From Robiginitomaculum sp. (GTDB taxonomy: Bacteria > Pseudomonadota > Alphaproteobacteria > Caulobacterales > Maricaulaceae): a DNA stretch of 40,733 bases. A program made the position numbers and the translations under genes. The stretch is from NCBI GenBank assembly GCA_023301505.1, contig JALZUP010000198.1:1-40733 (forward strand), read 5' to 3'. Positions 1 to 40,733 of the stretch are shown piece by piece. Below the pieces are notes generated by a model. That model ran no database searches. It was given only the letters and a program-made list of their open reading frames with translations, and was not told the DNA's origin. Each line of letters opens with the position of its first letter. Position 1 is the stretch's first letter.

Positions 1-1
1 C

Positions 2-1060
2 ATTGCCAGCCTTGCCACAATTGGATTATCGCTGATTGTTTTTGCTGGTTGGACACCGTGGGGATATCAGGCGGGGGGGAATTCACCGCCAACGGATGAA
101 GTGTTAGTTTTTTTAAATCACGAAACATCCGATGCCGAAGATGTAACCTCGCAGTTTCCGTCCGTTGTGCTGGGGGGCAACCCGGGCAACGTTTGGTCGA
201 TTGATTTTTCGAACGATGGCGAAACGATTGCGGCTGGTATCGGTGATGGGTCAGTGCGACTCTGGAACATAGAACGGCAGGAGGTGGTCCGCAGCTTCAA
301 TGCACATGGTGGAAACGTTTGGAATGTGAAATTTCACCCAACGTTGAATCTACTCGCGACTGCTGGTGATGATTCGTGGGTTAAGGTTTGGGATTTGGAA
401 ACGTTCAGTGCAAAGCAAGGTTGGCAGCTGCACAACAGCGTCCGAGCGATCGCGTTTTCTCCTGATGGAAACTCATTGGTTGCAGCAGATCGAGACGGCG
501 AGATTCATATCTACGACGTGCGAAATGGGCAAGAAAGCAACAGTGTTGAGCTAACGGGCACGACGATTTTAGGGATAGACTATTCTGGCGATGGAAGTTC
601 TATCGTTGCGGCTGGTAGCGACAAAACGGTTCGAGTTTTCGATGCCAAAACGCTTGAGCAGCGACAGAATTTTGACGACCATGAAGGCCCCATTTACAGT
701 GTTGTTTTTGCGAAAGATGCTCCTTGGGTCGCATCGGTTGGGTTCAAAAGCGATACGTGGATTCGAAACGTCGACACCGGCGAGAAGGTCGCGCAGCTAA
801 AAGGTTTTGGCGGCGACAATTGGGGTGTGACATTTGTCGGGCCATCGTCCCAGCATCTATTCACCGGAGGTCAGCGCGGAATATCTCGCCTTTGGGACGT
901 AGAGACCGGCCACAACATTCTAACCTTTCAAGGTCACACTGCTGCCGTTAATTGCTTTGCGCTAGATCCTGACGGCAGCAGAATCGCCACCAGCAGTCGC
1001 GATGGAACGATTCGAGTCTGGGACACGAAAGCTCTTGAAGAGCTTGTGGCTGAGCACTAG
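2..1060 (+). CDS. Membrane-anchored WD40 repeat protein (5' end outside window)
   Basis: The reading frame is open from the first bases of the window, so the N-terminus is missing. A GTG at 101 could be taken as a start, but the codons before it encode a hydrophobic stretch (about ASLATIGLSLIVFAGW) that reads as a transmembrane helix, so the gene starts further upstream. After the helix come seven WD40 blades, recognisable by endings such as VRLWN, VKVWD, IHIYD, VRVFD, SRLWD and IRVWD; seven blades make one complete beta-propeller, a protein-interaction platform. In planctomycetes this order (helix, then C-terminal WD40) is common in Ser/Thr protein kinases, so the missing part could be a kinase; that is inference. 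The propeller would probably be on the far side of the membrane from any N-terminal domain. It is convergent with the next gene. Confidence 0.85.
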   Translation: MASLATIGLSLIVFAGWTPWGYQAGGNSPPTDEVLVFLNHETSDAEDVTSQFPSVVLGGNPGNVWSIDFSNDGETIAAGIGDGSVRLWNIERQEVVRSFNAHGGNVWNVKFHPTLNLLATAGDDSWVKVWDLETFSAKQGWQLHNSVRAIAFSPDGNSLVAADRDGEIHIYDVRNGQESNSVELTGTTILGIDYSGDGSSIVAAGSDKTVRVFDAKTLEQRQNFDDHEGPIYSVVFAKDAPWVASVGFKSDTWIRNVDTGEKVAQLKGFGGDNWGVTFVGPSSQHLFTGGQRGISRLWDVETGHNILTFQGHTAAVNCFALDPDGSRIATSSRDGTIRVWDTKALEELVAEH

Positions 1061-1119
1061 TTGTCAAAGCTTTTGGTTTTGGTTACCACGAATTGATAGA
1101 ACTTTTCCATCCTGCTCAT

Positions 1120-2190
1120 TCACTTGCGTTTCAGCTCGCGATACCATGCGGCCATCGCAATCTCGTGAAACCCGCTGCGGAAGTATCGGAAGTCACCAAT
1201 CGACTCCGGCAACTGAAACGACTTGGCAGCGTCCATATCCGTTGCCCCTCTCTTAAATTCAGCGCGTGCATGGGATTCAATTTCCTCTAGTAGAACGCGG
1301 TACTTTTTAATGTTATCCGAGTTGCTCTGGCAAACACTTCCATGCCCGGGCACGATCGTTTGATCAGATGCTGCGGTAATTGTTTTGACCGAATCAATCC
1401 ATTGCTTGGGCGACGAAGACATGAAGTTAGGAAAGATTCCATCCCAGACCAAATCGCCAGCAAAGGTGACTTGCGACTTCTGATCGAAGATGACCAAATC
1501 ACTACTGGTGTGGCCCGACATTGGGGTGATGGTGACACTACGTCCACCCAAGTCCAGCGTCAACGGCTTGGTTTCGTCCTCGATAATCATGGAGGCATCC
1601 GTCAAGTTTCCGCCCCATTTCTCAATCGCAGAAGTTTTTAATCCAGGATTGTTGTGATCATCCTGCGTTTTCAAATACGCCTCAAATGCAAGTTGCCGTG
1701 TCGTTTGAGTCATGATGACTTCAGGCGTGTTGGCTTGTTGTAGAAACCCGCGCGTACCTCCCAAATGATCAAAATGGAAATGCGTATGCACGACATGCGT
1801 AGGCATCCTGCCCGTTAGAAACTGGCAAGCTTCAGCCATAAACTGGCACCCCGCCCGAGTGCGGTAAGAATCAATCGCCAAAATTTTGTCGGTGCCAACA
1901 ATCAACCCGCCGTTACTGTGCGTGCTAAGATCCCCCGCAGATCCGTTCGCTTGAAAAGGTGTCGAGACCAAGGCCCAAACCCCATCGCCTATTTTCTCAA
2001 TCCGCCCAAAGGGCCTCTTGCCTAAAACATCTCCCGCTTTCTCTTGTCCGTAAGCACGGCGAGCGGCCAGAGGAGCCAGCAGCAACGTGGCAGCAAAACC
2101 GCAACTCGTCCCAAAACAGCGCTCTAAAAACTGCCTGCGTTGGCTGGGGTGAGAGGTTTCAGGAATTCGGTTTTGGTTAAAGGTCGTCAT
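1120..2190 (-). CDS. Tat-exported metallo-beta-lactamase-fold hydrolase
   Basis: The zinc-binding signature HTHFHFDHLGG of the metallo-beta-lactamase superfamily is intact. Further metal-ligand regions are visible: a GHTSSD segment, the FAGDLVWDG segment with the bridging Asp, and VPGHG near the end. The N-terminus carries a twin-arginine type signal (QRRQFLER, then an Ala/Leu-rich stretch ending near ARRAYGQ), so the folded enzyme is probably exported. The substrate cannot be read from sequence; family members include lactonases, glyoxalase II-like and quinoprotein-associated hydrolases. I chose the ATG at 2190, preceded by GAGAG; an in-frame ATG at 2232 has no visible ribosome binding site and would put the arginine pair unusually far in. 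About 356 residues, normal for this group. Confidence 0.85.
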   Translation of the reverse strand: MTTFNQNRIPETSHPSQRRQFLERCFGTSCGFAATLLLAPLAARRAYGQEKAGDVLGKRPFGRIEKIGDGVWALVSTPFQANGSAGDLSTHSNGGLIVGTDKILAIDSYRTRAGCQFMAEACQFLTGRMPTHVVHTHFHFDHLGGTRGFLQQANTPEVIMTQTTRQLAFEAYLKTQDDHNNPGLKTSAIEKWGGNLTDASMIIEDETKPLTLDLGGRSVTITPMSGHTSSDLVIFDQKSQVTFAGDLVWDGIFPNFMSSSPKQWIDSVKTITAASDQTIVPGHGSVCQSNSDNIKKYRVLLEEIESHARAEFKRGATDMDAAKSFQLPESIGDFRYFRSGFHEIAMAAWYRELKRK

Positions 2191-2628
2191 GGTTCTCTCT
2201 GTCGCAGATAGTGATTCGGGTGGCGTGCTCATCAGATTTTCGGTGACGCCAACAGTAGTATCGGAAGCGAAAAACTAATCGTCAAGCTTTGTGGCGTCCC
2301 GTTTTGCTTCATGGAAAATTGTTCGTTCGCGCAAAGTCAGTCTCGTTTTTGAAAAAATGGATTCAAAGGTGGTCGGTTTTGCGGCAAAAGCCAGTGAGGT
2401 TAAGGCTGCGTTCACGAGGGTAAAACGAGTCCGTATGGCAGATTGCACGCGTTAAAGCCTACCGAATTCAACGCTTTTCCACATCCGAATTTCAAACGGA
2501 GGCTTTGGTCTTAGGCGGTTCACGCTGACGGTTGGGAGAACCGAGCGACACATTGTCTCTCAGCTTTCCAGGCTGTTAGCGGAAGTCCGGGAGTTGTTTG
2601 TGCTGAATCGAAATTGACCCAGCCCAAA
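2191..2628. other. Intergenic region with cloverleaf repeat copy A
   Basis: A 438-bp gap between two minus-strand genes. It holds the most degenerate copy of the cloverleaf repeat (2522-2582), close to the 3' end of the unknown gene. I see no convincing terminator or promoter. Confidence 0.6.
2522..2582 (+). repeat. Cloverleaf repeat, copy A (degenerate)
   Basis: Same layout as the other five copies, but 61 bp instead of 59 and with several mismatches: hairpin 1 has a G-G mismatch, hairpin 2 (GAGCGACA/TGTCTCTC) has one mismatch and a longer loop, hairpin 3 has one G-T pair, and the outer stem keeps four of five pairs. It looks like an old, decaying copy. Confidence 0.8.
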
Positions 2629-3360
2629 CTACAGCGTTGGGTTCTCGCAAATCTGCTTCAGCGTGTGAACCGCATCCATCAACCGAACTCTCGGCTTGCG
2701 TTGTTCTGCAGCCAAAAGAACACTCTGGGGAAATGAGGGCCTCTTTGCGAGCCATTCTGGTGGGGCAACCGTGGATTGAAACAGGTAGCCATCACCAAAG
2801 TAGCGGTGCGTCTTCCCGCGAACGCCAACATGCTTAACTTCCTCTCGGTTGATTGCCATTTGAACACCAGCGTCAACTAAATTCAGTAGATTACGGCTTC
2901 GCTTGATAAAACCTCTACCTCGTTTGAGCGCAGCCTCCGTACCTTTTTTACTCGAATCAGTGGCAGCAGATTCGAACTTTCTGGCGGTACACGTCGCCGC
3001 CCAGATCGCGTCCAGCAAATCCACATTCCGCGGAGGCGAAATTTTTCGCTGGATTCGTTGAACCTTCTCGCGAAACTGAAAGTCGGACTCGCGATAGACA
3101 GGGAATTGCACCGTGCGACGCGGCAAACGCTTGACGCCGACGACGGTTGCTTCCGCACGAAGCGGCCCAATGTCTCTCTGGCCACGGGACTTCGAGAACA
3201 GCTCTTCCGTTTGGCGTTCTAGGTAGTGCTGCTCCCCTTTGACGATCACCGGCGACTCATTAGCAAACGGCGCACGATACTTCTTGAACCACTGTTCGGC
3301 GGTGTGGAGGCCAGCCTGCTTGGCCGCCTTCTTAGTCGTGATCTCGCGTAAATCGTTCAT
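2629..3360 (-). CDS. Unknown protein, 243 aa
   Basis: I do not recognise a family. The protein is strongly basic, rich in Arg and Lys, has no signal peptide or membrane segment, and begins with a short helical, possibly nucleic-acid-binding segment (about residues 9-30, AKQAGLHTAEQWFKKYR) that resembles the helix-turn-helix start of some replication or mobile-element proteins. The middle (about 100-170) is predicted helical and basic. A cloverleaf repeat lies just downstream. The start at 3360 has no strong ribosome binding site, so the true start is uncertain. Length and consistent codon use make a real gene likely. No operon partner is evident. Confidence 0.6.
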   Translation of the reverse strand: MNDLREITTKKAAKQAGLHTAEQWFKKYRAPFANESPVIVKGEQHYLERQTEELFSKSRGQRDIGPLRAEATVVGVKRLPRRTVQFPVYRESDFQFREKVQRIQRKISPPRNVDLLDAIWAATCTARKFESAATDSSKKGTEAALKRGRGFIKRSRNLLNLVDAGVQMAINREEVKHVGVRGKTHRYFGDGYLFQSTVAPPEWLAKRPSFPQSVLLAAEQRKPRVRLMDAVHTLKQICENPTL

Positions 3361-3540
3361 ATGATGATGCTTTGGTTTCCCACAACCCAGATCTCAAAAA
3401 GTGTTGCTGATGCTTCAGGATGAACCGTAATCCGCTCGCGACATCAACAAAAACATATTTGCCAAGAAAAATAGTGTCGGCGGCTTTGAAAAGCCTGAAG
3501 TAGGTGTCGTTTTATCCGTTGGGTAAATGAGTGCGCACGA

Positions 3541-3572
3541 AAATGCCCCACGAGAATGACACTCATGGGGCG
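3541..3572 (-). terminator. Rho-independent terminator of the PRC-barrel gene
   Basis: On the minus strand a 10-bp stem (GCCCCATGAG with CTCGTGGGGC, one G-U pair) and 7-base loop are followed by ATTTTCG. It lies about 65 bp after the stop of the PRC-barrel gene. Confidence 0.7.
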
Positions 3573-3634
3573 TGAGGAGGACCCTGATCATGGAAACGTT
3601 CTCGTGAGACATCGCGTAACGCTCGTTTTGTTAC

Positions 3635-4342
3635 CTAGCAGATGGCTGATTCATTGAGTGACAAGTTACCCCAAGCTTGTTCAAGTCGAGAATCCATAGT
3701 TGGTTTAAGCAGCGTCCTGCCATCAAGCCGCATTTCCCGACTGCTCCAATCAACATTCTTGAGCCGATTCATTGGAATGGAATTCTGGTCTTCTTGAGAG
3801 CCGAAAGTTGAACGAGTCGTCGCATGGTCAGCCGACCATGTCGTTGCATTGACGCAAATATCCGACAGTTTTGCAGTTGCTCCGTTTTGGTCAATAACTT
3901 TGTAGTGAAGCATTTCTTTCAAGCTCCGCAATGATGCTGGGCTTGATTCGTCAACGAAGGTGGTCGCTTCTTTTGGAGCCAGTTGCATCATCTGCTGTGG
4001 AGACAGAAGGGCGGTGCCGATTCGATATGCGAGGGATCCGAAGTGTTCCGTCAACGCTTCTCGATACTGACGTGAGATAGGCTGCACCCACTCAAGCCGA
4101 GGATTGTTGGCTACCGTTTCCTTTTGCAGGTAAGTTGAAACTTGCTCCTGATCGCCATCTGTTTCGGTAATGAATTTGGGATCGAGAAGAACTTTCCTCT
4201 TGATCAAGCCACCGTCGATCGCAACAACCAAATAGCGGACTGACCAGCGGTCGTCATCGACCAGCACATCTTGAATTGCTCCAATTCGACCTTCTGGACC
4301 GTGTAATTCCCAGTTCTTAAATTTTGAAACATTCATTCGCAT
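3635..4342 (-). CDS. PRC-barrel domain protein
   Basis: The N-terminal 80 residues match the PRC-barrel pattern: a hydrophilic start, then GPEGRIGAIQDVLVDDDRW, VRYLVVAID and KVLLDPKFI. A second, more divergent PRC-like copy lies at about residues 145-215 (HYKVIDQNG...LSDICVN), giving a two-barrel protein. PRC barrels occur in ribosome maturation factor RimM and in photosynthetic reaction centre subunit H; free-standing bacterial versions are often stress-induced, with unknown partners. The start ATG at 4342 has a strong site GAGGAG seven bases upstream. No signal peptide, so cytoplasmic. It is followed by a good terminator and is transcribed alone. The neighbouring ECF sigma factor on the same strand could control it, but I see no shared operon. 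Confidence 0.85.
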   Translation of the reverse strand: MRMNVSKFKNWELHGPEGRIGAIQDVLVDDDRWSVRYLVVAIDGGLIKRKVLLDPKFITETDGDQEQVSTYLQKETVANNPRLEWVQPISRQYREALTEHFGSLAYRIGTALLSPQQMMQLAPKEATTFVDESSPASLRSLKEMLHYKVIDQNGATAKLSDICVNATTWSADHATTRSTFGSQEDQNSIPMNRLKNVDWSSREMRLDGRTLLKPTMDSRLEQAWGNLSLNESAIC

Positions 4343-4527
4343 TTGATTTCTCCTCAGTTGAACTTGTCTTGTCGTCGCGTTTGATACTGGGGATACTCGG
4401 GCAATGCCTGGAGTCTTACAGGTGAGGTGAAAGAAACAGAATAATTTGCTAAAATTCGGCGTCCACGATGCCTAATTACTCGGCAAAAACAGTGTTTAGA
4501 GCGAATGTTCCAGTACAGAAGAATTTT

Positions 4528-4561
4528 GGTTGGAACAGCGTTTGCAACGGTTGGAACAGCG
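4528..4561 (+). repeat. Direct repeat of a 13-mer, 21-bp period
   Basis: GGTTGGAACAGCG occurs exactly twice, 21 bp (two helical turns) apart, which is typical of a pair of regulator binding sites. The first copy also supplies the -24 half of a sigma-54-like motif, TTGGAAC-AGCGT-TTGC (4530-4545), one base off the promoter consensus seen elsewhere in the window. Confidence 0.6.
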
Positions 4562-4640
4562 CTTACCAGAAGGCTTTCCCGAAATAAGTTCCCGATTTAG
4601 GCATGGACAAAAGGCTGGGCTCTCAGACTACCGGCAGTTG

Positions 4641-4699
4641 ACGCTGACCGTTCGGAGAACCGGGCGACATTGTCGCTCAGCTTTCCAAGCTGATAGCGT
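4641..4699 (+). repeat. Cloverleaf repeat, copy B
   Basis: 59 bp. Outer stem ACGCT/AGCGT, then three abutting hairpins. Hairpin 1 has one C-C mismatch, hairpin 2 one G-T pair, hairpin 3 (AGCTT-TCC-AAGCT) is perfect. An upstream box at about 4589 (TTCCCGATTT) is shared with other copies. Confidence 0.9.
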
Positions 4700-4887
4700 T
4701 GCGACAGACGGGTTAACTAAATCCTGAGAGTCGCTGCATACTTCTGTTAGAAGACTTTGCGAAAGTTTAAGCTGGCCCGGCTTAGCTTACATGATACCGA
4801 AATTCCTCTCAAAACGAATGATTGATTTTTTCACAAATGCTCTCTTGCCAAGCTGTGAAGTGGTGCTTTCGACGACACCTTTTGCAT

Positions 4888-5484
4888 TTAGGCAGTAATT
4901 GGTTCCGGTGTCTCGGCATGGGCAAGCTTATCTGAAACGTGATTCGCCAGCCCAACTCTTGCTCGGCGGAGGCGAACCCAAAGGTTGCCACGCGAAATGT
5001 CTAAGCGGTCGCAAACTTCCTCCGGCTCCAAGGGATCAAGCTCATAAAGCCGAAACACATCCGCTTGTTTTTTAGGCAGGTGCGCGACAGCGTCACGTAC
5101 CAAGTCCAAAACCTCTGTGTCAGCCATCGCTTTTGAGGGAGAAACTGCGAAAGATGCGCCTATCACATGACGACACTGGTCCTCCGAAAAACTATTAACT
5201 TCTCCTTCGTCAGAAGCAGGTTGGGAACTTTTCTGCCGCCCACGTTTTCGAATGACGTCGACCGTTTTGTTTCTCAAAATCGAACTAAGCCATGTCGATT
5301 CCAGCGAATTGCCTCGGAAGCTGTCAGCGAATTTGATCCCGGCCAGAAACGTTTCCTGCACAACATCTTCAGCTGCCTGTGAATCATTTAAGCGACTCGC
5401 CGCATAGCCGTGAAAACAGTCATGATATTTCTGAACCCAAAGCCACGGTTGAAGCTCATTTTGTTGTTTTAGGATTTTTATCAT
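4888..5484 (-). CDS. ECF-type RNA polymerase sigma factor
   Basis: Region 2 is visible at about residues 20-80, with the typical AAEDVVQETFLAG segment (core binding and -10 recognition) and NKTVDVIRKR. Region 4 lies at about 130-185 (LPKKQADVFRLYEL, then a helix-turn-helix with EEVCDRLDISRGNLWVRLRRAR). The linker is short, as in extracytoplasmic function sigma factors; 198 residues is normal. The start at 5484 is preceded by AAAGGT. No anti-sigma or zinc-finger partner gene is seen on either side, which is unusual. The nearest upstream gene on the same strand encodes a secreted protein. It acts in the cytoplasm by directing RNA polymerase to a small regulon. Confidence 0.9.
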   Translation of the reverse strand: MIKILKQQNELQPWLWVQKYHDCFHGYAASRLNDSQAAEDVVQETFLAGIKFADSFRGNSLESTWLSSILRNKTVDVIRKRGRQKSSQPASDEGEVNSFSEDQCRHVIGASFAVSPSKAMADTEVLDLVRDAVAHLPKKQADVFRLYELDPLEPEEVCDRLDISRGNLWVRLRRARVGLANHVSDKLAHAETPEPITA

Positions 5485-5587
5485 GGCGATTTACCTTTGG
5501 AAGAATTCATGTGGGGAAAAAGGAAGGCCGGATTTCTTTTGGTTTCTCGTTAATGTTGGACTTCAGTCCCGTTGAGTCGTTTGGCCG

Positions 5588-6592
5588 CTACTTATCAACG
5601 GTCTTCCGCAAGAGTACCAAGTTGTCGTGGACGAGGTTCGACGACCAAATGAATTGGGCATTGGCCACTTCGTTGTCGAATATGTCGGTGAAGTTGGTGT
5701 AGGCTGGTTTGTTGTCGACGCCGACGAACTCGTTCGTGAATGTTGATGCAAAGGGCCAGCGACTGTCGTCGAACCGGGGTGCTGACCAGTTCTCAGGCAC
5801 GGGCCAGTGGGCGGCGTAATACGATGAACCATCGGCAATGTCGCCCGTGTTGGCTGCTGAGCTATCACGGATGCCGTTCTTAAGAACCAATTCGGATTTA
5901 GATTTCAGTGGAGCCGTGTAGAACGTCTGGGCTTTCCAGCTCTGGTCCGTGATGGCAATCGTATCGCCAGCCGAATTTTTAATGACGGCAACCAAACCCG
6001 CGTCGCCTTGATGGAAATCAGCACCGCGAAACTTTTCAAAACCCAAACCAAGACGTTCTTCCCAATCAACTCCCATAATTCCGATCGTAAACGGTCGACT
6101 GGCTTTGAACCGAATGATGCTGCTGTTGAAGGGTGTCATTGGTATAGCGTCGACCGCCAATAATTTTCCGTTCACGTGGAACTCAAAATAGTTGTCGCCA
6201 AAAACATAGGCTGTAAACACTTCCTTGCCACCAGCGTCGATTACGGGAACCGCGTCCAATTCAACATCAGCTGTGCCGGCAGGCGTAAACCCACTGGCTT
6301 CGTTATACAAATCAGCCGCTTTGATCGTTTGGAAATTTGTTTTAGCGGGCACCGTCCACTGGGTGCCGTCGGATGACTTGACCGTGGCGATGTTCGCTGT
6401 GCGAGGGTTGCTGCCGGACCAGTTATACAACTGAGTGATGTTTGAAGTTGCCTCGCCCTGCGTGAACGACGGGCGTTGGTCCACCACCGAAGCTGATTCC
6501 GATTGTTGAGCGTTAGTGAATGAGTATCCAGCGAGTGCTGCCAACGTCAGCAATGTTGCGATGACCGCTGTGGCCGATTGGTAGTGTTTCAT
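5588..6592 (-). CDS. Secreted beta-sandwich protein of unknown function
   Basis: The N-terminus is a Sec signal peptide (hydrophobic VIATLLTLAALAGY, cleavage probably after TNA near residue 28). The mature 305 residues contain segments resembling galactose-binding-like jelly-roll domains: YFEFHVNGKLLAVD near the middle and WSAPRFDDSRWPFAS near the C-terminus, the latter a pattern seen in carbohydrate-binding domains of exported glycosidases. No catalytic motif is recognised. It probably binds carbohydrate or another surface ligand outside the cell; this is inference. It lies 67 bp after the second DoxX-like gene, on the same strand, so the doxX pair and this gene may be co-transcribed. Confidence 0.75.
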   Translation of the reverse strand: MKHYQSATAVIATLLTLAALAGYSFTNAQQSESASVVDQRPSFTQGEATSNITQLYNWSGSNPRTANIATVKSSDGTQWTVPAKTNFQTIKAADLYNEASGFTPAGTADVELDAVPVIDAGGKEVFTAYVFGDNYFEFHVNGKLLAVDAIPMTPFNSSIIRFKASRPFTIGIMGVDWEERLGLGFEKFRGADFHQGDAGLVAVIKNSAGDTIAITDQSWKAQTFYTAPLKSKSELVLKNGIRDSSAANTGDIADGSSYYAAHWPVPENWSAPRFDDSRWPFASTFTNEFVGVDNKPAYTNFTDIFDNEVANAQFIWSSNLVHDNLVLLRKTVDK

Positions 6593-6659
6593 CGTGTTTT
6601 AGTTTCCTGTGCATTTCACATTAACTTTTGCTTTTGAATGATCCGCAGGTGAAAGTTAG

Positions 6660-7187
6660 TTAGCTTCCGATTGTCGTCGTGCTAAGTGGAGCAACCGTTT
6701 CCCGTTTGGAAAGTGGAATCTGAGTGCTATCCAAGTTTGCTGATCGCCTTTGAGCCATCCATCCGTCGACGGTATAGATGTCCAAATCACGCATCAGCCA
6801 CAATGCAGTACCAGCGGCCAACATTGGAAACGCGGCGAAGAATAATAGGTTGGGGTAAGTCCATGGGTCGATGTACTGACCCCAAGCACTGACCGTCGAA
6901 ATGGCGTGCAGGCCGAGGATGATTCCGTAGCTCCATGTCCTTAACCAACCGATTAGAAACGCGAGGATGATCACCATTTGAACGCCGCCAATTGCATAAG
7001 CGGCGATGTTACTCAACGATCCGATCATGTAGAACTTTTTAAAAAGAGCAGCAGTCTGTTCTGGATTGACAAACTTATTCACCGTCCACATAACAAAAAC
7101 AGTCGCAATTCCAGCACGTATCAAAAGCAGGCTCCATGCGATTCGTTTTTCAAATCTGCCAGTTAAATCGTTCGTTGAGTTGCTCAT
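6660..7187 (-). CDS. DoxX-like membrane protein (copy 2 of tandem pair)
   Basis: A 175-residue integral membrane protein with about four hydrophobic helices (segments around IAWSLLLIRAGIATVFVMW, IAAYAIGGVQMVIILAFLI, YGIILGLHAIST and LLFFAAFPMLAAGTALWL). It is clearly a paralogue of the next gene upstream: shared blocks include KRIAWSL, NKFVNP, FKKFYMIG and DPWTYP. The pattern fits the DoxX/DoxD-like superfamily, whose members have been linked to redox or thiol stress and to quinone-associated functions. I placed the start at the ATG at 7187, with AAGGAT upstream, by analogy with its paralogue; an in-frame start at 7292 would add 35 residues not shared by the paralogue. The C-terminal tail is cytoplasmic and polar. 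Confidence 0.8.
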   Translation of the reverse strand: MSNSTNDLTGRFEKRIAWSLLLIRAGIATVFVMWTVNKFVNPEQTAALFKKFYMIGSLSNIAAYAIGGVQMVIILAFLIGWLRTWSYGIILGLHAISTVSAWGQYIDPWTYPNLLFFAAFPMLAAGTALWLMRDLDIYTVDGWMAQRRSANLDSTQIPLSKRETVAPLSTTTIGS

Positions 7188-7359
7188 TTTTAAATCCTTG
7201 TTTTTTTGTTTCCTGCTTTCGCCACGGCTTAGCGACTTCCCCAAAAGGACACTGTCGTGCGGGCGACTTCTAACATCTAAGGAACTGCTCAAAGCTTTGC
7301 TGTGAAAGCTACAGTCGAGAATGAATTGGTTAACTCACGGCATCTATGATCACGACAGC

Positions 7360-7863
7360 TTATGCGATGACGGTTTCACCTTCGGCGACTTCCGTATCAG
7401 TGGACGCCATGCTCTTTGCACGCAGTGTGTCTAGCCATCCGTCTACCGAATAAGTGTCCAGGTCTCGCAACAACCACAGCGTCACACATGCGGATAGCAT
7501 TGGAATGGCGGCGAAGAACAAAAGGTGAGGGTACGTCCATGGATCTAGGTATTGGGCCCATGAGCTAAACGTCGAAATGGCGTGCATACCTAACACAATT
7601 CCGTAGGTCCACGTTCTCATGAAACCGGCAAGGAATGCCAGGACGATGACTAACTGAACAGCACCGATCACAAAAGCGATCACGTTCGATAGGCCGCCGA
7701 TCATATAGAACTTCTTAAAGACCGCTGCGGCGTGTCCGGGGTTGACGAACTTGTCGATCGTCCACATTAAAAACACGACGGCAATTCCCGCTCGAATCAG
7801 CATCAGGCTCCACGCGATTCGCTTTTTAAATTTTCCAGCCTGCACGTTCTCCGAATTACCCAC
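7360..7863 (-). CDS. DoxX-like membrane protein (copy 1 of tandem pair)
   Basis: 167 residues, four predicted helices, and high similarity to the downstream copy along its whole length, so the pair arose by tandem duplication. The start is GTG at 7863, with GAAGG upstream. It is the first gene after a sigma-54 promoter (7936-7950) and the probable head of an operon with the second DoxX-like gene and the secreted protein; the 172-bp spacing to copy 2 is wide, so copy 2 could also have its own promoter. DoxX-family proteins are membrane proteins often tied to oxidative or thiol stress. The exact substrate is unknown. Confidence 0.8.
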   Translation of the reverse strand: MGNSENVQAGKFKKRIAWSLMLIRAGIAVVFLMWTIDKFVNPGHAAAVFKKFYMIGGLSNVIAFVIGAVQLVIVLAFLAGFMRTWTYGIVLGMHAISTFSSWAQYLDPWTYPHLLFFAAIPMLSACVTLWLLRDLDTYSVDGWLDTLRAKSMASTDTEVAEGETVIA

Positions 7864-7935
7864 TGCTTAACCTTCGATATTCTATGTGACGTTCCTTTAC
7901 AACTGCCTTGTGCCGACCTGGCTGAAATAGTGAAC

Positions 7936-7950
7936 GCATATTGCGTGCCA
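7936..7950 (-). promoter_or_regulatory. Sigma-54 promoter of doxX pair (P1)
   Basis: Minus-strand sequence TTGGCACGCAATATGC matches the -24/-12 consensus (TTGGCACG-N4-TTGC) at all but one position, with GG and GC ten bases apart. It lies 72 bp before the doxX start codon. Confidence 0.8.
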
Positions 7951-8011
7951 ATATTTAATTTTCTACTGAGAGGCTAATCCCGTGATTCTTAAGGGAGCTG
8001 GGCATTCAAGG

Positions 8012-8028
8012 TGGTCGTTGTGCTGCCG
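8012..8028. promoter_or_regulatory. Weak activator-site match near P1
   Basis: TGGTCGT-TGT-GCTGCCG matches the palindrome TGGTCGC-N3-GCGACCA at 10 of 14 positions, one half well and one half poorly. It is 62 bp upstream of P1, about the distance seen at the BON promoter. Confidence 0.35.
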
Positions 8029-8051
8029 ATTGTGTGGCGGGCAAGTTGGAA

Positions 8052-8110
8052 GCGCTGACGGATTGGAGAACCGAGCGACATTGTCGCTCAGTTTTCCAAG
8101 CTGATAGCGC
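8052..8110 (+). repeat. Cloverleaf repeat, copy C
   Basis: 59 bp. The outer stem is GCGCT/AGCGC rather than ACGCT/AGCGT: both sides changed together, keeping the pair. Hairpin 2 is perfect; hairpin 1 has an A-A mismatch and a G-T pair, hairpin 3 a G-T pair. The 3' flank AAAC is shared with copies D, E and F. This copy lies between divergent genes, so it cannot be a terminator for either. Confidence 0.9.
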
Positions 8111-8332
8111 AAACCAGGTGGTTAATTTGTGGCCGTGGCTAAGTCGTTCAGTCGGCTATTCGCAAACACTTTCCACCTCTGCGGGGCCGCAGTTAGCGAG
8201 TTTTCCAAGGCTCAGAAGAAAATCGTAATCGCCTGACTGTCTTAGCCCACGATCGCCAGACTGCCAGAATTTAAACGGCTCCAAGGCCAATCCCCAAAAA
8301 TCGGGGGTATTCTGCGCGATTATCGCTCAGGC

Positions 8333-8349
8333 TGGTTGCTTTGCGACCA
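8333..8349. promoter_or_regulatory. Palindromic activator site before heme oxygenase gene
   Basis: TGGTTGC-TTT-GCGACCA matches the shared palindrome at 13 of 14 positions. It lies 90 bp before the heme oxygenase start, but no sigma-54 promoter is found between them. Confidence 0.6.
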
Positions 8350-8438
8350 GAAAGCGGGTCAGGTATAGCATTGGCTTATTGCGACACACATAACGTCCGC
8401 TCTGCTACCGCCGCGCATTCTTCACTCAAAAGCCCAGC

Positions 8439-9026
8439 ATGAACCCACCAAAAACGGAAGAACTGGCCAACTTTCGCCAGCGGCTGAGAATCGAAACGCG
8501 CGAGGCTCACCAGCGGCTGGATGATTTCATGCAAGGACTCGATCCGTTTGGTTCGGTAGGCAATTACGCACACTACCTAGAAGGCATGAGGCAACTTCAC
8601 GCGGTTGCTCACCAAAGTGTTCAATGGGCAGAACTTCAAACTGGAATGACTGCTCGCACGGTAGGTCTTGGTCGGCTGATCGAGAGCGATCTCAAATCGA
8701 CGGGCACCGATCTAAAAAACAAAGCTCCAGTTGCCATCCAAGGACTAGTCGAAAAATCAGCGGCGGAAAAATGGGGCGAAGCCTACGTGATGGAGGGTTC
8801 AGCGCTCGGCGGAAGCATGCTCTACAAATCCGCCACTGCACAACTGCCCGGTGGACTGGGCACGCGATACCTGCATCAACTATCGCTTGATGTCTCGCAG
8901 CGTTGGCCGATCTTCGTCAAAGCGTTATCCGCAGCAGATCAATCGGCAGAAAGCTTTCCCGTTCACGAATCGGTCAAAGCAGCCACAGAATTGTTTGATC
9001 ACGCCTTTAAGATTTTCAGCAGGTAG
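8439..9026 (+). CDS. bphO: Biliverdin-producing heme oxygenase
   Basis: Heme oxygenases open the heme ring to biliverdin, CO and iron using a reductant. The family features are visible: the proximal heme-ligand His in TREAHQRLD (His24), and the distal helix segment YVMEGSALGGSML at about residue 110. The length, 195 residues, is typical of the bacterial phytochrome-linked form. Its product biliverdin is the chromophore of the phytochrome encoded 55 bp downstream on the same strand, so the two genes almost certainly form an operon and the name bphO is justified by context. The ATG at 8439 has no strong ribosome binding site. The protein is cytoplasmic. Confidence 0.92.
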   Translation: MNPPKTEELANFRQRLRIETREAHQRLDDFMQGLDPFGSVGNYAHYLEGMRQLHAVAHQSVQWAELQTGMTARTVGLGRLIESDLKSTGTDLKNKAPVAIQGLVEKSAAEKWGEAYVMEGSALGGSMLYKSATAQLPGGLGTRYLHQLSLDVSQRWPIFVKALSAADQSAESFPVHESVKAATELFDHAFKIFSR

Positions 9027-9081
9027 CGAAGCCCGCCTCAGCCCCCTCGTCCGACCGCACAAATTTTCCAAGGAGTCATCT

Positions 9082-11643
9082 TTGAAGACGCCAGAAGAAA
9101 TCGCACTTCACAACTGCGAGTCTGAGCCCATTCACATTCCGGGATATGTGCAATCTCACGGGGCGATAATCGGCTTTGACAAAGCTGACTTTACCGTCAA
9201 TTACAAGACAGACAATCTCGATTCATTAATTGCTCAAGCGGATCCGATCGAGCTCGGGCAAACGTTCCTTGAGGCCTGCACGAATAAGAAACTGATTCAT
9301 TCAGTCCGCAACGCGATGGGACTGCCAACGATCACCACTCAGCGCGAGCGGCTTGGTGTGTTTGATTTTGGCAAGCAAAAACATGATGTGGCCGTTCACA
9401 TCCATGAAGAAACCGTCATCTTAGAAATTGAGCAGCTGGTCTCGCCAGCGGATGCCCCCTCGGACAACATCTCGCGCGTTCGAGGAATGCTTTCGCAGCT
9501 CAATGTTTATGGTGAGCTTCAGGATTTGCTCGATTCTGGAGTCAAGGCGTTGCGCGAGTTGACGGGGTTTGATCGCGTGATGGGTTACCGCTTTCTGGAA
9601 AACGGAGACGGTGAAGTCATTGCCGAAGCGCGGAGTCCGTCCGTGGAGCCGTTTCTTGGATTGCGTTATCCGGCCTATGACATCCCGCCTCAAGTCCGAC
9701 GTGTTGCGTTGAAAATGCCGTTTCGAAACATCGTCGACGTTCAAGACACCAACGCGAGCATCATTGGCCGTATTGAAAAGCCACTCGATTTAACGTTGAC
9801 TCACTTGCGTGGTGTTTCGCCAATCCATCTTGAATATCTGACCAACATGGGTGTAGGGTCTTCGATGAACATTTCGATCATCGTCCGCGGTGAACTGTGG
9901 GGGTTGTTCGCGTTTCATCATCGACGGCCAAAACGGTTGACGCCCGATCATCGCGGCATCTGTGAGTTATTTGGGCAACTGTTTTCAATGCAGCTCCAGC
10001 AAGACATTGAACGCGAATTGATCGAACGAAGAAAGCGAGCCCAGTCGACACGTTTAGCTTTTAGGCACACGGAATCCGATTCGTTGGTTGATGTTTTTGG
10101 GCAGTTAGGGGAGGCGATTGCCGAGTCTGTGCGAGCTGATGGAATCGCACTTGTGCAAGCCGATGACATTCTGACTCACGGTGACACGCCAAGCGAAACA
10201 TTTATCCGGCAACTTGTTTCGGTTTCGGATGATGAAATGTTTGTTGTCGACAGCTTTGCCAGTATGAATCAACTTCCGCCTGGGGAGCCCCACAAATCGG
10301 CTGGAGCAGTCGTGACTTCTGTCGACGCCAACCGCCGCGTCTTGATTGTCTACTTTCGCAACGAAATTATCGAAAATGTGCGATGGGGTGGGGCGCCGGA
10401 AAAGCAAGTGACCCTTGGCCCCAACGGACCGCGACTATCACCACGTGGTTCGTTTGGTGAATACACAGAATCGGTAACAGGAAAATGTGAGCCTTGGAAT
10501 CAGGGAGATGTCTCGGCGGCGTTAGAGCTTCGCGGCGTCGTTTTGGATCTGGTTTTCCAAGATTCCGAACGATCCAAAGAAGTGTGGTCGAAACAGAGGA
10601 ACTACCAAAATTTATTGGTGGCCGAGCTTAACCATCGTGTCAAAAACATCCTTGCTCTTGTTCGTTCAATTAGCCAGCAAACGAGTGACTCAGCAGTTTC
10701 GCTGGAAGCTTACGTGCAATCGTTCGAGAAAAGGATATCCGCGCTGGCAACCGCTCATGATCTGATCGGCAGCAGCGGCTTGCAGTTTGCCAGCTTAGAG
10801 GGTCTTTTGACTAGAGAGATCAAACCGTACCTCAACACTCGCCAAGACATCACTGTTGCTGGCGATCCGATTGGGTTGCGACCAGAAGTGGCTCCGATAC
10901 TTGCGTTGGTCTTTCACGAGTTGGTTTCCAATTCCGTTAAGCACGGTGCACTTTCCTCAAATGTTGGCGTGCTCTCGATCAAGTGGCACCGCGACGCTGG
11001 TGGTGTTGCACTGGACTGGGGCGAGAGCAAACTTCGTGGCATACAACCGCCGACACACCGCGGGTTTGGGTTGACTTTGATCGAGCAAGCGATTCCATAC
11101 GAGTGCGGTGGTAAAGTATCGCTGAGTTTTAAAGATGATGGGCTGCGTGTCAAAATCTGGCTACCCAGCGAGGCGGTCACAGTGCCTGATCAGCAGCCAC
11201 CAAAACCGCAGATCGTTGGGAACTCAAAAAAGCTGCTCGGCAATCTCCCGGTTAAAGCCATCAGCGAATCTGATACGTCGTTAGACCAGAAAAGCATTTT
11301 GATCGTCGAAGATAAAATGGTTTTGGCATTGGAGATGAAAAGGATATTTAACAACTTTGGCTACGATCAGGTTTTCGCTGCCCCTGATAGTCCAACAGCT
11401 GTCCCAGTGATTGAGTCGGAGCGGCTCGCAATGGCGGTGCTCGACATCAATCTTGGGCAGGTCACCAGTTTTAATTTGGCGATCATGTTGCAAAAGAAGA
11501 AAATTCCTTTTGTGTTTGTCAGCGGCCACGATGGCAATTTCGATATTCCAACCGAACTTGCTGATGTTCCTCGGCTAACCAAGCCTGTCGATCAAGCGGA
11601 CTTGGAACGTGTCGTCAAAAAATTGACTGGAGGTGGCGTATGA
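9082..11643 (+). CDS. bphP: Bacteriophytochrome hybrid histidine kinase (PAS-GAF-PHY-HWE kinase-receiver)
   Basis: A red/far-red light sensor of 853 residues. I placed the start at TTG 9082 because AAGGAG lies seven bases upstream; a longer in-frame ATG at 8851 lies inside the heme oxygenase gene. The biliverdin-attaching Cys12 (HNCESEPIHIPG) is followed by the PAS domain (to about 110). The GAF domain (about 125-300) carries RYPAYDIP (Asp200-Ile-Pro) and the chromophore-contacting His249 (SPIHLEYL). The PHY domain (about 310-500) has its tongue motif PRGSF. A kinase of the HWE/HisKA_2 class follows, with phospho-acceptor His518 (ELNHRVKNIL) and an ATPase domain (NSVKHGALS, GFGLTLIEQA). A receiver domain closes the protein, with phospho-acceptor Asp788 (VLDINLG) and KPVD. 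The gene overlaps the following receiver gene by four bases (ATGA). Confidence 0.95.
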   Translation: MKTPEEIALHNCESEPIHIPGYVQSHGAIIGFDKADFTVNYKTDNLDSLIAQADPIELGQTFLEACTNKKLIHSVRNAMGLPTITTQRERLGVFDFGKQKHDVAVHIHEETVILEIEQLVSPADAPSDNISRVRGMLSQLNVYGELQDLLDSGVKALRELTGFDRVMGYRFLENGDGEVIAEARSPSVEPFLGLRYPAYDIPPQVRRVALKMPFRNIVDVQDTNASIIGRIEKPLDLTLTHLRGVSPIHLEYLTNMGVGSSMNISIIVRGELWGLFAFHHRRPKRLTPDHRGICELFGQLFSMQLQQDIERELIERRKRAQSTRLAFRHTESDSLVDVFGQLGEAIAESVRADGIALVQADDILTHGDTPSETFIRQLVSVSDDEMFVVDSFASMNQLPPGEPHKSAGAVVTSVDANRRVLIVYFRNEIIENVRWGGAPEKQVTLGPNGPRLSPRGSFGEYTESVTGKCEPWNQGDVSAALELRGVVLDLVFQDSERSKEVWSKQRNYQNLLVAELNHRVKNILALVRSISQQTSDSAVSLEAYVQSFEKRISALATAHDLIGSSGLQFASLEGLLTREIKPYLNTRQDITVAGDPIGLRPEVAPILALVFHELVSNSVKHGALSSNVGVLSIKWHRDAGGVALDWGESKLRGIQPPTHRGFGLTLIEQAIPYECGGKVSLSFKDDGLRVKIWLPSEAVTVPDQQPPKPQIVGNSKKLLGNLPVKAISESDTSLDQKSILIVEDKMVLALEMKRIFNNFGYDQVFAAPDSPTAVPVIESERLAMAVLDINLGQVTSFNLAIMLQKKKIPFVFVSGHDGNFDIPTELADVPRLTKPVDQADLERVVKKLTGGGV

Positions 11644-12035
11644 AGACCGTTCTTATCTTAGAGGATGAATCGCGGCTCTCAAGTGCGTGGCAGTCCGCGT
11701 TAGAAGAGGTAGGGTTTCGTGTGTTCGTCGAATCGACTTCGGAGGATGCGGTGGCAACCCTTGCTGCGGAGCAAGTCGACGTGGTCGTGGTGGACATGCT
11801 GATTCGTGATCACGAATCAGGGATTCGGCCAAAGGGCGGGCTTAGTTTTCTAACGCATGTTCATTTGAACGTCGAAAATTCCCCGAAGGTGATTGCCGTA
11901 ACCGGTTCCAGCCCCGATTTGAAATTACTTAGTTACGCACAATTACTTAAAGCCGACTTGCGACTAGAAAAACCCTTCGCACCCGAAGAGTTGACTTGGC
12001 GAGTGCAAAGGCTTTGCGAGCACGACAAGGATTGA
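11640..12035 (+). CDS. Single-domain response regulator
   Basis: A stand-alone receiver domain of 131 residues with the acidic pocket Glu8-Asp9, phospho-acceptor Asp52 (VVVVDML), the conserved Thr/Ser switch region (VIAVTGSS) and Lys in LEKPF. There is no output domain, so it probably passes phosphate on (for instance to an HPt protein) or acts by binding a partner. Its start codon overlaps the phytochrome stop codon, so translation is coupled and it is very likely the direct partner of that kinase. Small REC proteins like this are common partners of bacteriophytochromes. It is convergent with the BON gene, 54 bp away. Confidence 0.92.
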   Translation: MKTVLILEDESRLSSAWQSALEEVGFRVFVESTSEDAVATLAAEQVDVVVVDMLIRDHESGIRPKGGLSFLTHVHLNVENSPKVIAVTGSSPDLKLLSYAQLLKADLRLEKPFAPEELTWRVQRLCEHDKD

Positions 12036-12089
12036 ACTACCCAAGCGAAGCCTCAAAAGGCTCTCCCGTCTCCAAGACACCGCCAACGA

Positions 12090-12380
12090 CTAGGCTTGCA
12101 ACACTCCATCGCGTCGTTCCGTTTTTTGTTGAACTACGATTTTATCAACCAGCGAAACAACCCCAGCCATGCTCTGGCTGGTGAGTGCGATTTGCTTTTC
12201 ATAATAGGATTGCACCGAGCCAGTCAAAGTAACTTCACCTCGGTCGACTTGGATTTCAATGTTTCTGAGCGTTGCAAAATGCCGGCTGCGAAGAAAACAC
12301 GAAACACGTTGGCGAATTTTCGCATTAGAATCCGCCAGCTTAACTGGTCTCTCTCTTCGAACTCTATTTATCAGTTGCAT
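12090..12380 (-). CDS. BON-domain protein
   Basis: 96 residues, almost entirely one BON domain: a helix-rich start (KIRQRVSCFLRSRHFATLRNI), then IEIQVDRGEVTLTGSVQSYYEK, the characteristic strand-turn-strand with conserved Gly, and a final helix/strand pair (VVSLVDKIVV). BON domains bind phospholipids or other hydrophobic ligands and occur in envelope stress proteins such as OsmY. Here no signal peptide is seen, so location is uncertain. It is transcribed away from the HPt gene, from its own sigma-54 promoter 67 bp upstream (12448-12462), and shares the activator sites with that gene. Confidence 0.85.
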   Translation of the reverse strand: MQLINRVRRERPVKLADSNAKIRQRVSCFLRSRHFATLRNIEIQVDRGEVTLTGSVQSYYEKQIALTSQSMAGVVSLVDKIVVQQKTERRDGVLQA

Positions 12381-12447
12381 TACGGTGTTCCTTTGATTTA
12401 AAAAGAATACGGGCGGTCACAGTTCAAAAGGGTCGAAGTAGTCAGTT

Positions 12448-12462
12448 GCATCTGCCGTGCCA
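12448..12462 (-). promoter_or_regulatory. Sigma-54 promoter of BON gene (P2)
   Basis: Minus-strand TTGGCACGGCAGATGC: GG and GC ten bases apart, one base from consensus. It sits 67 bp before the BON start and 66 bp from the nearest activator site. Confidence 0.8.
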
Positions 12463-12528
12463 AACCAAGTTTTCGATAGTGAATGACAAATTTTACGCAC
12501 CCATCCCTCCAAAACGCATTTTCGTGAT

Positions 12529-12566
12529 TGGTCTTCTGGCGACCAGCGATGGTCGCACGGCGACCA
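12529..12566. promoter_or_regulatory. Tandem palindromic activator sites, BON/HPt
   Basis: Site one is TGGTCTT-CTG-GCGACCA (12529-12545). Site two is TGGTCGC-ACG-GCGACCA (12550-12566), a perfect 7-bp palindrome with a 3-bp spacer. Their centres are 21 bp, two helical turns, apart. Such paired upstream sites are typical of NtrC-family activators. The right-facing promoter begins 100 bp away. Confidence 0.75.
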
Positions 12567-12665
12567 ACCTCGGCAAATTTGCTCAATTTAATTCCATGGC
12601 TTTGGAGAAAATCTATGGCGAGCAGTTCCTGTTTTATCGCTCTTCACGTTTGTTTTGCACAGGGT

Positions 12666-12680
12666 TGGCACACTAAATGC
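12666..12680 (+). promoter_or_regulatory. Sigma-54 promoter of HPt gene (P3)
   Basis: TTGGCACACTAAATGC: GG and GC spaced by ten bases, one base from consensus. The expected transcript start is near 12692, leaving a leader of about 70 bases before the HPt start. Confidence 0.8.
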
Positions 12681-12760
12681 AGTCGTAGACGCTCATTAAA
12701 TTAGCCATAGTTGCGTGGCCGTTGTCGCGATGGCGGCTCGATCCAGAAAGAACTGTCAAT

Positions 12761-13156
12761 ATGAAGCCGGATGAATCGAAGATGGACAAGTCACTTGCCG
12801 GAAAACGGTCCGGCAAGCAACTTGTTCTGGTCGAGTATGAGAAATCCTTACAGCGACTTGGAGGCGACAAAGAATTGTTCAGTGAGTTTGTCGACATCTT
12901 CATGGCGGACTCGCCAAAGATGATCGACGACATTTGTTCAGCTATTGAAACAGCAGATGCGTTAGCACTTGAGAAGTCGGCTCACGCACTCAAGGGGTTA
13001 ATGTCAAATTTCGGTGCAAAACCATGTTGCGACATGGCGCTGTCACTGGAGATCGCGGGGCGTGAGCAGATGTTGTCGGAGGTGGATGACCAATTGCCGA
13101 GGCTCCGCGAGTTGTATGCAGAACTGTGTTCGGAACTAGCCTCAATCTCTGGTTGA
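12761..13156 (+). CDS. Histidine phosphotransfer (HPt) protein
   Basis: 131 residues. The HPt signature is clear: EKSAHALKGLMSNFGA, with phospho-accepting His75 and the following Lys-Gly. The domain covers about residues 25-125 and is all helical. HPt proteins shuttle phosphate between receiver domains, for example from the receiver of a hybrid kinase to a response regulator. Two hybrid kinases (phytochrome, LOV kinase) and an NtrC-type regulator are encoded around it, which makes it a plausible common relay; this is inference. ATG at 12761 was chosen because it follows the sigma-54 leader; an in-frame TTG at 12722 and ATG at 12782 are possible. Neither start has a strong ribosome binding site. 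Confidence 0.88.
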   Translation: MKPDESKMDKSLAGKRSGKQLVLVEYEKSLQRLGGDKELFSEFVDIFMADSPKMIDDICSAIETADALALEKSAHALKGLMSNFGAKPCCDMALSLEIAGREQMLSEVDDQLPRLRELYAELCSELASISG

Positions 13157-13264
13157 ACCTTTAGTTAGAGTTGTTCAAGCCACCTACACAGCAGTTCGCC
13201 TGTCGCTGAAGAATAGTCCCGAAATAACTTCCTGATTTGTGAGTGAGGAGAGCCTTGGGCACAG

Positions 13265-13323
13265 CACGCTTTCGGTTCGGAGAACCGAGCGACATTGTCG
13301 CTCAGCTTTCCAAGCTGTTAGCG
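13265..13323 (+). repeat. Cloverleaf repeat, copy D (all stems perfect)
   Basis: The best copy. Outer stem ACGCT (13265-13269) pairs with AGCGT (13319-13323). Between them, hairpin 1 is GGTTC-GGA-GAACC (13273-13285), hairpin 2 is GAGCGAC-ATT-GTCGCTC (13286-13302) and hairpin 3 is AGCTT-TCC-AAGCT (13303-13315). The three hairpins touch with no linker; three bases (TTC and GTT) join each side to the outer stem. The flank AAACACGAAA after it is shared with copy E. Confidence 0.95.
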
Positions 13324-13449
13324 TAAACACGAAACTTTCCGTGCCCGCTCCTGAGGTGATGTGCTCTGGGGCCGGGGAAAACCTGCCACTTCCAAGCAAA
13401 AGACGAATTTATGAACTCAAGAAGTCTTTACGATGATGACACAATTGAT

Positions 13450-13490
13450 TTGGCAGGGTTAAAGCGTCGAATCCCTTTTGCTGGTATAAT
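13450..13490 (+). promoter_or_regulatory. Candidate promoters of the activator gene
   Basis: An extended -10 box TGGTATAAT (13482-13490) could serve the housekeeping sigma factor, although no good -35 is seen. Alternatively TTGGCAG-GGTTA-AAGC (13450-13465) is a sigma-54-like match, two bases off the consensus of this window, with correct GG-N10-GC spacing. Confidence 0.4.
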
Positions 13491-13509
13491 TTCAGCTAAG
13501 GGAGGCGAC

Positions 13510-14967
13510 ATGCCGCGAATTTTAGCCATTGATGATGACCGCACCGTTTTGCGGTTGATCGAAAAAGCGTTTGAACAATCTGATGTAGAGCTCACCGCTG
13601 TAGCGACAGCCGAAGAGGGGCTGCCACTGTTGGTGGACGGTAAGGTAGACGTATGTTTGCTGGACATCATGCTGCCGGAAATGAGCGGGCTGGAGCTCGC
13701 GCGGAAGATTCGTTCGATTGATGCCCGCCTGCCAGTCATCTTTATCACGTCCATGGACGACAGCGATACCGCGATCGAAGCGATGAAGTTGGGGGCTTAC
13801 GAGTTCTGTACTAAACCGCTGGACATTCGACAGGTCCAAGACTTCGTTGAACGTGCCTTTAATACGCGCCGGTTGATGCGGTCGCCGGTGACGTTCGGTG
13901 ATAGCGGTGAATTGCCGTTGGGCGGCGGGGACCAACTGGTCGGCAAAAGCCCAAGAATGGTCGAAGTCTACAAGCAGATCGGACGCGTCGCTGCCCAAAA
14001 AGTTCCTGTACTGATTCGCGGCGAAAGCGGAACGGGAAAAGAGTTGATCGCCCGAGCGATCTACCAGCACAGCCAACGTGATCAAGAGTGTTATCTTGCG
14101 GTCAACTGCGCAGCGTTGTCAGAGACGCTTTTGGAAAGTGAATTGTTCGGCCACGAGAAAGGTGCTTTCACAGGGGCAGAGCGTCGGCATGTCGGCAAAT
14201 TCGAACAGTGTAGCCAAGGGACAATTTTCCTTGATGAGATCGGCGATATGTCGCCGTTGCTTCAGAGTAAGGTACTGCGTCTGCTCCAAGAGCAGAAGTT
14301 TGAACGCGTTGGTGGAACGAAAACAATCGACACTGACGCGCGAATCGTTTCGGCTACGAACCGAAACCTTGAGCAGATGATCGAAGAGAACGAGTACCGC
14401 CTCGATCTTTTCCATCGCATCAACGCCTTTGAGATTCATTTGCCGCCTTTGCGCGAGCGGGGTGGTGATGTTGATTTGCTGACCAGCTTCTTCATTCGAA
14501 AGTTTGCCCGACAGCTAGGTAAAAAAGTCGAAGGGATTTCGCCCGAAGCAGTCAAACTGTTGCACAACTACGATTGGCCGGGAAACGTGCGCGAGCTTCA
14601 AAGCGTTATTCGCCGTTCTTTGCTAATGGCAACTGGCCCTGTCATTGTGCCTGAGAATATTAACGCCGAGCTACACAGGCATGACGGGGCTAAAGAAGGT
14701 GTTGCCGTCGTCGGCTCAACTTTTAGTGACATTAGTGTTGATTCGTTCGTGCAAAGTCGTATCGACGAGGGTTCCAGTGGCATTTACGCCGAATCGTTGG
14801 AGATGATGGAGCGGAAGTTGCTGACCAAAATTCTTGTTCACACCTCCGGAAATCAATCACAAGCCGCAGAATTGCTTGGGATCACCCGTGGCAGTCTTCG
14901 GACCAAGATCCGGTCGCTTGGCATCGTGATCGAACAAGTTGTTTCTGCAGACCAAATCGGGGGGTGA
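13510..14967 (+). CDS. NtrC-family sigma-54-dependent response regulator
   Basis: 485 residues in the classical order. The receiver (about 1-120) has the acidic pocket Asp8-Asp9-Asp10, phospho-acceptor Asp52 (LLDIMLPEMSG) and KPLD. The AAA+ domain (about 140-375) has Walker A GESGTGKE (about residue 171), the sigma-54-contacting loop GAFTGA (218-223) and Walker B IFLDEIGD. The C-terminal Fis-type helix-turn-helix is NQSQAAELLGITRGSLRTKI (near 450-475). It hydrolyses ATP to open sigma-54 promoters. The start at ATG 13510 follows AGGGAGG; a longer frame from 13411 is rejected. It lies in the same island as five sigma-54 promoters and their shared palindromes, so it is the prime candidate to bind these. 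That binding is inference. Confidence 0.95.
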   Translation: MPRILAIDDDRTVLRLIEKAFEQSDVELTAVATAEEGLPLLVDGKVDVCLLDIMLPEMSGLELARKIRSIDARLPVIFITSMDDSDTAIEAMKLGAYEFCTKPLDIRQVQDFVERAFNTRRLMRSPVTFGDSGELPLGGGDQLVGKSPRMVEVYKQIGRVAAQKVPVLIRGESGTGKELIARAIYQHSQRDQECYLAVNCAALSETLLESELFGHEKGAFTGAERRHVGKFEQCSQGTIFLDEIGDMSPLLQSKVLRLLQEQKFERVGGTKTIDTDARIVSATNRNLEQMIEENEYRLDLFHRINAFEIHLPPLRERGGDVDLLTSFFIRKFARQLGKKVEGISPEAVKLLHNYDWPGNVRELQSVIRRSLLMATGPVIVPENINAELHRHDGAKEGVAVVGSTFSDISVDSFVQSRIDEGSSGIYAESLEMMERKLLTKILVHTSGNQSQAAELLGITRGSLRTKIRSLGIVIEQVVSADQIGG

Positions 14968-15381
14968 TTCCGCTTCTTGGTTCCCTGCAGCAAAAGCTTG
15001 TTGGACTTCCAAGCTGACGGCTGAAACGCAGGTTTAATCCGTTCAAAGTAGCGGGTTGGGTTCACTAAGAAGAGGGCACGCAGTAACTTTCGTGTTTGCG
15101 CCACCAGCTTGGAAAGCTGAGCGACAATGTCGCTCGGTTCTCCGAACCGTCAGCGTGAGTTGCCAAGGTGCTTGAAATCATTAGAGCCGTGTCCGAATCG
15201 GGAATCTGTTCAGGACAGTTCCCAAGGTCCGGCCCAAAATCCACACTTAATTACGACTGGAGGGTGGTTTTTTCAGTGTTTGCGGACTGAAATGTAAAAA
15301 AAGCAGATAGGCTGTAAGCATGGCCGTTTTGGCGAGTATTCAGTAACAGAACAAGCATTTTCTCAAGCTGGAGTGACGAAC
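14968..15381. other. Intergenic region with cloverleaf copy E
   Basis: 414 bp between the activator gene and the hibernation factor gene. It holds cloverleaf copy E (15098-15156) with its conserved flank box (15188-15204). No sigma-54 motif is found before the hibernation factor gene. Confidence 0.6.
15098..15156 (-). repeat. Cloverleaf repeat, copy E
   Basis: 59 bp, inverted relative to copies A-D. All three hairpins are perfect. The outer stem ACGCT/GGCGC keeps three Watson-Crick pairs and one G-T pair. Flanks AAACACGAAA on one side and a TCCCGATTCGGACACGG box (15188-15204) on the other are shared with copies D and F respectively. Confidence 0.93.
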
Positions 15382-15717
15382 ATGAAATTGTATATCCACG
15401 ACAAACAGAGGCTTCTAGGTCAGGCAGCCATTGACCGCATTGAGTCACGGGCAAAGGCTGCTTTTGGCAAGTTTCGCGACGACGTAAAATCTATTGTGAT
15501 CACAGTCGAAGGCGTCAACGGCCCCCGAGAAGGAATCGACCGAGCTTGCAAGATCCTTGTGAAACTGCGAAACCGAAAAGAGTTCTTCCTCGCTGACAAA
15601 GATGTGTCTGCTTCGAAAGTGATCGCATCGGCGATTGAGCGTGTTAGCCGTTCCGTCGGACGGAAGCTTAGTCGCAGACGTAACCGTGGCTATGCGAGAA
15701 TACAATTTGAGACTTAA
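15382..15717 (+). CDS. Ribosome hibernation promoting factor / sigma-54 modulation family (short form)
   Basis: 111 residues matching the HPF/YfiA fold: strand-helix start (KLYIHDKQRLLGQAAIDRIESRAKAAF), the central strands SIVITVEGVNG, CKILVKLRN, and a second helix DVSASKVIASAIERVSRSVGRKL. The family binds the 30S decoding region and stops translation in resting cells. It lacks the C-terminal dimerisation domain of long HPF, so it is a short-type factor. The start is ATG 15382 with GGAG eight bases upstream; a GTG nine bases earlier is less likely. A hairpin terminator overlaps its stop codon. It is flanked by cloverleaf repeats on both sides. In many bacteria HPF genes sit next to rpoN; none is seen here. 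Confidence 0.85.
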   Translation: MKLYIHDKQRLLGQAAIDRIESRAKAAFGKFRDDVKSIVITVEGVNGPREGIDRACKILVKLRNRKEFFLADKDVSASKVIASAIERVSRSVGRKLSRRRNRGYARIQFET

Positions 15718-15745
15718 GCAAGTCTTTGATTTTGCTTAAGCTTTT
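15713..15745 (+). terminator. Rho-independent terminator of the hibernation factor gene
   Basis: CTTAAGCAA (15713-15721) pairs with TTGCTTAAG (15732-15740) over nine bases, followed by CTTTTGGG. The stem begins inside the stop codon region of the gene. Confidence 0.75.
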
Positions 15746-15784
15746 GGGCAGGCCAGGAACTGCAAAGAATGAAGTTCCTAGTTT

Positions 15785-15843
15785 GCGCTATCAGCTTGGA
15801 AAGCTGAGCGACAATGTCGCTCGGTTCTCCGAACCGTAAGCGT
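15785..15843 (-). repeat. Cloverleaf repeat, copy F
   Basis: 59 bp, same orientation as copy E. All three hairpins are perfect; the outer stem ACGCT/AGCGC has four pairs. It has the shared AAAC flank and, at 15908-15926, the box TTTCCGATTTGGACACGGG. Confidence 0.93.
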
Positions 15844-15960
15844 GAACTACCAAAAGTCTATAAGTTAAAAAAATCCATAAGCCCAAGGATTTCCAAGAGT
15901 TCTCTTACCCGTGTCCAAATCGGAAACCAGTTCCGGGCCAGCAACTAAGAAAAACATTTG

Positions 15961-18900
15961 ATGAAAAAGAAACCAGATAAATCGAAAACCAAAATGGATT
16001 CGGATTCGCCGAGGTCGCTAGGGTCAAAATCGGAGCCGGCTGGCAAGTCGTGCAATTTTCACGTTGTTGGTGTCGGTGCGTCAGCTGGTGGACTTGAAGC
16101 GATTGAAAAATTCTTTGAGGGGATGCCCGAAGACACGGGTGCCGCGTTCGTCGTCGTGCAGCACCTGTCGCCAGATTTTAAAAGTCACATGGAAGAGTTG
16201 CTGGGGCGTAGAACGTCTTTGGCGATTAAACGCGTGACCAATCAATTGTCGGTCGAGCCAAACACGATCTACCTGATCCCGCCCAACACCGAGATGGTAT
16301 TGGCTAACGGCCAGTTGTTGCTTACTGAACGCGATCGTGACGAGCCATTGAATCTACCGATTGATCACTTTTTGCGATCTTTGGCAAACGACAGTGGCAA
16401 AAATTCAATTGGCGTAATCCTTTCGGGAACCGGAAGCGACGGTTCGCGTGGCATCGTCGACATTAACGAAGCCGGCGGATTGCTCCTTTGCCAAGACGAA
16501 GATTCCGCAAAATTTGATGGCATGCCGTTAAGTGCGCAGGAAACCAATGCTGTTCATCTCGTGTTGCCACCCGAGCGAATGGCAAACGCAATATCGACAT
16601 ACATCAGCGACGGCTTAACACCCCAACTGTTGGCTGAGCAAGAAACGGTTGTGACCACTGACACGGGACTCGAAGAGATCTTCAGATTGCTCCGGCGCGA
16701 GCATAATCTTGATTTCAGTCTCTACAAACCGACCACCGTCAAACGCCGGATTGAACGACGGATCGGCTTAGGGCATTTCAAAACGCTTGACAATTACGCG
16801 TTTGTGCTTGCGGATGATCCGGAGGAACTCCATTCGTTGTACAAAGATTTATTGATTGGAGTTACACAGTTTTTTCGTGATCGAGTTGCTTTTGAGCTTC
16901 TCGCCAAAGATGTCATACCGAAGATAATTGAAAAGAAAAAAGACAGCAACGAAGCAATTCGTGTTTGGATCGCAGGGTGTGCAACCGGTGAGGAAGCGTA
17001 TTCAATCGCGATCGCTTTCTACGAGGCTTTCGAGAACGAAAAGTATCCACCGAACATAAAGATCTTCGCGACCGACGTGCACCGAAAGTCCCTGCAATTC
17101 GCCAGCCTGGGTCTTTATCCGGAAGCCTCATTCGGAGAAGTCTCACCTAAACGGCTGGAGAGATACTTCAACAAACGAATCGACGGCTACGAAATCATCC
17201 CCGAGATTCGCAAGATGATCGTGTTTGCGCCGCATGACTTGGCTAACGACGCGCCGTTTACCAAATTGGACTTGGTGACCTGCCGCAACTTGCTGATTTA
17301 TTTTCTGCCCGTGGTGCAAAAGAAAGTCATCTCACTATTCCACTTCGCGTTGCGTACCGGTTCCTACATGTTTCTCGGCCCCAGCGAAACGCCCGGAGAC
17401 TTGCGTGAAGAATTTGCTGTCGTCGATAAAAAATGGCGACTTTACAGCAAGCGTCGTGATGTACGGCTAACTGGCAATATAAAGCTGCCGCTCGGCGGAG
17501 GCTCGGCTTCGCGTCCCTTCGTAAAGCCGGGAGCGAGCCCAAGGCGTACCCCCGAAGCTCAGCTGTTGGCGACGTATGACACTTTGTTAGACGAGTTTAT
17601 GTCGCCAAGTTTTTTGGTTGATGAAGGTGGCGAATTGGTTCACTCGTTTGGCGGCGCAGAGCGGTTTTTGCAACTTCGCGGCGGACGCGTCTCGACAAAT
17701 CTCATGCAGCTTATCCATGAAGATTTAAAGACTTCTGTTTCAGGCGCACTTCAACACACCGCGAAAGAACAAAAAGTCGTCCGCTACACCGGAATCCGAG
17801 TCAAGACGGTGCAAGGCTTGGAGCATATTACCTTGATCGTCAAACCGATGCGAGATCCGCGAACGGAGGTTGTTCACACGCTTGTAACAATCGAACCGAT
17901 GGTTGACGAGCTTGTCAAAGCTCAAGTGTTTGATAAAGACGTGGATGTCTCGGAGCTCTCTCGGGATCACATTTCCACCCTTGAGAATGAACTGCGATAC
18001 ACCAAGGAGAACCTTCAGGCGACGGTCGAAGAACTGGAAACGTCGAACGAAGAAATGCAAGCCACCAATGAAGAACTGGTGGCTTCCAACGAAGAGATGC
18101 AGAGCACCAACGAAGAACTTCAGTCGGTCAACGAAGAGCTGTATACCGTCAATCATGAATACCAACGCAAGATTGGTGAACTGACCGAACTTACTGATGA
18201 CATGAACAATCTGTTTATGTCTACCGATGTGGGTGTGATCTTCCTGGACGAAAACCTGGCCATTCGCCGCTTCACCCCCAAGATCGCTGTGACGTTTAAT
18301 TTGTTGCCGCAAGACATCGGTCGTCCGATCGGAAACTTTGCGCACAACATCCGCGACGAGCAAGTCTTTGATGAACTGGCAACGGTGCTCGAAACCGAAG
18401 AGCCTTTTGAGCGAGAAGTGCGCGACCGGCGAGGTAATTTTTGGTTGCTTCGAATCCTACCCTATCGAACAAAAGCAAAAGTCGAGGGCGTGGTGATGAC
18501 TTTGTTCGACATCGGTTCGGTCAAAGAAACGGACGTCAAGCTTCGGGTGTACCGTGATATCATTAGTTCAACTTCAGTCGCAGTAATCGGTGTCGCACTT
18601 GACGGCTTGATTTCAAGCTGGAATCACGCTGCGGAAGGTTTGTACGGCTACACCGCGGAAGAAGCGATAGGAGAGCGGGTCACGCTGCTCACTCCGGAGG
18701 GCCAAGGGGGGGAAAGCAAAAAAATGTTGGAGCGAGTTGCCAACGGCGAGACGATCGAGGACTGGCGAACAACTCGGGCCCGTAAAGATGGCAAGATCCT
18801 GCACGTCGGTCTATCACTCTCTCCTGTTTTCGATGAGTTCGATGAAATCTCTGGCTTCTCCAGCGTCAGTCACGACTATACGTTGCAAAAGAAGGCCGAA

Positions 18901-21228
18901 GAAGAGCAACAGAAACTTGCCACAATTATTGAAACTACGACTGACTTCGTTGGTCTTTGCGATGCCGACGGTAACACGCTGTCGATCAATGTGGCTGGTC
19001 GCAGAATGCTAGGCATTTCGCTTGACGAAGATATTACTGGAACGCCAATCGACAAATGGTACACAGCTGAAACGTCTGAACTAGTCAGCGAAGTTGCTAT
19101 GCCGGCGGTTATGGAAACCGGCGAGTGGCGTGGGGTCACCAAGATCAATAACCAGAAAGGTGAAGAGATTCCGCTTTCTTCGGTAATCGCCGCGCACAAG
19201 GACGAGCATGGCAAAGTCGCGTATATCTCCAAAGTTGGGCGGGACATCACAGAGCAATTGGCTTACCAAAAAGATCTCAAAGATCGTGAGGCGTTCTTGC
19301 GCCGCACGCTTGATGGTTTGTACGCATTTGCTGGAGTATTGCTCCCCGACGGGACGTTAATCGAAGCAAACCAAACTGCGTTGGCTGCCGCGAACTTGAC
19401 ACAGGAAGACGTGGTCGGCAAACAGTTTGCAGATGCCTATTGGTGGTCGCACTCAGAGGGCACTCAAGCCAAACTAAACGAAGCGATCTCGATTGCTCGC
19501 GGTGGAGAGTCGGTGCGGTACGACGCCCGCGTGCGTGTTGCTGAAAATACTTTCGTTACGCTGGATTTTCAGTTGAAGCCCCTGAGAAATGACAAAGGGG
19601 AAATCACTCATCTGATTCCTTCCGGCATCGACGTGACCGATCGAGTTGATTTCGAAACGCAATCGCGCGTGTTCCGGCGAGCGTTTGAGTCGTCTTTGAC
19701 AGCGATGGTGATCACCGATCCAACTAAAGAAGGCAATCCCATTGTCCATGTGAATCCCGGCTTTGAAAAACTGACGGGTTACTCCATGGAAGATTCGGTT
19801 GGTAAGAATTGCCGTTTCTTACAGGGGCCTGAAACGGATGCTGCTTCCGTGAAGGAGCTGCGTTCCTCGATAAAGCGAGGCTCAAATGCGCAGGTAAAAC
19901 TGCTCAACTACCGGAAGGATGGCAAAAAGTTCTGGAACGAACTTGTAATCACTCCCGTTCGTGACGCCGATGGAAATTTGACTCATTTCGTCGGTGTTCA
20001 ATTTGATATGACCAACCACCAAAAGACGGAAAACAAACTTTCACGAGCACGTGACGTTGCCGAGGCCGCAAACGTTGCCAAATCTGCCTTCGTTGCCAAC
20101 ATGAGTCATGAAATCCGAACTCCATTGACGACCGTCGTTGGAATGACAGAGATGTTGTTGGAGCAAGAAAACGACAAAGCGAAACATGATACGTTGCAAT
20201 TAATCCGCCAGAGTGGTCAGCATCTGGTGACTTTGGTTAACGATGTTTTAGACATGTCGAAGATTGAAGCCGGTAAGCTAGAAGCAGATCCTGTCGAGGT
20301 TGAGCCGATCCAAGTCATCGAAGACGTGGCTTCGTCGATGCGGTATCGCGCAATGGAAAAAGGGCTCGAGTTTCACCTTAAGTTCAACGGAGTTATGCCA
20401 GAAAAAATTCAAACCGACCCCGTTCGTTTCCGTCAAATTTTGTTCAATTTGACAGGCAATGCAATCAAGTTCACAAAGAGCGGTTCAGTGACACTCCTCT
20501 GCGAGTTTGTTGATCACGCATCGAGCCCGAAACTACGTGTGGAGGTTGAAGACACTGGGATTGGTCTCAAGAAAAATGAGCTCGCGCAGTTGTTTGAGCA
20601 GTTCTCGCAAGTCGACTCATCGCCAACACGCCGTAAGGGCGGCTCAGGACTGGGCCTCTACATTAGCCGTCGCATTGCCGAAATGCTTGGTGGCAGTCTG
20701 ACGGCCAAGAGCGTGTTTAACGAGGGTAGCACCTTCATTTTGATGCTTCCGACGGGTGAGCTGAAAGGGCTAACAATGATTGACCCAAACGCTCAACTGA
20801 AGAAACTTAGTTCGGGTGAAGCCGCCAAGGCACTGGCCAAGCAGAAAATCACTGGTCGTATATTAGTTGCTGAAGATACGCATGGAATTCAAGTCCTGCT
20901 TCGGCGAATGCTAGAGAATGCTGGAGCGACTGTAGAAGTTGCGATCGACGGCCAAGCCGCATTGGACTTGTTTGAAGCAGATGACGGCAGCACACGAACG
21001 GTCTTCGATTTGATTTTGCTGGACATGCACATGCCACGACTGAGCGGCTATGACACGGCGGCGGCGATTCGTAAACTCGGAATCAAAACGCCAATCATCG
21101 CTTTGACAGCAAGTGCCCTGCGAGGCGACCGCGAAAAGTGCCTCAACGCTGGTTGCGATGGCTATCTAACGAAGCCAATCGACCGGGAGGATTTACTGGC
21201 GAAAGTCGCTCAGCTGATTCAGAAATAG
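15961..21228 (+). CDS. CheB-CheR-PAS-LOV hybrid histidine kinase
   Basis: A 1755-residue cytoplasmic signalling protein. Domains in order: CheB methylesterase-like (about 30-220) with an intact triad Ser41 (GASAGG), His68 (QHLSP), Asp160 (GTGSDG); CheR methyltransferase-like (about 230-490) with IAGCATGEEAYS near 338 and VTCRNLLIYF; a long coiled coil (about 665-740, repeats of ELETSNEEMQATNEEL type); four PAS domains (about 745-1235); a LOV-type PAS (about 1237-1365); HisKA with His1383 (MSHEIRTPL); ATPase (NAIKFT, DTGIGL, GGSGLGLY); and a receiver with Asp1688 (LLDMHMPRLSG). The LOV domain has the flavin-adduct Cys1284 in GKNCRFLQG, KDGKKFWNEL and the late Gln in VGVQFD, so blue-light sensing is likely. 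ATG 15961 was chosen over the adjacent TTG. It probably phosphorylates an HPt or receiver partner encoded nearby. Confidence 0.95.
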   Translation: MKKKPDKSKTKMDSDSPRSLGSKSEPAGKSCNFHVVGVGASAGGLEAIEKFFEGMPEDTGAAFVVVQHLSPDFKSHMEELLGRRTSLAIKRVTNQLSVEPNTIYLIPPNTEMVLANGQLLLTERDRDEPLNLPIDHFLRSLANDSGKNSIGVILSGTGSDGSRGIVDINEAGGLLLCQDEDSAKFDGMPLSAQETNAVHLVLPPERMANAISTYISDGLTPQLLAEQETVVTTDTGLEEIFRLLRREHNLDFSLYKPTTVKRRIERRIGLGHFKTLDNYAFVLADDPEELHSLYKDLLIGVTQFFRDRVAFELLAKDVIPKIIEKKKDSNEAIRVWIAGCATGEEAYSIAIAFYEAFENEKYPPNIKIFATDVHRKSLQFASLGLYPEASFGEVSPKRLERYFNKRIDGYEIIPEIRKMIVFAPHDLANDAPFTKLDLVTCRNLLIYFLPVVQKKVISLFHFALRTGSYMFLGPSETPGDLREEFAVVDKKWRLYSKRRDVRLTGNIKLPLGGGSASRPFVKPGASPRRTPEAQLLATYDTLLDEFMSPSFLVDEGGELVHSFGGAERFLQLRGGRVSTNLMQLIHEDLKTSVSGALQHTAKEQKVVRYTGIRVKTVQGLEHITLIVKPMRDPRTEVVHTLVTIEPMVDELVKAQVFDKDVDVSELSRDHISTLENELRYTKENLQATVEELETSNEEMQATNEELVASNEEMQSTNEELQSVNEELYTVNHEYQRKIGELTELTDDMNNLFMSTDVGVIFLDENLAIRRFTPKIAVTFNLLPQDIGRPIGNFAHNIRDEQVFDELATVLETEEPFEREVRDRRGNFWLLRILPYRTKAKVEGVVMTLFDIGSVKETDVKLRVYRDIISSTSVAVIGVALDGLISSWNHAAEGLYGYTAEEAIGERVTLLTPEGQGGESKKMLERVANGETIEDWRTTRARKDGKILHVGLSLSPVFDEFDEISGFSSVSHDYTLQKKAEEEQQKLATIIETTTDFVGLCDADGNTLSINVAGRRMLGISLDEDITGTPIDKWYTAETSELVSEVAMPAVMETGEWRGVTKINNQKGEEIPLSSVIAAHKDEHGKVAYISKVGRDITEQLAYQKDLKDREAFLRRTLDGLYAFAGVLLPDGTLIEANQTALAAANLTQEDVVGKQFADAYWWSHSEGTQAKLNEAISIARGGESVRYDARVRVAENTFVTLDFQLKPLRNDKGEITHLIPSGIDVTDRVDFETQSRVFRRAFESSLTAMVITDPTKEGNPIVHVNPGFEKLTGYSMEDSVGKNCRFLQGPETDAASVKELRSSIKRGSNAQVKLLNYRKDGKKFWNELVITPVRDADGNLTHFVGVQFDMTNHQKTENKLSRARDVAEAANVAKSAFVANMSHEIRTPLTTVVGMTEMLLEQENDKAKHDTLQLIRQSGQHLVTLVNDVLDMSKIEAGKLEADPVEVEPIQVIEDVASSMRYRAMEKGLEFHLKFNGVMPEKIQTDPVRFRQILFNLTGNAIKFTKSGSVTLLCEFVDHASSPKLRVEVEDTGIGLKKNELAQLFEQFSQVDSSPTRRKGGSGLGLYISRRIAEMLGGSLTAKSVFNEGSTFILMLPTGELKGLTMIDPNAQLKKLSSGEAAKALAKQKITGRILVAEDTHGIQVLLRRMLENAGATVEVAIDGQAALDLFEADDGSTRTVFDLILLDMHMPRLSGYDTAAAIRKLGIKTPIIALTASALRGDREKCLNAGCDGYLTKPIDREDLLAKVAQLIQK

Positions 21229-21590
21229 CCACGATTCGGCAAACGTTTACTTGGCGGATATCCGATCCACTTGAGCGCTGAAGCCTGACGGTCACGTTTC
21301 AACCAAGAACGGGTTCGGCATTTTAGTTCTCAATGAGCTGCGAACGCTTGTTCGACACAAACAATTTACTCAATCAATCGTCAGAAGCACGAACGTTGCC
21401 CTGCAAGTCCAACGATATTTGCTTTGGCGTGTTTCGAGATTTTTGAAAATATGACAAAAGAAAGCCCCACCGGAGCAACTCGGGTGGGGCGATTCAAGCG
21501 TGTGTTTGTGTTTAACTTTTCTTTAAAACGGATCTGCGTCTGCAACCAACAAAGCTTCCATGGACTTAGCGTTACGAAACAACAAAGTGA
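21229..21590. other. Convergent intergenic region
   Basis: 362 bp between the hybrid kinase and csrA, which converge. It holds the csrA terminator near 21463-21492. Nothing else is recognised. Confidence 0.6.
21457..21492 (-). terminator. Rho-independent terminator of csrA
   Basis: On the minus strand GCCCCACC pairs with GGTGGGGC around a roughly 11-base loop, followed by TTTCTTTTG. It lies about 100 bp after the csrA stop codon. Confidence 0.7.
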
Positions 21591-21821
21591 TTAAGCCAGT
21601 TGGCAATCTAACTGTTTGTGCGATTGAGCAAAAGGAATGCTTGGAGCGACATCTTCAAACTCACTGACGACCTCAACAAGCTCCCCGCGAAGAATGCGGA
21701 CTGACTCCGAGGCCTTAACGCCTAACCGAACACCATTACCTTTGACCTTAAGAACTTCAACACTGATACCGAGTTCAGGAAATTCGATTGTTTGATTGGC
21801 TTTGCGTGAAAGAACTAGCAT
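21591..21821 (-). CDS. csrA: Carbon storage regulator CsrA
   Basis: 76 residues with the full CsrA pattern: MLVLSRKANQTI at the start, strands with VEVLKVKGNGVRLGV, and the RNA-binding region ESVRILRGEL. CsrA dimers bind GGA motifs in mRNA leaders and alter translation or stability, controlling carbon storage, motility and biofilm. The true start is the ATG at 21821, which gives the canonical N-terminus and follows GGAAGG; a longer frame starting TTG at 21845 is rejected. The C-terminal tail after about residue 55 is species-specific. A strong sigma-54 promoter lies 70 bp upstream (21892-21906), back to back with that of a small secreted peptide. Confidence 0.95.
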   Translation of the reverse strand: MLVLSRKANQTIEFPELGISVEVLKVKGNGVRLGVKASESVRILRGELVEVVSEFEDVAPSIPFAQSHKQLDCQLA

Positions 21822-21891
21822 TGGGGGATACCTTCCATGATTCAAATTGACTAACGCGAGCGGTTTCGCTCTAGGGTTGTCATCGAAGTAA

Positions 21892-21906
21892 GCAAGTAGG
21901 GTGCCA
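21892..21906 (-). promoter_or_regulatory. Sigma-54 promoter of csrA (P4)
   Basis: Minus-strand TTGGCACCCTACTTGC, nearly identical to the divergent promoter P5 (one base differs over 16) and carrying the canonical TTGC -12 element. Confidence 0.88.
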
Positions 21907-22024
21907 AACCTAGCTAACCCTTAAATTACGATCGCCTAAATCTTGAATCTTCAACGATTCGCCGGTTTTTCTTCATCCTGCCAAACAAAAACATGAGTCG
22001 GCTGCTAGCGAAAGTGATGCGGTT

Positions 22025-22165
22025 TGATCGTGCGGCAACCATAAAAAGAATCAGATTGGTCAGACTACGTTCAGCCAACGACTGGTGGTCGCTTGCCAAC
22101 CATCGCGGTCGCCCAGCTCTCTTGAATGAACTTGAGAACTTTCTAAAGTGGTCGCCGCGCGACCA
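22025..22165. promoter_or_regulatory. Three activator sites with exact 62-bp period
   Basis: TGATCGT-GCG-GCAACCA (22025-22041), TGGTCGC-TTG-CCAACCA (22087-22103) and TGGTCGC-CGC-GCGACCA (22149-22165). Relative to the consensus TGGTCGC-N3-GCGACCA they match 11, 12 and 14 of 14 positions. The centres are at 22033, 22095 and 22157, that is 62 bp (about six helical turns) apart, putting all three on one face of the DNA. The outer sites lie 118 and 97 bp from the two promoters. Confidence 0.75.
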
Positions 22166-22262
22166 TCGCATTCACTGGGCCAATTTCGTCTTCGTATGGG
22201 TAGGCGTCAAAAGACTCGGTGAATCGCGGCGGATTCGAAATCTAACTGCTCCTGCAAAGGTT

Positions 22263-22277
22263 TGGCACACTACTTGC
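22263..22277 (+). promoter_or_regulatory. Sigma-54 promoter of the secreted peptide gene (P5)
   Basis: TTGGCACACTACTTGC with GG-N10-GC spacing. The expected start is near 22288, giving a leader of about 48 bases that ends in TAGGAG before the peptide ATG. Confidence 0.88.
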
Positions 22278-22335
22278 TTCGGGGGGCACTGTCTCAAACC
22301 CCGGTTCAGTCAAGATTCATATCTAGGAGAAACTT

Positions 22336-22461
22336 ATGCGTTCTCTTTTGATGGTGTTGGTTTTGTTTTCAGCGACCTGTGTTGCGCAAGATGAGCTCTC
22401 AACCGGAAGAGAACCTCAAACGAACGGGCATGATGTGGCCAGAGGTCAACACAAAAGGTAA
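22336..22461 (+). CDS. Small secreted peptide, 41 aa
   Basis: A short gene with a strong ribosome binding site (AGGAG, six bases before the ATG) and a convincing signal peptide: MRS, a hydrophobic core LLMVLVLFSATC and a small-residue cleavage region VAQ near residue 17-18. The predicted mature part is about 23 residues, hydrophilic, and ends in HKR. No family is recognised. It sits directly behind a sigma-54 promoter and shares its control region with csrA, so it is probably highly induced under the condition sensed by the activator. It may be a signalling peptide, an envelope micropeptide or a degraded gene; the clean start region argues for a real gene. If Cys15 were a lipobox cysteine a lipoprotein would be possible, but the context (ATC) is poor. 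Confidence 0.6.
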   Translation: MRSLLMVLVLFSATCVAQDELSTGREPQTNGHDVARGQHKR

Positions 22462-22601
22462 CAAGAAAGGCTGAATTCGGAAGTAACAGGGACTGAGATC
22501 TCAGCCTCGGCCTCGCATGAGTTCACTTACATCTCATAGCTCTAACCTCAGTCTGCATCCTTTCTTTTTCACTAACCAAATTTGAAACTGTCTTAAACAT
22601 T

Positions 22602-25244
22602 ATGACCATTGAAACTGAACGAATATCAACTCTCAAAAGCGATTGGCGAGTCTGGGGTCCTTACCTAAGTGAGCGGCAATGGGGCACCGTGCGAGAGGAC
22701 TACAGCGAACATGGCGAGGCTTGGGAGTTTCTCGATCACGAAGCGTCCCGCAAGCAAGCTTATCGCTGGGGCGAGGACGGAATCGGTGGGTACAGTGACG
22801 ATCAACAGCGACTCTGTTTTTCGTTGGGAATGTGGAATGGTAAAGATGCAATTCTCAAAGAGCGTCTGTTCGGATTGACCGGCAACGAAGGCAATCACGG
22901 AGAAGACGTCAAAGAACATTACTACTATCTCGACGGCACGCCGAGCCATTCCTATTTGAAGATGCTCTATAAGTATCCTCAAAGTGAGTACCCTTATGCT
23001 GATCTAGCGAACACCAATCGCTCGGCAGGCAAGGACGAAGACGAATATGAATTGCTGGACACGGGTGTCTTCGATGACGATCGGTACTTTGATGTCTTCA
23101 TTGAGTATGTCAAGGCTTCCGAGTTTGACACCTTGATTCGCATCACGGTGTTTAACCGTGGGCCGGAGGCGGCTGACCTCGATTTGCTGGCGAATCTTTT
23201 GTTTCGCAATACATGGAGCTGGGGACACGGCGATGGAGTCAAGCCAAGCCTCAGCCTGCAGGGTCACGGCCACGTTATGGCGGAGCACGAAAAGTTGGGC
23301 TCTTATTGCTTCTGCTCTCGCACAGACGCCGAGTTTTTATTTACTGAAAACGAAACCAACCCCGAGATGTTTGGAATGGAGTCGGCTGGCTTCCACAAAG
23401 ACGCCTTTCATGCGTACGTGGTCAATGGCGATGTGAAGGCAATTAACCCAGACAAGACGGGCACCAAATGCGCCGCGCGTTTGAAGGCTTCGATTGGTGC
23501 AGGCGACTCAATGTCGTTTGACTTGCGACTGTTCCGCGACGATGGAGTCGTTCAAAAACCCTTCGAAGGTTTCGACGAACTCTTTGACAACGGCAAGTCC
23601 GATGCGAACGAGTACTTTGCTGAGTTGCAAAAAGACATTGAAGGCGAAGATCAACGCAACGTACAACGACAAGCCATCGCCGGCTTGATTTGGACGAAGC
23701 AGTTTTATAACTTCGACATTTCGCAGTGGTTGAAGGGCGATCCGAATCAGCCAACACCGCCAGCTTCGAGACGTTCCGGTCGCAACCACGAATGGGATCA
23801 CCTCAACAACGCGGACATCATTTCGATGCCTGACAAATGGGAGTACCCGTGGTACGCGGCTTGGGATCTCGCGTTTCATTGCGTTCCGTTTGCGATGTTC
23901 GATCCGGTGTTCGCCAAAGAACAATTGGTGCTGATGACGCGTGAGTGGTACATGCATCCCAACGGCCAAATCCCGGCTTACGAATGGGCGTTCGGCGACG
24001 TGAACCCACCCGTTCACGCTTGGGCGACTTGGCGTGTCTATCAGATTGAACAAGAGAAGCACGGAAAAGCCGATCGTGATTTCCTCGAAACTGTCTTTCA
24101 CAAACTGCTGTTGAATTTCACTTGGTGGGTCAACCAAAAAGATGAAGACAATAGGAATGTTTTCCAAGGTGGATTCCTCGGCCTCGACAACATCGGAGTT
24201 TTTGACCGAAGTGCACCGCTTCCTAGTGGTGGGCATATTGATCAGTCCGACGGAACCAGTTGGATGGCGATGTATTCGTTGAACATGCTTCGAATCGCGT
24301 TGGAGCTGGCGATCGAAAACCCGGTCTACGAAAGCATCGCGACGAAATTCTTTGAACACTTTCTACATATCGCTGAAGCATTGAACGATCTTGGTGGCGA
24401 TGGTGAGGGACTGTGGGACGAAGAGGATCAGTTTTACTACGACTCACTGCACCTACCGACAGGCAAAACAATTCCGCTCAAAGTCAGGTCGTTGGTTGGG
24501 CTCGCGCCGCTATTTGCTGTCGAAACGCTGGATGAGGAACTACTTAACAAGGTGCCAAACTTCAAGCGTCGGATGGAATGGTTTCTAAAGAACCGTCCAG
24601 ATCTTGCGAGTCTTGTCTCGCGATGGCATGAACCGGGTGAAGGGGATACTCACTTGCTGTCGCTATTGCGAGGGCATCGAATGAAAGCTCTGTTACGTCG
24701 AATGCTGGACGAGACCGAGTTCCTTTCAGATTTTGGAATTCGAGCTGTCTCGAAATACCACGAAGAGAATCCGTACGCTGTGAATTGTGACGGGAGCATG
24801 ATTGATTGCGATGGCGGCCAGGTCGCGGTTAAATACGAACCCGCTGAATCGACGACTTCGATGTTCGGTGGCAATTCAAATTGGCGTGGCCCGATTTGGT
24901 TCCCAATGAATTTTCTGTTGGTCGAGTCGATGAAGAAGTTCCATTCGTACTACGGTGACGAATTCAAAATCGAATGCCCAACCGGATCTGGCCAAAAGAA
25001 GACAATCTCACAGGCTGCTGATGAGGTCGCTCAACGTTTGACTTCCATCTTTACGAACAACGAGGCTGGCCACCGTCCGGTGTTTAACAAGTATCCAAAG
25101 ATGCAAAACAACGAGCACTTCAAAGATCACATTCTTTTCTACGAGTACTTTCACGGCGACAACGGCCGCGGCGTGGGTGCCAGTCATCAAACCGGCTGGA
25201 CAGCTCTTGTTGCTTCACTGATCGCTGATAAGGCCAAGAAATAA
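22602..25244 (+). CDS. GH63-like (MGH1-type) glucosidase
   Basis: 880 residues, no signal peptide, so cytoplasmic. The N-terminus (about 15-60, WGPYLSERQWGTVREDYS...AYRWGEDGIGG) and the C-terminal (alpha/alpha)6-barrel segments (WDHLNNADIISMPDKWEYPW, AAWDLAFHCVPF with Asp422, and NWRGPIWFPMNFLLVES) match bacterial members of glycoside hydrolase family 63, which includes glucosylglycerate/mannosylglycerate hydrolases and alpha-glucosidases. Asp422 in the WD motif is a likely catalytic acid by family comparison. The substrate may be a compatible solute or an oligosaccharide with terminal alpha-glucose. It is first in a run of same-strand carbohydrate genes (glucosidase, dehydrogenase, debranching enzyme, aquaporin, oxidoreductase). 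The ATG at 22602 has no strong ribosome binding site. Confidence 0.88.
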   Translation: MTIETERISTLKSDWRVWGPYLSERQWGTVREDYSEHGEAWEFLDHEASRKQAYRWGEDGIGGYSDDQQRLCFSLGMWNGKDAILKERLFGLTGNEGNHGEDVKEHYYYLDGTPSHSYLKMLYKYPQSEYPYADLANTNRSAGKDEDEYELLDTGVFDDDRYFDVFIEYVKASEFDTLIRITVFNRGPEAADLDLLANLLFRNTWSWGHGDGVKPSLSLQGHGHVMAEHEKLGSYCFCSRTDAEFLFTENETNPEMFGMESAGFHKDAFHAYVVNGDVKAINPDKTGTKCAARLKASIGAGDSMSFDLRLFRDDGVVQKPFEGFDELFDNGKSDANEYFAELQKDIEGEDQRNVQRQAIAGLIWTKQFYNFDISQWLKGDPNQPTPPASRRSGRNHEWDHLNNADIISMPDKWEYPWYAAWDLAFHCVPFAMFDPVFAKEQLVLMTREWYMHPNGQIPAYEWAFGDVNPPVHAWATWRVYQIEQEKHGKADRDFLETVFHKLLLNFTWWVNQKDEDNRNVFQGGFLGLDNIGVFDRSAPLPSGGHIDQSDGTSWMAMYSLNMLRIALELAIENPVYESIATKFFEHFLHIAEALNDLGGDGEGLWDEEDQFYYDSLHLPTGKTIPLKVRSLVGLAPLFAVETLDEELLNKVPNFKRRMEWFLKNRPDLASLVSRWHEPGEGDTHLLSLLRGHRMKALLRRMLDETEFLSDFGIRAVSKYHEENPYAVNCDGSMIDCDGGQVAVKYEPAESTTSMFGGNSNWRGPIWFPMNFLLVESMKKFHSYYGDEFKIECPTGSGQKKTISQAADEVAQRLTSIFTNNEAGHRPVFNKYPKMQNNEHFKDHILFYEYFHGDNGRGVGASHQTGWTALVASLIADKAKK

Positions 25245-25292
25245 GACAACAAAGGTGGCATCGGCTTCCAGCCTGTGGTCGCAGCAATTCCA

Positions 25293-25316
25293 ACAGAGGC
25301 TGCCTATGCCGCCTCT
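25293..25316 (+). terminator. Possible terminator after the glucosidase gene
   Basis: CAGAGGC and GCCTCTG form a 7-bp stem with a 10-base loop, 50 bp after the stop codon. Only a weak T run (TCGTTTG) follows, so it may be a terminator or an attenuating hairpin. Confidence 0.4.
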
Positions 25317-25388
25317 GTCGTTTGAGCAGGTATTGGAATTAGCCAATTGGGCTTAAACAACACACCAAAAAACAAAAACGGATAAATC

Positions 25389-26237
25389 ATGAGTCAACCA
25401 AACCATCCCGACGTCGTCATGCCAACTTGCGGCATTCCTCAATTGCTAAAAGGCCAGAAAGCGCTCGTCACCGGCTCCAGCTCGGGGATCGGCACGGCCG
25501 TTGCGATTTCACTCGCCCAAGCCGGAGCCGAAGTCGTAATCAACTACGCCGGCAACGAGAAATCAGCAATTGAAGTCGTTGATCAAATCAAGAAAAACGG
25601 CGGCAATGCGATTGCAGTTCAAGCTGACGTTTCAAAAGAAGATGACGTCGAACGCATGTTTGCTACAGCCATCGAAGCCTTTGGCACGGTCGACATTCTG
25701 GTCAACAACGCCGGCCTTCAAAAAGACGCTCCGATTGATGAGATGAGCCTCGAAGATTGGAGCAAAGTAATTGATGTTAATCTGACTGGCCAGTTTTTGT
25801 GCGCACGAGCGGCGGTTCGAGAGTTCAAAAAGCGTGGAGTCGTTGCTGATGTTTCTTGCTCGGCCGGCAAAATCATTTGCATGAGCTCCGTCCACGAAGT
25901 CATTCCTTGGGCTGGCCATATCAATTACGCGGCATCCAAAGGTGGCGTGATGTTGATGATGAAAAGTATCGCTCAAGAAGTCGCTCCATTTCGGATTCGA
26001 GTCAACAGTATTTGCCCGGGCGCCATTCGCACGCCGATCAACCGCGACGCGTGGGAAACGCAAGAAGCCTACGACAGTTTGATGAACTTGATTCCTTACA
26101 AGCGTATCGGCGAACCCGCTGACATTGGTAAAGCGGCAGCTTGGCTGGCTTCGGATCAAGCCGACTACGTTAACGGAACAAGCATGGTGATTGATGGAGG
26201 CATGTGTCTGTATCCGGGATTCACAACTGGAGGATAA
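25389..26237 (+). CDS. SDR-family dehydrogenase (glucose 1-dehydrogenase-like)
   Basis: 282 residues of classical short-chain dehydrogenase. The NAD(P)-binding motif TGSSSGIG is at residues 28-35, NNAG at about 105, catalytic Ser at 166-167 (CMSSVHE) and YAASK at Tyr180-Lys184. C-terminal VNGTSMVIDGG is typical of glucose 1-dehydrogenases, which oxidise beta-D-glucose to gluconolactone with NAD(P). The neighbour upstream could release the glucose. About 20 residues longer at the N-terminus than the usual 260, as in stress-protein-like subgroups (YhxC/GsiB-type). A hairpin at 25293-25316 (CAGAGGC/GCCTCTG) separates it from the glucosidase gene. Confidence 0.9.
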   Translation: MSQPNHPDVVMPTCGIPQLLKGQKALVTGSSSGIGTAVAISLAQAGAEVVINYAGNEKSAIEVVDQIKKNGGNAIAVQADVSKEDDVERMFATAIEAFGTVDILVNNAGLQKDAPIDEMSLEDWSKVIDVNLTGQFLCARAAVREFKKRGVVADVSCSAGKIICMSSVHEVIPWAGHINYAASKGGVMLMMKSIAQEVAPFRIRVNSICPGAIRTPINRDAWETQEAYDSLMNLIPYKRIGEPADIGKAAAWLASDQADYVNGTSMVIDGGMCLYPGFTTGG

Positions 26238-26355
26238 GTTTGGTTTCTAGCACCGTCTTTAGGCGGAATGAACTGCCTCTGATTTCCGCCATTACGGCCC
26301 ATGCCGGTACTACGAACACTTACTGGTCGTCTTCAACTTTTTTACGCGATGTACA

Positions 26356-28296
26356 ATGAAACAAATACCCGAAACTGAGAATGAGTGGCTCGAAACCGAC
26401 GGCTTTGGCGCCTTCGCCAGCGGCACGTCTTCGGGAGTTCGCACTCGCCGATACCATAACGTATTGATGGTCGCCAAGAATCCTCCTTCCGAGCGAGTGA
26501 TTCTGGTCAACGGTTTTGACGCTTGGGTGGAAACCCCGCACGGCACGCTCCCCATTTCAACTCAGGCCTATCAAAACAATTCCTTTTGGCCGGAAGGTTT
26601 CTTACTCAACCACTCTTTCGCCAGTTCACCGTGGCCAACATGGATTTACGATCTCGGCGAATCGTTACAGATCAAGCAAGAACTATTTGTGCCAGACGGG
26701 ATTCAAGGCACCGTGATTCGTTGGCAGGTGATTGGTTCTGCGCAAGGCGTGAAGCTGCATGTAAAACCGTTTTTGTCTGCTCGTGACTATCACTCGATGC
26801 ATCATGAAAACGATGACATAAACCTAGAAACGCAAAAGCAAAACGGCGAATTGATTTGGAAACCTTATTCTGATTCGCCAGACATTTTCGCCGAATCGAC
26901 TGGCGAGTTCGAAAGTAAACCAGAATGGTTTCGATCGTTTCACTACGAAAAGGAAGCTCAACGCGGACTCGATACGATGGAAGACCTCGGCTGTCCGGGC
27001 GAATTCCACTTCGAACTTGACAAGTCCGAAGCGATTTTGCTGTTGGGAGCCGACCAAAGACTTTCGAGCCAAATCAACTCGGCTGGTTCACCCGCCGAAC
27101 GCGTATTCGAAATCGTACATAACGCTGAACTTGAGCGTCGGCAGCAAATCACCGGTGTCGAACGTTCTGCACAGCAGTACATCGTTAAACGGGACGGTGG
27201 GAAAACGATCATCGCCGGTTATCCATGGTTCACTGATTGGGGCCGGGATACGTTCATTGCGATTCGAGGACTTTGCCTCGCACGCGAGGATCACGAAACG
27301 GCGAAGAGCATCTTGGTCAGTTGGGCCGATACGGTTTCCGAGGGCATGATTCCTAACCGATTTCCTGATCACGGCGAAGAACCAGAATACAATTCGGTAG
27401 ATGCTTCTCTGTGGTATATCATCGCCGTTTATGAGTACTGGCAGTTGCTTGACCGGCTTGAGGTCGTGAAAGACGCGGCCGAAACAAGCAAGCTCGAAAC
27501 CGCCATCGAAGCGATCCTTGAAGGATACTCAAACGGCACGCGTCACGGCATCGGCAAAGACGAAGACGGGTTGATCGCCGCGGGCGAGGAAGGCGTACAG
27601 CTAACTTGGATGGACGCCAAAGTCGGTGACTGGGTCGTCACCCCGCGAATCGGAAAACCTGTTGAAATTCAGTGCATGTGGATCAATGCGTTGTGGATCG
27701 CCGCGAAATTTTCGCCCGGTTGGAAACCGCATCTTGAAAGGGCTGAGCAGTCGTTCAAGGAGAAATTCTGGAACGCAGAAGCGTCCTGCCTTTACGACAT
27801 CGTGGATGAAAACCATGAAGCCGGTCGCAATGACGCTTCGATTCGCCCCAATCAGATCATGGCCGTTGGTGGTTTGCCTTATTCCGTTGTCGACGGCGAG
27901 CAAGCGAAAGCGATTCTTGCGACGGTTGAGAGCAAGTTGCTGACTCCTTTAGGGCTGCGATCATTAGCGCCGGACGATCCGGACTACAAAGCAATCTATT
28001 CGGGTGGTGTTTTGGAACGTGACGGAGCCTACCACCAAGGCACTGTTTGGCCGTGGCTGATCGGGCCTTTCGTGGAAGCTTGGTTCAACGTCAATGGCAG
28101 GATCAAGGAAACAGCCGACGAAGCGAAGACCCGCTTTCTTTATCCGTTTGAGGCTCACTTGGAAACATCTGGATTAGGTCACATCTCAGAAATTTCGGAC
28201 GCGAGTTCGCCGTACACACCCCGTGGCTGTCCGTTTCAAGCGTGGTCGCTGTCGGAGTTTATTCGTGTTCAAAAGTTGATCGAGGAATTGCTGTGA
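26356..28296 (+). CDS. Glycogen debranching enzyme (amylo-alpha-1,6-glucosidase)
   Basis: 646 residues. The N-terminal domain carries the typical start of the bacterial/archaeal family: EWLETDGFGAFASGTSSG, then RTRRYHNVLMVA (about 10-40). The C-terminal (alpha/alpha)6 catalytic domain (from about 265) has GYPWFTDWGRDTFIAIRG, followed by GMIPNRFPDHG, YNSVDASLWYI and TVWPWLIGPF. The enzyme hydrolyses alpha-1,6 branches of glycogen or limit dextrins in the cytoplasm. With glgC downstream it points to glycogen cycling; CsrA, encoded close by, regulates glycogen genes in other bacteria. It is followed after 19 bp by the aquaporin gene, so the two are probably co-transcribed. Confidence 0.92.
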   Translation: MKQIPETENEWLETDGFGAFASGTSSGVRTRRYHNVLMVAKNPPSERVILVNGFDAWVETPHGTLPISTQAYQNNSFWPEGFLLNHSFASSPWPTWIYDLGESLQIKQELFVPDGIQGTVIRWQVIGSAQGVKLHVKPFLSARDYHSMHHENDDINLETQKQNGELIWKPYSDSPDIFAESTGEFESKPEWFRSFHYEKEAQRGLDTMEDLGCPGEFHFELDKSEAILLLGADQRLSSQINSAGSPAERVFEIVHNAELERRQQITGVERSAQQYIVKRDGGKTIIAGYPWFTDWGRDTFIAIRGLCLAREDHETAKSILVSWADTVSEGMIPNRFPDHGEEPEYNSVDASLWYIIAVYEYWQLLDRLEVVKDAAETSKLETAIEAILEGYSNGTRHGIGKDEDGLIAAGEEGVQLTWMDAKVGDWVVTPRIGKPVEIQCMWINALWIAAKFSPGWKPHLERAEQSFKEKFWNAEASCLYDIVDENHEAGRNDASIRPNQIMAVGGLPYSVVDGEQAKAILATVESKLLTPLGLRSLAPDDPDYKAIYSGGVLERDGAYHQGTVWPWLIGPFVEAWFNVNGRIKETADEAKTRFLYPFEAHLETSGLGHISEISDASSPYTPRGCPFQAWSLSEFIRVQKLIEELL

Positions 28297-28315
28297 ATTC
28301 TGCACGGAACGCAAG

Positions 28316-29152
28316 ATGATAAATGCATTACGCAAACACTGGCCCGAATACCTGATGGAAGCATGGGGACTTGGGACGTTCATGGTCATCGCCTGCGTCG
28401 GCACCGCCGTGCTGTGGCATCCCGATTCACCTGTAGAGCACTGGGTAGGCGAAAGTCCCTATATCCAACGCCTGCTAATGGGGGTTGCGATGGGATTGAC
28501 CGCGATTGGCATTGTCTATTCTCCGTGGGGGAAGCGCTCGGGTGCCCATATCAATCCAGTGTTGACTCTGACATTTTTGCGGCTTGGAAAAGTCGCGCCT
28601 TGGGACGCATTGTTTTACGTCATCTTTCAATTCATCGGCGCAATCGCCGGTGTTGCGATTTCTTGGCTGTTGCTGGGCAGCGTGATCTCGATACCACAAG
28701 TCAACTTCGCCATAACGATTCCAGGTAGCGCCGGTGTTTGGACTGCTTTCGTGGCAGAGACCCTGATTTCCGCCAGCATCATGGGCACCGTTTTGTTTAC
28801 AACCAACAAACCAAAAATAATGCACTTCACTGGGGTGATAATCGGCTGCCTGATCGTGATTTACATCACCTTCGAAGCACCCATGTCTGGGATGAGCATG
28901 AATCCAGCTCGAACCGTTGGCTCGGCTGTGATCGCTAACGAGTGGGCGGGGTGGTGGCTTTACTTTTTGGCGCCGCCGATCGGGATGCTCGCGGCTGCTG
29001 AAATTTACTTGTGGACCAAAGGCAAGGATGCAATCCACTGCGCAAAACTTCATCACACGCTCGATGTTCGTTGCATATTCTGCGGATATGAACCCGAAAT
29101 GATGAACTCAGGAAAAAATACAGAAGTTCAAAAAACGATTCAACTCAAATAA
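28316..29152 (+). CDS. Aquaporin / MIP-family channel
   Basis: 278 residues with six hydrophobic helices and the two half-helix pore motifs of the major intrinsic protein family: first motif Asn80-Pro-Val (HINPVLT) and second Asn196-Pro-Ala followed by Arg199 (MNPART). NPV in place of NPA in the first loop is a known but uncommon variant. It carries water or small polyols across the inner membrane. A cytoplasmic C-terminal tail of about 35 residues contains CIFCGYE, which looks like a half zinc-finger. Neighbours handle sugars and the next gene, 14 bp away, encodes an oxidoreductase, so a substrate such as glycerol is possible. Confidence 0.9.
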   Translation: MINALRKHWPEYLMEAWGLGTFMVIACVGTAVLWHPDSPVEHWVGESPYIQRLLMGVAMGLTAIGIVYSPWGKRSGAHINPVLTLTFLRLGKVAPWDALFYVIFQFIGAIAGVAISWLLLGSVISIPQVNFAITIPGSAGVWTAFVAETLISASIMGTVLFTTNKPKIMHFTGVIIGCLIVIYITFEAPMSGMSMNPARTVGSAVIANEWAGWWLYFLAPPIGMLAAAEIYLWTKGKDAIHCAKLHHTLDVRCIFCGYEPEMMNSGKNTEVQKTIQLK

Positions 29153-29166
29153 GAACGGAATATCAG

Positions 29167-30714
29167 ATGCTTAAAAAACACTACGACGTGATCATCATCG
29201 GCACGGGAGCCGGCGGTGGAACCCTTGTCCGTAAACTCGCCGAATCAGGCAAGCAGATTCTTTTGGTTGAACGCGGTGAGTTTCTCAAACGCGAAAAGGA
29301 AAACTGGGATGCCGATGAAGTCTTCAACAAGGAACGATATCACTCAAAAGATACGTGGTATGACAAAGACGACAAACCATTCCAACCGGGATCGCATTAC
29401 TTTGTTGGCGGTGCGACTAAAATGTACGGCGCAGCACTGTTTCGTTTTCGTGAACGAGATTTTGACGAGGTGCAACACGAAGACGGCATTTCCCCAGAAT
29501 GGCCTCTGAAGTACGACACATTTGAGAAGTACTATTGCGACGCCGAAGAGATGTACATGGTGCACGGCAACCGCGATGAAGACCCAACCGAGCCGCCATC
29601 GAGTCGTCCTTATCCTTTCCCAGCCGTCTCGCACGAACCGCGGATTCAGGAACTTTCCGACAAGCTAAAGGCTGAAGGGTTGCATCCCGCCCATGCTCCA
29701 ACGGCGATCATGCTCAATGAAGAAAACCACCTGAAGAGCCGCTGTATTCGCTGCGATACTTGCGACGGCTACCCGTGCCTGGTTCACGCGAAATGCGATG
29801 CTGAAGTGATCGCAGTTCGTCCGGCGCTCAAGTACGACAACGTTTCACTGGTCACTGGCGCGATGGTAACCAAGCTAGTCACCAACGCAGAGGGAACCTC
29901 CGTCACCGAAGTCGTCGTTCAACACGAAGACCACACGCATTCGCTCAAGGGGGACATTATCGTGTTGTCGGCCGGTGCGGCTAACTCGGCCAAGATCTTG
30001 CTTGCATCAGCAAACGAGAAACATCCCAACGGGCTGGCCAACGGCTCGGATCAGGTGGGACGCAACTACATGTTCCACAACAGCCAAGCCGTAGTTGCAC
30101 TTTCCAAAAAAATCAATGCGACCAAGTTCCAGAAAACGATGACCATCAACGATTTCTATTGGGGTTGGAAGGACTACGAATATCCGATCGGCAACATCCA
30201 AATGCTCGGTAAGTCGATGGCGCCAATGTTTGCCAATGATGCTCCCAGTTTCGCACCGGGTTGGACGTTGGAAATGATGGCAAAGCATGCCGTTGATTTT
30301 TGGCTGACAACCGAGGACTGGCCTGATCCAGAGAACCGAGTCACGCTGAGCGAAGATGGAAACATCAAACTTGCTTACACCTTCAACAATCAGAAATCGA
30401 CAAAGCAACTGACCAAGCATTTCAAGAAAATGCTGGAGTGTATGGACTGCCATATCCACTTGATTCCGAACAGCATATATCTGACCAAGAAGATTCCACT
30501 CGATGGAGTTGGCCATCAAGCCGGCACTTGCCGATTCGGAACCGATCCATCGACTTCGGTTCTTGATTTGAATTGCAAAGCCCACGAAGTCGACAACCTG
30601 TACGTGGTCGACTCCAGTTTCTTCCCCAGCATCGCAGCAGTGAATCCGTCATTGACGATCATGGCCAATGCGTTGCGTGTGGGTGATCATTTGCTCGAAC
30701 GAATGGGGGCTTAA
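29167..30714 (+). CDS. GMC-family FAD oxidoreductase
   Basis: 515 residues. The FAD-binding fold is at the N-terminus (DVIIIGTGAGGGTLVRKLAE, then LLVERGE). The GMC C-terminal signature has His450 (GHQAGTCRFG) and Asn493 (AAVNPSLTIMANALR), the usual His/Asn pair near the flavin. Substrates of the family are alcohols, sugars or polyols. A central Cys cluster (CIRCDTCDGYPC, then one more Cys) is visible near residue 195; this resembles Cys-rich motifs in gluconate and fructose dehydrogenase-type GMC proteins. There is no signal peptide. Its stop is followed after one base by the next gene's ATG, a tight operon with the VOC protein. Confidence 0.9.
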   Translation: MLKKHYDVIIIGTGAGGGTLVRKLAESGKQILLVERGEFLKREKENWDADEVFNKERYHSKDTWYDKDDKPFQPGSHYFVGGATKMYGAALFRFRERDFDEVQHEDGISPEWPLKYDTFEKYYCDAEEMYMVHGNRDEDPTEPPSSRPYPFPAVSHEPRIQELSDKLKAEGLHPAHAPTAIMLNEENHLKSRCIRCDTCDGYPCLVHAKCDAEVIAVRPALKYDNVSLVTGAMVTKLVTNAEGTSVTEVVVQHEDHTHSLKGDIIVLSAGAANSAKILLASANEKHPNGLANGSDQVGRNYMFHNSQAVVALSKKINATKFQKTMTINDFYWGWKDYEYPIGNIQMLGKSMAPMFANDAPSFAPGWTLEMMAKHAVDFWLTTEDWPDPENRVTLSEDGNIKLAYTFNNQKSTKQLTKHFKKMLECMDCHIHLIPNSIYLTKKIPLDGVGHQAGTCRFGTDPSTSVLDLNCKAHEVDNLYVVDSSFFPSIAAVNPSLTIMANALRVGDHLLERMGA

Positions 30715-30715
30715 G

Positions 30716-31801
30716 ATGGGCGGAAAGGCATCTTTTTTTGCAAGCGTCATCATTGCGGTTGCGACATCTTGCTTTGGGCTTTCGTATTTTGGAAGCCAGC
30801 AAGAAGCTGAGACGGTCGACAAGTCTAATTCGGTTGCAGTTTCCGAGATCGCAGGCATCAAAGTCAAAGAAGTTGATTCAGTTGGCTTGACGGTTCACGA
30901 CATGGACGCGGAACTCAAGTTTTTCACAAAAGTCTTGCCATTCAAGCAGGTTTCCGACGAAGAGGTCGTTGGAGACGACTTTGAAGAATTGTTCGGCGTT
31001 TTTGGTTGTCGGGCGCGAGTCGTACGTTTACAGCTTGGCAATGAGTTCATTTCGCTAACGCAGTTCCTCGCTCCTCGCGGTCGTCCGATCCCGGTCGATT
31101 CGAAAAGCAATGACGGTTGGTTTCAGCATGTCGCGATCGTCGTTTCCGACATGGAAGACGCTTACGCTCACCTGCGGAAACACAACGTCGAACACGCTTC
31201 GACGGGCCCTCAAACGTTGCCCGATTGGAATCCAAACGCAGGCGGCATCAAGGCGTTTTACTTCAAGGATCCAGAAGGTCACGTGCTGGAAATCATTTGG
31301 TTTCCTGATGGCAAAGGGAATCCAAAATGGCAAGGGCAGAAGGATTTGTTCCTTGGCATCGACCACACTGCGATCGCCGTCAGTGACACAGAGGAGGCGC
31401 TAAAGTTCTATCGCGACTTTCTCGGGATGACCGTTGCCGGAGAGAGTGAAAACTATGGCCCCGAACAAGAGCGGCTTAACAACGTGTTTGGTGCTCGACT
31501 GCAGATCACTGGCTTGAAAGCCGAAACAGGGCCGGGAATCGAGTTGCTTGAATACCTCGCTCCGAGCAACGGATTGCCGTACCCTGTTTCAACGAACATG
31601 AACGACCTGTGGAGTTGGCGGACTCGTTTGGTGGTCGACTCGGCCGACGATGCGATGCGAGCCGCGAAAGCCTCGAGCGTCGATTTTGTTTCCCCCGGTT
31701 CGGTCGACATTGTCGATGACGAAATCGGGATTGATCGAGGCGTTACCGTGTCTGGGCCGTTCGGACATCGAATGATTTTGGTCGAGGAGGCCACAAAATG
31801 A
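30716..31801 (+). CDS. Exported two-domain VOC (glyoxalase-like) protein
   Basis: 361 residues. I chose ATG 30716, one base after the oxidoreductase stop, because GGGGG precedes it and the protein then begins with a signal-like stretch (FFASVIIAVATSCFGLSYFG); a longer frame from 30668 lies inside the previous gene. Two tandem vicinal-oxygen-chelate domains follow: about 55-190 (VGLTVHDMDAELKFFTKVLPF ... FKDPEGHVLEI) and about 210-355 (DHTAIAVSDTEEALKFYRDFLGM ... MILVEE). VOC proteins bind a metal and act on diverse substrates such as glyoxal adducts or dioxygenase substrates. Metal-ligand positions include His (DHTAIAV) and Glu (HVLEI). Function within the oxidoreductase operon is unknown. 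Confidence 0.85.
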   Translation: MGGKASFFASVIIAVATSCFGLSYFGSQQEAETVDKSNSVAVSEIAGIKVKEVDSVGLTVHDMDAELKFFTKVLPFKQVSDEEVVGDDFEELFGVFGCRARVVRLQLGNEFISLTQFLAPRGRPIPVDSKSNDGWFQHVAIVVSDMEDAYAHLRKHNVEHASTGPQTLPDWNPNAGGIKAFYFKDPEGHVLEIIWFPDGKGNPKWQGQKDLFLGIDHTAIAVSDTEEALKFYRDFLGMTVAGESENYGPEQERLNNVFGARLQITGLKAETGPGIELLEYLAPSNGLPYPVSTNMNDLWSWRTRLVVDSADDAMRAAKASSVDFVSPGSVDIVDDEIGIDRGVTVSGPFGHRMILVEEATK

Positions 31802-31885
31802 TCGGGCTGCCGCAAACAGATCCGTCCTTTAACGCCACCCAATTCACAAACTCGTAAAATTCAAAACCTATTAAGAAGAAACCAA

Positions 31886-32347
31886 ATGAATAAACTTCAA
31901 CAGACGACCGACAAGGCATTTCCCATCGCTCCCCGATTGATCGCTGGTGGAATCTTGACTTTCTTTAGTCTCAAGCACTTCAGTGACCCGCAGCATTTTG
32001 CCAACATATTGACCGGCGCTGGTTTTCCTATGGTGGAGCTAAACGTTTGGGCAGCGTCTGCCACCGAGTTGATCGCGGGCCTATTGCTGTTGTCTGGGTT
32101 CTTGACGCGCATAGGCGGCGTGCTGGGAATTGGCGTGATGGTGCCCGCAGTGATCGCAACGCTGACGATCGCTGGCTTAGATCCCGAAAACTTGCCGGGC
32201 GGCCTGACCGAAGTACCGTTCGTGCCTCCACTACCTCTGCCAATCCTTACGACGGTGACTTCATTGATCGCATTGGTCTTAGGTGGAGGGAAATTCAGCG
32301 TTGATAAGATGATGGCGGCAAAGAAAAGTGACGATTCTCTTCAATAG
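31886..32347 (+). CDS. DoxX-family membrane protein
   Basis: 153 residues with four hydrophobic helices and the DoxX layout (LIAGGILTFFSLKHFSDPQ; FPMVELNVWAASATELIAGLLLL; then IGGVLGIGVMVPAVIATL). It belongs to a different subgroup from the pair at 6.7-7.9 kb, with little sequence similarity. It is 84 bp after the VOC gene on the same strand, with an AAGAAG-type ribosome binding site, so it may belong to the oxidoreductase operon. Family members are often placed next to oxidoreductases or thioredoxin-like proteins. Confidence 0.85.
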   Translation: MNKLQQTTDKAFPIAPRLIAGGILTFFSLKHFSDPQHFANILTGAGFPMVELNVWAASATELIAGLLLLSGFLTRIGGVLGIGVMVPAVIATLTIAGLDPENLPGGLTEVPFVPPLPLPILTTVTSLIALVLGGGKFSVDKMMAAKKSDDSLQ

Positions 32348-32633
32348 TAAAGGGGTGCCTTTAGGAAAAGCTAACGGCATTTAGGAGACATCTCGTTGAA
32401 CACCGCCTTTTTTTGAACTGTCGATTAGCGCTGTGTTTTTAGTCGCTGAAATGTCGACGGCGAAAGGACGCTAATAAACACGAATGTTAATGCAGGTTTT
32501 TGCTTTTGATATGTCATTTAATTTCCGCAGCCCACACACGGCAGCGGAGTTTGGCTTTTAGCGCTGAACGTGCCTGTAAAGTCGAATGTCGGTGTCTGGT
32601 TTTATTTTAATTGATCGAAGGTTTGGGTAGTTC

Positions 32634-33845
32634 ATGTCACGAGTCACAACCGTACTTCTAGCTGGTGGCAAGGGCTCACGCCTAGAGCCGCTAACGGAGA
32701 ACGACGCAAAGCCTGCGATTCCATTTGGCGGTGTTTATCGAATCATTGACTTCACCTTGTCGAATTGCGTTAACAGTGGATTACGTCGAGTATTCGTATT
32801 GACTCAATTCAAGTCGATGAGCCTGGAACGGCACATTAACAAAACATGGCGTCCAATGGTCAACTGGCAAACTGGCGAATTCATCGAGCCAGTTCCTGCG
32901 CAACAGCGGCTTGGCGACCACTGGTATCTTGGTAATGCCGATGCGGTCTACCAAAACGTTTATGCGTTGGAGAAAGACAATCCAGACCACGTCGTTGTTC
33001 TTGCTGGCGATCATGTCTACAAGATGGATTATCAGCAAATGCTCGACCAGCACATTGCCAAGAAAGCGGCGGTGACGGTTGCTGGACTGCCCGTTCCCGT
33101 CGCCACTGCTGCGAACCAATTTGGCGTGATGCAGATCAATGAGCAATCTCAGATTATAAGTTTTGATGAAAAACCTGATTCGCCACGTCCACTGCCTAAC
33201 GATCCAGAAATTTGCTTAGCTTCGATGGGGATCTACATTTTTGAAGCGGACTTTCTGTTTGACCAACTATGCAAGAGTGCGATACGGGACGGCACGCGAC
33301 ATGATTTCGGGCGTGACATTATTCCCGCAAGTATTGAAACGAAGCGGGCCTTTGTCTACCAATTCCGCGATCCTGAAACATCGAAACCGGGCTACTGGCG
33401 TGACGTCGGGACGCTTGATTCGTACTACGAAGCCAACATGGAATTACTCGGTAGTGAATCTGGAATCGGTCTTGAAAAGACTACGTGGCCCATCTGGCGC
33501 GAGGGTACCAATCGCAGTCCAGCAAGGATTTTTTCGGGTTCACAAGGCAGTGCACCAGCAACCTCTGGCAGTATGATTTCTGCTGGCTGTACCGTTCACG
33601 GTTCCGTCGTACAGTCTGTTCTGGGGATCGGATGTTTCATCGAAGAGGGAGCAACGGTCGAAAACTGCGTTTTACATAGTGGAGTTCGAGTTGAGGCAGG
33701 GGCGATCATGCGCAACACCATCGTCACACAAGATCTTGTGATCCCCAAAGGTTGTCGCATCGGATTTGATCGCGATGCTGACTTGGTGCACGGTGCGACA
33801 ATCACCAAAATGGGAAGACTAGTTCTTTCAGAGCCGATAAAATGA
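32634..33845 (+). CDS. glgC: Glucose-1-phosphate adenylyltransferase (ADP-glucose pyrophosphorylase)
   Basis: 403 residues. N-terminal nucleotidyltransferase domain: LLAGGKGSRLEPLT, KPAIPFGG and IIDFTLSNCVNSG, then VVLAGDHVYKMDY with the metal-binding Asp, and FDEKP (Lys binding glucose-1-phosphate). GYWRDVGTLDSY (about 260) is diagnostic for GlgC. The C-terminal left-handed beta-helix (VQSVLGIGCFIEEGATVENCVL) completes the enzyme. It makes ADP-glucose for glycogen synthesis from ATP and glucose-1-phosphate. Together with the debranching enzyme in the same region it supports glycogen turnover. The 286-bp upstream region contains two imperfect direct copies of a T-rich motif starting CGAATGT, at about 32482 and 32585. 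Confidence 0.95.
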   Translation: MSRVTTVLLAGGKGSRLEPLTENDAKPAIPFGGVYRIIDFTLSNCVNSGLRRVFVLTQFKSMSLERHINKTWRPMVNWQTGEFIEPVPAQQRLGDHWYLGNADAVYQNVYALEKDNPDHVVVLAGDHVYKMDYQQMLDQHIAKKAAVTVAGLPVPVATAANQFGVMQINEQSQIISFDEKPDSPRPLPNDPEICLASMGIYIFEADFLFDQLCKSAIRDGTRHDFGRDIIPASIETKRAFVYQFRDPETSKPGYWRDVGTLDSYYEANMELLGSESGIGLEKTTWPIWREGTNRSPARIFSGSQGSAPATSGSMISAGCTVHGSVVQSVLGIGCFIEEGATVENCVLHSGVRVEAGAIMRNTIVTQDLVIPKGCRIGFDRDADLVHGATITKMGRLVLSEPIK

Positions 33846-34517
33846 ATGGCTTAGATCAACATGATTGTTTTCGCTTGGCGCTCCAGTTTCCGCATCCGAG
33901 CTTGGCCTCGCGGTCAACGCGGTGCTGAAACCCTCGATGGGATTGTGAATCTTGCTTTGCCGATTCTCGACGGAGACAGACTCGTCGAAATTGAGTCTCA
34001 AGGCATTGGGACTGAAAATGGGGGCAGTCCAGTAGATAAAGTCGTCGCGAAAGTCGCAGTATGCGTCCCAGCCAACTTGCAATTCAACATTTGGGTTCTT
34101 GTAAATCGCTTTCGAGAGAAGGTCTTCAAGTGAAATCTCAGTAACGCCAACATAAGACCGGATTTTTCCGTCTGTATTCTTGTGTGTTGCGTTTGTGTAC
34201 GCGTTTAGCTCCTCGAACGTTGGGCTATTGGCCAGTGATTGGGGGCGAAATTGTCTATCGTTCTTCTGGTCAAGCTCTGGTACGACTTCATAAACACAAA
34301 TCATCTGTAGCATCCAGTCAATTGCGTAATGCTCCTCTTCCGTCGCGGTTTCCCTAAACGCAACTAGTGATTCGACAGCGTGAGCGATCCATGATTCAAT
34401 TGATTTTGGAACAAAAACGCGAAGGTCAAGCTGCTCTTGAGTTCCTGCATCGTCAGTTATTGAGATCCCCAAATCGCATGGATCAAATTGAGAGAGTGCA
34501 TCGAGTTTCTTAGCCAT
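33828..34517 (-). CDS. Unknown acidic protein, 229 aa
   Basis: I do not recognise a family. The gene has a good ribosome binding site (AGAGGTG, about 6 bases before the ATG at 34517). The protein is acidic and soluble, with helical segments (ESWIAHAVESLVAFRETATEEEHYAIDWML) and no signal peptide. Its end overlaps the end of glgC on the other strand by 18 bp, a convergent overlap that often marks the edge of an inserted or rearranged segment. It may be the first gene of the accessory region that runs to 39 kb. Divergent from the next gene. Confidence 0.65.
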   Translation of the reverse strand: MAKKLDALSQFDPCDLGISITDDAGTQEQLDLRVFVPKSIESWIAHAVESLVAFRETATEEEHYAIDWMLQMICVYEVVPELDQKNDRQFRPQSLANSPTFEELNAYTNATHKNTDGKIRSYVGVTEISLEDLLSKAIYKNPNVELQVGWDAYCDFRDDFIYWTAPIFSPNALRLNFDESVSVENRQSKIHNPIEGFSTALTARPSSDAETGAPSENNHVDLSHSFYRL

Positions 34518-34853
34518 TATTTCACCTCTTGTGGTTCTTGTTTTAGGTCTCTACCAATAAAGGGAAACGACTTACTTGATTAACAACCTTAAAAGACAGA
34601 TTTTTTTGATTCACGGGGGGGCGGCAAGCTGAAGAAGGCCGTCATGACCATTTTTCAGGCTTTCACTTGCTAAACTGAAGGCAGAAATGCGGCATATGAG
34701 GTAGAAAACGTTACCTGTCAGAATCTCTCGTGTACAGGAATAGGAACACGTGACTGGCCATGTCTACGATACGGATAAGCAATTTGCTTGATCCGTGCTG
34801 CTAAACTGTAGATATAGCTGCGATATGATGTGAAAAGGCATTTAGGTATTGAG
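34518..34853. other. Divergent intergenic region
   Basis: 336 bp between two divergent unknown genes. AT-rich near the left gene, with a run of eight G at about 34614. No clear promoter or repeat recognised. Confidence 0.5.
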
Positions 34854-35966
34854 ATGAGTTCACAACCGGATAATCAAGCTGAAGATCTGTTCTCGCGGCC
34901 AAAGTTTCAGCTTAGGTCGTTACCGGTAAACATCAGGTGGGAAGTTACAAGAAGACACCCAAGCTACCAGGCTTTTTGGCGATCGTATGTTTCGCATCTC
35001 GAACTTTCGGTTGAGAACGAAGATATGCTCGAACAATTGGTTGGCTGGCAATCGTTTGTTGCGCTGGCGAAAATCGGAGTCGCCGATATGGGGATCGACC
35101 CAGCATTAGAGTTTAGCGATCTAGGTGGCGACTCGTTAGCTGCGTCTTGGCTTGCAGGAACGGTGGAGCCAATCACTAGCAAGCGATTGGCGACTCTTTT
35201 GATTGCCACCTTACCTCAATCCACACTAACGTTTCTTGGCAAAGCTTTTATCTTTGCTGGGCTGAGTGATGATGAAAACCATATTCCCAACAAGGTTCGT
35301 CAGATCCAAGAAATTGGAGCAAGCAGTTTAGAGGGACTCGATGATTTATTGGATGAGCCAATCGTTGCAGTAAACCCTGCTGCATCTGTTAGGCAAATCC
35401 AGGCTGACTTGCGCACTGCTTTGAAAACGTGGAAGGAAGAGCGGAACATTGCGGATGATCGTCCTCAACCAAAGAAGTATCCAGACTACTTGTCGGTGTG
35501 GGATGCGCGAGAGGGTTTTGTCGAAGGCCGTTATGTGCGAAGTGAAGAATCTACATTGATTGAGATTGCGAAATCTACGGGCAAAACAATTTCTACGATC
35601 AACAATCAATACCAACGGGCGTTTCAGCTAGTGCCTGGGCATCCATATTCTATTGGCAATTGGCTAACCCTTTTTGGAGTATTCAAGTTGTCATCTATTT
35701 TGGGTGAGATTGGGACTGCTGGGACTCGCCCTTTAAATGAGCGAAGCACACGTGACGTACCAGACTCCGTACTTCGTCCTGGCGAAGAGTTGTCTATCTC
35801 GGATACACGCACTGCCAGCCCGACTGGTTGGGCAGAATTGGCGTTAGAGATTTCAGGGTTAATTGAAAATGACTTAACGGACGACCAGATAGTTGACAGT
35901 CTTGGCCTTCGACATCCTGAAATTGTTCCCGAAATTCGTCTTCGTGGTACCGACGAGCTACTCTAG
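34854..35966 (+). CDS. Unknown protein with helix-turn-helix-like segments
   Basis: 370 residues from ATG 34854; a GTG at 34830 is also in frame but has no ribosome binding site. About residues 15-45 (LRSLPVNIRWEVTRRHPSYQAFW) resemble the short LAWEFLRRNPxYRxxW motif found in transcriptional-regulator-like proteins of integrative elements (DUF6499-type). Two later segments could be helix-turn-helix: ESTLIEIAKSTGKTISTINN (near 230) and DDQIVDSLGLRHPEIVPEIR (near 350). This suggests a DNA-binding protein tied to the accessory region, but it is not certain. It lies upstream of the excisionase/integrase pair on the same strand. Confidence 0.6.
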   Translation: MSSQPDNQAEDLFSRPKFQLRSLPVNIRWEVTRRHPSYQAFWRSYVSHLELSVENEDMLEQLVGWQSFVALAKIGVADMGIDPALEFSDLGGDSLAASWLAGTVEPITSKRLATLLIATLPQSTLTFLGKAFIFAGLSDDENHIPNKVRQIQEIGASSLEGLDDLLDEPIVAVNPAASVRQIQADLRTALKTWKEERNIADDRPQPKKYPDYLSVWDAREGFVEGRYVRSEESTLIEIAKSTGKTISTINNQYQRAFQLVPGHPYSIGNWLTLFGVFKLSSILGEIGTAGTRPLNERSTRDVPDSVLRPGEELSISDTRTASPTGWAELALEISGLIENDLTDDQIVDSLGLRHPEIVPEIRLRGTDELL

Positions 35967-36431
35967 GCAATTCTCTCGTTACAGAGATTGTGGTCCGAAT
36001 TCGGGACCAGTACGCACCTCCTGAGTCGCAGTAGTCACATTCTGTTGTACCTCCAGGCGACATTACCAGTCTTCGAGCAGTTGCTGCTCTTCTTATTGTC
36101 TTGTTTCACGCCGAGACGCTGAGGTTCTCGGTGACATTCATTGGTGGCGACGTCGCGTTTTCGGCGACGACCATGCTGTTTCCGGCCACGCCCATGACCC
36201 ACCTCTCCAACCCTCAATAGGGTGTGGAGTTGGGCATTGCAGGTCTCCTTGCACGGCCGGGGCTCCCACTGTCGCTGGCACGCCGAGCGGGGTTGGGCGG
36301 ACGAGCGGCAATCGCGGTATCACTTACGACGCCAGCCTTCGGGATACCCGCCAGCTAAATGGCGTCAGATCTTGCGCGCGCGAAGTCTGGGAAGAGGGAG
36401 AGTGAAAGTTCATTCTCTTATCGGACCAGAC
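35967..36431. other. GC-rich intergenic region before excisionase
   Basis: 465 bp, more GC-rich than its surroundings between 36110 and 36400. CACGCCGAG occurs at 36107-36115 and again near 36279. The first belongs to a 20-bp direct repeat (36096-36115) whose partner is at 39065-39084. No tRNA or other gene is recognised. It may contain the attachment or control site of the integrase module. Confidence 0.45.
36096..36115 (+). repeat. Left copy of a 20-bp direct repeat
   Basis: TTGTCTTGTTTCACGCCGAG. The right copy at 39065-39084 differs at two bases. The pair brackets the excisionase, integrase and one unknown gene. Confidence 0.5.
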
Positions 36432-36734
36432 ATGAATACCAATCACTTAGAGAAATTTCTCTCAATAGCTGAATTTGCTGAGCTTTCAGGCGATAGCGAA
36501 TCAACCGTACGGCGGGCAATTAAAGCTGGCGAGCTGCCTTTTCAGCAGCGGGGCCCTCGTAAAAAAATCAAGATCCCGACGGAAGCGCTAACGCTTCTGA
36601 CTGAACAGGACGCCCGCTCCGAAGATTCGGTTACCAAAAACCGCCATCGAGAGAAATCTGTACGACAGCCCAACTGGAAGAAAAAACTTAAACAAACTCA
36701 ATCAACCAATAACACAAAGGGACGAAATGCGTAA
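36432..36734 (+). CDS. Excisionase-type helix-turn-helix protein
   Basis: 100 residues, starting at ATG 36432. The first half is a MerR/AlpA-like winged helix (helix_turn_helix_17 type): FLSIAEFAELSGDSESTVRRAI, then KAGELPFQQRG. The second half is very basic (KKKLKQTQ). Such proteins bind DNA near attachment sites and steer the recombinase toward excision, or act as its regulator. Its end overlaps the integrase start by eight bases, so the two are translationally coupled. A longer frame from 36222 is open but has no supporting start site. Confidence 0.8.
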   Translation: MNTNHLEKFLSIAEFAELSGDSESTVRRAIKAGELPFQQRGPRKKIKIPTEALTLLTEQDARSEDSVTKNRHREKSVRQPNWKKKLKQTQSTNNTKGRNA

Positions 36735-37938
36735 AACGAACAACTCTACGACTATCGAGTGTCGCTACTTTAAGTGGCGTCTTCGAACAAGAAACAACGG
36801 AATGTGGCAGGCTGACGCCCGCGGCAACAACAAGTTGAAGGGTAAGCGACACTCGCTTGGAACCAGAGACTTTGACGAGGCAAAACGTCTTGTCCATCAA
36901 CTAGACGAGCAAACAGCAGCGGAACAGGGTCTGATCAGTTATCAAGCTTTGTTTAACCGCAGTGAATTCAGCTTGCCCATTGAAGCAGGGATCGCTGCCT
37001 ACCATGAACACATTGAACGTCCGCGTGCTGCTGGCGGTCCCAAAGAAGATACGTCAAAGAGGTACCGACGCATTATCAGGGCCTTCGTGGCGTTCCTACA
37101 GTCGAAGAACATTCAATACTTTGAGCAAATTTCAAAGGGTGTCTTGGACGACTTTGCAGCATATCGAAGTGGTGCGTGTCAAGATTCGACAATCAAACTA
37201 GAGCTAACAAGCGTTAGAGGGATCTTGAAATTTTTGAGAGATGAAAAACTCTTGGCAGCAGATACTTATTTTCGGTACCGGACTAAGAACGGCAAAAAGA
37301 TGAAGAGGCGGTACTGTCCGCTCTACGAAGAGGCAAAGGCAATCTTGCAAGCCTTGCAGGGGCAGTCAGCACTGTTGTGGCTTTTCCAAGCTGTCATGAT
37401 GTTGGTCAATACGGGGTTACGCCTGAGCGAACTTGCTCAGATGACAAGTCATGATGTCGACCTCGAGCTTGGCGTCATCTGGGTGCGGGATGAGGAAGAA
37501 GACGAAACAAGCAACAAAGAAACCAAGACGGGTGAAGACCGCTTCGTTCCGATTACCACAGAGCTTCGGCCGTTACTTGAACAACTTGTTACCCCAGACA
37601 ACCAAAGGTTGTTTAATGGCCCTCGAGGAGGGCGATTGATCTCAGACACGATTAACGATGGGCTCCGTGCTAACGCGTTAGTTCCACTCAAAGAACGTTT
37701 TTTGCATGCTAGGTTCCAGACGATTACGGCGCATTGCCTTCGGCACTTTTTCCGCACCCATGCGACAAATTGCGGAATTTCCAAAACCGAGATCGATGCA
37801 TGGATGGGCCACAACGAGCAGTCAATGTCTCAGCGCTACTTCCACGCCAACATTGAATCAGCATGTCACAGCATCAAGAAGTTCAAACCAATCTTGGCTA
37901 CTGAGTCAGAATTGGACAGCCAAGCTGATAAGAGTTAG
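36727..37938 (+). CDS. Tyrosine recombinase / integrase
   Basis: 403 residues with AAGGGA before the ATG. The N-terminal half has an arm/core-binding SAM-like domain (about 85-175). The catalytic domain (about 190-385) has the expected residues: Arg in NTGLRLSELAQM, Lys in the following beta-hairpin (NKETKTGEDRF), HCLRHFFRTH (His-x-x-Arg), His in WMGHNEQS and the nucleophile Tyr in SQRYFHA. All key residues are present, so it is probably active. Pairs of excisionase-like and integrase genes are common in planctomycetes and are found in integrative elements and isolated modules. No tRNA attachment site is seen nearby. Confidence 0.92.
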   Translation: MRKTNNSTTIECRYFKWRLRTRNNGMWQADARGNNKLKGKRHSLGTRDFDEAKRLVHQLDEQTAAEQGLISYQALFNRSEFSLPIEAGIAAYHEHIERPRAAGGPKEDTSKRYRRIIRAFVAFLQSKNIQYFEQISKGVLDDFAAYRSGACQDSTIKLELTSVRGILKFLRDEKLLAADTYFRYRTKNGKKMKRRYCPLYEEAKAILQALQGQSALLWLFQAVMMLVNTGLRLSELAQMTSHDVDLELGVIWVRDEEEDETSNKETKTGEDRFVPITTELRPLLEQLVTPDNQRLFNGPRGGRLISDTINDGLRANALVPLKERFLHARFQTITAHCLRHFFRTHATNCGISKTEIDAWMGHNEQSMSQRYFHANIESACHSIKKFKPILATESELDSQADKS

Positions 37939-38339
37939 ATACAATTTTTGAGGGCATCACAACGTAGCGGATGCCTCAAACTTACCCCCGGAGATCGCGA
38001 CCTAGATACTGTCGTTAAAGTAAATGGCGCACTGATTTTGGCACAACCTTGTCACAACTTGGTTTTTACAAATGCAACTACTGTATTTGAACCAATAAAA
38101 ACCGAGGGGAAATCACCGCGTTCAATGCCGGAAGGTTTTTACGACACCGCTTCTCTCTGAAGTCAAAAAGCGTCGCAACACCAAACAGTTTACCAAAAGA
38201 AAGCCACGTTGCCAAAGAGGCGGTGTCCGCGGCGTGGCAAACCAAAGAGCGCCATCGAAGCGAACGATGTGGCAAACGAAACGACGTTCCAACGTCGAAG
38301 CCGCGGCTTTGCGTAAAAACCATGTTGCACGACGCTGAA
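37939..38339. other. Intergenic region after integrase
   Basis: 401 bp without a supported gene. It is rich in short inverted and direct repeats such as CCGCGGCG/CCGCGG and GTGGCAAAC (twice). At its right end (38318-38335) is the left arm of an 18-bp inverted repeat. Confidence 0.5.
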
Positions 38340-38778
38340 CTACGAGTGATCGTCGCCCTTGAATATGCCATGCTGGATTTCGCTGGCATCTTCGTTGTGT
38401 TCGTCGAAGTACCAAGCATTGTTACCAGATGCATATTCATGGTACGCAAAAGAATCGGATGGCGCGTAGACGTCACCAAGATCGTTGATGCTGGTATCGA
38501 CGTTCAAGAAGCGTGACGAGAAGCACAGAAGTGGGTGAACACGTTGATCTTCGGAGTCGAACCAACATTGGTCGTGAAAGTTGCCCATCGCGAACGTGAA
38601 CTGCTCGCAGATTTTCCGGCGCAACGAAGCGTTGTCGATGCCATTCTCCTTGAGCGCGTTGTTCAGCGAGTCAATTTGGAGGCATTGGTAAGTGGACGCC
38701 ATTTCTTCGTAGGCGTCGTCGCGAGTCAGTCTGGTTTCGGGCATGAATCTGTGATCGCCTGCGTCGTGCAACATGGTT
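38318..38778. repeat. 18-bp inverted repeat flanking an unknown gene
   Basis: AACCATGTTGCACGACGC at 38318-38335 recurs perfectly, inverted, at 38761-38778. The right arm contains the start codon and first codons of the unknown gene, and the left arm begins four bases after its stop codon. Thus the gene is framed almost exactly by the arms. Confidence 0.8.
38340..38774 (-). CDS. Unknown small acidic protein
   Basis: 144 residues, rich in Asp, Glu, Asn and aromatic residues, with no signal peptide or membrane segment. I do not recognise a family. It begins MLHDAGDHRFMPETRL and ends GIFKGDDHS. The start codon has no visible ribosome binding site and TATATAACC lies directly in front of it, so it may be leaderless. 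An 18-bp inverted repeat frames the gene. Frames on the opposite strand in this stretch (for example 38223-38516) look like shadows. Confidence that it is a real gene is moderate. Confidence 0.5.
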   Translation of the reverse strand: MLHDAGDHRFMPETRLTRDDAYEEMASTYQCLQIDSLNNALKENGIDNASLRRKICEQFTFAMGNFHDQCWFDSEDQRVHPLLCFSSRFLNVDTSINDLGDVYAPSDSFAYHEYASGNNAWYFDEHNEDASEIQHGIFKGDDHS

Positions 38779-38914
38779 ATATACGACAGCCTGTCCGATA
38801 AACCGGTTGGTTGGGATGGCGGGCGTACGAAAACACCGAGTTTAGTCGCTTTTGCGTCGCTGGTGCAAGCAGGTTGGTGCTCTTTCTTAACGCCACCCTG
38901 CTGGCGAGTCGGAG

Positions 38915-39085
38915 GTTGTCTTGTGAGGTCGGCGGCCTTGCTTTGTCGCCCAGGGCTGCCCTTTTGCTCTTTTGTCTCGGGCTGCCTCGCAGTCTTGCTG
39001 CCCTGGGTTGCCTTGGGGTGCTCTAGACTGCCTAGTTCGCCGGGGCTGCTTGTTTTGCTTTGTTTTGTCTTGTTTCGTGCCGAGT
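38915..39085 (+). repeat. Strand-asymmetric imperfect repeats
   Basis: Segments beginning GGGCTGC and running into TTTTGCT and TTTTGTCT occur twice, near 38957 and near 39044, about 90 bp apart and imperfect. The strand bias (very few A) extends across the whole stretch. Confidence 0.5.
39065..39084 (+). repeat. Right copy of a 20-bp direct repeat
   Basis: TTGTCTTGTTTCGTGCCGAG, 18 of 20 bases identical to the copy at 36096-36115. Confidence 0.5.
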
Positions 39086-39345
39086 ACTCGCTGGTTTCCG
39101 CTTTGGCCTCTCGTGGCTAACAGCTCATTGATAGCACTTTTGCCATCAGCGGCGTTGGCAGGCCATTCGCCTGTGGCAGTCGAACGAATTAACAATCGCC
39201 AAGGTTTTGGTCGTTTTCGGTTCAGATTGTGCGGATTGCGTAAACGCTTCTGCCGATAACACTTGCGGGGACGAGGCTATTGGTGCGCTTTGGTCCAACC
39301 CTCATCCCGCATGCCAACTGCTCCTACCTTATCTTGCGATCACGA

Positions 39346-40733
39346 ATGAAACCCTTTTTGCGAGCTATCAAGCAGTCGCTCAAATACCGATGGTCCATCG
39401 CAGGCGCTTTCCTGTGTAGCTTCCTGATCGCCATCATCTGGAGTGCCAGTATCACGACGGTGTTTCCGATCGTCAAAATTGTGCTGGAAGACGAAACCGC
39501 GATCACTTGGGTCGACAAAAGCATCCGAAACGGCGAAGTCAGCCTGAGAACGCTCGACGAAGAAATCGTTGAACTAAGCGCTGAATTAAAACAAACCAAC
39601 GATCCGGTCGTCCAGAATCGCATCGAGCTTAAACGAGACCGTATCAAGGCGGAAGAAAAAACGCTCCAGTGGTTTCGCGATGTTCAACCGTACGTCACAA
39701 AGTACGCACCCCAATCGCCCTTTCAAACGCTCTGCTATGCACTCGGCTGGTTGCTGATCGTGTCTGTCGTCAAGGGCGTGTTGCTGGTGTTCAGTGCGAT
39801 CTTGGATGCGCGAGTGGCCGAGCGAACGGTATACGACATGCGGCGGATTTTTTACCGCAAGGCGCTGGAACTTGATCAACGTCGGATCGACAACATTGGT
39901 ACGTCTAACATGATGACGCAGTTGTCGTACAACATGATGATGATCAGTAGTGGTTTGCGGATGTTCTACGGAAAGTGTTTCCGCGAACCGTTGAAAATGA
40001 TCAGCTGCCTTGTCTTTGCCGCGATGATTTCCACGCCGCTGTTGTTGATTTCGATGATCATTGTTCCCGCCGGTGCGTTTTTGATTCACTCGGTCTCGCG
40101 ACGGATGAAAAAGTCTACGCAGGTTGAAATGGCGGGGATCGGCGAGGTGTTTCGGACGTTGATCGAAACGTTCAAGGCAGTGAAGACGGTTCGGATCTTC
40201 AATCGCGAACGTACCGAGCGGCATCGTTTCAAAAAGAACGCCCGCACGTTGTACGATATGCAGATTCGCATTGCGTTGTACGATTCGTTGTTGCGGCCGA
40301 TCACGGAAGTGCTGAGCATTATTTCGATTTCGTTGTCGATGTTGGTTGGGGCTTACTTGGTGCTCAATCAGGAAACTCATTTGTTCGGTTTTATCAAAAT
40401 TAGCGACAGCCCGATTTCGCCGACGATGTTACTGTTGTTTTATTCGATGCTGGCCGGGGCCGCTGATCCGGCTCGTAAGATGAGCGAAATTGTGAACGTG
40501 ATCGTACGAGGCGGCACGGCTTGCGACAACCTGTATCGCTCGTTCGATCCGTTGCCGCTCGTGAGTGCTCCTGAGAATCCGATTCCTGTGCCCGACCACA
40601 AGCATGAGATCCGATTTGAAAACGTATTCTTCGCTTATCTTCCTCGGCAGCCCGTTGTGAAGCGAATCGAGTTGCGAATTCCGTTTGGCCAGACGGTGGC
40701 GATCGTTGGTGGGAATGGTAGCGGCAAATCGAC
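39346..40733 (+). CDS. ABC exporter, fused membrane and ATPase domains (3' end outside window)
   Basis: An open frame from ATG 39346 to the window edge, 462 complete codons, without a stop. The N-terminus (KPFLRAIKQSLKYRW, then AGAFLCSFLIAIIW) is the first transmembrane helix. A charged soluble insert (about 45-105, rich in Glu, Lys and Asp) follows, then further helices (ALGWLLIVSVVKGVLLVF and LISMIIVPAGAFLI) and a typical exporter coupling segment (FKAVKTVRIFNRERTERHRF). The ATPase domain starts near residue 425 (IRFENVFFAY) and the window ends in its Walker A motif (GGNGSGKST). It fits the MsbA-like lipid, peptide or drug exporter class. The substrate is unknown. The ATG has no clear ribosome binding site; an in-frame TTG at 39334 is an alternative. 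Confidence 0.9.
   Translation, partial: MKPFLRAIKQSLKYRWSIAGAFLCSFLIAIIWSASITTVFPIVKIVLEDETAITWVDKSIRNGEVSLRTLDEEIVELSAELKQTNDPVVQNRIELKRDRIKAEEKTLQWFRDVQPYVTKYAPQSPFQTLCYALGWLLIVSVVKGVLLVFSAILDARVAERTVYDMRRIFYRKALELDQRRIDNIGTSNMMTQLSYNMMMISSGLRMFYGKCFREPLKMISCLVFAAMISTPLLLISMIIVPAGAFLIHSVSRRMKKSTQVEMAGIGEVFRTLIETFKAVKTVRIFNRERTERHRFKKNARTLYDMQIRIALYDSLLRPITEVLSIISISLSMLVGAYLVLNQETHLFGFIKISDSPISPTMLLLFYSMLAGAADPARKMSEIVNVIVRGGTACDNLYRSFDPLPLVSAPENPIPVPDHKHEIRFENVFFAYLPRQPVVKRIELRIPFGQTVAIVGGNGSGKS

Follow-up and report, generated by a model that had tools for sequence, protein, structure and literature searches.

Twin sigma-54-type promoters and candidate activator sites appear to place csrA in a general-stress-like regulon on an apparently planctomycete contig

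The window, that is the whole 40,733-nucleotide stretch of DNA analysed here, is contig C198 (JALZUP010000198.1), one of the 474 contigs of a metagenome-assembled genome (MAG) assigned to Robiginitomaculum sp. (GCA_023301505.1). Near its middle a short csrA gene and a 41-codon ORF point away from each other, and the DNA between them carries two back-to-back sigma-54-type promoters with three candidate activator-site palindromes (Table 1). The csrA product belongs to the CsrA/RsmA family by its CsrA domain (Pfam), and the start that matches the family is the ATG at 21821 as opposed to an upstream TTG. Palindromes of the same type recur between a second divergent pair of sigma-54-type promoters, 12447(-)/12665(+), which separates a BON gene from the genes for an Hpt protein and an NtrC-type activator.

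Table 1. Coordinates of features in the window (strand left empty for features without one)
Feature	Position	Strand	Evidence or remark
Sigma-54-like site	7935..7951	-	Score 14.2; 72 bp before DoxX/MauE-like gene (7360-7863)
Sigma-54-type promoter of BON gene (12090-12380)	12447..12463	-	Zero-mismatch match; Pfam BON
Candidate activator-site palindrome	12529..12545		2 mismatches
Candidate activator-site palindrome	12550..12566		Perfect
Sigma-54-type promoter before Hpt and activator gene	12665..12681	+	Zero-mismatch match
Hpt phosphotransfer protein	12761..13156	+	Pfam Hpt, E 3.6e-10; 53-55% identical in close clade
NtrC-type sigma-54 activator, proposed for palindrome array	13510..14967	+	Response_reg, Sigma54_activat, HTH_8 (Pfam)
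REP-like copies	2510-2595, 4629-4703, 8053-8136, 13258-13350, 15072-15166, 15772-15854	both	Imperfect palindrome
csrA, 76 aa, ATG start 21821	21591..21821	-	Pfam CsrA, E 6.6e-15; orthologues 53-69% identical
csrA sigma-54-type promoter (TTGGCACCCTACTTGCT; core TTGGCACCCTACTTGC, 21892-21907)	21891..21907	-	Zero-mismatch match, top window score, kept in 8/8 orthologues
GCTAGC element	22004..22009		~100 bp upstream of csrA promoter; single copy in window
Candidate activator-site palindrome 1 (TGATCGTGCGGCAACCA)	22025..22041		3 mismatches to TGGTCGC-N3-GCGACCA
Candidate activator-site palindrome 2 (TGGTCGCTTGCCAACCA)	22086..22102		2 mismatches to TGGTCGC-N3-GCGACCA
Candidate activator-site palindrome 3 (TGGTCGCCGCGCGACCA)	22149..22165		Perfect, 0 mismatches to TGGTCGC-N3-GCGACCA
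Right-facing sigma-54-type promoter (TTGGCACACTACTTGCT; core TTGGCACACTACTTGC, 22262-22277)	22262..22278	+	Zero-mismatch match, joint top window score
41-codon ORF, signal-peptide-like start, AGGAG Shine-Dalgarno	22336..22461	+	First SD-ATG after promoter; unconserved
Possible co-transcribed series	22602..33845	+	ORF layout, Pfam; co-transcription inferred

The window is apparently a planctomycete contig that was wrongly binned into an alphaproteobacterial MAG. We base this on the lack of any csrA match in all 60 of the searched relatives of the assigned genome, by which the mis-binning was recognised, on the poor correlation of tetranucleotide profiles between the sampled MAG contigs (C450 excepted) and the window, and on the window's activator, which is 78-82% identical to proteins of large genomes reached via a Phycisphaerae record. 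Genes judged by eye to look alphaproteobacterial occur on another contig of the same MAG and in its genus. The exceptional contig, C450 (L103), has a tetranucleotide correlation of 0.82 with the window and is the sole similar one among those sampled. Searches for phage contigs and plasmids gave no match. An rpoN gene does occur on contig C93 of the assigned MAG, but because the window's contig is mis-binned this gene is irrelevant to it; for the same reason, looking for rpoN in the genome, which an earlier reading of the sequence alone (the sequence-only reading) had put forward as a check, would mislead. Among seven close planctomycete genomes, rpoN was found in five, and the two without it are fragmented.

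The sequence-only reading had described twin back-to-back sigma-54 promoters, and both were found at its positions with the correct -24 GG / -12 GC spacing and with predicted transcript starts (~21880 and ~22289) that agree with those it gave. At 15.0 of a possible 15.7, these are the two best sigma-54 scores on either strand of the 40-kb window, and 20 mononucleotide shuffles yielded no site scoring at least 15. Only five genes in the window (DoxX-like, BON, Hpt, csrA and the 41-codon ORF) have a site scoring at least 14 within 250 bp of their starts, all at -73 to -95, and 2.1% of random positions have a comparable site (at least 14). The near-identity claimed for the two promoters also held, as they form a 22-bp inverted repeat (21890-21911 / 22258-22279) that is 95% complementary with one mismatch. 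Since the match extends past the sigma-54 core and includes the spacer, it suggests that one promoter arose from the other by inverted duplication, with the csrA promoter as the source, in this lineage. For a wider comparison we used the window and seven loci (L186-L192) with a short csrA of 73-84 aa, picked among many csrA paralogues. The element TTGGC-N7-TTG[CT] was present on the correct strand at -81 to -129 from csrA in all eight, and on the opposite strand in none (0.006 expected per region). This -24/-12 element in 8/8 orthologues supports csrA as a predicted sigma-54 target. In two relatives (G576 and G586) it is instead a DUF2383 gene that diverges from csrA, and this gene has a sigma-54 site of its own.

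The three palindromes are likewise present between the promoters, but not with the exact 62-bp centre spacing first described: the centres lie at 22033, 22094 and 22157, or 61 and 63 bp apart. The sequence type TGGTCGC-N3-GCGACCA was borne out for one perfect 17-bp copy, with 3 and 2 mismatches in the others. Because the intervals correspond to 5.8 and 6.0 turns at 10.5 bp per turn, the supposed common helical face is approximate. Nor is the period conserved, as spacings of 33 bp in L190 and L192 and of 21 bp at the window's second site indicate. Palindrome 1, which matches 11 of the 12 positions of TGRTCG-N5-CGAYCA, lies 118 bp from the csrA promoter, palindrome 2 lies 179 bp from that promoter and 160 bp from the right-facing one, and palindrome 3 lies 97 bp from the right-facing one. 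Palindromes of this type were also found upstream of csrA in L190 (TGGACGACCGGCGACCA, TGGTTGTTATGCGACCA), L192 (TGATCGACCAGCGATCA, TGGTCTTAGAGCAACCA), L188 and L189, with a weaker one in L186. About 5/8 csrA orthologues have clear palindromes.

The case for a secreted peptide as a meaningful co-regulated product of the right-facing promoter is weak. Although the 41-codon ORF has a good Shine-Dalgarno and an N-terminus that looks signal-like by eye, it matched no Pfam family, and neither a convincing homologue at the loci examined nor a counterpart beside csrA in the seven orthologous loci was found, whereas a secreted signalling micropeptide would be a conserved small ORF with a signal peptide. 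The ORF may just happen to come first on a transcript that enters a carbohydrate/stress gene cluster. The downstream series encodes an MGH1-like glycoside hydrolase (GH), an SDR, a glycogen-debranching-type GH, an aquaporin-type MIP, a GMC oxidoreductase, a glyoxalase-like protein, a DoxX protein and a glgC-like protein, and no sigma-54 site of its own was found for any of these genes. We also considered whether the right-facing transcript is a decoy RNA that sequesters CsrA and so opposes the product of the left-facing gene, an idea suggested by the back-to-back layout and the unconserved peptide. We rejected it as very improbable, since its 314 nt hold 4 GGA (3.9 expected) and 1 ANGGA, and the window gave no Rfam match. 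Within the downstream series, the MGH1-like GH/SDR/GH/MIP/GMC cluster (22602-30714) has acidobacterial, betaproteobacterial and Phycisphaerae homologues at 63-64% identity, compared to just ~55% in close planctomycete relatives. That the distant homologues are the closer ones suggests horizontal transfer of the cluster, and the ~55% in close relatives makes the MGH1-like gene unusable as a synteny anchor.

The gene at 13510-14967 encodes a receiver domain, an AAA+ domain with GAFTGA and a Fis-type HTH, the makeup of an NtrC-type activator. Orthologues are 78-82% identical in close genomes and 53-63% in further ones; GAFTGA is conserved in the alignment and the recognition helix in most orthologues. 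Of 28 genomes, three have a close orthologue (78-82%), namely G562, G576 and G586, and it is in these that the csrA palindromes are clearest or that a bona fide palindrome occurs. We propose this protein as the best candidate for binding the palindromes, and the recurrence of the palindrome around activator orthologues gives good in silico support to the earlier suggestion of one NtrC-type activator for both promoters. A distinctly unlikely alternative is that the sigma-54 promoters are real but that another NtrC-family activator acts at csrA through GCTAGC, leaving the palindromes secondary or relevant to the right-facing promoter only. In 8/8 csrA orthologues, more than have clear palindromes, GCTAGC precedes the sigma-54 promoter by 100-125 bp (0.011 expected per 100 bp). 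Further, four genomes (G568, G577, G579 and G581) keep the csrA promoter without an activator orthologue at E<=1e-150, so another activator could act; G581 does have activator fragments near csrA, and many other sigma-54 activators are encoded in these planctomycete genomes. Against this, 6 bp is short for the site of a Fis-type dimer, GCTAGC is absent from the window's other sigma-54 promoters, and it is the palindromes that go with sigma-54 sites in the activator's vicinity.

We then counted the operator motif TGRTCG-N5-CGAYCA at 40-200 bp from sigma-54 sites, in loci most of which were picked because they contain the activator or csrA. Over 208 kb of the close clade (the window, G562, G576 and G586), it stood upstream of 16 of 46 sites and downstream of none, compared to 0.07 on average for scrambled motifs. 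In another 20 genomes, whose activator orthologues are about 54-63% identical, the operator was upstream of 22/46 sites and again downstream of 0/46 (scrambled motifs, 0-6). A repressor or a nucleoid protein with no connection to sigma-54 could instead be what binds the palindromes, whose upstream place would then be a by-product of intergenic location, given that intergenic DNA carries palindromes and sigma-54 sites alike. We consider this improbable in view of the orientation asymmetry (38/92 upstream, 0/92 downstream) and of distances that cluster at ~50-180 bp, typical for enhancer sites. The same asymmetry, together with the conservation in 8/8 orthologues, makes it hardly credible that two promoter-like and three palindrome-like strings arose by chance without function, even with evidence that is in silico throughout.

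Genome-wide in G562, G576 and G586, operators with at most 1 mismatch numbered 299 compared to 116 in a reversed control. When 60 such operators were drawn from these lists, a sample less selected than the loci above, just 4 lay in range of a sigma-54-like site; part of the excess is therefore probably due to composition, and we did not count it as proof. Three of the four stand before genes for a DUF1328 protein, an Hva1_TUDOR protein and an uncharacterised protein of 354 aa. A strict operator-plus-promoter pattern searched family-wide was discarded as support, with 7 matches hardly above the control's 4. Given this near-control result and the 4/60 sample, the operator is meaningful jointly with a promoter and not by itself. 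The link of the activator to the sigma-54-like site at 7935-7951 is uncertain because the nearest palindrome (8333-8349, 1 mismatch) is ~380 bp off. The gene behind that site is the upstream one of two tandem paralogous DoxX/MauE-like genes (6660-7863), which are 71% identical over 244 nt.

The first genes after operator-bearing sites include those for Pmp3, DUF1328, DUF2383, Dps-like ferritin, PRC, BON, DUF1269 and Hva1_TUDOR proteins, as well as those for a formate/nitrite-type transporter, a hybrid kinase and Hpt; in G586 an activator paralogue is among them. In L172, L174 and L181 (by Pfam for L181), sigma-54 sites also accompany CsbD genes close to the activator. CsbD, Dps, BON, PRC, Pmp3 and DUF1328 are stress-associated families, and we take the list to resemble a general stress regulon. 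In silico, several conserved stress-gene families share a predicted control, at loci chosen mainly for lying near the activator, and csrA seems to belong to this sigma-54/NtrC-type, general-stress-like regulon. Near the activator, as in G214 and G586, lies a heme oxygenase gene followed by one for a bacteriophytochrome with an HWE kinase and a receiver (8439-11643). A 1756-aa CheB-CheR-PAS-histidine kinase-receiver protein is encoded at 15958-21228; orthologues at 63-64% identity lie near csrA in G576 and G586 (~5 kb away in L227 and L230). These two kinases are candidate inputs. Control could also be as we describe but serve a narrower response, such as to light/redox, nutrients or osmotic conditions, given that stress-type families are common in many regulons and that the bacteriophytochrome kinase with its heme oxygenase and the PAS-rich CheB/CheR kinase adjoin the activator. 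We find this somewhat unlikely for a target set as broad as Pmp3, DUF1328, DUF2383, Dps-like, PRC, BON, DUF1269 and Hva1_TUDOR.

Our preferred model, to which we assign a probability of roughly two in three on sequence evidence, treats the region as a sigma-54 control region that is enhancer-dependent and works in both directions; through it the 13510-14967 activator would govern csrA and a stress-like regulon. A phosphorelay of hybrid kinase, Hpt and receiver would activate this protein, which would bind the 17-bp operators ~90-180 bp upstream of both promoters; ATP-driven remodelling, probably with DNA looping to the sigma-54 polymerase, would then fire both. The outputs would be csrA to the left and, to the right, a transcript that begins with the small unconserved ORF and probably runs on into the carbohydrate/stress series, the two being induced together by a stress signal. 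The same activator and operator would also control the BON, PRC, Pmp3, DUF1328, DUF2383, Dps-like ferritin, DUF1269 and Hva1_TUDOR genes and the signalling genes themselves. With csrA and the stress set under one activator, stress signalling would be linked through CsrA to control at the post-transcriptional level. Sigma-54 promoters strictly require activated enhancer-binding proteins, and for that reason a stress response of this kind would be switched by one phosphorelay and not by sigma-factor competition. A tentative extension, which we hold at a little under even odds, is that the planctomycete general stress response as a whole is run by sigma-54 together with a single NtrC-type activator fed by a phosphorelay, that this pair takes the role of a dedicated sigma-70-family stress factor, and that CsrA forms the built-in post-transcriptional arm.

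NtrC and ZraR share the REC-AAA+-HTH architecture with GAFTGA and bind 17-bp dyad operators upstream of -24/-12 promoters, but their operators have another sequence and their targets are others than those proposed here, which would include csrA and stress-type genes. The general stress responses under sigma-B, RpoS and EcfG involve overlapping families (CsbD, Dps, BON, PRC, Pmp3, DUF1328) but use a dedicated sigma-70-family switch, where we propose a sigma-54 activator. PMC4014564 likewise puts a sigma-54 activator atop a global adaptive response, in the Borrelia Rrp2-RpoN-RpoS pathway; its output there is a second sigma factor, whereas the planctomycete output would be stress genes directly and CsrA. 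Sigma-54 regulons have been predicted for Pirellula sp. strain 1 (Studholme and Dixon 2004, as relayed in PMC12316311) and for planctomycetes (Carrera-Reyna et al. 2025, PMC12316311). This work, as in the window, has csrA after a predicted sigma-54 promoter and REC-AAA-Fis activators with sigma-54 promoters in Planctomycetota. Because this literature, as represented in PMC12316311, reports it, sigma-54 control of planctomycete csrA is already a known prediction. The text of PMC12316311 does not mention an operator, palindromes, CsbD, PRC-barrel, DUF1328, Dps, YqaE or 'general stress'. In the non-subscription literature searched, we did not find the operator, the activator assignment, the stress gene set or the twin arrangement, nor, in the literature searched, an account of how the planctomycete general stress response is organised. 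The operator, activator assignment and stress regulon therefore appear new, and with its operator defined, its activator named and its targets recurring in more than 20 genomes, the proposed regulon becomes testable, with CsrA inside it.

Two further observations concern csrA paralogues and repeats. Planctomycete csrA paralogues of ~250-320 aa (L106, L193, L111, L116, L122, L194-L206, L208, L209, L211-L215 and others) have a CsrA domain and, after it, a conserved H-x-LRN-x-LN segment; the two that were tested both continue with a Response_reg receiver domain, making a two-component-controlled CsrA possible. Finally, a REP-like imperfect palindromic element with the core GAGCGACAWTGTCGCTC occurs in the window in six intergenic copies and in both orientations.
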